Below are positions 1 to 64,000 of a stretch of DNA of 64,000 bases, piece by piece. This DNA comes from Pelagibius sp. Alg239-R121. GTDB taxonomy: Bacteria > Pseudomonadota > Alphaproteobacteria > Kiloniellales > Kiloniellaceae. The stretch is from the NCBI RefSeq assembly GCF_947331435.1, contig NZ_CAMZOF010000002.1, positions 372,001-436,000 of the forward strand. The letters are read 5' to 3'. Made by a program: the position numbers and the translations under genes. Position 1 is the first letter of the stretch. The number at the start of each line of letters is the position of its first letter. The notes beneath the pieces were generated by a model. That model was given only the letters and a program-made list of their open reading frames with translations, was not told where the DNA came from and did no database searches.

Positions 1-40
1 AGGCGCATTCCTGATTAAGATGACGGGAACAGCGTATGAC

Positions 41-131
41 GGAGGGGTGGCCGAGTGGCTGAAGGCGCACGCCTGGAAAGTGTGTATACGTTAATAGCGT
101 ATCGAGGGTTCGAATCCCTCTCCCTCCGCCA
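41..131 (+). tRNA. tRNA-Ser (anticodon GGA)
   Basis: A complete cloverleaf can be drawn. The 7-bp acceptor stem GGAGGGG pairs with TCCCTCC, followed by discriminator G and an encoded CCA at 129-131. The anticodon loop CTGGAAA gives GGA. A long variable arm and a T-arm with TTCGAAT mark it as class II serine tRNA. An integrase remnant lies just downstream, so the 3' end has probably served as an attachment site. Confidence 0.96.
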
Positions 132-274
132 ATCTCCCCTACAGCCAATTCCACCTAAATCCACAAGAACTTCATGATTTAAGAGCTTATTGCCTCTTGA
201 TACTCCACTGGCATCCACTGATTTTCATGTAATTCCGCTTACATTTTGTGGGTACGTTTGTGGGGCTGAATTCA

Positions 275-331
275 ATGGCGCGCGAAATCAATCGTCTGAC
301 CGACCGCAAAATATTCTGTCGCAAACGTTGA
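275..331 (+). pseudogene. 5' stub of a tRNA-associated tyrosine integrase
   Basis: An ATG at 275 opens an 18-codon frame ending at TGA 329-331. Its first residues, MAREINRLTDRK, resemble the start of tyrosine recombinases with an N-terminal DUF4102/Arm-type DNA-binding domain. Just upstream lie the spaced GTGGGTACG and GTGGGG motifs usual before such genes. Only the extreme N-terminus survives; an intact integrase would be about 400 residues. Seen: the stub and its place 144 bp after a tRNA-Ser. Inferred: an integrated island entered here and its integrase was later lost. Confidence 0.6.
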
Positions 332-390
332 CCCATTGACGGTACGAGATGGCAAGTGTCAGCCTTAAGGCGAAGGTTTCATCACAATAA

Positions 391-807
391 GCCCTGATCA
401 CGATCTCGTTCAAACATCTCCATTTCTCAAGAGATGTTATCCTATTTGCCGTGTATTTCTATGTTCGCTACACGGTGCCCTTCCGCGATCTCGAAGAGAT
501 CATGGCCGAGCGAGGTGTCGTTGTAGATCATGCGACATTAAACCGGTGGCTCGTGAAATTCGCGCCCACAATTGCCGCAGCGCAATTCTTCGCAAAAGCG
601 CTGTCCAGCAACGGCATTCCCTTGCGGATTATGATCGAGCAAGACCATCGGTTTATCAAACGGCGAACACACCCGATGCTCGGGATCAAATCGTTCAATT
701 CCGCTACGGCAACGCTTGAAGGCATCAAAGTTGCTCAGATGATCCGAAAGAGACAACTCGAGTTAGAAGGTAGCGAATTCGTGCAATTTGCAGCACTCGC
801 TGGTTAA
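391..807 (+). pseudogene. IS6-family transposase, internally deleted
   Basis: The open frame runs upstream of the GTG at 451; the family N-terminus (FKHLHF, then VILFAV, YVRY, FRDLEEIMAERGV, VDHATLNRW) begins near 409 without a clear start codon. After residues APTIAAA it jumps to the family segment around FFAKAL, then jumps again to EQDHRFIKRRTHPMLG and the C-terminus. Family members are about 230 residues; this frame encodes about 130. Two in-frame deletions have removed the segments with both catalytic aspartates, leaving only the glutamate segment. It cannot be an active transposase. No terminal inverted repeats were recognised. Confidence 0.8.
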
Positions 808-904
808 TTGTGTCCGTTCTCTTCCCCCTCCCTTCGTTTTTTGTAAGATTGGTAGGTTCGACCGCAACTCACTCTCCGGACGCGTAAGGCAAAGGGAGCA
901 ATTT

Positions 905-2515
905 ATGAACGACACTCCAAAGGCGATGATCGTCACCGCGCAACCAGAAGCCTCGGAAGCTGGAGCACGGGTCCTGATGCGCGGCGGCAATGCCGTTGAC
1001 GCGGCTATGGCGGCCGCTTTGGTTCAGGGTGTCGTGGATCCGCAAATGTGCGGAATAGCGGGCTTTGGATCCTGTCAGATCTACAGTCCGAAACTGGGTG
1101 TCCACACTTGCGTCGATTTCCACGGAAAAACGCCGCTCGCGGCAACTCCAGACATGTGGCTCAACCGCCTGGAAGCAGAAACCCGGGACGGCTTCGGCTT
1201 TGTGCTTCGGGACAATGTCAACGACCTCGGATATCAGGCCGTCACAACCCCAGGGTCGCTGCTGGCCTATTCCGAAATGGCCTCCGAGTTCGGCACCTGG
1301 GACTGGGCCGATATCTGTGCACCGGCTGTACGTCAGGCCGAAAGCGGATTCGCAATCCGGCCCCATGTGCATTTCTGGCACACCCATGGGGCAGATCTCG
1401 GCCGTGTCGACGTTCTCGACCGACTGCGATTCAGCAATACCGGACAGGACATCTATTTCCGACCCGACGGATCGGTGAAGAAGATTGGGGATCACATTCA
1501 CAACCCCGATCTGGCGCGTACTCTGTCGCGCATTGCCCGCGACGGAGCGGAATTGTTTTACAAGGGTGATATCGCCGAACAGATCGAAGACGACATGAAG
1601 CGTCATGGCGGATTGGTCACCCGCGCTGACCTTGCCGACTACAAGACAACGCGCATTGATCCTCTGCGGGGAACCTATCGGAACTTTGATATCGCCACCA
1701 ATCACCCGCCGGGCGGGGGCATCATGCTGATCGAGATGCTCAATATTCTTGAGCATTTCGACCTTGCCGCAGTGGGCCATAATTCAACGGACTATATTCG
1801 AACCGTGTGTGAAGCCATGAAGGCCGCGACGGCCGATAAGGACGCCTATGTCGGAGATCCAGCCTTTGTGTCAATCCCCGCACACCTGACTGCCAAGGAT
1901 TATGCGGCGACCATCGCCGAGCGGATCAAATCCGGCGAGCACCTTCGTGTTGACCGGCTCGGGCAGCCGGAACCAAAGGACACGACCCATGTGGCGGTTG
2001 TCGATGAAGATGGGACGTGCGTGACCATGACCCATTCACTGGGCATGCCGTCAGGTGTGATCAGCGACGGTTTGGGATTCATGTACAATGGTTGCATGGC
2101 GGTCTTTGATCCCCGTCCCGGTTCTGCCGGCTCGATCGCTCCGGGCAAAAGCCGGTTCAGTTCGGTCTGTCCATCCATCGCATTTCGCAATGGCAAACCC
2201 GCGATCGTGCTCGGAGCGCCCGGCGGCACCCAGATCGCCATGGGTGTCTTGCAGGCCCTTCTCAATGTGATGGATTTCGACATGCCCATGCTGCATGCGG
2301 TGTCGGCGCCAAGATTTTCCTCGACCTCGAATGCCATCGATATCACCAACCGGATCCCAGACTATCTCGTCGATCCTCTGCGCAACGATGGATACGAAGT
2401 TATTCGCTCGGCGCTTACGTTCGGTATCGGTGCCGTTCACGGGATTCGCATTGACGAAAACAGACTTACCGGCGCTGCCGATCCTGGTCATGACGGGATA
2501 GCGCTTGGCGTGTGA
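905..2515 (+). CDS. Gamma-glutamyltransferase family protein
   Basis: A 536-residue member of the Ntn-hydrolase gamma-glutamyltranspeptidase family, which is made as a precursor and self-cleaves before a nucleophilic Thr. The cleavage motif TTHVAVVD is present, with T360 as the predicted nucleophile. That gives large and small chains of about 359 and 177 residues. The N-terminal RGGNAVDAA motif is also typical. The ATG at 905 is chosen because GGGAG lies at 894-898; the frame is open further upstream. No signal peptide is visible, so it may be cytosolic and act on gamma-glutamyl amides or a related substrate. It stands alone with no operon partner. Confidence 0.88.
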   Translation: MNDTPKAMIVTAQPEASEAGARVLMRGGNAVDAAMAAALVQGVVDPQMCGIAGFGSCQIYSPKLGVHTCVDFHGKTPLAATPDMWLNRLEAETRDGFGFVLRDNVNDLGYQAVTTPGSLLAYSEMASEFGTWDWADICAPAVRQAESGFAIRPHVHFWHTHGADLGRVDVLDRLRFSNTGQDIYFRPDGSVKKIGDHIHNPDLARTLSRIARDGAELFYKGDIAEQIEDDMKRHGGLVTRADLADYKTTRIDPLRGTYRNFDIATNHPPGGGIMLIEMLNILEHFDLAAVGHNSTDYIRTVCEAMKAATADKDAYVGDPAFVSIPAHLTAKDYAATIAERIKSGEHLRVDRLGQPEPKDTTHVAVVDEDGTCVTMTHSLGMPSGVISDGLGFMYNGCMAVFDPRPGSAGSIAPGKSRFSSVCPSIAFRNGKPAIVLGAPGGTQIAMGVLQALLNVMDFDMPMLHAVSAPRFSSTSNAIDITNRIPDYLVDPLRNDGYEVIRSALTFGIGAVHGIRIDENRLTGAADPGHDGIALGV

Positions 2516-2855
2516 ATACCATCAAGAGATCCGACCAAAACCCCAACAACGTCATTGCGGCACGATCACCGTTCTTCCAATTGGAATGACGATCTTCGGA
2601 ATTGCGGAAGCGGTTGTGACGACACCATTGACGATCCGTTCCACAATCGGAGCCTGACGTTCTGTTGACAACACATCGCCCCCTTCCGGCACCTGTTTGA
2701 GCAGGGTACTTCCGCAACACCCACGCAATCGCGTATTTTCCGATACGCCGTGGAATCGCCGATTGCGCCCGGATCGGGCATCGGGCAAACTTTTTGCCCC
2801 AGATGGAGGGCGCCTTGGGAATCCCGACTGATATGACGCGGCGCGGACTCGCCCT
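2516..2855. other. Intergenic region, no gene supported
   Basis: 340 bases between the gamma-glutamyltransferase and the PAS-domain gene. A minus-strand open frame (2552-2911) crosses it, but it has no recognisable domain, no convincing ribosome site, and overlaps the start of the PAS gene. No repeat or structured RNA was recognised. Confidence 0.5.
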
Positions 2856-3329
2856 ATGACTGAGCGACGTTTTCCATCGTCCATCGAGGCTAAACTCGGC
2901 GCGACTGTCAAAGGAGCCTACGACTATTGGCTGTTATGCAGGCCGGCACCTGACCTTTTGCCCGGCCGTCAGCACATCGACCCGGTGGAGATCCCCCGCC
3001 TACTGGCGAACATCTGGCTGATCGATGTCGAAGGACCGCCGCGCCAGTACCGCTATCGGTTGGTCGGTACCGCCATCGTCGCGGCGATGCGCGGCGACTG
3101 CACCGGGAAGACGCTCCAGGAGTTGATGGAGGGAGATACGCTCGCAGTGGTACTCGAGACGATGGATCGCATCGCAGCAACAGGCGAGCCCGATCGTCGG
3201 ACCGGACCGCCGTTTGTGGAGACCGAGAAGCGTATCGACCGTGTGGAACGAATCTATTTGCCGTTGGCGAGCGACGGTAAGACAGTCGACATGATGCTGG
3301 GATGCGCCCAGTACGAGAGTCAGTTCTAG
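2856..3329 (+). CDS. PAS_5-domain protein
   Basis: 157 residues matching the alphaproteobacterial PAS_5 family (a small sensor-like fold). The landmarks are a Trp-rich start (YDYW), LPGRQHIDPVEIPRLL, then WLIDVE, and YRYRLVGT. The domain fills the whole protein and no output domain is attached, so it probably binds a ligand or partner; the signal is unknown. ATG 2856 is the only sensible start, since an upstream ATG at 2833 runs into a stop at once. The ribosome site is weak. It stands alone. Confidence 0.75.
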   Translation: MTERRFPSSIEAKLGATVKGAYDYWLLCRPAPDLLPGRQHIDPVEIPRLLANIWLIDVEGPPRQYRYRLVGTAIVAAMRGDCTGKTLQELMEGDTLAVVLETMDRIAATGEPDRRTGPPFVETEKRIDRVERIYLPLASDGKTVDMMLGCAQYESQF

Positions 3330-3617
3330 GGCTGGAACCCGGTAGAGGGCTATACGATGACCAAGAGTTCATCCTGCTCCTACAGGAACCGATCCCTTCC
3401 TCCCCCCTGCCACACACGCAATTGAGCGTAACGCAACTTGTCATCTCGGTAAAAACGCTCCAGGTGCACAGCAGATTAGAAGCGCCGCTTCGAAGGAACG
3501 CGTGTGCAAAAAGACTCAACATCCTCGCCACAGGGTAGCATAGGGGCGAGACGGCGTAGTTTGATGAGGTACGGGATTTGGGAACGTTGATGGTTCGAAA
3601 AGGCCTTGGCGGATACG

Positions 3618-3878
3618 CTAGTTGATGTTTCGAACAGGACTCATCGCTGACTGTTGTCGGTTCTTCATTACGTTTGACAATGCTTGGAACCGACGGCTTG
3701 TCGCCTGCATTTCTGCTTTCGACTGAATGCTCATCTGTGTTTGCTGCGCAACATTCAAACCATCAGAAATAAGAATTGCAAGAGCGTCGCTCTCACTGAC
3801 GCCCTTTGCACGCGCTACTACCTTTAGAGCCTCACGAACTGCTTGGTCGACAGCAGGGTCGCCCGTAATAATTTGCAT
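3618..3878 (-). CDS. Small orphan protein, 86 residues
   Basis: I do not recognise a family. The protein begins MQIITGDPAVDQAVREALK, looks mostly helical, has no Cys, and shows no signal or membrane segment. An AAAGGC ribosome site sits about 7 bases before the ATG at 3878, which supports expression. Codon use is more AT-rich than in flanking metabolic genes, consistent with acquired DNA behind tRNA-Ser. The flanking spacers (3330-3617 and 3879-4083) hold nothing I recognise. Confidence 0.5.
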   Translation of the reverse strand: MQIITGDPAVDQAVREALKVVARAKGVSESDALAILISDGLNVAQQTQMSIQSKAEMQATSRRFQALSNVMKNRQQSAMSPVRNIN

Positions 3879-4083
3879 CGTAATTGCCTTTCATTGCGAC
3901 TGTCCCTTGATGCCGATCTAGCACTGTAGGTTAGAGCCTGATTACATTCAGCATAGCTTGAGTGTAGTACCAGGGCAGAAGCCCGTCGATACGGGTGATT
4001 TTGTGGCCGACCGTGCGCCTGCACGCGTCGCTAATGCCCTGACACTACATTTCCAAATTCCAAAACCCGATTACGACATCTAT

Positions 4084-4290
4084 CTAGGCGTTCTGCTGCA
4101 GCTGTTCGCCCTCAAGCGGCGCCTGCCTGAGTAGGTCATTGATTGCTGTAGCGACCCGCTTCCATGTTGCGTGGCCGTCGGCGTCACCTGCTCGTAAAAG
4201 GGCATCAGCGCCATTGAGGGCCATTGCGATCGCGGCATGACCATGCTGCTTCAGGTCAAGCTCTGACATTGACCCATTTATCGAGGTCAC
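4084..4290 (-). CDS. Small orphan protein, 68 residues
   Basis: An acidic, probably helical protein containing LDLKQHGHAAIAMALNG and a Trp-Lys-Arg segment; no family can be named with certainty. The start at 4290 is GTG with GAGG 6 bases upstream; an internal ATG at 4272 is an alternative. It is divergent from the gene at 4347, and the 56-bp gap between them must hold both promoters. Confidence 0.5.
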   Translation of the reverse strand: MTSINGSMSELDLKQHGHAAIAMALNGADALLRAGDADGHATWKRVATAINDLLRQAPLEGEQLQQNA

Positions 4291-4346
4291 ACAGTATACC
4301 TCGCGAATTTTGGGACTTTTACGCAGAACAGTTATTTGACAGAACG

Positions 4347-4673
4347 ATGAGACGCAAACTAACCCAGCAACAGAAGAAAACGCTCTCGTTGCAGCGAGAT
4401 TGCAGAAACACGTACGGCAACAGTGTGCATGCAGCCCGTAAAACCATTCCAGCGAACAAAGCCAGGGCCAACCGAGCAGTCCGGCGCGCTGCCAATCAAT
4501 GTTTGTGGCAAGAAGGTCAAGAAGCCAGTGACGCCGTGCTAAAGATGAAGCTTGTTACACGATGGCGAAAAGGCAGTGACGAGCCACTCGGCAATGACGT
4601 GGAGAGAGCATTGAACCGGCGCGCAGAGCTTCCGCACATGAAGATTGACCGACGCGAATACTGCATTGAGTAG
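4347..4673 (+). CDS. Basic orphan protein, 108 residues
   Basis: Starts MRRKLTQQQKKTLSLQRD and is strongly basic through the first half (RNTYG, AARKTIPANKARANRAVRR), which suggests nucleic-acid binding. From memory, similar short proteins occur in other proteobacteria without known function; this was not searched. The frame is open back to 4224, but ATG 4347 gives the conserved-looking start. It is divergent from the 68-residue orphan at 4084-4290, and the two may be a pair. Confidence 0.55.
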   Translation: MRRKLTQQQKKTLSLQRDCRNTYGNSVHAARKTIPANKARANRAVRRAANQCLWQEGQEASDAVLKMKLVTRWRKGSDEPLGNDVERALNRRAELPHMKIDRREYCIE

Positions 4674-4741
4674 CCGTGCAGATGGTGAAAGAACAGTTGA
4701 TTTGTGCGATGCCGCCCGCCAACCCATCGCGTTAGCATTTT

Positions 4742-5890
4742 TCAAAGCTCTTTTCGTGCAATGACATAGCTCTCATCATTGAACCAGAGCCCGCCGTGTT
4801 TCTGCAGGACTTCGCGAGTCGCACTGACGTAGGCATTCTCGAGGATAGCCTGTTCGAGCCGTTTTTCTTCGATTTGGGCCACATAGGTTGCGGCGTTCCA
4901 GGCAGCAAGAACCGTGGAAGTTCCGATCATGCTGTGCCTGTCGGTTGGCAAGGTATGGAGGTCGTAACGAAACTTGGCCCGTCCGTCGGCGCCGACAGGC
5001 ATGTTGTATTGCCGGGCCTCTGTGCCAAAAAACTTCCTCACGGCCTTTAAGAGATCGCGGCGGTTCACCGGAAAGGGATTCTCCCGTGGCCAGACCTTTC
5101 TGACGAGTTCAAGACCCGGATCGCCACCGCAGGAGTGGATGCCGACGAGGCGGCCGCCGGGCCTGAGCGCACGCGCCAGCGGCCCGATCACCTTCTCCGC
5201 CTTAAATGTCGCGGAAGCGCGCGCTCGGTAAGGTTGAGCGGCAACGATCAGGTCGAAGTCGGCGCGAGCGGCACCGGGCCTGGGAATGATCGGGTCGAGC
5301 AGAAACCGGTGATCCTCCCGATAGAGTACAAGGACGGCCGGGCGCTGGTACACGGGGTTACCGTGCTTGCCGGATTCGACCTGCCAGTTGTCGGAAAGGA
5401 AGGACTGCAGACCGGCGATCTGCTCATGAAACTCGTCCGCGGAAGACCCACGCAAAGCAACGTTCTTCCACACAAGTTTCGCGGCTGCCGCGGAAGATCT
5501 GGCCGTTAGCCAGGGACTTTCCGCATAGGTGAGATTGGTGAATACCAGGACGGTCGCGGGATGTTCGAAAAGCCGGTCCGGCATTTCATCGAGCGCCAAA
5601 CGAACGTCTTCGATGGAAATCTCTTTAGCGACCACGTAGAAGGGCATGGTGAGGAAACGCCGGTGCATGGAGCGCATCAATGCCGCTAGAACAGTGCCAT
5701 CACCTACGCCGGCATCAAAGACCCTGACCGCCGGCGGACGCGGATGGATGTGCGGCAGTTCTCGCGCAATCCGTCTGCCGATCTCCCGCTTCTCGGAACA
5801 GGTATTCACGAACATCAGGTACTTTTGCCTGTTGTCGAAAAACCGCTCTCCGATTTGACCGCCTCCCCCGTCCTTTTTGTTCTTCTTCAT
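4742..5890 (-). CDS. Class I SAM-dependent methyltransferase-like protein
   Basis: 382 residues. A Rossmann motif I, VFDAGVGDGTVL, lies near residues 57-68 and fits S-adenosylmethionine binding. Later segments FDLIVAAQPY and ALRPGGRLVGIHSCGG resemble motifs IV and V. The substrate cannot be read from the sequence. ATG 5890 is preferred because GGGG lies about 10 bases upstream; a GTG at 5905 is in frame and would add five residues. The TPR gene ends upstream on the same strand (5956, 65 bp away), so the two may be co-transcribed. Confidence 0.75.
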   Translation of the reverse strand: MKKNKKDGGGGQIGERFFDNRQKYLMFVNTCSEKREIGRRIARELPHIHPRPPAVRVFDAGVGDGTVLAALMRSMHRRFLTMPFYVVAKEISIEDVRLALDEMPDRLFEHPATVLVFTNLTYAESPWLTARSSAAAAKLVWKNVALRGSSADEFHEQIAGLQSFLSDNWQVESGKHGNPVYQRPAVLVLYREDHRFLLDPIIPRPGAARADFDLIVAAQPYRARASATFKAEKVIGPLARALRPGGRLVGIHSCGGDPGLELVRKVWPRENPFPVNRRDLLKAVRKFFGTEARQYNMPVGADGRAKFRYDLHTLPTDRHSMIGTSTVLAAWNAATYVAQIEEKRLEQAILENAYVSATREVLQKHGGLWFNDESYVIARKEL

Positions 5891-5955
5891 CGCAAAGAGC
5901 CCCACCCCGCCAGCTTCACCGAAAGGAACGAGAATTTCGACAGTAAGATCGACCT

Positions 5956-7380
5956 CTACGCCGCGGTCAGGAATTGTGCACGTGCCTCAGCGCGTCCGGC
6001 TTTGCCGCTGTTCCCCAGACCCTCGAAGGCCCGCGCCACGGCGCGCCAGTTCTGTGCCGAGGTCGGCTTCATCTCGACCCGTTCGTTCGCAAGCCCGAGC
6101 GCCAGATCGAAGCGCTGCGCCCGCAGAGCTGCCTCAAGGAGGGTCCAACCGATGATATCGCGTTGCGCGAAGCTCCCGCCCAGACGATGGGTCCTGTAAC
6201 GAATGGGCAATAGCCGGTCGACGCACTCCCGGTAACGTTCTTTTTTGTAATCCTGGATGGCGAGGCAGAAGGGAATCCCGATCTCGCGGCTCATCGCGGC
6301 ATTGGCGTCGGACGCCTCTTCCACATAGCGCTCGTTCGCCATCAGAAGCGCCTTTTGTGCGTCCACACGATCATCCGCAGCGAAGGCCATCATGGCGTGC
6401 ACATCATTAAAAGCATAGAGCGTGTTCTGTGCCGCAGGCTCCCATTTGTCTGCCAGATGAGACCAGCGATCACCAGCATCGGCACCGAGAAGGTCCAAGC
6501 GCCACAGCAGAGCGACAGCATCCAGTTCCTCATACTTGTCGCCATGCTCATCATCGGAGCTGAGATGCGCGTCGTAGATCTCGAAAACCCGGTCCGTCTC
6601 TTCGATGTCCAGGTGAAACAGCGCCGTGTGCCACCAGAGATGATTGGCGAAGTTAGAGGTCCCCCAGCGATCGACATAGTCGGCCATGAACCGGATGCCG
6701 CCAACCTGTCGGCCGCGCATTTCCATGACATGGGCAACAGCATGAACTGCGTAAGGATTGTCCGGGCGGATGGCGAGGGCCCGACGCCCCATCTCCTCGG
6801 CTCTGCCGAAATCGCGGTTTTCTTCAAGTCCAAAAGCATAGAAACCGAGCACGAACTCATAGCCCGGCACGCCTTCGTCCCAAATGTTGAAGATCCGCGC
6901 GACAACATCACGTTGTCCCACCACATCGCCTAGTAAGACATCGGTGTAATGCACGAGCATGAGCGCTAAAAGATCCATGGGATAGCTCGTCAGGACCTCT
7001 TCCCATCGCTGGACGGCGCCGAAGAAATCACCATGAATCCAGGCCTGCAATGCCGCTAAGTGCCCGCGCTCCCGCTCATTGGCGTGAGCGGAATGCTTTT
7101 CCGCCTCTTGAACAGCCGCAACCATCTGGTCGTAAATACGGGTTTCCATCGCCTGCGTCAGCCAGGCCGCCTTGAAGATCCAAGCCATGGCAAAGTCCGG
7201 ATGGCGCTCCAGCAGCCTATCGATTTCGGCAATAGCATCGCCGCGGAAAGCAAGCGCCATTTCGGTAGCCCGCTCCAAGCCTTCAATCGCATCAGTATCA
7301 GAATAAGAAACCGGAACACCTCTGATGTCCTGCCCGCCGCTGGTCTGCATCGCTTTCCCTGACATTGTGGTTCTCGACAT
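5956..7380 (-). CDS. TTC38-like tetratricopeptide repeat protein
   Basis: 474 residues with helical repeats over most of the length (for example FAMAWIFKAAWL near residue 65, NPYAVHAVAHVMEMRG near 210 and SAQNWRAVARAFEGLG near 440). Together with WWHTALFHL these match bacterial homologues of tetratricopeptide repeat protein 38. Such proteins are protein-binding scaffolds of unknown role in bacteria. No signal peptide or membrane segment is seen, so it is probably cytosolic. Same strand as the methyltransferase downstream. Confidence 0.8.
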   Translation of the reverse strand: MSRTTMSGKAMQTSGGQDIRGVPVSYSDTDAIEGLERATEMALAFRGDAIAEIDRLLERHPDFAMAWIFKAAWLTQAMETRIYDQMVAAVQEAEKHSAHANERERGHLAALQAWIHGDFFGAVQRWEEVLTSYPMDLLALMLVHYTDVLLGDVVGQRDVVARIFNIWDEGVPGYEFVLGFYAFGLEENRDFGRAEEMGRRALAIRPDNPYAVHAVAHVMEMRGRQVGGIRFMADYVDRWGTSNFANHLWWHTALFHLDIEETDRVFEIYDAHLSSDDEHGDKYEELDAVALLWRLDLLGADAGDRWSHLADKWEPAAQNTLYAFNDVHAMMAFAADDRVDAQKALLMANERYVEEASDANAAMSREIGIPFCLAIQDYKKERYRECVDRLLPIRYRTHRLGGSFAQRDIIGWTLLEAALRAQRFDLALGLANERVEMKPTSAQNWRAVARAFEGLGNSGKAGRAEARAQFLTAA

Positions 7381-7527
7381 TCCTATGAACTCCCCCTCGT
7401 ACCAAGATGGAACGCTGCTTCAATCTGCTTGAAAAATCTCACCCAGGTTATTATCCAATCAAAATAGTTTAGAGGAAATTAGTCGCGCAATCGATCCTGC
7501 TAAGCAAATTGATAGCCAGCTGTAGTG

Positions 7528-8457
7528 CTATGCCTCCCCGTTTCCCGCGTCGTTTGACCAGCGTTCCACCAGTATCCCGTAGAAGAGTTCCGCTGCCGGA
7601 CTTAGCCGGCTACGGGTCCGGCGAAGGGTCCCGATTGCGCGCGAAATTCCAGGTTCTATCAGAGGCCGTGACATGACCGGGTGATGCTCACCCTGGGGAA
7701 TCGCGGAGGCCGGCAGAGCGGTCACACCGACACCCGCCGCAACAAGACCCAGAGCGGTCGATGAATGGCGGACCTCGTAGGTCCAGTTCAGAGTCTTACG
7801 ACTGTGAGCCAACGCGTTATCAATCAACATCCGGTTGCCACTGCCTTTCCAGGGGGCGATGAAACGTCGCTCGTCGACATCTGCCCAGCGGATTCGGCTG
7901 TATCTGCACAAAGGGTCGTCACGCGTCATGACCAGAACGAAATCGTCGTCCATGAGGGTGCGGAAGGTGAGTTCCGGTTCCTGTGCACCGATAAAACTGA
8001 TCCCGAAGTCCGCCTCGCCCTGCGCTACCGCCTCCGCCACGTCGTTGGCGAAGAGATCGAGCACCCTGATGCGCGCACCGTGCCCCCGCGCCGAGAAATC
8101 CTTGATGATGCTGGGCAGAATATTGTGAGTGGCGGTCGGTATCGCAGCGACGGTAACGATCGCGTTCCTTTGCCGGTCGTAGACTGCGGTTTCATCACCG
8201 AGCGCCCGCAGCGCCTCGGCTGCCTCATCCAGCATCGCCTGTGCCCGGATCCGGAAGCCCCTGGCCGCAAGTGTCAATTTCATCGTGCGCGTCGTCCGCT
8301 CAATCAATGTGACACCCAGCACCTCTTCGAGCTTTTGGATACGCCGCGACAGCGCCGACTGTGAGATGTTGAGCTGGTCCGCCGCGCGCTGGAACGAGTT
8401 CAGCTCCGACACGGCAAGAAAGGCCTCAAGGTCGCCAAAATCAAAATTTATGCGCAT
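7528..8457 (-). CDS. LysR-family regulator, likely TcuR-like
   Basis: 309 residues. A winged helix-turn-helix occupies residues 1-60 (LEAFLAVSELNSFQRAADQL, then SQSALSRRIQKLE), followed by a LysR substrate-binding domain. The start at 8457 places the helix-turn-helix at the usual distance from the N-terminus; the frame continues to 8511 but has no ribosome site there. It is divergent from tcuA, and in Salmonella a LysR protein TcuR controls tcuABC. The assignment to this operon rests on position. The start codon lies inside a palindrome at 8450-8464, consistent with autoregulation. Confidence 0.85.
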   Translation of the reverse strand: MRINFDFGDLEAFLAVSELNSFQRAADQLNISQSALSRRIQKLEEVLGVTLIERTTRTMKLTLAARGFRIRAQAMLDEAAEALRALGDETAVYDRQRNAIVTVAAIPTATHNILPSIIKDFSARGHGARIRVLDLFANDVAEAVAQGEADFGISFIGAQEPELTFRTLMDDDFVLVMTRDDPLCRYSRIRWADVDERRFIAPWKGSGNRMLIDNALAHSRKTLNWTYEVRHSSTALGLVAAGVGVTALPASAIPQGEHHPVMSRPLIEPGISRAIGTLRRTRSRLSPAAELFYGILVERWSNDAGNGEA

Positions 8458-8464
8458 AGCGCAT
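8450..8464. promoter_or_regulatory. Palindrome at the lysR-tcuA divergent promoter
   Basis: ATGCGCATAGCGCAT has perfect 6-bp arms (ATGCGC/GCGCAT) around ATA and spans the LysR start codon. LysR operators are often interrupted palindromes between divergent genes, so this is a candidate autoregulatory site. The function is inferred from symmetry and position alone. Confidence 0.4.
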
Positions 8465-8540
8465 TTATAAAGTAAAATTTTGCGTTTAACTAATTTATTT
8501 CCATGAGGCATCCTGAACCGACATGAGAAAATGGGGCTCT

Positions 8541-9935
8541 ATGGCGAAGCATACCAAGCGATACGACGTGCTGATCATCGGCGGCGGCAATGCCGGCCTC
8601 TGCGCGGCCATATCTGCGCGCCGCACCGGCGCCTCTGTACTGGTTCTGGAAGCCGCGCCGAAATTCTACCGCGGCGGCAATACACGGCACACACGCAACA
8701 TGCGCTGCGCCCATGACGCAGCAACCGACACTCTGACCGGGCCCTACAGCGAGGACGAGTTCTTCGAAGACCTGCTGCGCGTTACCGAAGGCAATACCGA
8801 CAGCGATCTGGCCCGGCACATGATCGCTCAGTCAAAATCGGTCCTGCCCTGGATCGGGGAACAGGGCGTGAGGTTCCAGCCATCGCTCGGCGGCACGCTT
8901 AGTCTCGGACGCACGAATTCGTTCTTTCTCGGAGGCGGCCGGGCCATGTTGAACGCCCTGTACCTTACGGCGGAAGAGCTGGGCGTGGAGGTGGAGTACG
9001 ATGCCGAGGTCATCGCCCTGGAGATCAACGGCAACATCTTCACTGCAGCAACCTTCGAGAAAGCCGGGCAGATTTATAACGTGTGCGCCGGGTCGCTGGT
9101 CACGGCAGCCGGTGGCTTCGAGGCCAACATCGACTGGCTGAAGGAAGGCTGGGGCGAGATCGCGGAGAACTTCCTGATTCGCGGAACTCCCTACAACAAG
9201 GGCACGATCCTGAAAATGCTGATAGATCACGGGGTGGAAACGGTCGGCGACCCGACGCAGTGCCACGCGGTCGCAATAGATGCCCGTGCGCCAAAGTTCG
9301 ACGGCGGCATCATCACACGGCTCGATTGCGTGGTTTTCGGTATCGTCGTCAACCGGCACTGCCAGCGCTTTTATGATGAAGGCGAGGAGATCTGGCCTAA
9401 GCGTTACGCCATCTGGGGGCGCCTCGTCGCCCAGCAACCAGACCAGATTGCCTACATCGTCTTCGATGCGCCTTCCCTGGAGCGCTTCATGCCGTCGCTT
9501 TATCCGCCGATTTCGGCATCGACCATTGGTGCACTCGCAACGGAGCTTGGGCTCGAACCAGCCGCGCTCGAAGCGACCGTCACGGAGTTCAATGCGTTGG
9601 TTCAGCCGGGAACTTTCGATTCCTCGCTCCTGGACGATTGCCGCACTGAAGGCTTGAGCCCACCAAAGTCCCATTGGGCACAGCGGATCGAAACGGCACC
9701 TTTTTACGCCTACCCCGTGCGCCCTGGCATCACCTTTACCTATCTCGGCACAAAGGTGGACCGGGAGGCGCGCATGATCATGCGGGACGGCAAGCCTGCG
9801 GAAAACATGTTTGCCGCAGGTGAAATTATGGCCGGCAACATTCTGGGCAGCGGGTATGCAGCCGGCATCGGGATGACCATCGGCAGCGTCTTCGGGCGGA
9901 TCGCCGGCACGCAGGCAGCAGAGGCTTGCGCATGA
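8541..9935 (+). CDS. tcuA: FAD-dependent tricarballylate dehydrogenase TcuA
   Basis: 464 residues of the fumarate reductase/succinate dehydrogenase flavoprotein superfamily. The FAD-binding GGGNAGL is at residues 14-20, and RGGNTRHTRNMR and a C-terminal GEIMAGNILGSGYA segment are typical of TcuA. The enzyme oxidises tricarballylate to cis-aconitate in Salmonella. ATG 8541 puts the dinucleotide fold at the N-terminus with GGGG upstream. Its stop overlaps the tcuB start (ATGA). A citrate- or aconitate-related substrate other than tricarballylate is possible. Confidence 0.9.
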   Translation: MAKHTKRYDVLIIGGGNAGLCAAISARRTGASVLVLEAAPKFYRGGNTRHTRNMRCAHDAATDTLTGPYSEDEFFEDLLRVTEGNTDSDLARHMIAQSKSVLPWIGEQGVRFQPSLGGTLSLGRTNSFFLGGGRAMLNALYLTAEELGVEVEYDAEVIALEINGNIFTAATFEKAGQIYNVCAGSLVTAAGGFEANIDWLKEGWGEIAENFLIRGTPYNKGTILKMLIDHGVETVGDPTQCHAVAIDARAPKFDGGIITRLDCVVFGIVVNRHCQRFYDEGEEIWPKRYAIWGRLVAQQPDQIAYIVFDAPSLERFMPSLYPPISASTIGALATELGLEPAALEATVTEFNALVQPGTFDSSLLDDCRTEGLSPPKSHWAQRIETAPFYAYPVRPGITFTYLGTKVDREARMIMRDGKPAENMFAAGEIMAGNILGSGYAAGIGMTIGSVFGRIAGTQAAEACA

Positions 9936-11071
9936 GTGAACCGCAAACACTCGCCCGGATTGCACACGCAAGCGCCAGTCTGGAGGAAGCCGAACGCCTG
10001 ATGACCGTCTGCAATTCCTGCCGCTACTGCGAAGGCCTTTGCGCCGTGTTTCCGGCGATGGAGATGCGCCGCAGCTTTTCTGACGGGGATCTCAATTACC
10101 TGGGCAATCTCTGCCATTCCTGTGGTGCCTGCTACGTCGACTGTCAGTTTTCTCCACCGCATGAATTTTCGGTCAATGTGCCAATGACCCTGGCTGTGGT
10201 ACGCGCGGAGTCCTATCAGGCCTACGCCTGGCCGCGGGCCTTTGCACCGTTGTTTGAACGCAACGGATTGGCGGTCAGCCTGCTTGTCGCCTTGAGCGTC
10301 ACGATCTTCCTGGCCGGATTTGTCGGCTGGCACGACCCAAGCGTGCTTTGGAACAGTCATAGTGGGCCAGGCGCGTTCTACCGGCTGATGCCGCACAACG
10401 TGATGGTGGCGGTATTCGGCGCCGCATTTCTCTATGCGATCGTCGCTTCGCTCATGGCGGTGCGAAACTTCTGGACCGACATTGACGAGCCCGCGTCGAC
10501 ACTCGTCCGCGGGCAGAGCCTGTGGCAGGCGATCAAGGATGCCTCAAGTTTAAGATATCTCGATGGCGGCGGGGTCGGTTGCTACGGCAAAGACGAGAAA
10601 CCGACCGACAATCGCAGGCTCTATCACCACTTTACCTTCTATGGCTTCCTGCTCTGCTTCGCCTCGACGTCCCTTGCCACGCTCTATCATTACCTGCTCG
10701 GGCTCGAAGCCCCTTATCCCTGGTACGATCTGCCGGTGGTCCTGGGCACGCTCGGCGGCGTCGGGCTCGTCATCGGTCCTATCGGCCTGTTCGTCTCGAA
10801 ACAGACGAGAGATCCAGCCCTTCAGGACGAAGCGCGCAAGGGTATGGATATCGCCTTCCTTGCTATGCTGTTCCTCACTGGTTTGACCGGCCTGCTGCTC
10901 CTCATCCTGCGCGCCACGCCGGCCATGGGTTTGCTTCTGGCCGTGCACCTCGGTGTGGTGTTCGGCCTCTTTATCACGCTGCCCTACAGCAAGTTCATGC
11001 ACGGGATCTACCGCTTCCTCGCCCTGGTGCGCTACGCCAAGGAACGTCGCAGCCATGACGACTTAGGTTAG
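9932..11071 (+). CDS. tcuB: Tricarballylate utilisation iron-sulfur membrane protein TcuB
   Basis: 379 residues. Two CxxCxxCxxxC clusters (C27, C30, C33, C37 and C61, C64, C67, C71) should bind two [4Fe-4S] centres. A membrane part with about six hydrophobic segments follows (from about residue 110). TcuB re-oxidises the flavin of TcuA and passes electrons to the quinone pool. The start overlaps the tcuA stop by ATGA, so the two are translationally coupled. The 3' end overlaps the convergent phosphodiesterase by 4 bp. The usual third gene, the transporter tcuC, is absent. Confidence 0.9.
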   Translation: MSEPQTLARIAHASASLEEAERLMTVCNSCRYCEGLCAVFPAMEMRRSFSDGDLNYLGNLCHSCGACYVDCQFSPPHEFSVNVPMTLAVVRAESYQAYAWPRAFAPLFERNGLAVSLLVALSVTIFLAGFVGWHDPSVLWNSHSGPGAFYRLMPHNVMVAVFGAAFLYAIVASLMAVRNFWTDIDEPASTLVRGQSLWQAIKDASSLRYLDGGGVGCYGKDEKPTDNRRLYHHFTFYGFLLCFASTSLATLYHYLLGLEAPYPWYDLPVVLGTLGGVGLVIGPIGLFVSKQTRDPALQDEARKGMDIAFLAMLFLTGLTGLLLLILRATPAMGLLLAVHLGVVFGLFITLPYSKFMHGIYRFLALVRYAKERRSHDDLG

Positions 11072-11886
11072 TCGATCAGCGAACCATCGGCATTAAAGAA
11101 GGGATGCGGTCCGTCGAAGCTGCCGATGTAGGTCAAATCGGCAACCAGCCGCTTGTCTTCGGTCAGATGCACGATGCGGCAGGCCGGTGGTTCCTGAATA
11201 AAGGCCGGCGGACCATCCGGACTGAGATCCAGAGCAACGGCGTGGGACGGGCTGGGACCGATGCAGGCCAGCGTACCGTGCCAGAGAGTTTGTGCCGGAC
11301 GATGCACATGGCCGCAGAGGATCATCTGCACCTGAGTGTGTCTTTCAATCAAGGCGCCCATGGCTTTCGCGTTTCGGCAGTTTTGCCGATCCATATGCGC
11401 CACGCCGGTCAGGAACGGTGGGTGGTGCATGAAGAGTAAGGTCGGTTTTCGCGTCTCCTCGTCTAGGGTCTCGCCCAGCCAGGTAAGCCGCGCATCGCAC
11501 ATCTCGCCGTACGGCTGGCCTGGCAGGGTGCTGTCCAGACCGATTAGGCGGACAGGATAGTCTTCGACCGCATAGTGGAGAAAGCCGTCGGCGGGCAAAT
11601 AGCTATGATCGGAAAAGGCCGTGCGCATTGCGTCTCGCGCATCGTGATTTCCCGGCACGACGAAGTACGGCATGGCCAGACGGTCCAGCAGGGAACGCGC
11701 GATCGTGTATTCATCGGCAGTCCCGAAGTCGGTCATGTCCCCGCTCATCACGACAACATCGGGGGCTGGCGCGAGGGCGTTCAAGTGATCGACGCAAGCC
11801 TTCAGGCACGCCATCGTGTCAACTTTCCGGTAAGCCAGACGACCGTCTGACTTGATATGGGTATCTGTGATCTGGGCAATGATCAC
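11068..11886 (-). CDS. Class III phosphodiesterase (CpdA/GpdQ-like metallophosphoesterase)
   Basis: 272 residues with all binuclear metal motifs: ITDTHI near the N-terminus, then GDMTDFG, GNHDAR, MHHPP and GHVH. Family members hydrolyse 3',5'-cAMP or glycerophosphodiesters. The GTG at 11886 is chosen because it lies 13 bp after the ATPase stop and follows a GAGG, and this start places ITDTH at residue 6; the frame is open to 11922. As the last gene of an ABC importer operon it probably cleaves the imported compound or a product of it. No signal peptide, so cytosolic. Confidence 0.85.
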   Translation of the reverse strand: MIIAQITDTHIKSDGRLAYRKVDTMACLKACVDHLNALAPAPDVVVMSGDMTDFGTADEYTIARSLLDRLAMPYFVVPGNHDARDAMRTAFSDHSYLPADGFLHYAVEDYPVRLIGLDSTLPGQPYGEMCDARLTWLGETLDEETRKPTLLFMHHPPFLTGVAHMDRQNCRNAKAMGALIERHTQVQMILCGHVHRPAQTLWHGTLACIGPSPSHAVALDLSPDGPPAFIQEPPACRIVHLTEDKRLVADLTYIGSFDGPHPFFNADGSLID

Positions 11887-11899
11887 TGCGAATCTGTCC

Positions 11900-12958
11900 T
11901 CATGTCTCTCCGTCGATTTCAAAGATTCGGTCGGGGTTGATCTTCAGACCCACATTGCTGCCGATGACGAAATCGGCTTGCGCGGTGGTCTCTACGACTA
12001 TGGGCCCCTGGCCTATGGCCTCCAGGATGATCTTTGTCCGGTCGCCCAGGAAATAGACGTTGGCAATCCGGCCAGCTATCTGTGCCTCCGTCGGCGCGAC
12101 GATCTCCGCATCCTGCGGCCGGAACATGACGGTCAACTCGGCCGCTTCGCTCCTCTGCCAAGGAATACTGCCACCCTGAAAGGACAGAGCTCCGTTTGAA
12201 AGATGGCCGGTCAAGCGGTTGGAGGTACCGATGAAATCTGCGACGAAAGCATTGGCGGGGCGGTAATAGATATCCTTGGGACTGCCGATCTGCGCCACCA
12301 CGCCCTTGCGCATGACCACGATGCGGTCGCCGATCGCCATCGCTTCACCTTGATCATGAGTCACATAGACCGCGGTAATTCCAAGGCTGCGCAGCAGGTC
12401 GTTGATTTCGATCCGCAGGCGTTCGCGCAGGGAGGCGTCGAGCGCGGTCAAGGGCTCGTCAAGCAGCAGAACGCGCGGCCTGACGGCGATGGCCCGGGCA
12501 AGCGCGACCCGTTGGCGTTGCCCGCCAGACAGCTGATCGATACGTCGGTCGGCAAGCTCTTCGATATGCATCATGGCGAGCATCTCACCCACACGAACCG
12601 CCCGTTCGGGCTTCGGCACATTGCGAACCATCAGACCATAGGCGACGTTTTCCCGCACGGTCATGTTGGGAAAAAGGGCATAGGATTGGAACACCATACC
12701 GACATTGCGCGATTCGATCGGAAGCGGTGTCACGTCATCCGAACCAAAGAGCACCCGTCCGCCGGGATCGGGCGCCTCCAGGCCTGCAATAATGCGTAGA
12801 GTCGTGGTCTTCCCGCACCCTGATGGCCCCAACAGAACCACAGTCTCGCCGCCGGCGATTTCCAGATCGATGGGCTCCAGCGCCCGCGTACCGTCGTCGA
12901 AAGTTTTGGCGCAGGCTTCCAGACGAATGGAGGTCGAAACTTCTTGGTCTGAGGTCAT
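11900..12958 (-). CDS. ABC importer ATPase, Fe3+/polyamine/AEP-type
   Basis: 352 residues. Walker A GPSGCGKTT at 44-52, signature LSGGQRQRVALARA and Walker B VLLLDEPLTALD, followed by a C-terminal TOBE-like domain (MFRPQDAEIVAPTE) typical of the PotA/FbpC class. Its ATG overlaps the stop of the upstream permease by ATGA. It should energise the two permeases at 12955-14586. The substrate cannot be inferred from the ATPase; the operon partner phosphodiesterase hints at an organophosphate. Confidence 0.92.
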   Translation of the reverse strand: MTSDQEVSTSIRLEACAKTFDDGTRALEPIDLEIAGGETVVLLGPSGCGKTTTLRIIAGLEAPDPGGRVLFGSDDVTPLPIESRNVGMVFQSYALFPNMTVRENVAYGLMVRNVPKPERAVRVGEMLAMMHIEELADRRIDQLSGGQRQRVALARAIAVRPRVLLLDEPLTALDASLRERLRIEINDLLRSLGITAVYVTHDQGEAMAIGDRIVVMRKGVVAQIGSPKDIYYRPANAFVADFIGTSNRLTGHLSNGALSFQGGSIPWQRSEAAELTVMFRPQDAEIVAPTEAQIAGRIANVYFLGDRTKIILEAIGQGPIVVETTAQADFVIGSNVGLKINPDRIFEIDGET

Positions 12959-13761
12959 TCGGGATCGCTTATGGTTGTCTTAGCTGCGCGGGGTCTGCCG
13001 TAAAGCTGAAGCGCGATCAGCAGAGGCAGGATCATAATCAGAAATACAAGGGTGTAGGCGCTGCCGATCTCGAGGCGCATGGAAGCGTAACTGTCCGCAA
13101 GACCAACCGGCAGTGTCTTGGTCAGCGGCGTATGCAGCATCCAGGTCAGATTGAATTCGCCCACTGACAGGGTCACCACCATCAAAGAACCGGCAAGGAT
13201 ACCTGCGCGGCAATTGGGAATGATGATAGTCCGGAATCGCTTCCAGAATCCCGCGCCCAAGCTGGCCGCGCCTTCTTCCAGTGTGCGAAAATCGAAACTC
13301 GAAAGCACGGCAAGCACAGAACGGATCATAAACGGCAGGGTATAGAGCACATGACCGACCAGAATGAAGAGCCAGCTCAAGCGAAACTCCCGGATGCCGC
13401 CGTAGGTGACGATCAGTGCCAATGCAATCGCCAGCCCAGGAATCGCGATCGGCAAGACGAGTGTTTCTTCGATCATGCGCGCCACCCGGCCCGACTTGCG
13501 GGCCAGCACATAGGCCGCCGGCACACCAATCAGCAGATTGCAGATCAGACAGGCAACGGCGATCAAGAGCGAAAGAAAGATAGTGTCGGCATAGAGCGAC
13601 CAGACTTCGATCACCCAACTCAGTGTCAGCCCGCTCTTTATGCCCTGAAAGAAATTGACCGTGACCCCCGCCAGCATGGAGAGGAATATCGGCACGATCA
13701 GGAACGCGCAGACCAACAGCGTGAAGGCGAGATTGACATAAAAGATTCTGCTGCGTTTCAT
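12955..13761 (-). CDS. ABC importer permease 2
   Basis: 268 residues with about six membrane segments. The EAA loop reads EEGAASLGAGFWKRF, the site that docks on the ATPase. It is the shorter of two inner-membrane permeases and starts 3 bp after the stop of permease 1, so the pair should form a heterodimeric channel. The family is the binding-protein-dependent BPD_transp_1 group. Confidence 0.9.
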   Translation of the reverse strand: MKRSRIFYVNLAFTLLVCAFLIVPIFLSMLAGVTVNFFQGIKSGLTLSWVIEVWSLYADTIFLSLLIAVACLICNLLIGVPAAYVLARKSGRVARMIEETLVLPIAIPGLAIALALIVTYGGIREFRLSWLFILVGHVLYTLPFMIRSVLAVLSSFDFRTLEEGAASLGAGFWKRFRTIIIPNCRAGILAGSLMVVTLSVGEFNLTWMLHTPLTKTLPVGLADSYASMRLEIGSAYTLVFLIMILPLLIALQLYGRPRAAKTTISDPE

Positions 13762-13764
13762 AAA

Positions 13765-14586
13765 CTAGGCCGCCGCCGCGACGGTCGATCCCGCGATCGA
13801 GCGCGAGATGTAGAGCGCCAACCAGGTGATGGTTCCCAGCACAATGCTCAAGGCAGCCGCAGTCGCGAAATTGGCGTTCAGCGTGAACTCCGTATAGATC
13901 GTCATGGGCAGCACATCGATGTTGGTTGCTAGCGTGAAGGCGGTGCCAAAGGCGCCCATCGCCGTTGCGAAGGCAATGGCGCCAGACGCGATCAGCGCGG
14001 GTTTGAGAGCCGGCAGGATGACGTCGCGGATCACTTGCCAACGCGACGCACCAAGCGAACGGGCTGCCTCTTCCAGCGCCGGATCCAGTTTTTCCGCCGC
14101 CGCCATGATGGTCAGAATGACTCGTGGGATCGAAAAATACAGATAGCCCGTGAAGAGCCCGGCCATCGAATAGGCGAAGACCAGGCGCGAGCCGGTCAGC
14201 GCCTGGGAGATTTCGTTGGCAAGCCCCTGCCTGCCTGCGAGCATGATCACCAGGAAACCGATGACAACGCCGGGAAAGGCCAAGGGGAAAGTCAGCATAG
14301 ATATGAGGACTTCGCGTCCCGGAAAGCGGTTTCTCTCCAGAAATACGCCGGTGACGGCGGATATGATTACAGCCGCGATGGTAACCGCGGCGGACAGCAG
14401 CACGGTGCTTACCAGACTCTCGAAGTGTCTCGGCGTGTGAAAGATGCTCAGATACTCGGAGAAGCCGTTTTCGCCACTACCCCCGATCAAAATCAATCGT
14501 GCCATCGGCAGCAGAAAGAATGCCAGGAAGACGATTGCGACCGGCAGCATCAGCAGAATCAGCCGTGGGTATTCCGAATGTTTCAT
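13765..14586 (-). CDS. ABC importer permease 1
   Basis: 273 residues with six predicted membrane helices. The EAA loop is EEAARSLGASRWQVI. It follows the binding-protein gene after 68 bp and precedes permease 2 by 3 bp. It belongs to the PotB/PhnU-like permease class. A longer frame-shifted open frame spanning 12980-14041 on the same strand is only a shadow. Confidence 0.9.
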   Translation of the reverse strand: MKHSEYPRLILLMLPVAIVFLAFFLLPMARLILIGGSGENGFSEYLSIFHTPRHFESLVSTVLLSAAVTIAAVIISAVTGVFLERNRFPGREVLISMLTFPLAFPGVVIGFLVIMLAGRQGLANEISQALTGSRLVFAYSMAGLFTGYLYFSIPRVILTIMAAAEKLDPALEEAARSLGASRWQVIRDVILPALKPALIASGAIAFATAMGAFGTAFTLATNIDVLPMTIYTEFTLNANFATAAALSIVLGTITWLALYISRSIAGSTVAAAA

Positions 14587-14654
14587 TTTTCAAAGGGTCT
14601 GTTGCGTTCGCGGGTGGCGGCCGATCACCGCCACCCTGCAAAGCGATTGGGTTG

Positions 14655-15680
14655 TCAGCGCACTTCGTCCAGATAACGCTTCTTGAAACCGTCTTGTACG
14701 TCGGCCATCTTTTTGTAGTCGACCGGCTTGGAACGCGCATAGTCGGCAGCAGGCAGGAACTTGGCTTCGGCCTCCGGCGACATCGCACTGGCGCGCACCG
14801 GCCGCAGGAAGGCATTCGCCCAGACAGCCTGACCCTTGTCGGACATGATGTGGTCCAGGATCTTCTTGCCCTTCTCCGGATTAGGGCCGTTCTTCACCAA
14901 GCTCATGACGTAAGGTACGACCACGGTGCCTTCCGCCGGGATGACGAATTCGACGTTGGCCTTGTCCTTATATTTACCGCGATAGGCATTGAAGTCGTAG
15001 TCGAAGAGAATAGGAATTTCACCAGACAATACCCGTGCATAAGACGTCTGCTTGGGCACGATCGGGTTGTTCTTCTGAAGCCGTTTGAAGAAGTCGATTC
15101 CGGGATCGAAGTTATCGAGCGTTCCGCCCATGGCCCGGTTGATCGCCACCGCACCGGCGTAACCGACAAAGGCGCTGGAGGGGTCCAGGTAACCGACCAT
15201 GCCGTCGTACTCAGGCTTCAGCAGGTCTGCCCACGAGGTTGGCACCGGGGCACCGCCAAGCGCATCTTTGTTCACGAAAAGACCCAGGGTACCGGAGTGA
15301 ATGGTGAACCAGTGACCGTCCGGATCTTTCAAGCCATCGGGAATCTCATCGAAATTGGCCGGCTTGTAGGCCGCTGCGACCCCTTTATCCTTGCTTGCAA
15401 TCCCGAAGGACACGCCGTAGTAGGCGACGTCCGCCACCGGGCTGTCTTTTTCAGCCAGCAGCTGCGACAGAGTTTGTCCTGAGTTTTTATTGTCGTGAGG
15501 AATATCGTAGCCGAGGGTTTCCTTGATCGATACCAGCTGCGATGCCCAGTCCGCCCACTGCGGCGGACAGTTGTAGCAGATGGCATCGGCGGCAAAGGCG
15601 GTGGAGATTTGTGCGGTAAAGGCGAACGCCGCTGTCGCACCTGCGATCATCAATCTGCGTGATCCAGTTTCCAGTTTCAT
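14655..15680 (-). CDS. ABC importer periplasmic substrate-binding protein
   Basis: 341 residues. An N-terminal signal peptide (RRLMIAGATAAFAFTA, cut near AFA-ADA) is followed by a mature class of iron/polyamine/2-aminoethylphosphonate-type binding proteins (SBP_bac_6/8). The segment ADAICYNCPPQWADW contains two nearby Cys that could form a disulfide. ATG 15680 is preceded by GGGAGAG; the frame is open to 15770. It is the first transport gene, after lacI. The ligand is unknown; the operon suggests a phosphodiester or related organophosphate. Confidence 0.88.
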   Translation of the reverse strand: MKLETGSRRLMIAGATAAFAFTAQISTAFAADAICYNCPPQWADWASQLVSIKETLGYDIPHDNKNSGQTLSQLLAEKDSPVADVAYYGVSFGIASKDKGVAAAYKPANFDEIPDGLKDPDGHWFTIHSGTLGLFVNKDALGGAPVPTSWADLLKPEYDGMVGYLDPSSAFVGYAGAVAINRAMGGTLDNFDPGIDFFKRLQKNNPIVPKQTSYARVLSGEIPILFDYDFNAYRGKYKDKANVEFVIPAEGTVVVPYVMSLVKNGPNPEKGKKILDHIMSDKGQAVWANAFLRPVRASAMSPEAEAKFLPAADYARSKPVDYKKMADVQDGFKKRYLDEVR

Positions 15681-15777
15681 CTTAACTCTCCCGTGTTTCG
15701 TTGGTTTTCGTAAGAAAGAACAGTTTGACGAGGTTCTTCTACAGAGGACCGTTTTCGTCCTCCAAACCACTTAGCAA

Positions 15778-16788
15778 TCAGACTCTCGCCGGCCCAATCG
15801 AACTACCTGGTCGATAGCCAGCCGGCAGGACTTGTAATTTAGGTGCCGTACTACCCGCCATTCGACCGAGCAGGTGTTGTACAGCCGCCTGTCCCATGGC
15901 GTGCGAAGGTTGGACGACAGTCGCAAGTCTCGGATGCGACAGCTGTCCAAAGGAAATGCCGTCAAAGCCGGCAATCGAAATCTGCTCCGGCACACCGACG
16001 CCGAGGCTGCGCAATACGTCGATCACCGAAAGTGCGAGCATATCTGTTGAACAGAACAGCGCCGTCGGCGCGTCAGTCCGGTTTAAGAGGTTGCGAACAG
16101 CACGGGCAACGCGGCCTTCGACGAAGTCCACTTCGACCAGCGCAGGCGCTTCCAAGCCGGCATCGGCGATACCATCGCAGAGGCCCTGAAAACGCAGGCG
16201 AGAACGGTCGGAGGCTTCAAAACGTCCCGCGATCATGCCGACGCGCGTATGGCCAAATTGAATGAATTCTTCGGCCACCAATCGGCCCGCAGCACGATTG
16301 TCCACGTTCACCGCACTGCGGGAGGTTTTGACCGGCTGATTGAACAACAGCACGTAGGGAATGCCGTGCGCGTCGAGGACGTCCAACTGAGCAGAATTGT
16401 CGGCATCGGCAACAGTCAGGATCAAACCGTCCACACGGTTTGCGAGCAGCGTGTCGATGGCGTGCTTTTCTTCCTGTTCACGGTAGTTGCTGCAGGTGAT
16501 GGCAATGGAGTAACCAGCCGCCAACGCGGCAGTCTGTACCCCTTCAAGCACTTCACCGAAAATCGGATTGGAGAGTGAGGGAAGCAGAACCCCGAAGGTA
16601 CGGGTCCGCGAGGTTTTCAGGTTACGGCCGATGGCATTGGGGCGGAAGCCAAGCTCCGCGATCGCCGCCTGCACTTTCTCCGCAGTCGGAGCACTGATCA
16701 GGCCACGGCTATTGATGACGCGCGACACAGTCGCCGACGAAACGCCAGCGCGTTGAGCCACGTCTTTTAGGGTAACCGAAGCACTCAT
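15778..16788 (-). CDS. LacI-family transcriptional regulator
   Basis: 336 residues. The LacI helix-turn-helix is at residues 5-28 (VTLKDVAQRAGVSSATVSRV) with a hinge region near 50-60. A periplasmic-binding-protein-like sensor domain follows, containing CSTDMLALSVIDVLRSLG and ISIAGFDG. GGGAG lies just before ATG 16788. It is first in the operon, 97 bp before the binding-protein gene. Two operator-like sites at 16845-16860 and 16918-16933 lie upstream of its own start and imply autoregulation. Confidence 0.92.
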   Translation of the reverse strand: MSASVTLKDVAQRAGVSSATVSRVINSRGLISAPTAEKVQAAIAELGFRPNAIGRNLKTSRTRTFGVLLPSLSNPIFGEVLEGVQTAALAAGYSIAITCSNYREQEEKHAIDTLLANRVDGLILTVADADNSAQLDVLDAHGIPYVLLFNQPVKTSRSAVNVDNRAAGRLVAEEFIQFGHTRVGMIAGRFEASDRSRLRFQGLCDGIADAGLEAPALVEVDFVEGRVARAVRNLLNRTDAPTALFCSTDMLALSVIDVLRSLGVGVPEQISIAGFDGISFGQLSHPRLATVVQPSHAMGQAAVQHLLGRMAGSTAPKLQVLPAGYRPGSSIGPARV

Positions 16789-16844
16789 GGATCTCCCTAG
16801 TTCCTGCTTCCTTTGGATTGAAGTGAACTCCCAATCTTTGAATC

Positions 16845-16860
16845 ATGCAAACGATTTCTT
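16845..16860. promoter_or_regulatory. LacI-family operator O1 (half conserved)
   Basis: ATGCAAACGATTTCTT carries a strong left half and a weak right half. Fourteen bases (16843-16856) are an exact inverted copy of 16922-16935. Its centre is about 65 bp upstream of the lacI start and 73 bp from O2. Confidence 0.6.
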
Positions 16861-16917
16861 AATGATATCTAAAAATATAATAATTTTGTCATATTTAACA
16901 ATTAGATAGAAATTTAT

Positions 16918-16933
16918 ATGCAATCGTTTGCAT
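16918..16933. promoter_or_regulatory. LacI-family operator O2 (palindromic)
   Basis: ATGCAATCGTTTGCAT has 6-bp arms ATGCAA/TTGCAT around a central CG-containing tetramer, the usual LacI-family design. The 73-bp distance to O1, close to seven helical turns, would allow looping across the AT-rich promoter. Confidence 0.65.
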
Positions 16934-17201
16934 GAATTTACCTAAAGCGAAGAATCCTTATGAGCAGATCACAGGGCGTTCAAACCCTATTTCCTGAGAT
17001 GTGTGTTGGAGGCCGCCGTTTTCGACAAGTGGGATGCTGATGGGCGATAGGTTACGGAGCGCAATCGCTCCTGATAGGAGGGATCAAGAGTGCGGTCAGC
17101 CATCAACTAAAGCTGTTTGCGCTAAGTGGATTCAGTAAACGGTTTACGCTTATAGCCGGTACTGTAAAGTGCGATGGCGGACCGGCAAGTAGTTGCCGAA
17201 C

Positions 17202-17894
17202 TTAACGCGGCGGATGGCGTTTCTTGTCCTTCGGCCGCCAGGTATCCAGCCAGCGCTGCCAGCGCGTATAAGCGCCTGTGGCCTGCTGCTTGATTTCTTC
17301 GGCACCGCTTTCAGCCGCGTCCCGGTAGGCCGCGGTTTCTTCTTCGAACTGGTCGACCAAAGGGTCAACGTGGCGTTCGCGCAGTCTGGCCAGGAAGGCA
17401 AGGATCACCCACGCCAGCAGAGCGAGGCTCAGGAGAAAGACGATGTTGAACCAGGGGACCGGTGTATAGTCAGGTCCGTCGACCTGTTCGATATCGACGG
17501 CATTTGGGAACATCGAGAAAATCTGAATACGCCAACCATAGTGCGTCACCACGACCCACTTGGGATTCTCCTGCGTTGACGACAGGTTCTGCGCCTTGGC
17601 CTGTACGTTGCCGCTGTCGAACTTGAAGTACCAGGGGAATCCCCAATCCGTTTCCTCGTTCCGGTAAACGCGCGGCGAGCCGTCCTCCCAGACCGCATTG
17701 ACGAAACGCACATCCCGCGTATTGCGCCCGGTATTGCCGTCGCCTTCAACCACGAACTCGCGGTTGACCACGTCCATACGCTTTACGTCGGTTCCGACAA
17801 CCCGCACCACGTCCTTGGACGGCAGGTAAAAGTTCAAGAATATCGCCACGAGCAGAACCAGCAGGGCCAGCGCCACGTATTTCACTATGCGCAT
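17202..17894 (-). CDS. DUF1523 family membrane protein
   Basis: 230 residues. Membrane helices at about 6-24 and 149-169 enclose a periplasmic domain of about 120 residues with the conserved-looking WGFPWYFKFD and HYGWRIQIFSMFPN. A charged cytoplasmic tail (171-230) follows, rich in E, K and R. This matches DUF1523, which has no known function. It is the last gene of a six-gene operon, 15 bp after the two-TM protein. The cytoplasmic tail could contact the soluble ATPase and coiled-coil proteins encoded upstream; that is inference. Confidence 0.8.
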   Translation of the reverse strand: MRIVKYVALALLVLLVAIFLNFYLPSKDVVRVVGTDVKRMDVVNREFVVEGDGNTGRNTRDVRFVNAVWEDGSPRVYRNEETDWGFPWYFKFDSGNVQAKAQNLSSTQENPKWVVVTHYGWRIQIFSMFPNAVDIEQVDGPDYTPVPWFNIVFLLSLALLAWVILAFLARLRERHVDPLVDQFEEETAAYRDAAESGAEEIKQQATGAYTRWQRWLDTWRPKDKKRHPPR

Positions 17895-17909
17895 CGTCGT
17901 CGGTCCTCC

Positions 17910-18188
17910 TCAGGTAAAATCGGCAATGTATATCAGTAAGGCAACGATCCCGAGCGGCACCAGATAAACGCCCCACAGAAGTTTCCTGGACAGGGAGCGG
18001 TCATACTCCGCCATGCCGCGCGCGACATAACCGGTTCTATCGCGCGATCGCACCTCGCCGCTGTCGAAGCGAGTTTCCAACTCGCGTGTCTTGCACCAGC
18101 GGTAGTAGCGCGAGAGCGCCAGATAAATCACCGTGAGGATGGCGAATAAAACAACCAATCGGATGACCAACCCGAGCATCAGGCCCAA
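17910..18188 (-). CDS. Small two-TM membrane protein
   Basis: 92 residues. Hydrophobic helices at about 5-25 and 69-90 flank a charged loop with YYRWCKTRELETRFDSGE. No family name can be given. It sits between the DUF6638-like gene (82 bp) and DUF1523 (15 bp). It is probably a membrane partner of DUF1523. Confidence 0.75.
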   Translation of the reverse strand: MGLMLGLVIRLVVLFAILTVIYLALSRYYRWCKTRELETRFDSGEVRSRDRTGYVARGMAEYDRSLSRKLLWGVYLVPLGIVALLIYIADFT

Positions 18189-18270
18189 CCTCTCATGAAA
18201 CCCGTTCCTTCACTGATTCCTGCCCTTCACTAAATCCTGCCCTCTAATAATCTCTCGTCACACATTGGCT

Positions 18271-19779
18271 CTAGCTCCCGTTTCTAGGTCCCCAGGGTCC
18301 GGATTTTACGGCAGGGCGCCGCTGCGGTTTGGACCCAGATTGTGGGCGGGGATTCCTCATGGGGATGGCGACCGGTTTGGCAGGTGAATCCGGTACGTTC
18401 CCGGAACTAGGAACGGATCCACCTTCCGCCGCGGCAAAAGAGTTCTCTTCGCCGGTTTCGCTGTCACCTTCCTCCGGGATCTCCGCGGGTTGTTCGACCG
18501 CATCCATCCCCGGCTCGGGGCCATAAAGAGATTCGCGGACGCCGCGCTTGTCGATCGCATATTCCTTGGCCAGGAACTCGGCCACATAGGTCCGTTTGGC
18601 ATCGCCCCACTGCCGGTAACTCAGATAGAAACGGTCTTTGTTGCAGATAAAGAGCTGACGGACATCCAAGGGCGTAAGATGCGCCAGCAAATGATTGACC
18701 AAATCCCGGTCGATATGAGACTTCGAGCGCAAATGATAGAAGTAAGATGGCTCCTCGGGTGCCAGCTCGGACCGCCCACTGCCTTGATCGATCGTGCGCA
18801 GGGTTGCGGCGATCTGATGGAATTCCTCCGGCAGAGCGTCCAGGTGCCGATGCACGGCCGAGCGCAGATCATCCCGCGTCAGTTTTTCGAGATCACCGGG
18901 CTGATCAGTCGAAGCCAGATGATCAACCAGAATAAAATCAAGACGCTGACGCAGAAGGCCGCGCTCATCGAGACCTCTCGCTTCAAAGACCGATTCCACC
19001 AGGCGGTTGGCCAGCAGGAATTCTGCAACGGCCGTGGAATCATCAATCGAGATCGCCGGCAAATCCGTCGAGGAAGAATCGAATGCAGGATCGCAGTGGA
19101 TTAGCGCCGGTTGCGCCGCATCCCGGAAAACATAGAGTCCGCCCAGGTGCGACGTGAAGAAATTGCCCTTGCGGTAAAGGGTCTCGGTTGGCGTGACCGG
19201 ATGCCGCGTGACATCCCCGACCCGCCCGGCAAGCGCCACCATCTCGTCCAAAACATCCTCGTCCCACCAGTCAGTGTCGCTTTCCAGGAACTCCTCCACA
19301 CGCTTCTTGAGCGCTTCCGCATCTGAAACCAGCGCGCGCGGTGTATTGGCTTCGACGCGGATGGTCCGGATCGTCAGGAGGTCGGCGGCGGTATCGATCC
19401 GATACACGGAATTGACCAGTTCGCCCATCACCGCATCGCGCGCCGTCAGCGCAAAGAGCACCGGACGATTGTCCTCGATAAACTGCTTCAAGATTGACCG
19501 GCTCGACGAGAACTTCGCACCGACCAGCGGGCAGGTGGCCTGAGCCAGCGTCAGGAGGATAAACTGGCGATTGCAGCCATTAGGATTGAGATAATTGTTG
19601 TCGCCGAACTCATCGCCAACTTCCGGCGAAAAGCCGGAAAGATCAATGTGAAACGACTCAAGCTCACTCCGGCGTCCAATGAGCTTTTCCAGCGCGGCAT
19701 TGTAACGTTTCACCTGGGTCGGCGAGGAGACCTCCACCAGGTTGCCGTACATCAATCCACGCTCGATCAGCCTCAGCAT
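18271..19779 (-). CDS. DUF6638-like protein
   Basis: 502 residues. The N-terminal 420 residues form a folded region with landmarks RLIERGLMYGNL, VSSPTQVKRYNAALE, YLNPNGCNRQFILL, GGLYVFRDA and RQRLDFILVDHLAS. I associate these with the uncharacterised family DUF6638 (recalled, not searched). The last 75 residues are rich in Pro, Glu and Ser and look disordered. No catalytic motif or membrane segment is seen. Its ATG follows the AAA+ ATPase stop by 4 bp with GGAG upstream, so the two proteins are probably made together and may act together. Confidence 0.75.
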   Translation of the reverse strand: MLRLIERGLMYGNLVEVSSPTQVKRYNAALEKLIGRRSELESFHIDLSGFSPEVGDEFGDNNYLNPNGCNRQFILLTLAQATCPLVGAKFSSSRSILKQFIEDNRPVLFALTARDAVMGELVNSVYRIDTAADLLTIRTIRVEANTPRALVSDAEALKKRVEEFLESDTDWWDEDVLDEMVALAGRVGDVTRHPVTPTETLYRKGNFFTSHLGGLYVFRDAAQPALIHCDPAFDSSSTDLPAISIDDSTAVAEFLLANRLVESVFEARGLDERGLLRQRLDFILVDHLASTDQPGDLEKLTRDDLRSAVHRHLDALPEEFHQIAATLRTIDQGSGRSELAPEEPSYFYHLRSKSHIDRDLVNHLLAHLTPLDVRQLFICNKDRFYLSYRQWGDAKRTYVAEFLAKEYAIDKRGVRESLYGPEPGMDAVEQPAEIPEEGDSETGEENSFAAAEGGSVPSSGNVPDSPAKPVAIPMRNPRPQSGSKPQRRPAVKSGPWGPRNGS

Positions 19780-19783
19780 GAGA

Positions 19784-21739
19784 TCAGGACTCCTTCCCGG
19801 CGAAGCGCCGGCGCGCCTCGGCCATGCGTGTCATCTCCTTGACCTGCGCATCGACTGCCGCCTCGTCGGAAGCATTGCCATAGCGGAACTCGCTGTCGGC
19901 ATAGCGGTTGATCTCCTGGATCACCATCTCCGGCGTGATGGGCCGGGTCAGCTCCCTGATCATGGCCAGCTTGCTGTCGTAGTCTTTCTGCAGGAACAGT
20001 TCGGGGTTTTCCATCCACTCGTCCGGCAGCTCGAAATCCATCGCGCGCACCTTGACCGCGTCGGTGATATTCTTGACCGCTCTGCCGGTAAAGCGTTCAT
20101 CGGCCTCCTGAATGGCTTTCAGATAGGCGCCCATCTTTTCAATCGTATCGAGCTCGCCGACTGCGTCACGCGCTTTGTCGAAGACCCGCGCCAGCTGTTC
20201 TTCCTGCGGCCGGCCATGTTGCTCGTAGGAAGCTGCGACCGCGGACTTAATCTCCTGAGCCGAGAAGAGGTCGTGTGACCCGACAGGAATGTCGTGGTTG
20301 GACCCCAGTAGCAGATGCAGGATGTCGATATAGTCTTCTCGTGTCTGCGGGCCGTCGACCAGGAACCGTGCGCCGGCGCGCTGACGCAGTGCGTCGTCGA
20401 CGTTTTCTGGATAATTGGAAAACATGCCAAAGGTGCAGTTGCCGCGCACGACCGTACTGGCACCGGCAAAGCTCTCCATCAGCACCGCCGTCACCTCCTG
20501 CTGGCCCGACGAAGACTGACGGTCCCCGCGCTTGCCCGCGATCTGATCGATATCGTCGATGGTGCCAAATCCGATGACATGCGGATCCAAAACCGCGCGG
20601 ATAAAGGCCTTGGCGTTTTGACCCGACTTACCCTGATAGCTGTCGATAGAGTCCGATGAGAGGTTTTCGTAGCGGAACGGATAACCGGCCGTCTGACAAT
20701 AGTCGTTCAACAGCCCGGCAATCATCTGGATCAGGGTTGTCTTTCCGGTACCGGGCTTGCCGTCACCCATAAAGGTGAAGATAAACCCGCCCAGTTCCGC
20801 GAAGGGATTCAGCCGCCGGTCGAAGTCATAGGCCATCAGCATCTTGGCCAGCTTCAACGACTGATACTTGGCGATATGGTTGCCGACGACCTCGTGCGGT
20901 TTTTTGAAGGTCATGGTCAGGCTGGTGGAACGCGCCCGGGTGGCGGGTGTGAAGCCGTCAATCTGGAAGTCATCGGCCTCAACCCGGAAGCTGGCGGCCA
21001 GGAAAGCCTCCAGCCGCGGAGCCGCCTGAGCCCGGATCGATACTTCCTCCATCAATCGCTCCATGAAGGCGGTCACGGTTGGGATCAGGGTCGCTTCATC
21101 CGACGCCTTTTCAGCAACAACCTGATCCAACTCCCAAAGCGCGCCCTTCAGCGCCAGTGCCGGATTGTCAGATAGAATTTCCTTCAGATCCTCAACCTGA
21201 ATCTCGTGATCCCCGGCTTCACCGCTATGGGCCGCCAACAGGAACGCACTCATATTGGCAAAGACATGCAGGACGATCAGCGAAGAGGCTGCCAGGAATT
21301 CACCGAACTCCGTTTTCTTCGCGGCTTCAAGCCCGCCTTCCAGATTATCGCGCTTCAGCGCGCCAAGCGCCGTCTGCTCGTCATAGAGATCGGCCACGGC
21401 ATTGGAAGTTGCAAGCGCCCGCCGCAGCGCCGACAGTACGCTCGCCTGCGTGGTGCTCATCAGAGGGTCACCCTCGTCGGCGGCTTCTATGCGGGCAATC
21501 AGACCGACGGTTTCCTTGCGGATGGTCCGGCGCGTGGACAAGCCGGGCGTTGTCGAGCGGAAGGCGCGGCGCTGTGGAATACCGCCACGCGACGGCGCCG
21601 TTTCGGCAGAGCTCGAATCCACCCGAGCCGTCGCAATCCGCGGATGATGTTCAAAGCCTTCGAGCAGATGAAACGCCGGCTCGTAGTGGCTGCGAATATC
21701 CTGTTCGCGGATCTCCATCAGATTTTTAGCGACGGACAT
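19784..21739 (-). CDS. AAA+ family ATPase of unknown system
   Basis: 651 residues. Residues 1-300 are an uncharacterised helical region. The AAA core has Walker A GKPGTGKTT at 327-335 and Walker B IDDIDQ at 394-399. Downstream, NYPENVDDALRQRAGARF carries a candidate arginine finger. Asp replaces the usual final Glu in Walker B (DDID). The C-terminal 150 residues are helical and charged. The core resembles remodelling ATPases more than ABC or kinase folds. No membrane segment is seen; the DUF1523 and two-TM proteins may anchor it. It is central in the six-gene operon, 4 bp before the DUF6638-like gene. Confidence 0.85.
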   Translation of the reverse strand: MSVAKNLMEIREQDIRSHYEPAFHLLEGFEHHPRIATARVDSSSAETAPSRGGIPQRRAFRSTTPGLSTRRTIRKETVGLIARIEAADEGDPLMSTTQASVLSALRRALATSNAVADLYDEQTALGALKRDNLEGGLEAAKKTEFGEFLAASSLIVLHVFANMSAFLLAAHSGEAGDHEIQVEDLKEILSDNPALALKGALWELDQVVAEKASDEATLIPTVTAFMERLMEEVSIRAQAAPRLEAFLAASFRVEADDFQIDGFTPATRARSTSLTMTFKKPHEVVGNHIAKYQSLKLAKMLMAYDFDRRLNPFAELGGFIFTFMGDGKPGTGKTTLIQMIAGLLNDYCQTAGYPFRYENLSSDSIDSYQGKSGQNAKAFIRAVLDPHVIGFGTIDDIDQIAGKRGDRQSSSGQQEVTAVLMESFAGASTVVRGNCTFGMFSNYPENVDDALRQRAGARFLVDGPQTREDYIDILHLLLGSNHDIPVGSHDLFSAQEIKSAVAASYEQHGRPQEEQLARVFDKARDAVGELDTIEKMGAYLKAIQEADERFTGRAVKNITDAVKVRAMDFELPDEWMENPELFLQKDYDSKLAMIRELTRPITPEMVIQEINRYADSEFRYGNASDEAAVDAQVKEMTRMAEARRRFAGKES

Positions 21740-21771
21740 TTTCTTTCCTGTGTTTTGTGCGCGCCCTTCGT

Positions 21772-22920
21772 TCAGGCGCCCGTCATGACGACGCCATCGG
21801 GCGCGACCACGTATTTTCGGATGTTCCGGAGACTGGAAAAGTTCCGGTCGACCAAAACCTGATAGGGGCGATGCGGGAGAATCATCGAGCGTTCAAGATG
21901 AGTCACGCCGGCGTCATGGGATTCCGCGTCATAGGGATCCAGGTGATAAACCTCGGTCTCGACCTCGCCGAAAAGGCCCGACGATTTGCGTTCGCTCTGT
22001 TTCGACAGCAACGTTTCCACGGTCCAGGACATGGTCCAATCCAACCCCGGTTCGCCAGCCGCCTCAGCCAAAATCTCACGCAGAGGGCCGCTTTGCTCGG
22101 TAAAGGCGTTGGAATACATGGGACCGACATGGACGCGCCGGACGAATTTAGGATGAAACTCTGGAAAATCCTTGTCGAACCCACGCGCGATTGTCAGCAG
22201 CTTCAAGTCAGACAGAGACTGGGCCAATAGATGTTTCTTCAGACGCTGCAAGCGCGGTTCGTCTGTCGTCAGAGCCTGGTCGCTGCTGTCTTCGATCAGC
22301 ATTTGATAGAGCGCCGGCAGATTGCGCGAACTGTCATAGACCGCCCAGTGCACAAAGTACCGCCGCCGCTTGAGTCCTGCGGCCGGCGTCTTGTCGCCTG
22401 ACCCGAGCCAGACCACCTGCGGCTCGTTCTGTGCGAGGAAGAGGGTTTTGTGGCGCAGGGTTTCGAAGTAGACACGCTGGCTCATGGCGAACTGCAGGCT
22501 GCGCGGCTTCTCGCGCTTTTGCAGAATATGGTCCACCATTTCCTGCTTCAGGTCCTGCTTCATCGGCAAGGAGTCAAGTTGCCGGCTTGCCTGAGACAGA
22601 TCGTTAGCCATTTGAAGCAATTCGCGGAACACCGGAAAGCCGGAATCGGTGCGGTCGATCTCCAACGCAGGCGCCATACCCCGGCTCTCTGTCCCGGTCA
22701 GCAGGTACTTGGTCGAGAGGGCATCAAAGGTATTCGCGAGAGCTTTCAGATAGCCTTCGAAGACATCGATCTGCAGCGCGGTAAAACTGGACTTGTCATT
22801 TGGGCGGTCCAGGGTGGCCACTGCCCGCAGATGCCCGACGATCCGCGCGAACTTGGCAAAATACCGCCGGCAAGCTGCGTTGTCGCGAATCTCAATGGTT
22901 TCCTGTCCGGAGTCCGTCAC
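21772..22920 (-). CDS. Uncharacterised protein, 382 residues
   Basis: Not recognised. The first half is helical (ALQIDVFEGYLKALANTFDALS, then MKQDLKQEMVDHILQKR). The second half contains LGSGDKTPAAGLKRRRYFVHWAVY, DFPEFHPKFVRRVHVGPMYSN and, near the end, a mixed segment with LPHRPYQVLVDRNF. No signal, membrane segment or nucleotide motif is visible. It lies 32 bp before the AAA+ gene and 26 bp after the coiled-coil gene, which implies a shared function. Confidence 0.75.
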   Translation of the reverse strand: MTDSGQETIEIRDNAACRRYFAKFARIVGHLRAVATLDRPNDKSSFTALQIDVFEGYLKALANTFDALSTKYLLTGTESRGMAPALEIDRTDSGFPVFRELLQMANDLSQASRQLDSLPMKQDLKQEMVDHILQKREKPRSLQFAMSQRVYFETLRHKTLFLAQNEPQVVWLGSGDKTPAAGLKRRRYFVHWAVYDSSRNLPALYQMLIEDSSDQALTTDEPRLQRLKKHLLAQSLSDLKLLTIARGFDKDFPEFHPKFVRRVHVGPMYSNAFTEQSGPLREILAEAAGEPGLDWTMSWTVETLLSKQSERKSSGLFGEVETEVYHLDPYDAESHDAGVTHLERSMILPHRPYQVLVDRNFSSLRNIRKYVVAPDGVVMTGA

Positions 22921-22946
22921 AGCGTCTAAGTCCCCAGTCTGCCGCT

Positions 22947-24050
22947 TCAGATGCTCTCCTCGCCATAGAGATTCTTATCGTGCTTCTCGACAATTTTGGC
23001 GAAACGGCGGACGAAGCGCTCGTCGGACTTGGCCTTCTCCTCGAGAACCTTGCGCGCGAAGACCATATGATCTTCGTGTTTTTCCATCATCTCGGTCATG
23101 CGGCTCTGGGTCGCGGAGCCAATGGCCGCCATGGCTGCCTGAGCCTTTTCGTCGGTCGCCACGCCAATTTCGTTGATGCGGTGAGCAACGTCCTGTTGCT
23201 GGGCCGTCTTCAACGATTTGGTCAGGGCGTCGTAAAGCACGACCCGCTGTTTGGTATCTGTCTGCAGCTTATTGATCAGCACCATTTGAGTGGCCGCCTG
23301 GTTCTGCAGGGAATCGACCCAGGACTTGCCTTTTTCGATGTATCGCTCCAGCGTCTGGGAGCGTGCCAATTTGACCTGTTCGCCCTGCACCAGCTCGTTG
23401 TAGCGGGTGTTGAGTTCGGCGAGCTCGGTTTCCAGGGCGGTGCGAGCGGCTGCGTCCTGTTCCATCGAGATGCGGTTTTCCAGATCGATGATCTGGGGGT
23501 CCATGGCCAGGATCTCGGCCCGCTCCGCTTCCAGCTCGGCGACCACCGCTTCCCGATCGTTCAGGGTCTCGCTCAAGTTGGCGTTGACCTTGTCTTTGTG
23601 CTCGTTCAGCACACCGAGCTGGTCGCTCAGCATCTTGATGATCACATCCGACTTGGAAATCAGGTCCTGCAGCTTGTCGTCGACCGAGGAGTTGCGGATC
23701 CGTTCCTCGCGCATGGAATCCGACTTGGCGCTGGAGAAAATTCCAATAAAGGTCTCCATGCCCGAGCGCTCGCGCATCTCGTCGAAGTCTCTGGAAAAGC
23801 CGGCCGTCACTTCGTCCAGCCCCATAATCAGATCCGCGATGTTCGCGTTCATCGATTCATTGTGGGCATGGACATCGTCAAGAGTCGCGTTCTCAATATC
23901 GATGTCGATATCCTGGCCATCCTTGAGGCGTGATCCTGCGCCCTCGATCTGACTCGACAATGCAGCAACCTTTGCCTGGGCTTCGCGGACTTCTGCTTCA
24001 GCGGATTGAATTGCGGTGTCGAATTTTTGCATCGAGTGGAAAACTCCCAT
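22947..24050 (-). CDS. Coiled-coil protein, first gene of the AAA+ operon
   Basis: 367 residues, highly charged and rich in Ala, Glu and Gln. Coiled-coil is likely at about 10-60 and 140-235 (VVAELEAERAEILAMD, ELAELNTRYNELVQGEQ). There is no membrane segment. The C-terminal third (QAATQMVLINKLQTDTKQR onward) is loosely reminiscent of TelA-type toxic-anion-resistance proteins, but the similarity is too weak to name it so. An alternative ATG at 24032 has GGGAG upstream and may be the true start. It heads a 6.8-kb minus-strand operon; the spacer to 24348 should hold the promoter. Confidence 0.75.
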   Translation of the reverse strand: MGVFHSMQKFDTAIQSAEAEVREAQAKVAALSSQIEGAGSRLKDGQDIDIDIENATLDDVHAHNESMNANIADLIMGLDEVTAGFSRDFDEMRERSGMETFIGIFSSAKSDSMREERIRNSSVDDKLQDLISKSDVIIKMLSDQLGVLNEHKDKVNANLSETLNDREAVVAELEAERAEILAMDPQIIDLENRISMEQDAAARTALETELAELNTRYNELVQGEQVKLARSQTLERYIEKGKSWVDSLQNQAATQMVLINKLQTDTKQRVVLYDALTKSLKTAQQQDVAHRINEIGVATDEKAQAAMAAIGSATQSRMTEMMEKHEDHMVFARKVLEEKAKSDERFVRRFAKIVEKHDKNLYGEESI

Positions 24051-24348
24051 AGCGAGAAGGAACGGTTCAAGGAATGCACTCTACATATTTGTGAATTCCT
24101 TTCTAGAGTTTAAAGATCATACCAACCAGAGGCGCTAGCTTTAAGTTATGATCCCAGTTAAACGTTCGTTGCCTCAAAAATGCCTTAGTTATTGTTTGAA
24201 CAGGTAAAATCTTTGTGATCCGTAACTTGGGACAGATACTCTTGGTTGCATAGAATAATTCGACGATTTGACAGCCATGCCACCTGATTCACGGCTTCTC
24301 AGTCTAACTTAATCAAGAAAACAAGCGACTGGATATCTTGCCAGGCCG
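24051..24348. other. AT-rich spacer upstream of the AAA+ operon
   Basis: 298 bases, clearly more AT-rich than the flanking genes. It lies between the ChaN-like gene end and the coiled-coil gene start, both on the minus strand, and probably holds the operon promoter. I found no operator-like palindrome, terminator with a T-run or small gene in it. Confidence 0.5.
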
Positions 24349-25284
24349 CTAATTCTTAGTGCCCGAAAAAGCCTCACAGGGATCCTTTTCGTCGACCCGC
24401 GGTGTGAACCAGACATAATCAAAACGCAACGCGTCGAACGAAGGATACGCGGTTGGATCCTCAACATCCCGCCTCACTTCCACCGCCGCAAGAGTGATAG
24501 CGTCATCACCCAGCGGCGCTAAATGCCAGGGTACACCGCGGTCTTCACGCACATGCTGCGCGCCGGCAATCAGAATTGCGCCATCATCTGCGCCTTCATT
24601 CCGCATGACACGGGCGATCCAGGCATCGCGGAGGCGTTGAATATTCACCATCGCCGGCAGGATTTTCTCCGGCAGCAGACCACAATGGGAGTCGGCCAAA
24701 AGATCGGTAAGGCGCCGGCGCTGGTCAGCGTCATAATCCCTCGACCAGCCGATATCAGCAGCGGTTGCGAGGTCCAGCGGACCGCCCTTCCCGAGCTTTT
24801 TCCGGATAGCCCGCGGCGCATCGCCGGCGGCCATCGTCATCTTGAAGGTCAAGGCCTGCTCGGCAATCGGCTGATATTCCAGCCAGCTTGGCCAGCCCCT
24901 TTGCTCCCATTGAACGGCAGTGCCCAGATCGCCCAGGTTTTCCAGCGTTGCTGCTTTCAGGGCCGGGTCATGCTCAGGCTCGGTCATTTCCCAAACGACC
25001 GCTGTCCGGCGCCCCCGCCGGCCCAGCGCCGCGACCACTTCGGCTTGAATCCGGTGATGCTCCGCATTGTCGTGCTTCTCTCCAAGCAGGACCCATTTGG
25101 CTTTCGATGCCGCATCAAAGAACTCCATAGGTTCAGCCAAACGCCCCTCGCCCACATGCCAAAGCGTCCCTGCCAGAGGGTGATCGCGCAGCAGGTCCGC
25201 AGGATCCGCGTGAGCCAGAGGAAACCAGCTCAGCGTCGCAAAGCCGCAGACAAGGAGGTTTTTGATCAGGCTCGGCGATGTCAT
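24349..25284 (-). CDS. ChaN-like haem-binding uptake protein (Tiki superfamily)
   Basis: 311 residues. An N-terminal signal peptide ends near PLAHA-DP. The family motif VLLGEKHDNAEHH, the WEMTEP segment and the later GAQHVREDRGVPWHL fit the ChaN/Cofac_haem_bdg family. ChaN binds haem and is thought to act in iron acquisition; related Tiki proteins are proteases. No proper lipobox is seen, so the mature protein may be free in the periplasm. The start overlaps the stop of DUF2798 by ATGA. It is not adjacent to the hmu locus at 58.5-64 kb. Confidence 0.8.
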   Translation of the reverse strand: MTSPSLIKNLLVCGFATLSWFPLAHADPADLLRDHPLAGTLWHVGEGRLAEPMEFFDAASKAKWVLLGEKHDNAEHHRIQAEVVAALGRRGRRTAVVWEMTEPEHDPALKAATLENLGDLGTAVQWEQRGWPSWLEYQPIAEQALTFKMTMAAGDAPRAIRKKLGKGGPLDLATAADIGWSRDYDADQRRRLTDLLADSHCGLLPEKILPAMVNIQRLRDAWIARVMRNEGADDGAILIAGAQHVREDRGVPWHLAPLGDDAITLAAVEVRRDVEDPTAYPSFDALRFDYVWFTPRVDEKDPCEAFSGTKN

Positions 25285-25517
25285 CCGGTCACGACCAAAC
25301 GATGCACGATGCGTCTGACCAGGGGCGCAACCACCAGCACAGCCGGAAAGGCCACGATCCAGGACGACGCCCAGCTTTCCATCCAGATGGTAAAAAGACC
25401 GGGAACGACGCCAATCGTCAGCAGACTGGCGATGCAGGTGACCAGGCAGGACATGAATCCCGAAAGCAGAAAACCGAAGACAAGAAATTCAAAGCGCTGA
25501 GGAATAAAGGGTTTCAT
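25281..25517 (-). CDS. DUF2798 small membrane protein
   Basis: 78 residues with two hydrophobic helices (about 10-34 and 46-67). The ending AFPAVLVVAPLVRRIVHRLV is characteristic of DUF2798, an inner-membrane family of unknown function. It is translationally coupled to the ChaN-like gene through an ATGA overlap. Confidence 0.8.
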   Translation of the reverse strand: MKPFIPQRFEFLVFGFLLSGFMSCLVTCIASLLTIGVVPGLFTIWMESWASSWIVAFPAVLVVAPLVRRIVHRLVVTG

Positions 25518-25608
25518 GTCCGACCATGTTCAAAGCTGTTTGGAGACTTAATCAAATAGTGGTTTTCGGCCTCTACACAACAAGCTTTGCCAAACATCGT
25601 GCCGGGAA

Positions 25609-26535
25609 TCAAATCGCCGTCACACGATATCCGACGCGCGGAAAGTGGATACAGATCCGGCCAACCTCAGGATCTTCGTGCAGGATCGCGATCCGCTCCC
25701 GATCCAAAAGATGCACCGGCCCCTCGACACCGGTCTCACCGCCATCAACATCAGGCACTACACTCACTCGGTCACCGGCTTTCAAGCCGAGCGGATCAAG
25801 GGGATCGATTTCCTCGGGGGTCGAAGTTTCAGCGGCAGCGGCAATTTCAAGGGCCTCTTCTCCTGTCATATCGCTTTGCGTGCCATGACCCAACGCCGAA
25901 ACGCGCTGCTCCCAGGCTTCGACGGAGGGAAACTGGCTCAGGAATTCAGGTCCCTTGGCCCAGCGGCCACGAATGAACCAGATGAGGTAGTATGCGACGG
26001 CGTCAGGGAGACCAGGATGGTCGCCGAGCATAAACTTGCGTCCACCGCTCAAGCGCTGATCCATCCAGCCAATCTGTGGCCGGATCTGTGAAATGACATG
26101 GGCCAGATCGGCCTGAACTGCTTTGAGGTCCGCATTGGGCCCCAGGTAAAGCCGTCCCCGGTCCTTGGCAAAGGCTTCCGGCAATTCGTCGGCCGCCGCC
26201 CCCAGCACAAGCTTCACCGTCTCATCGAACAGCGTGCCGTCAGTCCAGCGGCTGACGCCCCAGACCATACCGTCCGAGCCGCCGGGATAGAAGGTCGGTT
26301 CGGGAAAGCGGCGTTCCAGTTCTCGCAGAATGCCTTGACTATCGCAGTAGACGTCCGCGCCGATCTGCATCACGGGGGCGCGCCGGTACCCGCCTGTTAG
26401 CGGCATCAACAGTGGTTTCGGGGGAATGCGAGGGACTTCCACTGAACTCCATGTCAGATTCTTGATCCCAAATCCGACGCGGACCTTTTCTGAAACCGGT
26501 GATTGGGGATAGGCATGAAAGATGATCTGGTCCAA
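25609..26535 (-). CDS. Glutathione S-transferase-like protein with C-terminal extension
   Basis: 308 residues. A thioredoxin-like N-terminal domain (IIFHAYPQSPVSEKVRVGFG) and YCDSQGILRELERRFP give the GST N-domain signature; a helical GST C-domain follows to about residue 215. The last 90 residues (from EEIDPLDPLGLKAGDRV) resemble a small beta-barrel, not a GST part. The start is TTG 26535 with AAGGA 7 bases upstream. The Ser in YPQSPVSEK may be catalytic; the substrate is unknown. Confidence 0.78.
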   Translation of the reverse strand: MDQIIFHAYPQSPVSEKVRVGFGIKNLTWSSVEVPRIPPKPLLMPLTGGYRRAPVMQIGADVYCDSQGILRELERRFPEPTFYPGGSDGMVWGVSRWTDGTLFDETVKLVLGAAADELPEAFAKDRGRLYLGPNADLKAVQADLAHVISQIRPQIGWMDQRLSGGRKFMLGDHPGLPDAVAYYLIWFIRGRWAKGPEFLSQFPSVEAWEQRVSALGHGTQSDMTGEEALEIAAAAETSTPEEIDPLDPLGLKAGDRVSVVPDVDGGETGVEGPVHLLDRERIAILHEDPEVGRICIHFPRVGYRVTAI

Positions 26536-26740
26536 TGTTCGTTCCTTGTGCTGGCGGTTTCCTGATGGCGGAAAAGGCCCTAAGTCCCTTTTGCATTACT
26601 GCCGGCAACCGTTACAATGTCCGCATAAAAGATCGCGTTTTCAAACTACCGCCGACGCTATATTGGCTCCCACGCCCGGGAGCTTTGTCAAATCACGCTT
26701 GCTCTATCCTGAATACCCTCCCTGCCTGGACAGATCTGCA

Positions 26741-27088
26741 ATGCCACCGAAAAAGAACCCTCTCAAACTCAACAAGCTTCAGCTGCGTACGCTGGCGCTG
26801 GCACAAATTCTGGCGCGGGATCCAGGCATGGCCCGGCTAGACGAGGCGACGGGTGAAGCGGCGCTGTTGCAGCTGCCCCACGCGCACGGCAATCATTTAC
26901 ATGTGGGCGAGTTTACCATTTCGACGCGGGACGCAAGTGGTCTGACAAACGCTGCAGTATGGGCGGCACTGGCCCGCAAGGGCCTGATACACAACAACGA
27001 CCCTATGGCGGTCGCAACGCTGACCGCCGATGGACTGAAATACGACACCGGTCTTGGCCACCACTTCATGACCCCTTCCGATCACTAG
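26741..27088 (+). CDS. Uncharacterised protein, 115 residues
   Basis: Begins MPPKKNPLKLNKLQLRTL, a Lys- and Leu-rich start, then contains LPHAHGNHLHVGEF with four His in eleven residues. The His cluster could bind a metal. No family name is certain. ATG 26741 is chosen over upstream in-frame starts because the earlier sequence has no protein character; the ribosome site is weak. It is divergent from the GST-like gene, with about 205 bp between starts. Confidence 0.6.
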   Translation: MPPKKNPLKLNKLQLRTLALAQILARDPGMARLDEATGEAALLQLPHAHGNHLHVGEFTISTRDASGLTNAAVWAALARKGLIHNNDPMAVATLTADGLKYDTGLGHHFMTPSDH

Positions 27089-27526
27089 TGTAGTGAGCCT
27101 TCACGGATTTCTGAAGGGATGTCCCGCTTCGATTATGTTATTGGAACAGCCGTTCAAGAAATTGAGCGAAAAAGCAGTCAGATATGCTGGCGCACAAACG
27201 TCGGCCGTATGAACAATCTCGAACAGCGCATCGATAGGTACGACGCCGGAACCGGCGCAAATTCGGCATGCGGCCGTGATTGGCTTCTGCTCAAGAATGT
27301 GATCGTTATTGAACGAGATGATCAAGAACGTGAATCGCCACCTAACTTTTGGAACAACGGGCTCATTCGCGGGTTTCGCAGCCACTGAGAAAAAACTCGA
27401 GGCCAAGCGCTACAGGACACCGAGCAAAGCCGTCGGTTCGAAACAGCCGGGTCGAACCCTTCGGGTCGAAACAGGTACGACAGAAACGCGCGTCTTTCCC
27501 TGAGACGCTCATAGGAGAAAACAACC
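27089..27526. other. Intergenic region upstream of the aldo/keto reductase operon
   Basis: 438 bases. Overlapping frames on both strands (27101-27406 minus, 27119-27388 plus) show no domain or ribosome site. The right part contains a 14-bp triple repeat at 27435-27476. The promoter of the downstream operon should lie here. Confidence 0.5.
27435..27476. repeat. Three 14-bp tandem direct repeats
   Basis: Units begin at 27435 (GGTTCGAA), 27449 (GGGTCGAA) and 27463 (GGGTCGAA) with an exact 14-base period. Units 1 and 3 also share the following ACAG. They end about 50 bp before the aldo/keto reductase start and could be regulator half-sites. Confidence 0.55.
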
Positions 27527-28573
27527 ATGAGCTATCTTCCTGCCGAAAACCGCTACGAAAAGATGATCTACAATCGTTGCGGCAGAAGCGGCCTTCAGCT
27601 TCCAGCGATCTCGCTCGGCTTGTGGCACAACTTCGGTGACAACGCACCACGCGACAATGCTCTAGAGATCTGCCGTACGGCCTTTGATCTGGGCATCACC
27701 CATTTCGATCTCGCCAACAACTACGGCCCGCCCCCCGGTTCGGCTGAATCCAATTTTGGCGATATGCTGCAGACCGACTTCGCGGGTCACCGGGACGAAA
27801 TGGTAATCTCATCCAAGGCAGGTTATCTCATGTGGCCCGGCCCCTACGGCGAATGGGGTAGCCGCAAGTACGTGTTGGCCAGCCTGGACCAGAGCCTCCA
27901 GCGGATGGGCCTCGACTACGTTGATATCTTCTACTCCCACCGTTTCGATCCCAACACGCCCTTGGAAGAAACCATGGGTGCACTGGATACGGCTGTGCGC
28001 CAGGGTAAGGCACTTTACGTCGGCATCTCCTCCTACAACGCCCAACGCACCCGCGAGGCAGCAAAAATCCTCCGCGAACTGGGCACGCCCTGTCTGATCC
28101 ATCAACCGAGCTATTCCATGATCAACCGGTGGATCGAGGAAGACGGTCTGCTCGATACACTGGACGAAGAAGGTATTGGCTCGATCATCTTCTCGCCGTT
28201 GGCCCAGGGCATGTTGAGTGACAAGTATCTGAACGGCGTTCCCGAGGATAGCCGCGCTGCCCAAGGCGGCGCCCTCAGGCAGTCCTTCCTGACGGAAGAC
28301 AATCTGAACCGTATTCGCGCGCTCAACGAGATCGCTCAAAGGCGTGGGCAGAGCCTGGCGCAGATGGCAATCGCCTGGGCATTGCGCGGCAGCCGGGTCA
28401 CCACAGCCCTGATCGGTGCGAGCCGACCGGAACAGGTGCGCAATTCCGTCGAAGCTCTGGACAATCTAGATTTCTCAGCCGAAGAATTGGCCGAGATTGA
28501 CCGCTACGCCGTCGAAGGCGGCGTCAATCTCTGGGCAGCCTCGGCAGAACGCAAAGGCCCCGCAAGGAAGTAG
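27527..28573 (+). CDS. L-glyceraldehyde 3-phosphate reductase-like aldo/keto reductase
   Basis: 348 residues, closely matching E. coli YghZ over the full length. Landmarks are YNRCGRSGLQLPAISLGLWHNFG, ITHFDLANNYGPPPGSAE, YVDIFYSHRFD and ALIGASRPEQ. The catalytic tetrad (Asp and Tyr in FDLANNYG, a Lys in SSKAGY, His in YSHR) is intact. The E. coli enzyme reduces L-glyceraldehyde 3-phosphate with NADPH and detoxifies aldehydes. ATG 27527 has AGGAG upstream. First gene of an operon with an oxidoreductase and a LysE exporter, so a sugar-derived substrate is also possible. Confidence 0.88.
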   Translation: MSYLPAENRYEKMIYNRCGRSGLQLPAISLGLWHNFGDNAPRDNALEICRTAFDLGITHFDLANNYGPPPGSAESNFGDMLQTDFAGHRDEMVISSKAGYLMWPGPYGEWGSRKYVLASLDQSLQRMGLDYVDIFYSHRFDPNTPLEETMGALDTAVRQGKALYVGISSYNAQRTREAAKILRELGTPCLIHQPSYSMINRWIEEDGLLDTLDEEGIGSIIFSPLAQGMLSDKYLNGVPEDSRAAQGGALRQSFLTEDNLNRIRALNEIAQRRGQSLAQMAIAWALRGSRVTTALIGASRPEQVRNSVEALDNLDFSAEELAEIDRYAVEGGVNLWAASAERKGPARK

Positions 28574-28599
28574 GGTTCGGTACAAATCAGGAAGAGATA

Positions 28600-29571
28600 A
28601 TGACCTCCAAACACAAAATCGCGGTAATCGGCCTTGGCATCATGGGGCGGCGTCTGCTCACCAGTCTGCAGGCTCATGAAGCCTTCGAACCGGTTGCACT
28701 ATGGGACCCTTCCGAAGACGCCTGTAACAAGGCAAGGTCGGAAGCGCCCGAGGTGCCGATTAGCGCGTCGGCGGAAGAGGCCATTGCGGCAGGCGACGTG
28801 ATCTACCTCGCCTGTCCCCCTGTGCCGCGCAAAAGCTACGCCCTGACGGCAGCGGCAGCGGGAAAGGCCGTGTTCCTGGAAAAGCCCCTTGGCATCGACA
28901 TCGTGGAAAGCCGCGATCTGGTGCTGCGTCTGGAGCAGGCGATGGTACCGGCCGCGGTCAACTTCACGCAGGCAGCCGGCCGCGCGCTCTCGGAAGTACA
29001 GCGGGCGTCAAAAGCCGGTGAGATGGGAGAGTTGAAGGGGGTCGACATCGTCGTCACCTACCCCGCCTGGCCGCGTGCATGGCAGGTCGATGCCGACTGG
29101 CTCCGCTTTCGAGCCGAAGGCGGCTTCACGCGCGAGGTCATCTCGCATTTCCTGTTCTTCAGCGAGCGGGTGATCGGTCCAACGACACTGGTCGCAGCCC
29201 AACCCAGCTATCCGGCTGACGCAGAGCTCTGCGAGACCCACGTGCTGGCACGGCTGGAGAATGCGCACGGCGTGCCGGTTACGATCCTGGGATCGGTCGG
29301 TGGCGCGCAACCGGACAGACAGGAGGTCACGATAAAAGGAGCTCTGCGCAGCTATCGGATCTCCGAGTTCTATCAACTCTGGTCCTCCGAGGGCGAGACC
29401 TTCGCCGAAGTCCTGCAACGCCCTGCCGACCCGCGCCGGGACAGTCTGCAGCGCCAGTTGAACGAACTCGACAACTGCCTGCGTCGAGAACCGCACCTGC
29501 TGGCGACGCCGCAGGAGGCCCTCAGCGTTCAGGAGAAGATCGAGGGCATCTTGTTCGACAAAACCGGCTAA
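28600..29571 (+). CDS. Gfo/Idh/MocA family oxidoreductase
   Basis: 323 residues. An N-terminal Rossmann fold (IAVIGLGIMGRRLL) and the family lysine in FLEKPLGID are present; the C-terminal domain has the expected alpha/beta pattern. Family enzymes oxidise or reduce sugars, inositols or related compounds with NAD(P). It starts 26 bp after the aldo/keto reductase, with GGAAGAG upstream, and should work in the same pathway. Confidence 0.85.
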   Translation: MTSKHKIAVIGLGIMGRRLLTSLQAHEAFEPVALWDPSEDACNKARSEAPEVPISASAEEAIAAGDVIYLACPPVPRKSYALTAAAAGKAVFLEKPLGIDIVESRDLVLRLEQAMVPAAVNFTQAAGRALSEVQRASKAGEMGELKGVDIVVTYPAWPRAWQVDADWLRFRAEGGFTREVISHFLFFSERVIGPTTLVAAQPSYPADAELCETHVLARLENAHGVPVTILGSVGGAQPDRQEVTIKGALRSYRISEFYQLWSSEGETFAEVLQRPADPRRDSLQRQLNELDNCLRREPHLLATPQEALSVQEKIEGILFDKTG

Positions 29572-29624
29572 AACACCATCCTGATTCGAAGCTTCCGCAT
29601 CCGCAAACGGCGAGGTCTGGATAG

Positions 29625-30251
29625 ATGATCGACTTGGCACAGCTTGTAATCTTCATCCCTGCCGCCCTGGCACTCAATCTAACCCCAGGCAGCGATATGC
29701 TGTTTTGCCTTGGACAGGGACTGAAGTCCGGTCCCCGCGCCGGGATCGCCGCGAGTTTTGGCGTCGCTTCGGGCTCCTTGATCCATATACTGCTCGCTGC
29801 CTTCGGACTGGCCGCCCTGCTCGCCGCTTATCCCTTCGCCTTTGAAATCGTACGATGGGCCGGTGTGGCTTATCTCGTTTGGCTAGCCATCCAGGCGGTT
29901 TGGAACCGCAACGCCACACTGTCTGCAGCGCAGGTCGGATCGGGAACCATCTTCGTCGCCTGGCGCGACGGAGCACTTGTGAACCTCCTCAACCCCAAGG
30001 TGGCAATCTTCGTTCTCGCCTTCGTCCCGCAGTTCGTTGATCCGGCCCGGGGCTCGACGATGCTACAATTCCTGATCCTAGGCGCGATCCTCAATGTGGG
30101 TGGGACGGTCATAAACTGCGCTGTCGGCGCCTTTTCGGGAAGCATCGGCCGCACCCTGACATCAAGCGCCGCCTTGACGACCGCCTACCGCTGGGTGACC
30201 TGCTCCATCTTTTTGGGTTTGGCGGCGAAGCTGGCCTTTGATCGCCGCTAA
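29625..30251 (+). CDS. LysE/RhtB family exporter
   Basis: 208 residues with five or six membrane segments. The family start LNLTPGSDMLFCLGQGLKSGPRAG and the FVPQFVDPARG motif mark it as a LysE/RhtB amino-acid or homoserine-lactone exporter. It follows the Gfo/Idh/MocA gene by 53 bp and ends before the TPP riboswitch. The cargo is not predictable; position suggests export of a product or toxic intermediate. Confidence 0.85.
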   Translation: MIDLAQLVIFIPAALALNLTPGSDMLFCLGQGLKSGPRAGIAASFGVASGSLIHILLAAFGLAALLAAYPFAFEIVRWAGVAYLVWLAIQAVWNRNATLSAAQVGSGTIFVAWRDGALVNLLNPKVAIFVLAFVPQFVDPARGSTMLQFLILGAILNVGGTVINCAVGAFSGSIGRTLTSSAALTTAYRWVTCSIFLGLAAKLAFDRR

Positions 30252-30310
30252 AAGGCTACTAAAACCCAATAAAATACTGGTACTACGCGGGTGTGCGTGA
30301 TATCGCTTTG

Positions 30311-30418
30311 ACTATTCCTAGGGGTGTCCTTTTGGCAAAGGACTGAGATGACGCTGACGCCGCGTCGGACTCTTAGAACCTGATCCGGGTCATGCCGGCG
30401 AAGGGAGTGGAGTCTCAA
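30311..30418 (+). promoter_or_regulatory. TPP riboswitch (THI element)
   Basis: The conserved blocks appear in order: GGGGTGTCC, a helix closed by GGACTGAGATG, a variable arm (GACGCTGACGCCGCGTC), then CTTAGAACCTGATCCGGGTC followed by ATGCCGGCGAAGGGA. This is the complete thiamine pyrophosphate aptamer. It lies about 80 bp before thiC and should repress the operon when TPP is abundant. The exact ends of P1 are approximate. Confidence 0.95.
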
Positions 30419-30430
30419 TGTTACAGATAA

Positions 30431-33403
<2,973 letters not shown>

Positions 33404-33407
<4 letters not shown>

Positions 33408-33601
33408 GGGTCACGGTTAACGGCAAGCCGCACGAGACCACGGCTGCCACGCTCGCCGAGCTCTTGAGCGAACTGGAATACGACGGAGCAGTCGTGGCCA
33501 CCGCCCTCAACGGCGAGTTCGCGCCCAAAGGCCGGCGCCTGGAGATGGCCGTTTCCGAACACGATCAGATCGAAGTGATCGCGCCAATGAAGGGCGGTTG
33601 A
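33404..33601 (+). CDS. thiS: Sulfur carrier protein ThiS
   Basis: 65 residues with the ubiquitin-like ThiS fold and the obligatory C-terminal Gly-Gly, which is adenylylated and converted to a thiocarboxylate. It overlaps the thiO stop by ATGA and is followed 4 bp later by thiG. The adenylyltransferase ThiF is not in this window. Confidence 0.95.
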
Positions 33602-33605
33602 GGAC

Positions 33606-34385
33606 ATGAGCCTCGAACTTTATGGGATATCGGTCACTTCACGGCTGCTACTTGGCACTTCGCTCTACCCTTCTCCCGCGATCATGCTGGAGTCCCTTAA
33701 GGCCTCAGGCGCGGAGATTGCCACGGTTTCACTGCGCCGAGAGTCGGGTACCGAACGCGCCGGTCAGGCTTTCTGGTCGCTGATTAAGGATTCCGGCGCC
33801 AAAGTCCTGCCGAACACAGCCGGCTGCAAGACCGTCAAGGAAGCCGTCACCACCGCGCAAATGGCGCGCGAACTCTTCGACACGCCCTGGGTGAAGCTGG
33901 AGGTCATCGGCGAAGACGACACGCTGCAGCCGGACGTCTTCGGTCTGGTTGAGGCCGCACGCATCCTCTGCGCGGAGGGCTTCGAGGTCTTTCCCTACAC
34001 CACCGAAGATCTTGTGGTCGCCGAAAAACTACTGGCCGCAGGCTGCGAAGTTTTGATGCCCTGGGGTGCACCGATCGGCAGTGGCCGGGGGCTCAACAAC
34101 CTCTATGGCCTGCGCAGCCTGCGCGCGCATTTTCCGAAGATCCCTCTGATCGTCGATGCGGGCATCGGCCTGCCCTCCCATGCGGCCCAGGCCATGGAAT
34201 TGGGCTACGACGCCATCCTGCTCAACACCGCCGTCGCCAAAGCCGGTAATCCACCGGCCATGGCCGGGGCTTTCGCCGCCGCCATCGCGGCGGGGCGAAC
34301 TGCTTTCGAGGCCGATCCCATAGAGGCCCGCGACATGGCGGCCCCATCCACACCCGTTGCGGGAACGCCTTTTTGGAACAGCTGA
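33606..34385 (+). CDS. thiG: Thiazole synthase ThiG
   Basis: 259 residues. The TIM-barrel enzyme that condenses deoxyxylulose 5-phosphate, dehydroglycine and ThiS thiocarboxylate. [30 protein letters not shown] (with the Schiff-base lysine) and [16 protein letters not shown] are all present. GAGGAC precedes the ATG. Its TGA shares a base with the thiE ATG. Confidence 0.96.
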
Positions 34386-34993
34386 TGCTCGATCCCTTTT
34401 ATCTCATTATCGACGACGCCAAGTGGTTGCCGCGTTTTCTGCCGCTCGGACTGAAGCTGGTTCAATTACGCATCAAGGATCAACCGGAAGCGGAGCTACG
34501 TGCCCAGATCAGGGACGCCAAGGCCGTCTGCGCCGAAGCGGGCTGCCAACTGGTCGTCAACGACTACTGGCGCCTGGCCTTGGACCTGGGCTGCGACTTC
34601 GTGCATCTGGGTCAGGAGGATCTGGACGACGCTGATGTGGCGGCGATTCGCGCCGGCGGCCTGCGCCTGGGCGTCAGCACCCATGATGACAGCGAACTGC
34701 TCCGCGCCCTTGATCTGGCACCCGACTATGTGGCGCTCGGGCCGGTCTACCACACCATCCTGAAGGCTATGAAATGGGCGCCACAGGGCGTTGAGAAAGT
34801 CACCGGCTGGAAAGAAAAGGTCGGAACGATACCGCTCGTTGCTATCGGGGGCATGACCGTCGAACGCGCGCCCGCCGTCTACGATGCCGGCGCAGACGTT
34901 ATCTCAGCGGTCACCGATGTCTTACTGGCCGAAAACCCCGAGAATCGCCTTACAGAATGGTTGGAACTAACCACTGCGCGCCGAACAGGGTGA
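34385..34993 (+). CDS. thiE: Thiamine-phosphate synthase ThiE
   Basis: 202 residues. A TIM-barrel enzyme joining the pyrimidine pyrophosphate and thiazole phosphate. The phosphate/Mg regions VQLRIKD, VNDYWRLALDLGCDFVHLGQEDL and YVALGPVYHT are recognisable. Start by a TGATG overlap with thiG. Where many ThiE proteins have TxTK after GPV/IF, this one has YHTILK, so the sequence is somewhat divergent. ThiD, which should supply its substrate, is not nearby. Confidence 0.92.
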   Translation: MLDPFYLIIDDAKWLPRFLPLGLKLVQLRIKDQPEAELRAQIRDAKAVCAEAGCQLVVNDYWRLALDLGCDFVHLGQEDLDDADVAAIRAGGLRLGVSTHDDSELLRALDLAPDYVALGPVYHTILKAMKWAPQGVEKVTGWKEKVGTIPLVAIGGMTVERAPAVYDAGADVISAVTDVLLAENPENRLTEWLELTTARRTG

Positions 34994-35074
34994 TCGTTCC
35001 CTCCCTTTGGATTATTTGACCCGCGTGGGGTTTCTGCTGTAGTCCGGTTTCATGACAGGGACGAAGGTACGGGC

Positions 35075-35902
35075 GTGAATCCGACAGAAAAATCAGGCGG
35101 CACTGACGATAAGGGCGATGAGACCTCAGGTCCGGACCGCCGCTTCGCCACGACACTCGCCCGTGGTTTGAGCGTTCTGCGCGCCTTTCGCACCTCTGAC
35201 GGCCCGCTCGGCAACCAGGATCTGGCGGAACGCACGGGACTCCCCAAGTCGACGGTTTCGCGCATGACCTACACGCTGTCTCAACTTGGATATCTCGATC
35301 ATCTTCGCTCGATCGAAAAGTATCGCCTGGGCCCGGCCGTGTTGGCGCTTGGCAACATTGCGCGGGTCAATCTGTCATTTCTGGAAGCCGCTCAACCGAT
35401 TATGCAGGAATTGGCTGACGAAACCGGCACGCTGGTGGCTTTTACCGTCCGCGATAACCTTTCCATGCTCTACGCCCACTGCTGGCGGCCGCGCAACGTG
35501 GCGACCATTTGGCTTGAAGTCGGACGCAAGATCCCCATCGACAAGACGGCTTCGGGACGCTGTTTCCTGGCCTCGGCATCGGAACTGGAACTGCGCGAGC
35601 TGCGCCGGGACTTCGAGACCTCCGGCGAGTTGACCGGTGCAGCCTTCGACGGGATCGTCAAGGAGTCCCGGCGGCAGTTCTTCTCCCTCGGCTTTATGCC
35701 TTCGATCGGCAGCTGGGTGGAGACCATCAACGCAGTCGCCGTGCCGTTCCGCAGCCACGAGGCCTCGCAGGCCTTCGTCTTCAACTGCGGCGCGCTGCAG
35801 GAAAACCTGTCGGAACAGAGGATACTGACGGAAGTCGGTCCCCTCCTACGGCGCAGAATCGGCGACTTGGAATCGATGACGGGGCAGATAGCGGCAAGGT
35901 AA
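35075..35902 (+). CDS. IclR-family transcriptional regulator
   Basis: 275 residues. A winged helix-turn-helix near residues 28-85 (LARGLSVLRAF, NQDLAERTGLPKSTVSRM) precedes the IclR effector domain (KTASGRCFLA, then ESRRQFFSLG). The start is GTG 35075 with AAGG upstream; the first 25 residues are polar and probably disordered. It is on the same strand as the acyl-CoA operon and 234 bp ahead. The tandem 6-5-6 inverted repeats in that gap (and before the TRAP/ligase genes) fit IclR operators, so it likely controls both. The effector is probably the acid being degraded or its CoA ester. Confidence 0.9.
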   Translation: MNPTEKSGGTDDKGDETSGPDRRFATTLARGLSVLRAFRTSDGPLGNQDLAERTGLPKSTVSRMTYTLSQLGYLDHLRSIEKYRLGPAVLALGNIARVNLSFLEAAQPIMQELADETGTLVAFTVRDNLSMLYAHCWRPRNVATIWLEVGRKIPIDKTASGRCFLASASELELRELRRDFETSGELTGAAFDGIVKESRRQFFSLGFMPSIGSWVETINAVAVPFRSHEASQAFVFNCGALQENLSEQRILTEVGPLLRRRIGDLESMTGQIAAR

Positions 35903-35945
35903 GACCGCACAAATTTGTCCTCAATCAAGATGATCAAGCATCTAA

Positions 35946-35998
35946 ATTCGATTTCGTCGAATTCCGATATGCGGAATTATATTTTAAATGTTGGAATT
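35946..35998. promoter_or_regulatory. Tandem IclR-type operator before the acyl-CoA operon
   Basis: Three 17-bp elements with 6-5-6 geometry: ATTCGA-N5-TCGAAT (35946-35962), ATTCCG-N5-CGGAAT (35961-35977), and a degenerate ATTTTA-N5-TGGAAT (35981-35997). The block 35967-35998 matches 48407-48438 at 26 of 32 positions. ATTCCG-N5-CGGAAT is the usual IclR-type pattern. It lies about 140 bp upstream of the first fatty-acid gene. Confidence 0.7.
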
Positions 35999-36136
35999 AA
36001 GAAACTTGATCGTTATCCTTCGGGCAAACGCTTGTTAGGCGTCTGATCGTCATGTCCGAAAGGCGTCGAAGACGCCGGGCACTTGCTTTAGAATAACAGC
36101 TGAAAACAGCAATGCAGCAGAAGCCGGGAGATCGGA

Positions 36137-38248
36137 ATGAGTGAAGTGGTGCGTCTTGAACGCCACGGAGATATCGCAGCCATCGTGGTGGACAATCCCC
36201 CGGTCAATGCACTGGGCCAGGCCGTTCGGCAAGGCCTCTCGGAACGGCTCGCCGAAGCCGTCGGCGACGACGCAATCCATGCGATTCTGATTCTCGGTGC
36301 CGACAGAACATTTATCGCCGGTGCCGATATCCGCGAGTTCGGCAAGCCGCCGCAGCCGCCTTCCCTCCCCGACGTTATCGTAGAAATGGACGCCAGTCCG
36401 AAGCCGATCATCGCTGCCCTGCACGGGACGGCTCTGGGTGGCGGTTTCGAGGTCGCACTCGGTTGCCATTACCGGGTTGCCCTCGCAGACGCGAAAGTCG
36501 GTTTGCCCGAGGTCAAACTCGGCATCCTGCCTGGCGCCGGCGGCACCCAGCGCACGCCACGGCTGATCGGCGCAGCGAAAGCGTTGCAGATGATTCTCTC
36601 GGGCGACTTCGTGGCCGCCGACAAGGCGCTGGAACTCGGCCTGATCGACCAGGTCAGCGGCGCCAAAACACCGATGGAAGCAGGCTTAGCCTTTGCCCGC
36701 CAGGTGGTGGACGGCGCCTATCCTCTCCGCCGGGTCCGTGACCTGGAGGACGAAATCCTCTCCGATCGGGGCAAGACCGAAGTCTTCGATGAAGCGCGGG
36801 CCAAACTGCAAAAGACGGCCCGCGGCCTCTTCTCGCCCCACAAGATCGTCGATGCAATTCAGGCCGCAATCGAGTTGCCCTTCGACGATGGCATCACGCG
36901 CGAGCGGGAACTGTTCCGTGAATGCCTTGATTCACCGCAGCGTGCCGGCCTGATTCACGCCTTCTTTGTCGAGCGGCAAGTCGGCAAGGTCCCCGGCCTG
37001 AAGGGCGCGGCACGGCGGCCACTGATGTCCGCCGGTGTCGTAGGTGGCGGAACCATGGGCGCCGGAATCGCCGTCTCCATGCTGCTGTCCGGCCTGACCG
37101 TGATGATGATCGAACGGGACGAAGAAAGCCTCGCGCGTGGTCTGGCAACCGTCGACAAAATCCTGGATGCCTCAGTAAAGCGCGGCAAGCTGACGGAGGA
37201 CAGCAAAGCTGCCGTCATGGCGGAGAGCTTCGCCGGTTCTGTGGAGTATGGCGCGCTGTCAGATGTCGAGATCGTTGTCGAAGCGGTCTTCGAGGATATG
37301 GAAGTCAAGAAGGCGGTCTTCGCGGAACTTGATGCCGTCCTGAAACCCGGAGCCATCCTCGCGACCAACACCTCCTATCTTGACGTCAATGCCCTTGCGG
37401 CCGGAACCTCGCGCCCCGAGGACGTGATCGGACTGCATTTCTTTTCGCCCGCACACGTCATGAAGCTGCTGGAAATCGTGGTTGGCGATCAGACCGCGCC
37501 CGAGGTTGTCGCGACTGGCTTTGCATTGGCAAAGCGCCTGGGCAAGATCGGCGTGCGCGCCGGGGTCTGCGATGGCTTTATCGGCAACCGCATACTGGCC
37601 ACCTACCGCAAGCAGATCGACTATATGGTCGAAGATGGCGCCAGCCCCTACGAAGTCGATGAGGCCATCCGCGCCTTCGGCTTTCCCATGGGCCCTTTCC
37701 AGGTCAGCGATCTGGCAGGCGTCGACATCGGCTGGATGACCCGCCGCCGCCTGGATGCAACCCGCGATCCACGGGAACGTTACGTGGAAGTTGCTGACCG
37801 GCTCTACGAAGCCGGCCGTATGGGCCAGAAATCAGGCGCAGGCTGGTATCTCTACAGCGACGGCGACCGGCGTGGCGCGAAGGATCCGGTGGTCGAAAAC
37901 ATCGTGATCGAGGAACGCCGCAAGAAGGGTATCGAAGCGAAAGCCTTGTCGCCGGAACAGATCCAGCGCCGCTATCTGGCCGCCATGATCAACGAAGCCG
38001 CCAAGGTGCTGGAGGAAGGCATCGCCCTGCGCCCGCTGGATATCGACGTCACCCTGCTCTACGGCTACGGCTTTCCGCGCTGGCGCGGCGGCCCCATGAA
38101 ATATGCCGACATGGTCGGTCTCGATCAGATCCTCGCCGACATCCGTGGCTACGCCGAAGAGGATGCCTTCGCCTGGCAACCCGCCAAACTGTTGGTCGAC
38201 TTGGTCGAGCGCGGCGAGAACTTCGAGAGCCTGAATCAGTCCGCTTAG
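36137..38248 (+). CDS. Bifunctional enoyl-CoA hydratase / 3-hydroxyacyl-CoA dehydrogenase (FadB/FadJ-like)
   Basis: 703 residues. An N-terminal crotonase domain has both catalytic glutamates (E105 in GGGFEVAL, E125 in LPEVKLG). A central NAD-binding domain begins with GVVGGGTMGAG near 300-312, and the dehydrogenase His lies in LHFFSPAHVMKLLEIV. C-terminal dimerisation domains end in the YGYGFPRWRGGPM motif. It should hydrate a 2-enoyl-CoA and oxidise the hydroxyacyl-CoA. GGGAG sits 8 bases before the ATG. First gene of a six-gene operon. Confidence 0.93.
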   Translation: MSEVVRLERHGDIAAIVVDNPPVNALGQAVRQGLSERLAEAVGDDAIHAILILGADRTFIAGADIREFGKPPQPPSLPDVIVEMDASPKPIIAALHGTALGGGFEVALGCHYRVALADAKVGLPEVKLGILPGAGGTQRTPRLIGAAKALQMILSGDFVAADKALELGLIDQVSGAKTPMEAGLAFARQVVDGAYPLRRVRDLEDEILSDRGKTEVFDEARAKLQKTARGLFSPHKIVDAIQAAIELPFDDGITRERELFRECLDSPQRAGLIHAFFVERQVGKVPGLKGAARRPLMSAGVVGGGTMGAGIAVSMLLSGLTVMMIERDEESLARGLATVDKILDASVKRGKLTEDSKAAVMAESFAGSVEYGALSDVEIVVEAVFEDMEVKKAVFAELDAVLKPGAILATNTSYLDVNALAAGTSRPEDVIGLHFFSPAHVMKLLEIVVGDQTAPEVVATGFALAKRLGKIGVRAGVCDGFIGNRILATYRKQIDYMVEDGASPYEVDEAIRAFGFPMGPFQVSDLAGVDIGWMTRRRLDATRDPRERYVEVADRLYEAGRMGQKSGAGWYLYSDGDRRGAKDPVVENIVIEERRKKGIEAKALSPEQIQRRYLAAMINEAAKVLEEGIALRPLDIDVTLLYGYGFPRWRGGPMKYADMVGLDQILADIRGYAEEDAFAWQPAKLLVDLVERGENFESLNQSA

Positions 38249-38264
38249 GGAAAGGCGAAGCGTC

Positions 38265-39461
<1,197 letters not shown>

Positions 39462-39476
39462 AGGAACAGACGGACC

Positions 39477-40613
39477 ATGGACTTTAATCTGTCTGACGAC
39501 CGCCGCATGCTGAAGGAAAGCCTCTCGCGTTTTCTGCAGGACCGCTACGGCTTCGAAACCCGCAACGAGATCGCCGGGTCCGAGGAGGGTTTCAGCCGGG
39601 AACTCTGGGCTCAGATGGCGGAACTCGGCCTGATTGGTGCCATGCTGCCGGAAGAGGTCGGTGGTTTTGGCGGCGAGGGCTTCGACATCATGACGGTGAT
39701 GGAGGAGTTGGGCCGAGCCATCGTGGTCGAACCGGTTCTGCCCACCGCCGTGCTTGGCGCCGGGATCCTGGCCGACGCCGGGTCGGAGACGCAAAGATCG
39801 CTGCTGGAAAGTGTCATCGCGGGCGAACGATTGCTCGCCTTCGCCCACGGCGAACCGGAAAGCCGCTACAGTCTGTCGGAAGTCCGTTGCCGTGCGGAGA
39901 AGACTGGCAACGGCTGGTTCCTCTCTGGGCAAAAAGCGGTCGTGCTCAATGGCGACACGGCTGACAAAATCATCGTCTCGGCGCGGACCTCCGGTGCCGA
40001 TGACGCGGAAAGCGGCTTGACGCTTTTCCTCATAGATGCAGATGCCAAGGGGCTGTCCGGTCGCGGCTACGCAACGGTTGACGGAGGCCGGGCGGCAGAG
40101 ATCACACTCGATAGCGTCGAGGTTTCGGACGAAGACATGGTCGGCACGGTCGGCGAGGCCTTCCCCGTCATTGAGCGCGCCGTCGGGCGCGGCATTCTGG
40201 CCGCGTGTGCCGAAGCCCTGGGCGCCATGGAAACCGCAAAAGACATGACTCTGGAGTATCTCCAGACCCGTAAACAGTTCGGAGCGCCGCTCGGCAAATT
40301 CCAGGTCCTGCAGCATCGTATGGTCGAGATGTGCCTGGAGATCGAACAGGCCCGCTCTGCGACGATCCTGGCCGCGGGACGCATGAACGAAGATCGTGCT
40401 GCTCGCGAAGCGGCTCTCAGTGCAGCTAAGAATCTGGTCGGCCGTACAGCGCGCCTGGTGGCCGAAGAGTCCATCCAGATGCACGGCGGCATCGGAATGA
40501 CCTGGGAGTACGCCCTGCCGCACTTCGCCAAGCGCCTCACCATGATCGATCATCTCTTTGGTGATGCGGACCATCACTTGGAGCGCTTCGCTGCGCTGTC
40601 CCAGGCTTCTTAA
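39477..40613 (+). CDS. Acyl-CoA dehydrogenase 2
   Basis: 378 residues, shorter and more divergent than the gene before it. The FAD-interacting region includes RKQFGAPLGKFQVLQHRMVEM and the C-terminal ESIQMHGGIGMTWEY typical of the family. The central substrate loop is less conserved. It lies 15 bp downstream of acyl-CoA dehydrogenase 1. The pairing resembles alpha/beta dehydrogenases for bulky or unusual acyl-CoAs; this is an inference from context. Confidence 0.9.
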   Translation: MDFNLSDDRRMLKESLSRFLQDRYGFETRNEIAGSEEGFSRELWAQMAELGLIGAMLPEEVGGFGGEGFDIMTVMEELGRAIVVEPVLPTAVLGAGILADAGSETQRSLLESVIAGERLLAFAHGEPESRYSLSEVRCRAEKTGNGWFLSGQKAVVLNGDTADKIIVSARTSGADDAESGLTLFLIDADAKGLSGRGYATVDGGRAAEITLDSVEVSDEDMVGTVGEAFPVIERAVGRGILAACAEALGAMETAKDMTLEYLQTRKQFGAPLGKFQVLQHRMVEMCLEIEQARSATILAAGRMNEDRAAREAALSAAKNLVGRTARLVAEESIQMHGGIGMTWEYALPHFAKRLTMIDHLFGDADHHLERFAALSQAS

Positions 40614-40624
40614 AGCGCAACGCA

Positions 40625-41056
40625 ATGACCAACGAAACCGCAAGCCACGGCCGCCGCGACGACGACGGCGCGCTGATTTTCCAGAACGACACCGGAGCCC
40701 AAAAATCCATGGGCTACATGGCGCGGGTGTATCCCGAGCGTTCGGAGGTGTTTCTGACCATCGGGCCGCAACACAGGAATCGACGCGACGTCCTGCACGG
40801 AGGCATCATCGTAACCGTGATGGATTCCGCCTGCGGCTATGCCTGCAGCCGCCATGCCGCCGAGGATGCCGGTATCCCCTTTGTCACCATGTCCCTGACT
40901 ACAAACTTTATCGCGCCGGTCGCCGAAGGAACGATCCGCGCCATCGCTCGCGTGACAGGCGGCGGCTACAAGACGCTCTTTTCAGAAGCGGAAGTCCGGG
41001 ACGAAGACAACCGCCTCATCGCCACGGCGACCGGCGTCTTCAAGCGGTCGAATTAG
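40625..41056 (+). CDS. PaaI-family hotdog thioesterase
   Basis: 143 residues. The hotdog motif HGGIIVTVMDSACGYA (HGG at 58-60, D67) defines the PaaI/4HBT group. It probably hydrolyses stalled acyl-CoA intermediates of this pathway, freeing CoA. It starts 11 bp after the dehydrogenase. Confidence 0.88.
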   Translation: MTNETASHGRRDDDGALIFQNDTGAQKSMGYMARVYPERSEVFLTIGPQHRNRRDVLHGGIIVTVMDSACGYACSRHAAEDAGIPFVTMSLTTNFIAPVAEGTIRAIARVTGGGYKTLFSEAEVRDEDNRLIATATGVFKRSN

Positions 41057-41065
41057 AAAGCCCTC

Positions 41066-41866
41066 ATGATCGAGACGAAAAAAGAAGGCGCAGTCCTGGT
41101 CGTTATCAACAGCGCGCCGGAAACACGCAACGCCCTTACGCCGGACTTCTACAGCGGCTTTCGCGAATTGCTGGAAACAGCACACGACGATCCCTCCGTT
41201 GCCGCCATTGTCTTGACCGGCGCCGGAAACTTCTTTTGCTCCGGTGGAAATGTTGCGGGTCTCAAGGCGCGCACGAGCATGAACGAAGCAGAGCGCCGCC
41301 AGGGCATCGATAAGCTGCACGGCATGATCTCCGCGATGCGTGCCTGCCCCAAGCCCATCGTCGCCGCGATCGAGGGTGGGGCCGCCGGAGCCGGTGTCTC
41401 GATGGCGTTGGCCTGCGATATGATCGTTGCGGCCAAAGACGCCTACTTCTCGGTGGCCTACGTCAAGATCGGCCTCACGCCGGATGGCGGCGCCACCGCC
41501 TTTCTCGCGCGCAGCCTGCCGCGCCAGCTGGTCAACGAACTCTGCCTGACCGGTGACAGGGTCAATGTGCAGCGGCTCCACGACCTCGGCATGATCAATC
41601 GGATCGTCGAAGCTGGCGAAGCCCTGGACGCGGCAGAGGAGATCGCTCATCGTCTGGCCAGCGGCCCGGGCCAATCCATGGCGCGCATCAAATCCCTGGT
41701 CGACGCAGGCGCCACCAACGACCTCGAAACCCAACTCGATCTTGAGGCCCAATCCATGGCGGCATCATTCGGCACGCCGGAAGGGGCCGAGGGCATCGCC
41801 GCCTTTCTGGAGAAACGCAAAGCCAACTTTCGTCCGGCAACGGACGATGAGGTTGGAGACGCATAA
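41066..41866 (+). CDS. Enoyl-CoA hydratase/isomerase family protein (PaaG-like)
   Basis: 266 residues of the crotonase fold. The oxyanion-hole segment NFFCSGGNVAGL and GGAAGAGVSMALACD are present. The two glutamates of true hydratases are absent. Instead KIGLTPDGG keeps the Asp used by PaaG and related isomerases. A double-bond isomerase or a specialised ring-opening or ring-modifying role is therefore more likely than simple hydration. 9 bp after the thioesterase. Confidence 0.87.
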   Translation: MIETKKEGAVLVVINSAPETRNALTPDFYSGFRELLETAHDDPSVAAIVLTGAGNFFCSGGNVAGLKARTSMNEAERRQGIDKLHGMISAMRACPKPIVAAIEGGAAGAGVSMALACDMIVAAKDAYFSVAYVKIGLTPDGGATAFLARSLPRQLVNELCLTGDRVNVQRLHDLGMINRIVEAGEALDAAEEIAHRLASGPGQSMARIKSLVDAGATNDLETQLDLEAQSMAASFGTPEGAEGIAAFLEKRKANFRPATDDEVGDA

Positions 41867-41884
41867 GCATGTTGGATAAAAACC

Positions 41885-42892
41885 GTGTTGGATAATTCTG
41901 TGCCCCTCGCCTACAAGACCACCGCCACGGAACTCTTCGGCATCCGCCTGCCGGTCGTCGCCGGCGGCCTGCAATGGCTTGCCAACGCCGACTATGTCTC
42001 GGCCGCCGGCCGCGCCGGAATCATCGGCTTTATCACCGCCGCCAGCTTCCCCGACATCGCGAGCCTGCGGGACGAGATCCGCAAGTGCCGCGACCTCTGC
42101 GACGGAGCGCCCTTCGGCGTTAACGTTTCGATGCTGCCGAAACTGGTTCAGGGTGAGCGGACCAACGAGATCTTCGCACTAATCGTCGAAGAGGGTGTGC
42201 GCTTCGTAGAGACTTCAGGACGTAATCCCGAGCCTTACCTGCCGCCCTTGAAAGAAGCCGGAATCGTGATCCTGCACAAGGTGCCGGCGGTCCGCTACGC
42301 CGCCAAGGCACAGTCGGTCGGTGTGGACGCGGTCTCCATCGTCGGCGCAGAATGCGGTGGCCACCCGGGCCTGGACGTCATCGGCAGCTTCGTACAAAGC
42401 GCCATGGCCGACGAACAGATCCAGATTCCCTACTTAATTGGCGGTGGCGTAGGCACGGGTTCGCAGGTCATCGCTGCCCTGGCCATGGGCGCGGCGGGTG
42501 TTGTGGTCGGCACGCGCTTTACCATTGCCAAGGAGATCTGGGCGCACGACGGCTATAAAAACCGTCTGATTGAAGCCAATGAACGCGACACCACCATGAT
42601 CATGCAGTCGGTGCGCAACACAGTGCGCGCCCTGCGCAACGAGACCACCGAGATCGTCGCCCGGATCGAGGCGGAGCAGGAAGAGGTCACGATCCAGGAT
42701 CTGATCCCCTACGTCTCCGGCAAGATTGGACGGCAGGCCTACGAGACCGGCGACTGCGCCCGCGGACTTTTGTCGGTTGGACAATCGGTGGTCTTCGCCG
42801 ATGCCATCGAACCGCTCGCCGACATCGTGCGACGGTTCGAACAGGAGATGGTTCGGGCGAGCCAGCGCCTGAACGCGATCAGCGCAAGCTAA
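41885..42892 (+). CDS. Nitronate monooxygenase-like flavin enzyme
   Basis: 335 residues. An FMN-dependent TIM barrel with GLQWLANADYVSAAGRAGIIGF at the N-terminus, GAECGGHPG and GGGVGTGSQVIAALAMGAAGVVVGTRF. This fits the 2-nitropropane dioxygenase/FabK-like group; in a CoA-ester operon it may be an enoyl-CoA reductase or an oxygenase. The start is unusual. GGAG is well placed for an ATG at 41869, but that frame stops after eight codons. GTG 41885 in another frame gives this protein and overlaps that short frame. A 10-bp direct repeat (TGTTGGATAA at 41870 and 41886) suggests a tandem duplication of the start. Confidence 0.85.
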   Translation: MLDNSVPLAYKTTATELFGIRLPVVAGGLQWLANADYVSAAGRAGIIGFITAASFPDIASLRDEIRKCRDLCDGAPFGVNVSMLPKLVQGERTNEIFALIVEEGVRFVETSGRNPEPYLPPLKEAGIVILHKVPAVRYAAKAQSVGVDAVSIVGAECGGHPGLDVIGSFVQSAMADEQIQIPYLIGGGVGTGSQVIAALAMGAAGVVVGTRFTIAKEIWAHDGYKNRLIEANERDTTMIMQSVRNTVRALRNETTEIVARIEAEQEEVTIQDLIPYVSGKIGRQAYETGDCARGLLSVGQSVVFADAIEPLADIVRRFEQEMVRASQRLNAISAS

Positions 42893-42959
42893 GCATTTAC
42901 CCAAGCTTGCCCAAAAGCGATCACAGTTAAGTCACAGTTCCTGCCGACACTCCCATTCC

Positions 42960-43661
42960 ATGACGATCAAACGGCGCAGCTTCTTAGCTGCCGGATTGGG
43001 CTTCGCTGCGGTATCGGGCTGGGCCTATCTGGAACGAAACCGCATTGGACGCGCGGCACCGGTGCTGCAAGCGGAACTCGAACAAGCGGTTCTCGGTCCA
43101 CCGGAACCCTACATGACGCCGGACGGCTGGGCAGCCAAACTTGTTACGGCGGCGGAGAGCCAGATTGGCAAGACTGTCCGATACGATCCCGCCTACGTTC
43201 GAATTTCCTACCCCAGTGGCGACATTCCAATTGAGCGCGGCGTCTGCACGGACGTAATCGTGCGTGCCTACCGCGATGCCTTCGCCTTGGATCTGCAGCG
43301 CGCCGTGCACGAAGACATGCGCCGCGATTTCGCCGCTTATCCGAAACTCTGGAAACTAAAGAAACCCGATCCCAACATCGATCACCGCCGGGTGCCGAAC
43401 CTGGTCACCTACTTCAGCCGCCAGGGTGCCTCGCTTGCGAACTCAAAGACACCTTCGGACTATCTGCCCGGCGACGTGGTCGCTTATCTCTTTCCCCGCG
43501 CCCGGACCCACATTGCCATCGTCAGCGACCGCGCCAGCCGCGACGGCAAGCGCCCGCTGATCATCCACAACAGTGGCTTGGGCACCCGCCGCAACGACCA
43601 GCTTTTCGCCAACCGCATCATCGGCCACTTCCGCTTCCCGCCGCCAGCGGTGGAGTCCTGA
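42960..43661 (+). CDS. DUF1287 protein, secreted NlpC-like hydrolase
   Basis: 233 residues. An N-terminal signal-like segment KRRSFLAAGLGFAAVSG resembles a Tat or Sec signal, followed by a DUF1287 domain. C96 in GVCTDVIVRAYRD, His in THIAIVSD and Asn in IHNSG look like the Cys-His-polar triad of the NlpC/P60-like fold. Homologues include YijF of E. coli. The substrate is unknown, perhaps peptidoglycan or another envelope amide. It stands 67 bp after the flavin enzyme and may be separate. Confidence 0.8.
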   Translation: MTIKRRSFLAAGLGFAAVSGWAYLERNRIGRAAPVLQAELEQAVLGPPEPYMTPDGWAAKLVTAAESQIGKTVRYDPAYVRISYPSGDIPIERGVCTDVIVRAYRDAFALDLQRAVHEDMRRDFAAYPKLWKLKKPDPNIDHRRVPNLVTYFSRQGASLANSKTPSDYLPGDVVAYLFPRARTHIAIVSDRASRDGKRPLIIHNSGLGTRRNDQLFANRIIGHFRFPPPAVES

Positions 43662-43705
43662 ACTGACCGTCGACAAGACCCGCCGTACGAAGGAACGCGT
43701 TTTTC

Positions 43706-44047
43706 ATGGCAACGTACCAACTGCCAAGCACGCTGCTGTTTCGTTGCTATCTACTGTCAATCGTCATCACGATGACATCATTGCTTTACGCTGGTGTGAT
43801 AGCGTTGATTGTCGCGCTCGGATCGAAAATCGACCTTACCGACCCTTCTGACGCTATTGACTTCTTTCTACTTGTATTCTTCATTTTCCCCGGCGTCTCG
43901 TCCTTGTTTATTTGGCCTGACTACAGGAGAAGAGTCGCGTTCAACAGCGCATGCCGTTCTGTTAGGATTGAGATTGTTGGCATCGCCTCTTGCCTTCCTA
44001 CTTTGTTGATTTCCTTCTTCATTGTTACCTTCTTTGGCATAAGTTGA
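43706..44047 (+). CDS. Small membrane protein, 113 residues
   Basis: Three or four hydrophobic segments (about 10-38, 48-70 and 88-110) separated by short charged loops such as DYRRRVAF. No family recognised. AAGGAA lies about 10 bases before the ATG. The base composition is clearly more AT-rich than the neighbours, suggesting transfer or relaxed constraint. Same strand as DUF1287, 44 bp after it. Confidence 0.55.
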   Translation: MATYQLPSTLLFRCYLLSIVITMTSLLYAGVIALIVALGSKIDLTDPSDAIDFFLLVFFIFPGVSSLFIWPDYRRRVAFNSACRSVRIEIVGIASCLPTLLISFFIVTFFGIS

Positions 44048-44207
44048 GACAGAGTGTTTGTTCGCAGCGTGACCCCTGCGCGAAATCCAAAACCCAGAGA
44101 AATTGCGATGAAATACCGCTGAGATTACGATTTTTATACGCATACGTATGAAATGTGATAAACTTCTACTGACTCATCTGAATTTACGACCGTTTCGGAG
44201 AGGCCCG

Positions 44208-45287
44208 ATGAAACGCTTTTCGCCCCATGCACTCCTCGCAATCTTTTCCCTGAGCGTTTCCAGCGAAGCTTCGGCCTTCGTCAAAGAGGAAGGATGGCTG
44301 ATTGCGGAGGAAGCCTGCATCGCCACGAGAAGCCTGCGCGCTTCGACCGGGGAACAGCTGGAGTTGGACCGGGCCTACCGGATGCTTGGCAAGAACAAGG
44401 CAGAGGCCACCCACTATCAGATCAGGCTCGATCCGGAAAGCAAGGCCGACCGATGGGTCAAGGTCTCCTGTGGTATCCATGTCGTCCGCGCCGAACTCGA
44501 CGACCCAGGAACCGACGTCCCTACGGGCGGTGACGATGACAATGATGGTAAAGACGGGGACGGCGAAGGTGGCGACGGCAAAGGCGGGGATGGTGGGGAC
44601 GGCAACGATGACGATCGCGAAGTTCCGCCACGCAAGACGGCTCTTTTGCTTGCCGTGTCCTGGCAGCCAGCCTTCTGTGAAACCCGTCCCGACAAAAAGG
44701 AATGCCGCAGCCAACATGAGGAACGCTTCGATGCTTCGAACTTCACCCTTCACGGCCTCTGGCCGCAGCCACGCGACAATGTCTATTGCGACGTCGATTC
44801 AGGCATGAAGAGGGACGACAAGGATCGTCGCTGGGACCGGCTTCCCCTTCTCGACCTCACTGCCGGCACGCGTACAGAACTGAATAAGGTTATGCCCGGC
44901 ACCGCGTCTTTTCTCCACCGCCATGAGTGGGTGAAGCACGGCACCTGTTATTCGGAAAAACCGGAAACCTACTATCGGGATTCTCTGAGGGTGATGGAGC
45001 AACTCAACAACTCCGATGTTAAGTCGCTCTTTGCTGCAAACGTGGGTCAGAACATCTCAACGAGCGACATTCATGAGGCTTTTGAGAAGTCGTTCGGAGC
45101 AGGCAGCAGTCAGCGCGTGCAGGTGACCTGCAAGAACGATGGCGGCCGCCGTCTCATCACCGAACTAAAAATCCACCTGGCCGGACCGCTCGGCGAAGAC
45201 GCAGACCTTGCAGCCGCCATCGGCGCCGGGGACAAAACATCGCCCGGCTGCAACGACGGCATCGTCGACCCGGTCGGCCTGCAATAA
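44208..45287 (+). CDS. Secreted ribonuclease T2 with N-terminal domain and Asp/Gly-rich linker
   Basis: 359 residues. Signal peptide 1-23 (cut after ASA); an uncharacterised domain at about 24-105 with C37 and C88; an Asp/Gly repeat linker at about 107-136; the RNase T2 domain at 143-359. CAS I FTLHGLWPQ gives H182, and CAS II HEWVKHGTC gives H239, E240 and H244, so the catalytic residues are complete. T2 enzymes cleave RNA with little sequence preference in the periplasm or outside the cell. The linker could bind calcium. ATG 44208 has GGAGAGG upstream; the frame is open to 44148. Confidence 0.88.
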   Translation: MKRFSPHALLAIFSLSVSSEASAFVKEEGWLIAEEACIATRSLRASTGEQLELDRAYRMLGKNKAEATHYQIRLDPESKADRWVKVSCGIHVVRAELDDPGTDVPTGGDDDNDGKDGDGEGGDGKGGDGGDGNDDDREVPPRKTALLLAVSWQPAFCETRPDKKECRSQHEERFDASNFTLHGLWPQPRDNVYCDVDSGMKRDDKDRRWDRLPLLDLTAGTRTELNKVMPGTASFLHRHEWVKHGTCYSEKPETYYRDSLRVMEQLNNSDVKSLFAANVGQNISTSDIHEAFEKSFGAGSSQRVQVTCKNDGGRRLITELKIHLAGPLGEDADLAAAIGAGDKTSPGCNDGIVDPVGLQ

Positions 45288-45320
45288 ACCGATCGGATCT
45301 CTAGGTCTCTGCATTGAGCT

Positions 45321-46523
45321 TTAGACCCGTTCGATCACCATGGCGATGCCCTGTCCTGCACCTATGCACATGGACAGCAAGGCATAACGGCCCCCGGTGC
45401 GTTCCAATTGGCGCAAGCCCGTCAGGACAATGCGTGCACCTGAGGCACCGAGCGGATGGCCCACCGCGATTGCGCCTCCGTTGGGATTGAGGCGCGGATC
45501 GTCACCGTCTAGACCAAGGATCTTACAGCAGCCGAGCACCTGGGTCGCGAATGCCTCGTTGATCTCGATGACGTCCATGTCCTTCATCTCGAGTCCGGCG
45601 CGCGCCAGAGCCTTTGGAATGGCGTAAGCCGGCCCGACTCCCATGATGCGCGGCGGCACACCGGCGATCGCACCGGCAATAACGCGGCCTCTAGGCGCGG
45701 CCCCCGCTTTCTCGCCGGCGGCACGCGATCCCATGATCAGCGCGCCCGCGCCGTCATTGATGCCCGAGGCATTGGCCGCCGTAACCACACCTCCATCGAA
45801 CAACGGCCGCAGTGAATTCATCTTCTCCAGCGTCGCTTCCGGCCGCGGGTGCTCGTCAGCCGTGACACTCAAAGACGGTTTCTTGCGGCCCTGCGGCACT
45901 TCGGTCTCGCAGATTTCCTCTTCGAAAAAGCCGTCTGCCCGGGCCGCTTCGTATTTTTGCTGCGAGCCGAAAGCGAAGGCATCGGAGGCTTCACGGCCGA
46001 TATCGAAGTCCTTGTCGATGTTATCGGCGGTCTCTGGCATGGACTCTACGCCGAAGTCCGCGGCAATTTTGGGGTTAGGAAAACGGCTGCCGATCGCACT
46101 GTCATACATCTCAAAGGTACGCTGATAAGGTGTGGCCGACTTACCCATCACTAACGGCGCCCGGGTCATGCTCTCGGTCCCGCCGGCGATGTAAAGATCA
46201 GCTTCCTTTACTGTAATCGAGCGTGCCACATCGAGCACCGCCGACATGCCCGACCCGCAGAGCCGGTTGACCGTCAAACCACCGGTCTCGACAGGTAGTC
46301 CCGCCAACAGACCGGCAAAACGCCCGACATTGCGACTGTCTTCGCCGGACTGACAGACGCAACCGATGACAACGTCTTCATAATCTTCTTTGGCGAATGG
46401 CGCACGCTCGACGACCTGACGCATGACGTGTCCAAGCAAATCATCTGGTCTTACCGGAGCGAGAACGCCGCTATGGCGACCGAAGGGAGTGCGCAATCCA
46501 TCGTAAATGTAAGCATCGAGCAT
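45321..46523 (-). CDS. Acetyl-CoA C-acyltransferase (thiolase)
   Basis: 400 residues. The acyl-accepting Cys C89 in NRLCGSG, the catalytic His in GHPLGASG and the C-terminal Cys in SMCIGAGQG are all present. It cleaves 3-ketoacyl-CoA with CoA and would complete the cycle begun by the operon at 36-42 kb. It follows the CoA ligase by 51 bp on the same strand. PcaF-like beta-ketoadipyl thiolysis is an alternative. Confidence 0.93.
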   Translation of the reverse strand: MLDAYIYDGLRTPFGRHSGVLAPVRPDDLLGHVMRQVVERAPFAKEDYEDVVIGCVCQSGEDSRNVGRFAGLLAGLPVETGGLTVNRLCGSGMSAVLDVARSITVKEADLYIAGGTESMTRAPLVMGKSATPYQRTFEMYDSAIGSRFPNPKIAADFGVESMPETADNIDKDFDIGREASDAFAFGSQQKYEAARADGFFEEEICETEVPQGRKKPSLSVTADEHPRPEATLEKMNSLRPLFDGGVVTAANASGINDGAGALIMGSRAAGEKAGAAPRGRVIAGAIAGVPPRIMGVGPAYAIPKALARAGLEMKDMDVIEINEAFATQVLGCCKILGLDGDDPRLNPNGGAIAVGHPLGASGARIVLTGLRQLERTGGRYALLSMCIGAGQGIAMVIERV

Positions 46524-46574
46524 TGTCAGAAATTCCAGGCTTTCTTTAGGGTTGAGAGCAGGTCACGAGTCGAT

Positions 46575-48104
46575 TCAGGTTGCCATTTCCCCATCAGGTC
46601 GGGCAAAAAAATCGATCAGTTTGTGTTTGAGAATTTTGCCGGTGCCGGCTGCAGGCAATCTGTCGGTCAGGATCATGCGCGACGGCACCTTGTAAGGGGC
46701 GAGGCGATCCTTCACATGGCGGCGCAGGGCCTCTTCGGTCACGCCCGCGGCCTTGCGAATCTCGACGAAGGCAATCACGTCTTCATTGCCGTCTTTCATG
46801 CGCTCGCCAACAACGGCGGACTGCACGACGCCGGGAAAGCTGTTCAATGCCGTTTCGACTTCGGGCGGATAGACGTTGAAGCCGGAACGGATGATCAGTT
46901 CCTTACAGCGTCCAACCACATAGATCCAGCCGGTCTCGTCGAACCGCCCCAAGTCACCGGTGTGGAGATAACCATCGGCATCGATCACCTCGGCGGTCGC
47001 CTGCGGGTTCTTGTAGTAACCCATCATGACATTGGGCCCTTTGACCACGATCTCGCCGACGCCATCGCGCAACTCGCTTTGCCCCGGCGGCGGCATCAGG
47101 CGAACATCGAGACCGGGCAAAGGCGGTCCTGCGCTATCGTCGCTGCGCTCATGCCCGGGAACCGTCGCGGAAATTCCAGGCGAGGTCTCGGTCATCCCAT
47201 AGCCATTGTGCAGAGTGAGGCCGAAAAAATCCTCGATCTTACGCTTCCAATCGACATCCAGCGGGGCACCGCCCGCCGAGAGGTAGCGCAGCTTCGGCGC
47301 CTCGAGGTCAGTGATATCGTGATCGGCACAGTATTTCAGAATTTGCGCATACATAGCAGGCACACCCTGCATCACCGAGACACCCTCAGCATAGGCGGCG
47401 AGCACGTCCGCTGGCACGAAACGCGGCACATAGCGAATTAAGGCTCCGGCACGGATCGATGCGAGAAAAGCCGAGGCGAACGCGAAAACGTGGGTCATCG
47501 GCAGGACACAATAAAGATACTCACCGGCGAGCAGGCCTCGAACGTTTTTAGAGGCCTCGGCCATGTAAAGCAGATTCCGGTGGCTCAGCATGACGCCTTT
47601 GGGATCGCCCGTGGTACCTGTCGTGTAGAGAAGGGCCGCAACCTGTTCCTCGGGCGCTGCGAAAACCGGCTCTGCTTCAACCTCGGGAAAGCTGGACAGC
47701 ATGACCTGGCCAAAGGCGGCTTTGTCAGACTCGCTTGCAGAAAAGGTGGCCGCATGCCGGGCCGCTGCATCCGACGACTTGTGGGTAAAGATCATAACCC
47801 GAGGCTTGCAGTGGGCAACGATACGTTTGATCTCGCTTTCGGTCATGCGCGCGTTCAAGGGATTCACCCAGGCGTCGAGCCGGCTGCAGGCAAGTATCAC
47901 CGCGGCGGACGCTACCGAGTTCTCGGAGACCAGCGTAACTCGATCACCCGCTCGCACACCGGCACTTTGGAGCAGACCGGCCGCCTGTGCCACGGCGTCA
48001 GAAAATGCTCTGAAGGTAAGCGACCGGCCATCAAAGTCGATGCAGGCCTGCGCCTCCGGCCGTTCTTCCAGCCAGAGATCGAGCATTTCATGGATCCGCC
48101 GCAT
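46575..48104 (-). CDS. AMP-forming acyl-CoA ligase
   Basis: 509 residues of the ANL superfamily. The P-loop TTGTTGDPKG, the GYGMTETSP motif, GDLGRFDETGWIYVVGR, and the C-terminal lysine in GTGKILKHKL support adenylation and CoA transfer. ATG 48104 is preferred because GAGG lies five bases upstream; the frame is open to 48146 without a ribosome site. It is divergent from the TRAP transporter, with a shared IclR-type operator between. It should activate the acid brought in by that transporter. Confidence 0.92.
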   Translation of the reverse strand: MRRIHEMLDLWLEERPEAQACIDFDGRSLTFRAFSDAVAQAAGLLQSAGVRAGDRVTLVSENSVASAAVILACSRLDAWVNPLNARMTESEIKRIVAHCKPRVMIFTHKSSDAAARHAATFSASESDKAAFGQVMLSSFPEVEAEPVFAAPEEQVAALLYTTGTTGDPKGVMLSHRNLLYMAEASKNVRGLLAGEYLYCVLPMTHVFAFASAFLASIRAGALIRYVPRFVPADVLAAYAEGVSVMQGVPAMYAQILKYCADHDITDLEAPKLRYLSAGGAPLDVDWKRKIEDFFGLTLHNGYGMTETSPGISATVPGHERSDDSAGPPLPGLDVRLMPPPGQSELRDGVGEIVVKGPNVMMGYYKNPQATAEVIDADGYLHTGDLGRFDETGWIYVVGRCKELIIRSGFNVYPPEVETALNSFPGVVQSAVVGERMKDGNEDVIAFVEIRKAAGVTEEALRRHVKDRLAPYKVPSRMILTDRLPAAGTGKILKHKLIDFFARPDGEMAT

Positions 48105-48728
48105 GGAGACCTCGCCCTTCAAAACCTTTGCCGCTCCTATCTTCACATCTCAATACGAAACTACGGACGAGCCAAATTCGCCCAAAGCCACATGACATTC
48201 TGTTTCCTGTCGTCTTTAGGCTGCAATGCTCCAAGCACATAGTGCAATGGGCGATGAAAGCCGTACACTCAATTAACGCGGAAGCTGATTCACGTGATGC
48301 GCCGATTTCGTGAAGAACGATCAGACTCCGTGAATATCAGCGGCAACAGAGTGGAATTATGATTGCCGATTGCTCAACAGAAAATCATGCGGTAGCATCT
48401 CGGTCAACATGCAGAATTATATTCCGCATGTTGGAATTGAAACTAAGCGACCGTTGCGAGGCACTAACGCCTCTTGGGGCGCTGATGAGGTTGGAAACCT
48501 GCGATCCTGATCACTTCACGGTGAATCACTGTGGGACAGGCTTCAACTTCGTGGAAAAAGACGAGAGCCTGACCGTGAACCGCCAAACCGGTGAAAAGCG
48601 CGAATCGGGGCTTCATTCGTATGGTTAGAGGGTGTGTTTCTCATCATCGGCAACGAGGAACAAGACTGCACCCGGCAACACGGTTCGAAGAAACCGGCAG
48701 ACAGGAAACATCAAGGCGGAGGAACGCA
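48105..48728. other. Divergent promoter region between ligase and TRAP genes
   Basis: 624 bases with no convincing gene. Weak frames such as 48359-48628 lack a domain. The region contains the IclR-type operator at 48401-48438, about 300 bp from both start codons, so long leaders or undetected small genes may be present. Confidence 0.55.
48401..48438. promoter_or_regulatory. Tandem IclR-type operator before TRAP and ligase genes
   Basis: ATTCCG-N5-TGGAAT (48421-48437) and a degenerate CGGTCA-N5-CAGAAT (48401-48417), centres 20 bp apart. The block 48407-48438 matches 35967-35998 at 26 of 32 positions with the same 20-bp spacing. Inferred to be bound by the IclR protein encoded at 35075-35902. 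Confidence 0.7.
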
Positions 48729-49811
48729 ATGAGCTTATGGACAAAATTCGCAGGTGCCGCGACAGCGGCAGCTGTGGCTGGTGCAGCCGTACTGACGACG
48801 GGCGTGGCTGTGCGTGCCGAAACGGTTCTCACCTATGCAGAGGCATCGCCAAACCGCGGCGCGCGCGCCAAAGCGCTCAACTGGTTTGCCGATGAGATCG
48901 CAAAGCGCTCGAACGGTGATTTGAAGATCGAATTCCAATGGGGCGGGGCATTGTTCGACGCCAAGTCGGCGTTGAAAGGCATCGGTGACGGCGTTGCCGA
49001 TATGGGCTCGGTCATTGCCGCCTATGTCCCCAAGCAGATGCATGCCCTTGCGGTCGCAGACCTGCCGCTCGGCAATCCCGACGGCTGGGTCGGCATGCGG
49101 GCAACCTATGATATTGCTTTGAAAAACGAAGCTCTGAAAGCCTCGTTCGACAAGCAGAACGTCGGCTTCGTAGCGGCGTTTTCGACCTCAGCCGTCCAGA
49201 TCGCCTGTAAGGGTGATGCGATCCGGACCGTCGAAGACATCAAAGGCAAAAAGGTTCGTGGCATCGGCGCCTACGGCAAGGTCTTCAAGGACTTCGGTGC
49301 CAATATGGTACGGATGAGCATCTACAAAGCCTATCAGGGACTGGATACCGGCCTGATCGACTGCTCACAGGGCTACACCTACGCCATCCGGGCTCTGAAA
49401 CAGTATGAAGTCTCTGACAGTCTGACGATATTCGACTGGGGCCAGATCGGCGCCTTTGTGATGTTCGGCAACAAGGACAGCCTCGCCGCCCTCTCGGACT
49501 CGCAACGTGCGGTTCTGCGGGAAGTTTCGGGCGAGTTCGCGGATCACTACGGCGCAATGCTTGAGAAGGCGAACACTGCTGCTGAGAAGGCCTTCACGGA
49601 CGGCATTGATGGCCGTAAGGTCGAAATCATCCGCCTGGAAGCTTCAGAGCGCGCGAAGCTTCTCGAAGCCAGCAAGAAGTACGTGTCGGAGTGGGTCAGT
49701 AAGGCAAACGACAACGGCATGCCGGGCGACGCGGTTCTGGCAGAGTATCAAGGCCTGATCGCGAAATACCAGACGGAACGCGATGAAAAAGGCTATCCCT
49801 GGGCACGCTGA
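48729..49811 (+). CDS. TRAP transporter substrate-binding protein (DctP-type)
   Basis: 360 residues. A signal peptide ends near AVRA-ETV. The DctP pattern follows: FADEIAKRSNGDLKIEFQWGG, IKGKKVRGIGAYGKVF and SLAALSDSQRAVLREVS. The binding-site arginine of TRAP receptors, which salt-bridges a carboxylate, probably lies in KKVRG. ATG 48729 has GGAGG six bases upstream. It delivers an organic acid to the permeases that follow. Confidence 0.9.
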   Translation: MSLWTKFAGAATAAAVAGAAVLTTGVAVRAETVLTYAEASPNRGARAKALNWFADEIAKRSNGDLKIEFQWGGALFDAKSALKGIGDGVADMGSVIAAYVPKQMHALAVADLPLGNPDGWVGMRATYDIALKNEALKASFDKQNVGFVAAFSTSAVQIACKGDAIRTVEDIKGKKVRGIGAYGKVFKDFGANMVRMSIYKAYQGLDTGLIDCSQGYTYAIRALKQYEVSDSLTIFDWGQIGAFVMFGNKDSLAALSDSQRAVLREVSGEFADHYGAMLEKANTAAEKAFTDGIDGRKVEIIRLEASERAKLLEASKKYVSEWVSKANDNGMPGDAVLAEYQGLIAKYQTERDEKGYPWAR

Positions 49812-49845
49812 CTTCTCTTAATCCAATGACACGGGGAGCAGTGTG

Positions 49846-50349
49846 ATGCTTGGAATTGTCGAACGCGCTCTTTCCGGCGTTGCGGCTCTCTGTGTGATTG
49901 GTCTCTGTCTCGTCATAACCGGCACCGTCGTCTCCCGCTGGCTTTTGGGGTGGGGTATTCCGGACGACGTTACGATCGTGCAGGAGCTCATGATCGGCGC
50001 GATCATCTTGCCGCTTGCCTATGTGACCAGCAGCCGAAGTCACATCGCGGTCGAGGTTCTGTATAACCGGCTTGGCCGGCGCACCCAGATCTATCTCATG
50101 GCCTTTGGAACCGCGTTCGGGTTCCTCGCGCTCTTACCGCTTACCTACGCTGCCTGGCACGAATTCGTGTACGCATACGAATCCGAGACCTATTTCTTTG
50201 GCGATCTCGAGCTGCCGGAGTGGCCCGGAAAAATGGCATTTTTTGTGGGGCTGTTCTTTTTTGTGCTCCGGCTTTGTCTCCTCACCGCAAGCGATCTTAA
50301 AGCAGCCTGGCGTGCAGGGTCGAGTGCCGGTCATTCGGGGAAAGTTTAG
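49846..50349 (+). CDS. TRAP transporter small permease (DctQ-type)
   Basis: 167 residues, four membrane segments, with SRSHIAVEVLYNRLGRR typical of DctQ. GGGGAG lies seven bases before ATG 49846; an in-frame GTG at 49843 is possible. It starts 34 bp after dctP and stops 3 bp before the large permease. Confidence 0.88.
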   Translation: MLGIVERALSGVAALCVIGLCLVITGTVVSRWLLGWGIPDDVTIVQELMIGAIILPLAYVTSSRSHIAVEVLYNRLGRRTQIYLMAFGTAFGFLALLPLTYAAWHEFVYAYESETYFFGDLELPEWPGKMAFFVGLFFFVLRLCLLTASDLKAAWRAGSSAGHSGKV

Positions 50350-50352
50350 CAG

Positions 50353-51696
50353 GTGGATCCCATCGTTCTCGGCGCGGCGGGCTTCCTCGTCGTTTTGCTT
50401 CTACTCGCCATTCGAGTGCCCATCGCCTTTGCATTGGCAGGCATGGCGGCTATCTGCACACTTCTGTTCTTTGCGACAAAATCGGGAAACTTCGATCTGG
50501 TCCGTGCGATCCGGCCGACCACAACGATCCTCTTTTCCAACACCTTCGAACTGATTCACTCCTATAACCTCAGCATGGTTCCGCTCTTTATCGCGCTGGG
50601 CCATGTCGCCTACCGGGCTGGAATCACCACTGACATCTACCATGCAGCACGGATCTGGCTGGCGCGGATTCCCGGTGGCGTGGCCATGGCCTCGATCATC
50701 GGCTGCGGCGGATTTTCCGCGATCACCGGCTCCAGTGTTGCCTGCGCCTCGGCCATGGGACGGATCTGCGTTCCCGAGATGCTGCGCTTCAACTACGATC
50801 CAAGGCTGGCAACCTCCTCGGTCGCCGCCGGGGGAACGCTCGGCTCTCTCATTCCACCCAGCGTCCTGTTCATTATCTATGGGATCTTCACCGAGACCTC
50901 GATCAACAAGCTGTTCCTGGCCGGCGTCATCCCCGGGCTGCTGTCACTGCTGGGTTTCCTGGTGGTCATCTATATCTGGGTTAAACGGGATCCGGGCGCC
51001 GGTCCCGCGCCCGGTTCAGCCATCACAACTGAAGAACGCAGCAGCGCCGCTTTCAAGGCCTGGCCGGCCTTTTTGCTGTTCGCCATTGTGATCGGCGGTA
51101 TTTACGGCGGCGTCTTTACCGCCACTGAAGCCGCCGCAATCAGCCTGTCCATCACGTTGCTGATCAGCGTCCTGCAACGGCGCCTGTCGCTCGCCGACTT
51201 CAAGTCCGCAATGTGGGAGACGGTGACCCAAACCTCGGCAATCTTCTTCATCGCGGCCAGTGCAAAGATGTTCGTCGCCTTCATCGCTCTGACCGGCATC
51301 GCACCCACGCTGGTCGGCTCGGTGGAAGCATCGCAGCTGGCTCCGTGGCTGGTGCTCCTTGCGATCGTAGCCATCTATCTGGCCATGGGAATGTTCCTGG
51401 ATCCTCTTGGCATCATGGTTCTCACCCTGCCCTTTGTCGTGCCGCTGGTCGAGGGTATGGGACTCGACCTGATCTGGTTTGGCGTGGTGGTGGTGAAGCT
51501 GCTGGAGATCGGTCTGATCACACCACCGGTCGGACTGAATGTCTTCGTTATTTCCAGTGTCGTCGGCAGCGAGGTGCCCCTGGAGCGCATCTTTGCAGGC
51601 ATCCTCAGGTTCCTCGCTATGGATATCGTCGTGCTCGCCCTGCTGGTCGCATTTCCTGTGCTCTCGCTACTGCTTCCCAACTCCATGTGGCAATGA
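50353..51696 (+). CDS. TRAP transporter large permease (DctM-type)
   Basis: 447 residues with about 12 membrane segments. The DctM motifs GCGGFSAITGSSVACASAMG, VAAGGTLGSLIPPSVLFIIYG and LITPPVGLNVFVI are present. It is a Na+-driven secondary transporter subunit. The start is GTG 50353. The TGA stop forms the first three bases of a Fur-like box belonging to the next gene. Confidence 0.92.
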   Translation: MDPIVLGAAGFLVVLLLLAIRVPIAFALAGMAAICTLLFFATKSGNFDLVRAIRPTTTILFSNTFELIHSYNLSMVPLFIALGHVAYRAGITTDIYHAARIWLARIPGGVAMASIIGCGGFSAITGSSVACASAMGRICVPEMLRFNYDPRLATSSVAAGGTLGSLIPPSVLFIIYGIFTETSINKLFLAGVIPGLLSLLGFLVVIYIWVKRDPGAGPAPGSAITTEERSSAAFKAWPAFLLFAIVIGGIYGGVFTATEAAAISLSITLLISVLQRRLSLADFKSAMWETVTQTSAIFFIAASAKMFVAFIALTGIAPTLVGSVEASQLAPWLVLLAIVAIYLAMGMFLDPLGIMVLTLPFVVPLVEGMGLDLIWFGVVVVKLLEIGLITPPVGLNVFVISSVVGSEVPLERIFAGILRFLAMDIVVLALLVAFPVLSLLLPNSMWQ

Positions 51697-51708
51697 CAAT
51701 CATTATCA
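51694..51708. promoter_or_regulatory. Fur-like box upstream of bfr
   Basis: TGACAATCATTATCA agrees with the 7-1-7 Fur consensus TGATAAT-N-ATTATCA at 13 of 14 positions. It overlaps the dctM stop codon and lies 202 bp before bacterioferritin. Confidence 0.65.
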
Positions 51709-51909
51709 TGGTTATTGCGTTTCATTCTCATCTATCCAATTGATTCTATTCATTTTTTCTTGTTAAAAACCAAATTAAACTCTATTCTTCCAGGCTCTGG
51801 CTTCCGAGTTTCTAACGACAATTTAAAAGACGCAAAAATCCGTCGCCTGGCTTCCTTCACAAGTGAAGATAGTTAGGGCGAAAGCGGATTCGAACAGCGA
51901 GGTGGTGAG

Positions 51910-52389
51910 ATGAAAGGCGACAAAAAAGTCATCGAGTTCCTGAACGCAGCGCTCAAGAACGAACTTACGGCAATCAATCAGTATTTTCTGCATTCGAGAA
52001 TGCTCAAGGATTGGGGTGTCTCAAAGCTCGCCAAGCACGAGTACGAAGAATCCATCGATGAGATGAAGCACGCCGACGAGTTGATTGAGCGGATCCTGTT
52101 TCTGGACGGCCTGCCGAATCTTCAGGATCTCGGAAAGCTCATGATCGGAGAGAGTGTCAAAGAGATCCTGGAGTGCGACCTGAAGCTCGAGCATGACGCC
52201 CTTCCGACGCTGCGCGACGGCATCGCCCATTGCGAGAAGGTCGGCGACTACGCCACGCGCCACCTCTTTCGCGAGATCCTGAGCAGCGAAGAAGAACACA
52301 TCGATTTCATCGAGACGCAATTCGATATGATTGAGCGCATGGGTATCGAGAATTACACGCAGCTCCAAAGCAGTCCCGCCGAAGACTGA
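51910..52389 (+). CDS. bfr: Bacterioferritin
   Basis: 159 residues, the normal length. The ferroxidase ligands are all present in standard numbering: E18, E51, H54, E94, E127 and H130, plus Y25; the haem ligand M52 is kept. It stores iron as a 24-mer. GAGGTGGTGAG precedes the ATG. Its ferredoxin partner Bfd lies 4.6 kb away on the opposite strand instead of beside it. The 280-bp spacer after the gene holds no recognised feature. Confidence 0.97.
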
Positions 52390-52668
52390 ACGCCCCATAG
52401 GCCAGGAGGTGCAGGCCTGGTATCGGCACTCACCCCGCTTTTCCCATTGGGGCTCCGGCTCTTCGTCAGTTGGTGAGCACGCGATCGCCGCGCGCACGCA
52501 CATTGAACGGCCTGGAGACACGCCAGCTCGTTCAATTTGAATCTCCGGTTGATTTGCATCAAAGCCAAACGGGCGCCGTTGATCTAGCAATAATGGCGTG
52601 GTGCGGTCTCCGTCAGCAAAGGAGATTGCGCCGAAACCTTTGCCTTGCCTTCTGCGAGATCAATCGCG

Positions 52669-53412
52669 ATGGACCAGACAGCTCCCGTCGCCGCGCCCAC
52701 CGGCTCGCCTGTTGTCACGCTCGCGACACGCGGTCTGACAAAGCTTTACCGCACCGGCGAGGTTGAAGTTCAAGCCCTGCGCGGCATCGACCTCGAGCTC
52801 TTCGAGGGTGAATTGGTTGTCTTCCTCGGGCCGTCGGGCAGCGGCAAATCGACTCTACTCAACATCCTCGGTGGTCTCGACCAGCCAACAGCGGGAGAGG
52901 TGACCTTTTACGATCAGGTTTTGACCAGTTATGGCGAATCGGCGCTGACCCGTTACCGCCGCGACTACGTCGGTTTCGTCTTTCAGTTTTATAACCTAAT
53001 CCCAAGCCTGACCGCGCTGGAGAACGTCGCTCTGGTAACCGAGATCGCACAGGCGCCGCTCGATCCAGCCGAAGCCTTGGGGTTGGTCGCCTTGGACGAT
53101 CGGCTGGATCACTTTCCCGCGCAGCTCTCCGGTGGCGAGCAACAGCGCGTTGCGATCGCCCGTGCAATCGCCAAACGGCCGAAGGTCTTGCTTTGCGATG
53201 AACCGACCGGCGCGCTCGACAGCAAGACCGGGATCCTGGTGTTGCGCGCCATTCAGCAGGTCAATCGGGAACTCGGGACCACCACTGCGCTAATCACCCA
53301 CAATGCGGCGATCGCCGACATGGCAGATCGCGTGGTGTCCTTTGGCGACGGCCGGATTGTCGAAGTGCGCGTCAATTCAGAGCGGTGCGACCCGGAGGAG
53401 CTGCAGTGGTAA
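52669..53412 (+). CDS. MacB/LolD-type ABC ATPase
   Basis: 247 residues. Walker [10 protein letters not shown] at 54-62, the signature [16 protein letters not shown], Walker [13 protein letters not shown]. The [20 protein letters not shown] segment is typical of ATPases that serve FtsX-type permeases (LolD, MacB, DevA). It powers the permease encoded 7 bp downstream. ATG 52669 has only a weak ribosome site. Confidence 0.92.
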
Positions 53413-53419
53413 CCGGCGC

Positions 53420-55792
53420 ATGAACATGCTCGATAGAAAGCTAATACGCGATCTCTGGCGCCTCAGAGGCCAGGTGATTGCTATTGCCCTCATCGTTGCA
53501 TCCGGGATCGCGCTCCTGGTCATGTCCCTGACTTCGTTGGAAGCCTTGCGCGAAACAGCGGATGCCTACTACGAACGTTACCGCTTTGCAGGAGTCTTCG
53601 CCGACGTGAAACGGGCACCGGCGCCGTTGGCCCATCGGATTGAGGCAATTCCGGGCGTCCAGGCGGCCGAAACCCGGATCACCGAGCAGGCTGTGATCGA
53701 TGTCTCCGGTTTCGCGGAGCCGGTGATGGCGGTTCTGGTCTCTCTGCCCGAAGAAGGGCAACCGATTCTCAACCGCCTCGCTCTCGAGCGCGGGCGCTGG
53801 GTGGCACCGAACCGGGACGATCAGGTCATTGTCAGCACCCCCTTCGCCGAAAGCCATGGACTGGAGCTCGGCGACCAAGTGTCAGTGATCATGCGTGGCA
53901 ATAAGCGAAAAATGACCATCGTCGGCATGGCGCTTTCGCCTGAGTTTGTCTATGCCATCGGGCCGGGCGCACTGATGCCCGATGACCAGCGCTACGGCGT
54001 TTTCTGGATCGGCCGGAAGACAATGGAAGCGGCCTACGACCTGGATGGCGCCTTTAATAACGTCACCTTGTCCCTTCTACGCGGAACCAATCCTAAAGAC
54101 GTCGTGGAGCGCCTCGACCTCCTATTGGCGCGGTACGGTGGAATCGGAGCTTATGAACGAAAAGATCAGATTTCGCATTGGTTCCTGATGAATGAGCTGG
54201 AGCAGCTGCGCTCCATGGCCAGGATCCTTCCGTCTATCTTCCTCTTGGTCGCAGCCTTTCTGACCAACATGATTCTGGCACGGTTGATCGCCATCGAACG
54301 CAGCGAGATTGGTCTGCTGAAGGCCTTCGGTTACAGCAATTTCGCGGTCGGATGGCATTACGCAAAGATGGCAGTGGCCATGACTGCCTTGGGCGTTCTT
54401 CTGGGCTGGGCACTCGGATTTTGGCTGGGCCGCTACAACACGGGAATCTATGCAGAACTCTTTCATTTTCCCTTTCTGTTGTTTCGGCCAGGGCCGGATT
54501 CCTTTGCGACCGCTGCATTGGTCAGCCTGGCTGCGTCGCTTGCCGGCGCCATGATCGCCGTGCGCGGAGCGGTAAGCCTGTCGCCGGCAGAGGCCATGCA
54601 GCCGCCCGCGCCACCATCCTTTCGCCACCACGGTTCTGCCTCAGGACGTGGCCGCAGCGCACGCAACTGGATCGACCAGCCGACACGTATGATTTTTCGT
54701 CAGGTTCTTCGCTGGCCGCTGCGTGCCGCCGCCACCATTACCGGTGTCGGGCTCGCAGTCGCGGTGATGATCACCTCATTGCACTGGGTCGATGCAATCG
54801 ATCACATGATTGACATCGACTTCTTTCAAGCCCAACGGCAGGATATGACCGTGGGTCTGTCCGAAGCCCAGGGCCAACGCGTTGCCCTGGAATTCGCCAC
54901 GCTTCCAGGCGTACTCGCCGCCGAAGGCAGCCGCACTGTCGTGGCGTCGTTCCACAGTGGGACACGGCGTCATCGCGGGTCGATCGAGGGGATCAGCGCC
55001 GACGCCCGTCTGCAGGTCGTCTATGATGCCGACGGTGGCATCGTACGGCCGCCGCCAGACGGCTTGATCCTATCTGAAATGCTGGCTCAAAAACTCGCCG
55101 TCAGCGTCGGCGATCAGGTTTGGGTCGAAGTACTGGAGGGGCGGCGACCGAATACACAACTGACCGTCGCAGGAGTCTTTGAAACATATTTCGGCATGCC
55201 TGCATACATGGAGTTAGAGGCCCTTAACCGCATAATGCGCGAGCCGCACCGGGTCGCCACGCTCGCCCTCCTCGTCGACCGCACTCAAGAAGTTACGCTC
55301 TTTGCCGAATTGAAAGACCTGCCAGAGGTCGCAGCCGTCGCGTTGCGGCGGGCTTTGGTCGATCGCTTCAACGAAACCATGGGGCGTTCGCTGCTTGTTT
55401 TCGTCGGTTTCTTCATTGTTTTTGCCAGTACGCTGTCTGTCGGCGTGGTCTACAATGCCGCACGCATCGCTCTCTCGGAGCGCGGACGCGAGCTCGCCAC
55501 ACTTCGGGTGCTTGGCTTCAGTCGATGGGAAATCTCATACATCCTGCTGGGTGAAACCGGCCTGCTGATCGCCATTGCATTGCCTTTGGGCTGCCTTTTT
55601 GGCCTCACCCTCGCCTGGTTCATATCTCTTGGCTTCGAGAGCGAGCTGTTTCGAGTGCCTCTGGCAATCACGCCCGCAACCTTTGGTGTGGCGGTGGCGA
55701 CAACGCTGGTCTCCACCTTACTGTCCGGCTTGCTGGTCAGGCGTCGGCTCGATCAACTCGACCTGATCGAAGTCCTCAAGACACGGGAGTAA
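53420..55792 (+). CDS. FtsX-type ABC permease, two-module
   Basis: 790 residues. It has an N-terminal TM helix, a large periplasmic domain and a three-helix FtsX block near 270-410 (ILARLIAIERSEIGLLKAFGYS). A second TM-periplasm-FtsX unit ends with ARIALSERGRELATLRVLGFSRWEI. This two-module layout matches the MacB/COG0577 superfamily. These are mechanotransmission proteins that move lipoproteins, peptides or glycolipids outward, not classical channels. Between an ATPase and a HlyD protein it should form an exporter. Confidence 0.9.
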   Translation: MNMLDRKLIRDLWRLRGQVIAIALIVASGIALLVMSLTSLEALRETADAYYERYRFAGVFADVKRAPAPLAHRIEAIPGVQAAETRITEQAVIDVSGFAEPVMAVLVSLPEEGQPILNRLALERGRWVAPNRDDQVIVSTPFAESHGLELGDQVSVIMRGNKRKMTIVGMALSPEFVYAIGPGALMPDDQRYGVFWIGRKTMEAAYDLDGAFNNVTLSLLRGTNPKDVVERLDLLLARYGGIGAYERKDQISHWFLMNELEQLRSMARILPSIFLLVAAFLTNMILARLIAIERSEIGLLKAFGYSNFAVGWHYAKMAVAMTALGVLLGWALGFWLGRYNTGIYAELFHFPFLLFRPGPDSFATAALVSLAASLAGAMIAVRGAVSLSPAEAMQPPAPPSFRHHGSASGRGRSARNWIDQPTRMIFRQVLRWPLRAAATITGVGLAVAVMITSLHWVDAIDHMIDIDFFQAQRQDMTVGLSEAQGQRVALEFATLPGVLAAEGSRTVVASFHSGTRRHRGSIEGISADARLQVVYDADGGIVRPPPDGLILSEMLAQKLAVSVGDQVWVEVLEGRRPNTQLTVAGVFETYFGMPAYMELEALNRIMREPHRVATLALLVDRTQEVTLFAELKDLPEVAAVALRRALVDRFNETMGRSLLVFVGFFIVFASTLSVGVVYNAARIALSERGRELATLRVLGFSRWEISYILLGETGLLIAIALPLGCLFGLTLAWFISLGFESELFRVPLAITPATFGVAVATTLVSTLLSGLLVRRRLDQLDLIEVLKTRE

Positions 55793-55799
55793 CTCAAAA

Positions 55800-57008
55800 G
55801 TGTCGAATCTGTCACGACGCGTAGTGATCTGGAGCCCGGCAGGCCTGGCCCTGGCGGTTGGACTTGCCTATGCTTTCTGGCCGAAACCCTTGCCGGTCGA
55901 TCTGGCCCAGGTTGAGCGCGCGCCCCTGGTGGTGACCCTCGATGAGGAGGCCGAAACCAGGATCATGGATGTCTTCGTGCTCTCGGCACCGATCGCCGGG
56001 CGCGCCCTGCGCATCGATCTGGAAGTCGGTGACCGGGTGGTCGCCGGCGAGACAGTTGTCGCGCAGATCGAACCGGTCGATCCCGCCTTCCTCGATCGCC
56101 GCAGCGAAGCCGAAGCCGAGGCTGCGGTCGAGACCGCCCTGGCTGCCCAGCATCTGGCGCTGGCAGAAGTGGATAAAGCCGAAGCCGAGCAGGACTTCTC
56201 GACAACCGAACTCAGCCGGGCCCGGCGTCTGATCAAATCCGGCACCATCACACAGCGCCGGCTCGACGACGCCGAGCGCGACTTTCGCACCAAATCAGCC
56301 GCCGTCGAAACCGCAAAGGCCCGTTTACGCATGCGCGACTGGGAGCTGCAACAGACGCGCTCGCGCCTGCTCTCGCCGGTTCAAGTTCGCGCGGAAGGCG
56401 GAATCTGCGAGTGCGTGGCGATCACTGCACCGGTCAGCGGGCGTATTCTCAAGATCCTGCATGAGAGTGAGGGTGTCGTCGGTGCCGGCGAGGCGCTGGC
56501 AGAGATCGGCGACCCGCAAGCACTCGAGATCGAGGCCGATTTCCTATCCGAGGATGCAGTCAAGATCGAGGCTGGTCAACGCGTGATCATCGATGCCTGG
56601 GGTGGCGCCAAACCCCTCACCGGACGGGTTCAACGCGTCGAACCATACGGTTTTACGAAGATCTCAGCGCTCGGGATCGAGGAACAACGGGTTAATGTCA
56701 TCATCGATCTCGAGGATCCGCCGCAAGATTGGTCCCGGCTCGGTCATGGTTACCGGGTCGAAGTCGATGTCGTTCTTTGGGAAAACCAGGAGGTCTTACA
56801 GGTGCCGTCAACCGCGCCATTCCGTAATGGCGTGCACTGGTCGGTTTTTGCGCTGCATGAAGGCCGGGCGGCTCTACGCAAAGTGACACTGGGCCACCGC
56901 ACCGGACTTGCGGTTCAGATCCTCGATGGTCTGGCGGAAGGTGAATCGGTCGTCCTGCATCCCTCCGATCAGGTCGTCGACGGCCGACGGATCATCCTGC
57001 GGGAGTGA
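55800..57008 (+). CDS. HlyD/RND-type periplasmic adaptor
   Basis: 402 residues. One N-terminal anchor helix (about 9-26), a lipoyl-like half (RALRIDLEVGDRVVAGE), a coiled-coil hairpin (about 95-190), the second lipoyl half (APVSGRILKILHESEGVV) and a beta-barrel. It bridges the inner-membrane exporter and an outer-membrane factor; no TolC gene is nearby. GTG 55800 lies 7 bp after the permease stop. It is convergent with bfd, 15 bp apart. Confidence 0.9.
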   Translation: MSNLSRRVVIWSPAGLALAVGLAYAFWPKPLPVDLAQVERAPLVVTLDEEAETRIMDVFVLSAPIAGRALRIDLEVGDRVVAGETVVAQIEPVDPAFLDRRSEAEAEAAVETALAAQHLALAEVDKAEAEQDFSTTELSRARRLIKSGTITQRRLDDAERDFRTKSAAVETAKARLRMRDWELQQTRSRLLSPVQVRAEGGICECVAITAPVSGRILKILHESEGVVGAGEALAEIGDPQALEIEADFLSEDAVKIEAGQRVIIDAWGGAKPLTGRVQRVEPYGFTKISALGIEEQRVNVIIDLEDPPQDWSRLGHGYRVEVDVVLWENQEVLQVPSTAPFRNGVHWSVFALHEGRAALRKVTLGHRTGLAVQILDGLAEGESVVLHPSDQVVDGRRIILRE

Positions 57009-57023
57009 CGGGCACAGACTCAG

Positions 57024-57278
57024 TTAAGTTTGGCTGGAAACACCGTGATTGTATTTAGCGCGGGGCGTGGGCTGGCCCGCTTCCATGGATTGAGCGTGCC
57101 TTAAGGGCGTCTTTTCTTCGTGGACCTCGTCGATGATATCCTGAGCCATCTCCAGGCATTGACCACAACGCGGCCCGCTTCCCATTTCGAAATAGGCGCG
57201 CCGGGCGCAACGAACACCGCTACGGGCAACTTCGCTGATTTCAGAATCTCGATATCCGTTACAAAGACAGACGTACAT
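57024..57278 (-). CDS. bfd: Bacterioferritin-associated ferredoxin Bfd
   Basis: 84 residues. The [2Fe-2S] ligands are in exactly the positions of E. coli Bfd: C4, C6, C38 and C41. Bfd reduces bacterioferritin iron to release it. The C-terminal 20 residues are extra and low in structure. A Fur-like site lies upstream at 57413-57427, fitting induction under iron limitation. Confidence 0.92.
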   Translation of the reverse strand: MYVCLCNGYRDSEISEVARSGVRCARRAYFEMGSGPRCGQCLEMAQDIIDEVHEEKTPLRHAQSMEAGQPTPRAKYNHGVSSQT

Positions 57279-57412
57279 TCATATCTCCAAGAGAGCCCTT
57301 CGCTAAATCGCTCGTAAGGCGCTCTGCCACGTTGAACGAGAGACCGACACACATCCCATCTTGAACAAAGATGAAACGCCCAGGCTCCAGCATTCCTATA
57401 ATGTGGAAACGT

Positions 57413-57427
57413 TAAGAATGATTGTCA
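57413..57427. promoter_or_regulatory. Fur-like box upstream of bfd
   Basis: TAAGAATGATTGTCA matches the 7-1-7 Fur pattern at 11 of 14 positions. It lies about 135 bp before the bfd start, in the divergent region shared with the gene at 57603. Confidence 0.45.
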
Positions 57428-57501
57428 ATTGCATTTTTTTTAAGATTCTTTATGAGGCACTTGCCAAGGCGTCGGAAGACAAGTTTTCTATCTAAATAAT
57501 T

Positions 57502-57522
57502 TGATAATGATAATCATTCTTA
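57502..57522. promoter_or_regulatory. Fur-like box upstream of the 57603 gene
   Basis: Two overlapping 7-1-7 sites, TGATAATGATAATCA (57502-57516) and TGATAATCATTCTTA (57508-57522), give a classic Fur-like hexamer array. It lies 80 bp before the orphan gene and faces the bfd box about 80 bp away. Confidence 0.7.
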
Positions 57523-57602
57523 ATACGATACTCAAACGCCCACACCAATGCGCTTGGCATCCAAGCAATGCGGTGGGACCGACCGAACGCCGGGAGCAAA
57601 GA

Positions 57603-58127
57603 TTGCCTATTTCACAGACTGACAAAGCCGAGATGCCATGGCCCACATCCACGGCGGAGCTCGCTCCCGCCGAACAGTTCATTGTCTGGTCCTTTCGCCG
57701 CTGGGTTTCAGGCCTTAAGCAGAACACTGGAGACCAATGGAATTTCGTCTGGAATGAGTTTGCACGCCAGCTCGGCCCCCAGGACGGGCGCGATGCCCTT
57801 TCCGGTTTCGCCGGGCTGCTGAAGGCGCTGCAATGCAATGCGCGCCGGAGAATCTGCTATCATCAGCCTTGCTGTTCTTACCTTGGGGCCGATGAAGTCA
57901 GCGTCGTCTGTTTCGTCGCCGCCTGTCAAAACCGGCAACCCCTGCTGGCGCGCTCGCTTGCAGAATGGCTGATCAAGGCAGATGGCACAGGAGAGATGAT
58001 GGAAGCGGGTTTCCGCCTCGCAAACCACATGCGGAGGCACGGCTTGCTCCTTCCTCAGCGTTGCGGATCTCATAATCCTGCGTGCTCGGACACCACACCT
58101 CCAAGGGCAGCCTCTGTTCTACACTGA
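57603..58127 (+). CDS. Iron-regulated orphan protein, 174 residues
   Basis: I do not recognise a named family. Landmarks are EQFIVWSFRRWVSGLKQ, WNEFARQLGPQDGRDALSGF, RRRICYHQPCCSYLGADE and ANHMRRHGLLLPQR. Three close Cys (CxxxxCC) with a His could bind iron or a cluster. The TTG at 57603 is chosen because GGGAG lies 6 bases upstream; ATG 57633 is an alternative. The last 25 residues have little protein character. A Fur-like box lies 80 bp upstream and bfd and the haem operon are neighbours, so a role in iron limitation is likely. Confidence 0.65.
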   Translation: MPISQTDKAEMPWPTSTAELAPAEQFIVWSFRRWVSGLKQNTGDQWNFVWNEFARQLGPQDGRDALSGFAGLLKALQCNARRRICYHQPCCSYLGADEVSVVCFVAACQNRQPLLARSLAEWLIKADGTGEMMEAGFRLANHMRRHGLLLPQRCGSHNPACSDTTPPRAASVLH

Positions 58128-58535
58128 AGCATTGCGCCAATTGGAGGCCGCAGGCGAAAACATGATGATTCGCGCGAATAACGGTCCGCGCGGCTCCACC
58201 AACTGGATAAAACGCTGACAAATGAGTTCGTTTGGTGTAGGACTATCGCCAAGTCGATGAGGCGCCAGCCTTGTCGGGTGAGATCGAGGGGTGGGGCTGG
58301 TGCATAGGGCGGGTTACAACCGTCCACGCCGCCCGGCGCGCCAAACAGGGAGCGCTTAATCGAAATCTGGTCCGCGTGGGTTACACCTGCGCGGTTTTTT
58401 TTGCCTCCGAGAACGAAATACGTCGGCGTGCCCTGGTCGTGGTCACGAAAAGTCATTTGGGAAGCGCCGGAAAATCGAGCGATCCGGTCCCGTGCTGTCA
58501 TTCAGGTCGCGATCCAGATCAAGCAGGCTCGTCAG
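58128..58535. other. Intergenic region, possible gene remnant
   Basis: 408 bases between the iron-regulated orphan and tonB, which converge here. A startless frame open from 58000 to the TGA at 58216-58218 encodes a plausible protein tail (LFYTEALRQLEAAGENM, then RANNGPRGSTNWIKR). It may be the true end of a frameshifted gene or a remnant. From 58220 to 58535 nothing is supported. Confidence 0.4.
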
Positions 58536-59678
58536 TTATCGAAGCTGAAATTTCACCGGTATGACCAAATCAAGCTTGGCTTGCCGCATGTCACCCGGCA
58601 TGGCCGGCAGAGGCTGCGCCCGCTCGATCATACCGAGTGCCTCCTTATCCAGGCGCTTGTGGCCGGAACTCTCCTTGATGGAGAAGAGGGTGACCGATCC
58701 GTCGCGTGTAACAACGAAGTGCAACAAGACAACCCCCTCTTCGTTCCTGAGTTTGGAGCGGCGCGGATAACGTTTGTGTTTCTCCAACCAGGCCAGGACC
58801 TGTTTGTAATAATCACTATCGGCCCCGGGTCTGCCGCCGCCTGGAGTATTGTCACCCTGTCCGATTTCACTTTGCCCGGAATGGCCTGAACGTCCCCCCT
58901 CTCCTGCGACCTGGTTTTCGCTGGCAGTCGCATCCTGACCTTCGGCGGAGCCTTTTTTTACCTGCTCCACTGCGTCTTGCGATTTAGCGTCCTGCGTCGG
59001 CTCTGCCGCGCTGAGCGTTTTGCGCAGTTGCTTGTTCTTTCGAGGCGCGGCAACTTTCTCGGTCTTTTGCAGTGCCGGAGGTGGTATTTTTTTCTCGATC
59101 AAGGGCCGGCGTTTCGGGACGGGCGGGGCTATTGAGGCCGCCGCCTGGGTCAGATCTTCCTGGACAGGTACAACTTCTGCCGTCTGGATTTCGTCAGTGT
59201 CGGTTAGAAGCGGTTCAGAAATTGTAGAAGCGTCAGGTTCCAACTCAACCGCCTCGGCCAGCGCGGGTTGCTCGGCGGGTTCGGGTTGATGGATCTCTGG
59301 GCTATCAAGCGCCTCTTGCTCCCTTAACAGATCAGCTTCAAGTACAGGCGTAAGCTCTTCAGCGTCGATGGCTTCCGTAGACTCGAAGGCCTCGACAGCC
59401 TGCAGTTCGCTCGCAGCCACTTCCTCAGGCGCGTCAGGGTCTCCTTCTGCCGTAGCAACTTCACCCCCTGCTTCGCGTCCGGAAGGGCCGAGAGAGATCA
59501 CCGTTCCACCCTGACCGAAGTTCGCAACCCCGCTGTCTTGCTGGCCGGGCAGAAAGAAAAGCATAGCACAATGAATTGCAAACGAAACCAGGACAGCAAG
59601 ACACAAAGCGGCCAGGTGACCATCTTCGCGATCTTCAGACATCAAAGTGCCGGCGTCCTGAAATGTAAGATCGGTCAT
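58536..59678 (-). CDS. TonB-family energy transducer
   Basis: 380 residues. A short cytoplasmic start, one TM helix near 20-42 (LAALCLAVLVSFAIHC), a long Glu/Pro/Ala/Gln-rich periplasmic spacer, and a TonB C-domain (YYKQVLAWLEKHKRYPRRS, then VLLHFVVTRDGSV). It transmits proton-motive force to outer-membrane receptors. Its ATG shares a base with the hmuV stop (TGATG), so it is coupled to the haem operon and probably dedicated to its receptor. ExbBD are not in this window. Confidence 0.9.
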   Translation of the reverse strand: MTDLTFQDAGTLMSEDREDGHLAALCLAVLVSFAIHCAMLFFLPGQQDSGVANFGQGGTVISLGPSGREAGGEVATAEGDPDAPEEVAASELQAVEAFESTEAIDAEELTPVLEADLLREQEALDSPEIHQPEPAEQPALAEAVELEPDASTISEPLLTDTDEIQTAEVVPVQEDLTQAAASIAPPVPKRRPLIEKKIPPPALQKTEKVAAPRKNKQLRKTLSAAEPTQDAKSQDAVEQVKKGSAEGQDATASENQVAGEGGRSGHSGQSEIGQGDNTPGGGRPGADSDYYKQVLAWLEKHKRYPRRSKLRNEEGVVLLHFVVTRDGSVTLFSIKESSGHKRLDKEALGMIERAQPLPAMPGDMRQAKLDLVIPVKFQLR

Positions 59679-60496
59679 CAGGCAGCAACCACAAAAGGAC
59701 AGCCACGCCTCGGGTGCGCCATGACGCTCACCGGCAACTCGAACACCGTCTCGATGAGCCCCTCCGTCAGAACTTCGACGGGCTTGCCCTGAGCCACCAC
59801 CTTCCCCTCCTTCAGCATCACAATGCGGTCCGCGTACATTGCGGCTAGGTTCAGGTCGTGCAGAACCGCGACCACTCCGATCCCACGCCCGCACGCTCGC
59901 ACCGCAGCCTGAAGGGTCGCGTGCTGGTGGGAGGGATCCAAACTTGATGTTGGTTCATCCAATAGAAGAAAACGGCCACCTGTTTCTTTCACCGCTTGTT
60001 CGACCTGTCGGCCCTTCACATCAGAATCACTGAATTCTATCTGCGTTAAAACCCGTGCCAGCTGCACACGCTGACGCTCTCCGCCGGACAGCGTCGTATA
60101 GACGCGATCCACCAGATGCAGGGTTTCCGTTTCCAGCAGTGCTAAGCGCGCAATGGTCAAGTCCTTGCCCTGGTCGCTGAAGCCGGCGTGGGGCGAGCGG
60201 CCAAGCAAGACCACCTCCAGAACGCGGAAGGGAAAGGTGAGTTCCGAATGCTGCGGTAAGACCGCGCGTCTGCGGGCCAGCGCCTCGGCCGGCCAGTCCG
60301 CCATGGCCCTGCCCTCGAGAAATGCTGAGCCGGCTTGTGGCTTGAAAGCGCCCGACATAACGGAAAACAACGTCGATTTACCGGCGCCGTTGGGGCCGAC
60401 AACCGACAGCAGTTCTCCCGCAGCAACGCTAAGAGACACATCATTCAAGATATTGGACCCGCCAAGCTCAACCTTGATATTCTTGACTTCGAGCAC
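59678..60496 (-). CDS. hmuV: Haem ABC transporter ATPase HmuV
   Basis: 272 residues. Walker A GPNGAGKST, signature LSGGERQRVQLARVL, Walker B FLLLDEPTSSLD and the HDLNLAAMYADRI switch identify a siderophore/haem-type ATPase, and LPQHSELTFPF is typical of HmuV. GTG 60496 overlaps the permease stop (TAGTG) and has GGGAGG upstream; the frame extends to 60559. Confidence 0.92.
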   Translation of the reverse strand: MLEVKNIKVELGGSNILNDVSLSVAAGELLSVVGPNGAGKSTLFSVMSGAFKPQAGSAFLEGRAMADWPAEALARRRAVLPQHSELTFPFRVLEVVLLGRSPHAGFSDQGKDLTIARLALLETETLHLVDRVYTTLSGGERQRVQLARVLTQIEFSDSDVKGRQVEQAVKETGGRFLLLDEPTSSLDPSHQHATLQAAVRACGRGIGVVAVLHDLNLAAMYADRIVMLKEGKVVAQGKPVEVLTEGLIETVFELPVSVMAHPRRGCPFVVAA

Positions 60497-61665
60497 TACC
60501 AGCCTCCCTTGGAACGGGACCGCACCAGCAGCCAAAGAAAGAATGGGCCGCCGACACAACTGGTCAGGATGCCGATCGGTAGCTCGGCGGGAAGAGCAAC
60601 GGAGCGCGCGGCCAGATCGGCGAAAAGCATCAGGCTGGCACCCAGCAAAATTGAAGCCGGCAGCAGGGTCTTATGATCCGCGCCCAGTGTCAGTCGCACC
60701 AGATGCGGCACTACGAGACCAACGAAACCGATAACACCGGTAATCGCTACCGAGGCTCCCGTTGCGAGTGCAACGAGCAGAACCACCGCGCGCTTTGTCC
60801 ATTGAATCTGAAAGCCAAGGTGTTGGGCTTCACGTTCACCGAGCAGGAGCGCATTGAGATGCCTGGCAAATAGCGACAATACGATGGTTGCACCGGCAAT
60901 GAAGGGAGCGACTGTCAGGATTTTTGTCCAGGTCACGCCGCCAAGACTGCCTAACATCCAGAAATTGAGGTCGCGTAGCTGTTGATCGTTGCTCAGGAAG
61001 ATCAGCAGACCAACCCCGGCCGCCGAGATGGCATTCATGGCGACACCTGCAAGCAGCATGGTTGCGACGTCAGTTTGCCCAGCATGACTGGCAATGCGAT
61101 ACACCAGAAATGTTGAGATGAGGCCACCGCAAAAGGCGGCAAGCGGCAAGGCCAGAAACGAGAACGGCGAGGTGCCGGGGACTTGGGGTTCGAAACCAAA
61201 GAACTGGCCCAGAACTATCGCAAGACTATTGCCCAATACAATTGTTGTCGCCGCCGCCAAAGCGGCGCCGGTTGAAACACCGATCAGCCCGGGGTCCGCC
61301 AACGGATTCCGAAATAGACCCTGTAGAGCCGCCCCGGACACAGCGAGCGCGGCTCCGACCAGGATCGCCAGGCAGGCTCGAGGCAAACGGATCGCAAGCA
61401 GAACCGTCTCTTCCCGCCGGCCGAAGGCCCACAACGAGTTCTGGAACCCGGCATCATCGACGGCGTGTTCGCTTAGCAATCCCAGAGCGTGGCCAAAAAT
61501 GGCGATGATTTGAGGCAGCGATATGCCGACGGCCCCCCAGCCAACGGAAACCACGAAACCGACCAGCAACAAACCCGCAAGGGCCCAGAGAAAAAGGGTC
61601 GTCCGCTGCCGACGTCTCAGAGCGATCGTCATAACCTGGCCGGCAGCCAGACTACTAATTGCCAT
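60496..61665 (-). CDS. hmuU: Haem ABC transporter permease HmuU (FecCD family)
   Basis: 389 residues with about 10 membrane helices. RLPRACLAILVGAALAVSGAALQGLFRNPLADPGLIGVS is the FecCD family block (positions about 61290-61400), and FVGLVVPHLVRL is conserved. It imports haem across the inner membrane with HmuV. GAGGGG precedes the ATG. Confidence 0.92.
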   Translation of the reverse strand: MAISSLAAGQVMTIALRRRQRTTLFLWALAGLLLVGFVVSVGWGAVGISLPQIIAIFGHALGLLSEHAVDDAGFQNSLWAFGRREETVLLAIRLPRACLAILVGAALAVSGAALQGLFRNPLADPGLIGVSTGAALAAATTIVLGNSLAIVLGQFFGFEPQVPGTSPFSFLALPLAAFCGGLISTFLVYRIASHAGQTDVATMLLAGVAMNAISAAGVGLLIFLSNDQQLRDLNFWMLGSLGGVTWTKILTVAPFIAGATIVLSLFARHLNALLLGEREAQHLGFQIQWTKRAVVLLVALATGASVAITGVIGFVGLVVPHLVRLTLGADHKTLLPASILLGASLMLFADLAARSVALPAELPIGILTSCVGGPFFLWLLVRSRSKGGW

Positions 61666-61715
61666 AACCCCTCACACTGTTTGTCATGAACCTAACGCGG
61701 TACATATCTGGACAA

Positions 61716-62654
61716 TTACGGTTCCTTTTTCATTGCACCGGCAAAGTCCGGATGCAGCTTTGCGGCAAGCTGTTCGATCGCCAAAGGCGTACGGGGACCA
61801 AAACCAAGGAGCAGAAGGCCATCCATCGAAACGATCCGTCCATCCCGGCCCGCCGGGGTTTCGGCGATTTCTGGAACCTGCATCAGGTTTTCTGATCCGC
61901 CCAACAGGGTCAGTGAACGGTTGGTTACCAGCAACACATCTGGCGCTGCTTCAACCAGCGCTTCTGGCGACAGAGCCTTGTAGCCTTTAAAGGCATCGAC
62001 CGCGTTCACTCCACCCGCAAGTTCAATAATCCCGGCCGCCGATGTTTCATTTCCAGCCGCCAGTGGTGCTCCACCGTTACCGATGGAAAGCAAAAACAAT
62101 ACCTTCGGCCTGGTTCCGACATCGGCGACCGCTTGCTTCAAATGCTTGAGGTCGCTCTCGACCTTGCGGGATAGCGCCAGACCCTTTTCCGATACAGCCA
62201 TTGCGTCGGCAATCAGTCGAATCTTGTTCGAAATTCCCTGTGGTGTCGGGTCGTCAGGCACCAGGACGATCTGTTGGCCGGCGTCACGCAGTTGCTCGAG
62301 CACGGCGGGCGGACCGGAGTCCTCCACGGCCAGAATGAGCGAAGGCCCCATGGCCAGGATGGGTTCGGCTGCCAATTGCCTCATATAGCCGACATTCGGT
62401 AAGTCTGTAGCCTCGGCCGGAAAAAGACTGGTGGAATCGACGGCGAGAACACGATCCGCGAGTCCAAGCGCATAGACGATCTCCGTGACCGAGCCTCCGA
62501 CCGACACCACCGAGCCACTGTCTGCGATCACGAGGCTATTGCCGGTCGCATCGACCATCGGCGACTGTGCAAAGGCTACCTGGGATTGGATGGCTAGCGA
62601 AGCCGCGAACACAGCGGCAACACGCAGCCTCACAAGACTGTACAGCAAGCTCAC
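61716..62654 (-). CDS. hmuT: Periplasmic haem-binding protein HmuT
   Basis: 312 residues. The signal peptide ends near AFA-QSP. The Fe/B12 periplasmic-binding fold follows (VVSVGGSVTEIVYALGLADRV, PNVGYMRQLAAEPILAMGPSLIL). The Tyr in VGYMRQL is the usual haem ligand region. The GTG start overlaps the hmuS stop (GTGTGA). It passes haem from the receptor to HmuU. Confidence 0.9.
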   Translation of the reverse strand: MSLLYSLVRLRVAAVFAASLAIQSQVAFAQSPMVDATGNSLVIADSGSVVSVGGSVTEIVYALGLADRVLAVDSTSLFPAEATDLPNVGYMRQLAAEPILAMGPSLILAVEDSGPPAVLEQLRDAGQQIVLVPDDPTPQGISNKIRLIADAMAVSEKGLALSRKVESDLKHLKQAVADVGTRPKVLFLLSIGNGGAPLAAGNETSAAGIIELAGGVNAVDAFKGYKALSPEALVEAAPDVLLVTNRSLTLLGGSENLMQVPEIAETPAGRDGRIVSMDGLLLLGFGPRTPLAIEQLAAKLHPDFAGAMKKEP

Positions 62655-63739
62655 ACTATCTCTCCGTAGGGCTCAAAAGCGGCAATCAAGCTCCGCCAGT
62701 CATCCCGCTCCAGCTCACCGGGTTTGCGTTTGCCGAACATCCAGGCAATCTGATCATCTCTGGAATCGAAGATCTCGAGCGACGTCACGACGCCATCACG
62801 GGTCGGCTTGCGGATGACCCAGGCCGCAGCAATCGAATCCATACGCAGATGCAGGTTGAAGCCTTCGTCCAGAACGTTGAACCAGGGCCCGAAAGCCTTC
62901 AGTTTCTGCACCGGACCGGTATGAATCTGAATAACGCCCGGGTTGCCGGTAAAGATCATGAGCGGCGTGCAGGTGCTGGAGGCCGTCTCTAGAGCAGACC
63001 GGAAACTGGTGGGATCGACTCGATAGGCAAAATCTTCGCCGACCAACCTGAAAGCCTGAACACGGCCAACACCCAAGTCCTTCAGCATCGCATGAAAATC
63101 GTGCACGTCCTGCAATTCGCGCCAACGCTTGCGCAGCTCCGCGGGATCGATCTCGGGGTCAGGGCGTTCAGGCTGGCGTGCCGGTAACGCCGAGACCTCC
63201 AGTCCAGGTTCCTGATTTGGATCGAGATACTCCGCCACTAAGGCTTCATAGGCCTGCCGGTCGCTGTCCTCGCGCAAGTAGACTTTGTGCACGGCGGTTC
63301 CGTCCAGATCGAAGAACTGCAGACTGTGGCGCACTCCGCTGCGGGTCTCTTCCGTAACCGCGTAACCGCTACGCCAGTGGTCCAGGAACAGCCGAAGGTC
63401 GATATCTTCATCCAGAACGAGGCCCATGGACTTGAAGATCGAAATCTTGTCGAACACGCCGACCTTTTCGTGAACCGCATGATCGTTGCGGGTCAGCACC
63501 ATCACCTGCCCGAGGTTCGGGAAGCTCTTGATAATCTCACCCCATCGGCCCACAAGACGCCTGACATCTTCGCCACAGCGACAAGCCACCAACTCGCCTT
63601 CGGAAACGCCCAGCCGCCCGGCCGCATCCCGTGCACGCAGCTGCGGCTCCGTCGCTCTTAGGACCTGCCATCGGGTTTTGAGCTCTAACACGTCGATATC
63701 ACTGAGCTCCATTTCGTCAATGACGACAGTTTCGGTCAT
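62651..63739 (-). CDS. hmuS: Haem-degrading/trafficking protein HmuS
   Basis: 362 residues made of two repeats, each with the HmuS/ChuS fold (AAGRLGVSEGELVAC; VMVLTRNDHAVHEKVG in the first, FTGNPGVIQIHTGPVQKLKA in the second). Homologues bind cytoplasmic haem and degrade it or hand it on. It follows the outer-membrane receptor by 46 bp and is coupled to hmuT through a GTGA overlap. Confidence 0.9.
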   Translation of the reverse strand: MTETVVIDEMELSDIDVLELKTRWQVLRATEPQLRARDAAGRLGVSEGELVACRCGEDVRRLVGRWGEIIKSFPNLGQVMVLTRNDHAVHEKVGVFDKISIFKSMGLVLDEDIDLRLFLDHWRSGYAVTEETRSGVRHSLQFFDLDGTAVHKVYLREDSDRQAYEALVAEYLDPNQEPGLEVSALPARQPERPDPEIDPAELRKRWRELQDVHDFHAMLKDLGVGRVQAFRLVGEDFAYRVDPTSFRSALETASSTCTPLMIFTGNPGVIQIHTGPVQKLKAFGPWFNVLDEGFNLHLRMDSIAAAWVIRKPTRDGVVTSLEIFDSRDDQIAWMFGKRKPGELERDDWRSLIAAFEPYGEIV

Positions 63740-63785
63740 TCTGTTCTTCCTTTCGCTACAACGCTCGTTCTGAACATCTTCGTCC

Positions 63786-64000
63786 TCACCATTTCAGCGA
63801 ATAACTGACGAGGCCTTTGAAGTTACGACCCGGTTCCAGTGCGTTGGTGTTGACCCGTGCGTAGGATTTGTCGAAAACGTTATCGATCCCCAGATCGAGC
63901 CTCAGACCGCTCAACACGTCGTCGGACGGCTGCCATGAAAAGTAGATGTCGTGGACCGCGTAGCCGTCGCGCTCCTCGGCCTGCGTGTCGACCTCGTCAA
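63786..64000 (-). CDS. TonB-dependent haem receptor, C-terminal part (truncated by window edge)
   Basis: 71 codons up to the stop at 63786-63788. The sequence LRLDLGIDNVFDKSYARVN, then EPGRNFKGLVSYSLKW, is the last beta-strand region of TonB-dependent receptors with the terminal aromatic residue needed for barrel assembly. First gene of the haem operon by position. The rest, including the plug and TonB box, lies outside. Confidence 0.88.
   Translation of the reverse strand, partial: DEVDTQAEERDGYAVHDIYFSWQPSDDVLSGLRLDLGIDNVFDKSYARVNTNALEPGRNFKGLVSYSLKW

Follow-up and report, generated by a model that had tools for sequence, protein, structure and literature searches.

A conserved four-gene AAA+ block with exchangeable membrane-protein genes at two internal junctions: a possible new kind of modular membrane machine

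The stretch of DNA analysed here, referred to as the window, comprises 64,000 nucleotides of Pelagibius sp. Alg239-R121 (contig NZ_CAMZOF010000002.1, positions 372,001 to 436,000). It carries six open reading frames on its minus strand with intergenic gaps of 26, 32, 4, 82 and 15 bp, and the ORF coordinates agreed throughout with the initial annotation, which had described six minus-strand genes with these same gaps. The features of the locus are as follows.

22947..24050, minus strand: coiled-coil protein, core gene 1 (367 aa; likely start Met7, at about base 24032)
22921..22946, minus strand: slot 1, the coiled-coil/orphan junction (26 bp, empty in the window)
21772..22920, minus strand: orphan protein, core gene 2 (382 aa, GTG start)
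19784..21739, minus strand: AAA ATPase, core gene 3 (651 aa)
19780..19783, minus strand: slot 2, the AAA/DUF6638 junction (4 bp, empty in the window)
18271..19779, minus strand: DUF6638 protein, core gene 4 (502 aa)
17910..18188, minus strand: small two-TM protein, a separable membrane partner (92 aa, TTG start)
17202..17894, minus strand: DUF1523 membrane protein, a separable membrane partner (230 aa)

The homologues of the coiled-coil protein suggest that its true start may be the internal Met7. The two-TM ORF opens with TTG at 18188, and because an in-frame ATG is found at 18179 the gap following the DUF6638 gene may be 91 rather than 82 bp. Scanning the locus for promoters and terminators gave about the same signal as shuffled sequences.

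The third core gene encodes a classical AAA ATPase, as seen from its Pfam match to PF00004 (1e-13, 52.3 bits against a cut-off of 21.2). Its motifs are a Walker A (GKPGTGKTT), a Walker B ending in DD, ALRQR in the second region of homology and FTGR in the sensor-2 region. The patterns G..GTGKTT for Walker A and SNYP...DDALRQRAG.R for the second region of homology were each found in 72 of 75 homologues, and the GPGTGKT residues and ALRQR were invariant across 8 diverse homologues; the arginines of the ALRQR region are probably the arginine fingers. Walker B ends in DD and not in the DE that carries the catalytic Glu, in 69/75 homologues by a first pattern and in the remaining 6 too, and both Asp residues were invariant across the 8 diverse homologues. 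This is a departure inside the AAA family and no argument against membership in it. The N-terminal part of about 300 aa matched no family. PADLOC gave weak single matches of the ATPase to TRIP13 (the best, 4.1e-6) and IetA (6e-4), and an identity with the HORMA/TRIP13 systems was dropped, the score being weak and at the level of an AAA domain.

The DUF6638 protein, labelled 'DUF6638-like' by the initial annotation, belongs to that family by its Pfam score (PF20343, 3.8e-147, 491.1 bits against a cut-off of 27), and the DUF1523 protein likewise scored above the cut-off of its family (PF07509, 8.6e-62, 208.1 bits against 23). The coiled-coil, orphan and two-TM proteins had no Pfam family above the curated cut-off, and profile searches of the PDB with the orphan, DUF6638, coiled-coil and DUF1523 proteins returned nothing with E below 0.04. 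The predicted model of the orphan (pLDDT 90.4) combines a helical bundle with a mixed sheet; Foldseek returned no match for it at E up to 0.001, and residues of about 181-345 were weakly matched by urate oxidase (5yja_D; Z 4.8, rmsd 3.6, 121 aligned) and by QueF-like, PTPS and DHNA folds, with no Z above 5.0. Perhaps the sheet resembles, weakly, that of T-fold proteins (tunnelling fold, b-b-a-a-b-b). For the predicted fold of DUF6638, which has a low-confidence C-terminal tail (437-502), Foldseek again found nothing (E up to 0.001), and no Z exceeded 4.6. That the orphan and DUF6638 are paralogues was rejected on an hhalign probability of 0.1, and a methyltransferase role for DUF6638 was set aside since the PADLOC match to MTase_II (4.5e-5) appeared in just 1 of 34 homologues and was treated as chance.

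Within the core, constraint is strongest on the coiled-coil protein (median identity 71% to 74 homologues) and the ATPase, with mean pairwise identities of 0.79 and 0.76 compared with 0.64 for the orphan and 0.63 for DUF6638. This would fit an arrangement in which the coiled-coil protein forms a membrane-remodelling polymer, the ATPase takes it apart, as Vps4 does with ESCRT-III and as has been proposed for some PspA/AAA+ operons, and the membrane proteins mark the site of action; so would the AAA domain, closest among PDB sequences to i-AAA protease, fidgetin-like, katanin and Vps4 chains, and the existence of described Vps4-like and PspA/AAA+ operons. We nevertheless consider this explanation improbable. 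The ATPase resembles the AAA clade in general, Pfam found no MIT domain in it, and the coiled-coil protein matched none of PspA_IM30, Snf7 and TelA in Pfam sequence profiles at E up to 1; for 28 of its homologues at E up to 0.1, PspA, Snf7 and TelA were absent among the 25 of 28 families listed. Its one PADLOC match, to NsnC, was weak (0.057).

The conserved unit at this locus is a set of four genes, coding for the coiled-coil, orphan, AAA and DUF6638 proteins, inherited as one block. The AAA and DUF6638 genes had identical presence sets in 26 of 398 genomes of the phylum and in 4 of 240 of the class, and so had the AAA and orphan genes in 50 of the 120 genomes sampled from a single family, which we take to be the Rhodobacteraceae because the ATPases of its loci are 84-87% identical to those of named Shimia and Sulfitobacter loci. 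The coiled-coil gene was found in the same 50 genomes and, as a decayed copy, in one more (G306). Core copy number was nearly always one per genome sampled. Gene order was examined in 83 related loci; 80 of them ranked highest among at least 561 relatives and three were added, which biases the count to close relatives. Of these 83, 74 carried the coiled-coil, orphan, AAA, DUF6638 and DUF1523 genes in the order of the window (including one with the coiled-coil ORF cut by a contig end, L065, and two with DUF1523 split into two ORFs, L038 and L088), and 72 of the 74 had the two-TM gene as well. Among the nine others, eight lie at a contig end, and the ninth (L035, on a MAG contig) has an ATPase without other members, the sole lone ATPase in the 83 loci. 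The core order was also preserved in six f156 loci, in G399 and G599, in S. meliloti and Shinella, on a V. vulnificus replicon and on a 359-kb contig filed as viral (L142); a search of phage records with the ATPase of the latter gave one short 26% match, which was disregarded.

That these genes are neighbours by chance, or are unrelated genes sharing one transcript, is very improbable. The lone ATPase and the separability of the two-TM and DUF1523 genes speak for it, but the presence sets coincide in 398, 240 and 120 genomes and the order is constant across classes, so that chance adjacency is effectively refuted for the four-gene core. The initial annotation's tightly coupled gene set, with membrane proteins linked to a single AAA ATPase, is upheld. 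Its six-gene operon stands as a unit for the four co-inherited genes and not for the other two, which persist without the core; homologues usually found apart, which it had named as contrary evidence, are seen for this pair and not for the four.

The two-TM and DUF1523 proteins form a membrane pair separable from the core. What borders the block is this pair, in some cases together with a three-TM protein, or else DUF2333. DUF1523 is retained in 56 of the 70 core-negative family genomes, and the two-TM gene accompanies it in 15 of 18 core-negative regions read. Both are missing from the six f156 loci read (for L129, about 1.6 kb downstream was covered), and in S. meliloti a DUF2333 gene follows DUF6638 in place of the pair. 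A mycobacteriophage protein of 112 aa that bears the label DUF1523 has the score +++ in a growth-inhibition table of PMC9339283.

In relatives of the window the block carries lineage-specific genes, mostly for small membrane proteins, at two fixed junctions; these slots are empty in the window and thus could not be seen in the initial annotation. Slot 1 has small membrane-protein genes in many relatives, and in most close relatives read slot 2 is occupied by an exchangeable gene or by several; junctions of at most 60 bp were found in 24/80 and 8/77 loci, respectively. A TM segment was predicted in 107 of 137 same-strand slot ORFs versus 8 of 192 antisense control ORFs. The slot genes overlap the upstream stop by exactly four bases in 32/63 and 16/48 slots. 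Slot content varies even among closely related species. In 16 Ruegeria-group loci it fell into 11 and 14 arrangements; median nucleotide identity was 0.94/0.92 and 0.94/0.93 on either side of the slots and 0.43 within them (40 of 120 pairs), and the downstream flagellar-type genes were unmoved in 15 of the 16.

Pfam and PADLOC scans took 100 of the 137 slot ORFs, the other 37 being 35 plus-strand ORFs and two of L010. Only six Pfam families were matched, among them putAbiC, AbiJ_NTD4 and Phd/YefM; abortive-infection, antitoxin or nuclease-like occupants are few and most of those scanned match nothing. A defence enrichment by PADLOC counts was discarded, as 62 flanking control proteins matched 27 families versus 7 for the 100 slot proteins. 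No paper on PDC-S31 was found in the literature search.

These observations bear on the main competing explanation, that the block encodes an ordinary envelope or stress machine that depends on the niche and that its junctions are tolerated insertion sites, the slot genes being unconnected with the core. Incoming genes would then persist through expression from a well-transcribed operon. The core has stable neighbours of ordinary chromosomal appearance (flagellar, pan, choline transport) and does not sit in what looks like a defence island; in 2 of 4 genomes the putAbiC-like slot family was found away from the slots as well; a DUF559 endonuclease-like gene and an IS4-type transposase share one S. 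meliloti slot junction, where L129-L133 have, by reading, similar ORFs; L137 has a Fic-like ORF, again by reading, between the orphan and AAA genes, which makes a third junction; and both the short junctions and the PADLOC control agree with this explanation. However, random accessory genes should lack the membrane bias seen here (54 of 79 slot families versus 14 of 62 flanking-gene families; Fisher p 8e-8), and the same two junctions are reused, often with exact start/stop overlaps. On balance we regard the insertion-site explanation as possible, with the odds against it.

The reading we prefer, at a probability of roughly 0.45, is that the locus encodes an AAA+ remodelling core docked on the membrane, whose effectors or adaptors are exchangeable membrane proteins, with a role related to defence or stress. 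The four core proteins would constitute a single cytosolic, ATP-driven remodelling machine, gained or lost whole at one site, in which a hexamer of the ATPase would pull on or disassemble an assembly of the coiled-coil protein and the orphan and DUF6638 would serve as adaptors or scaffold. Docking on the inner membrane would be through the coupled membrane proteins. The membrane and Abi-like slot proteins might be effectors or adaptors held in check or set off by the core in response to phage or envelope stress, the fast exchange of slots being the mark of an arms race; in the slot-empty version of the window the two-TM/DUF1523 pair would be the membrane partner. Against the defence part stand the few Abi/antitoxin matches (3 of the 6 families, in 100 proteins), the failure of PADLOC to discriminate slot from flanking proteins and the ordinary-looking neighbours. 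The putAbiC-like family outside slots fits hitchhiking and, like the short junctions in many loci, the window included, argues against the preferred reading. So does the three-TM slot family: in each of the 11 core-negative genomes having it, it stands 29-807 bp upstream of DUF1523, so that one slot family at the least belongs with the membrane partners and not with the cargo. The lone ATPase, the core on a viral-filed contig and the lack of a firm fold match for the orphan and DUF6638 also count against the preferred reading. Rather unlikely is its strongest form, an undescribed conflict platform with a four-protein AAA+ core and two ports for cassettes, in which close relatives exchange small membrane effectors precisely at gene junctions and which has moved among alphaproteobacteria, gammaproteobacteria and possibly giant phage, the window being cassette-free.

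Taken together, the block and its swappable membrane genes point to a modular membrane machine not described before, perhaps with a part in protection from viruses. The core ATPase is present in 50 of the 120 family genomes and in rhizobia, yet a literature search found no paper naming DUF6638. Should the slot proteins be core effectors, a single machine would open the way to dozens of unstudied membrane-protein families and provide a natural experiment in gene exchange at fixed junctions; should the junctions be mere insertion sites, this would be a clean case of a conserved operon as an internal insertion hotspot.

A confident match of the set to a described system, which the initial annotation had named as contrary evidence, was not found in Pfam, NCBIfam, PADLOC, PHROGs, PDB sequence and literature searches; as a set, the core proteins matched no PADLOC-listed system and gave weak single hits only. 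Several partial likenesses can still be drawn. TelA toxic-anion-resistance systems have a long coiled-coil protein and a suspected stress context, but PF05816 was not found in the same genome nor in the coiled-coil protein by Pfam sequence profiles, and this identity was dropped. TRIP13/Pch2-type AAA proteins have an Arg in the sensor-2 motif, as in the FTGR of the core ATPase, and those of CBASS supply its best PADLOC match, a weak score that any AAA domain may give; PADLOC matched no HORMA, cyclase or CBASS effector among the six proteins. BREX and restriction-modification operons have a conserved core with variable genes at fixed internal junctions, as here, but the present core contains no BREX or convincing restriction-modification match, its slots hold mostly small membrane proteins and its neighbours have the appearance of ordinary chromosomal genes. 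Vps4-like and PspA/AAA+ operons are on record in PMC11237479. Like Vps4/ESCRT-III and these operons, the present block pairs a classical AAA ATPase with a helical coiled-coil protein and has membrane partners; it differs from them in the missing PspA, Snf7 and MIT matches, and in having the orphan and DUF6638 in its core, the two slots and the Walker B DD.

The six minus-strand open reading frames at 17202-24050 were confirmed from the window sequence, with gaps of 26, 32, 4, 82 and 15 bp. Pfam recognised AAA (1e-13), DUF6638 (3.8e-147) and DUF1523 (8.6e-62) among their products, while the coiled-coil, orphan and two-TM proteins had no Pfam family over the cut-off and only weak matches in NCBIfam, PADLOC and PHROGs. 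The initial annotation had read the six genes as one membrane-linked AAA+ machine; the ordered, co-inherited core around the ATPase stands, but the two membrane genes are separable from it. We now interpret the operon as a four-gene core (coiled-coil, orphan, ATPase, DUF6638), a separable membrane pair (two-TM, DUF1523) and two exchange slots, at the coiled-coil/orphan (slot 1) and ATPase/DUF6638 (slot 2) junctions, both empty in the window. By reading, the neighbours at 14655-16788 and 24349-26535 are an ABC-transporter binding protein, a LacI-type regulator, and ChaN-like and glutathione-transferase-like genes, none with the look of a defence gene.

The ATPase alignment was scanned against named genomes, giving at least 561 relatives, and the best 80 were taken together with three other loci. 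In 74 of these 83 loci, which are the closest relatives and are weighted towards Rhodobacteraceae, the coiled-coil, orphan, ATPase, DUF6638 and DUF1523 genes follow the window order, counting one locus whose coiled-coil ORF runs off the contig (L065) and two with DUF1523 split over two ORFs (L038, L088). Eight of the nine exceptions lie at a contig end. On one MAG contig (L035, 9001-10935) the ATPase is full length and the other core genes are absent from the 19.9 kb read; this is either a chimera or a true solitary copy. Six loci of a family that we infer to be rhizobial (f156) have the four core genes without two-TM or DUF1523, one of them (L129) with only about 1.6 kb covered downstream. 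All six genes are present in a genome of another class (G399), and genome G599 has no two-TM gene.

Four of the 240 class genomes carry DUF6638, the source genome among them, and the ATPase is found in the identical four. In the phylum sample the two sets, compared genome by genome, are again identical (26 of 398). The family containing genome G022 is taken to be Rhodobacteraceae, since the ATPases at its two loci, L009 and L010, share 84-87% identity with those of named Shimia and Sulfitobacter loci. Among 120 genomes of this family the ATPase and the orphan occur in the same 50; the coiled-coil gene is in these and, as a weak fragment, also in G306. The latter genome has coiled-coil and DUF6638 pieces and neither ATPase nor orphan; its locus (L113, 3370-6782) retains two-TM and DUF1523 beside these fragments, and looks like a decayed copy. 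Profile searches and the tabulation of co-occurrence and order thus keep the four core genes together and often find DUF1523 without them: the unit is four genes, not six.

DUF1523 was found in 106 of the 120 genomes of this family, in all 50 core-positive and in 56 of 70 core-negative ones, and the two-TM gene in 15 of 18 core-negative regions read (G306 included; absent from L114, L115 and L117). A three-TM slot family occurs in 22 of the 120 genomes, adjoining the ATPase in 11 core-positive genomes and lying, by coordinates, 29-807 bp upstream of DUF1523 in 11 core-negative ones; it therefore behaves like a membrane partner and not like cargo. In core-negative G323, G345, G286 and G324 the distance is just 29-85 bp, which leaves no space for the two-TM gene between them.

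An ArgE-like gene, named by reading, is the immediate upstream neighbour of five core-positive and three core-negative loci and the second gene upstream of a sixth core-positive locus. Behind it a pan-type gene is found in four core-positive (L050, L058, L059, L068) and two core-negative (L102, L111) loci, and pantothenate families are among the Pfam matches of flanking genes. Because these neighbours are common to both kinds of locus, the core block appears to be lost or gained at a single chromosomal site in these loci, and would be lost or gained whole.

In the close relatives, slot 1 is wider than 60 bp at 56 of 80 loci and slot 2 at 69 of 77. Where slot 1 measures 150 bp or more, it contains same-strand ORFs of at least 60 aa in 46 of 48 cases, and slot 2 does so in 62 of 63; an exact four-base overlap of a start codon with the upstream stop was seen in 16 of these 48 and 32 of these 63. 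Such overlaps are frequent in bacterial operons, and therefore they demonstrate coupling and no special mechanism. Simple hydropathy predicts a TM segment for 107 of 137 slot ORFs and for 8 of 192 antisense ORFs that served as controls and were chosen by a looser start rule. Membrane-protein families make up 54 of 79 slot families (60 of them singletons) versus 14 of 62 from flanking genes (Fisher p 8e-8), and 15 of the 19 multi-member slot families (p 1.5e-5). A Fic-like 276-aa ORF, by reading, lies at a third junction, orphan/AAA, in L137.

Slot content was recognisably related (tblastx, E <=1e-4) in only 18 (slot 1) and 19 (slot 2) of 134 locus pairs with ATPases at least 90% identical, the majority of them drawn from one cluster, the Ruegeria-group loci. 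The 16 loci of this group (13 titled Ruegeria) present 11 arrangements at slot 1 and 14 at slot 2. In 40 of their 120 pairs, median nucleotide identity over 240 bp was 0.94 and 0.92 for the flanks of slot 1 and 0.94 and 0.93 for those of slot 2, versus 0.43 inside both slots, about the identity of unrelated DNA under global alignment. Downstream, three flagellar-type genes (named by reading) keep their position in 15 loci of the group. The slot genes have therefore been exchanged, whereas the flanks and flagellar-type genes around them stayed where they were. Smaller clusters follow a like trend, with the exceptions of L060/L087 and L070/L082 (common slot 2 occupant) and L026/L048 (no occupant).

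Pfam and PADLOC scans took in 100 of the 137 slot proteins. At E <=0.001, Pfam gave six families.

Pfam families in slots, one protein each
putAbiC
DUF4279
AbiJ_NTD4 (L061)
DUF2971 (L088)
Phd/YefM antitoxin
Cyt_c_ox_IV

One further protein (L091) had a weak HNH match below the cut-off. The flanking control gave 92 Pfam families, mostly housekeeping among the 25 listed. A putAbiC-like family has 12 slot proteins and was found in 4 of the 120 genomes: beside the ATPase in two of them and at other places in the remaining two, which are core-negative. Because its members diverge, this count may be too low, and the G241 match spans just 57 positions. The slot exchange, the patchiness (50/120) and a handful of Abi, antitoxin and nuclease-like occupants suggest a defence function of core and slots. 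Three points weaken this reading: the neighbours are ordinary, membrane partners occur without the core, and PADLOC counts are not evidence since 62 flanking control proteins matched more families than the 100 slot proteins (27 versus 7).

The ATPase also occurs in ten plasmid records (Sinorhizobium 4, Vibrio 4, Shinella 1, Rhizobium 1), and profile matches verified the whole four-gene core in S. meliloti (L143), Shinella (L146), V. vulnificus (L144) and a contig filed as viral (L142). In S. meliloti a DUF559 endonuclease-like gene and an ISRm16 IS4-like transposase occupy slot 2 (10106-11851), i.e. a mobile element landed there, and DUF2333 comes after DUF6638. ORFs alike by reading to the DUF559 gene occur in L129-L133, and at this rhizobial junction it may be a generic mobile gene. 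The V. vulnificus slots are without genes, and V. parahaemolyticus (L145) has an equal layout by its annotation; on both replicons (about 0.9 Mb) an mfd-annotated gene (transcription-repair coupling factor) immediately follows DUF6638 (13280-16741). The viral-filed IMG/VR contig (359 kb) carries DUF2333, coiled-coil, orphan, ATPase and DUF6638; a wider second IMG/VR scan returned it again and no further contig, and the window ATPase had zero matches among phage records. Its 17.9 kb read includes (518-1425, 2904-3347, 13727-16268) truncated FliG- and FliM-like ORFs, SmpB-like, a spanin-like pair, DnaJ and peptide deformylase, the neighbours being named by reading save DUF2333 and DUF2201_N. Such content would be unusual in a phage; the contig's putative viral status comes from its IMG/VR filing.

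Walker A is present in the ATPase, as are a second region of homology containing ALRQR and a sensor-2 region with FTGR, the last in 75 of 75 homologues. Walker B ends in DD in all of these (69 by a first pattern, plus the six it missed) and in each of 8 diverse homologues; DD in place of DE may slow hydrolysis. Its relatives in a PDB sequence search are i-AAA protease, fidgetin-like, katanin and Vps4 chains, and the orphan, DUF6638, coiled-coil and DUF1523 profiles had no PDB match with E <0.04. The predicted orphan model (pLDDT 90.4) is a helical bundle followed by a sheet whose structural neighbours are chiefly T-fold proteins, all at Z <=5.0, a hint of resemblance; a fold search with the DUF6638 model (pLDDT 79.5) gave no convincing match. 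Within the core, constraint is strongest on the coiled-coil protein and the ATPase (mean pairwise identity 0.79 and 0.76, versus 0.64 for the orphan and 0.63 for DUF6638). Beyond the established co-inheritance, gene order, slot exchange and membrane bias, a hexameric ATPase might work on the coiled-coil protein with the orphan and DUF6638 as adaptors, the coupled membrane proteins would dock the machine to the inner membrane, and the lineage-specific ones could be effectors or adaptors under diversifying pressure.

A literature search found DUF6638 named in no paper of the collection covered, and the DUF1523 passages retrieved were not about this operon; DUF2333 is reported, in the passages retrieved, at a T6SS locus. 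Unlike PspA/AAA+ operons, the core has a coiled-coil protein with no PspA, Snf7 or TelA match in Pfam. Its nearest analogy, going by the passages retrieved from a PSP survey that describes them (PMC11237479), is with Vps4-like and PspA/AAA+ operons.
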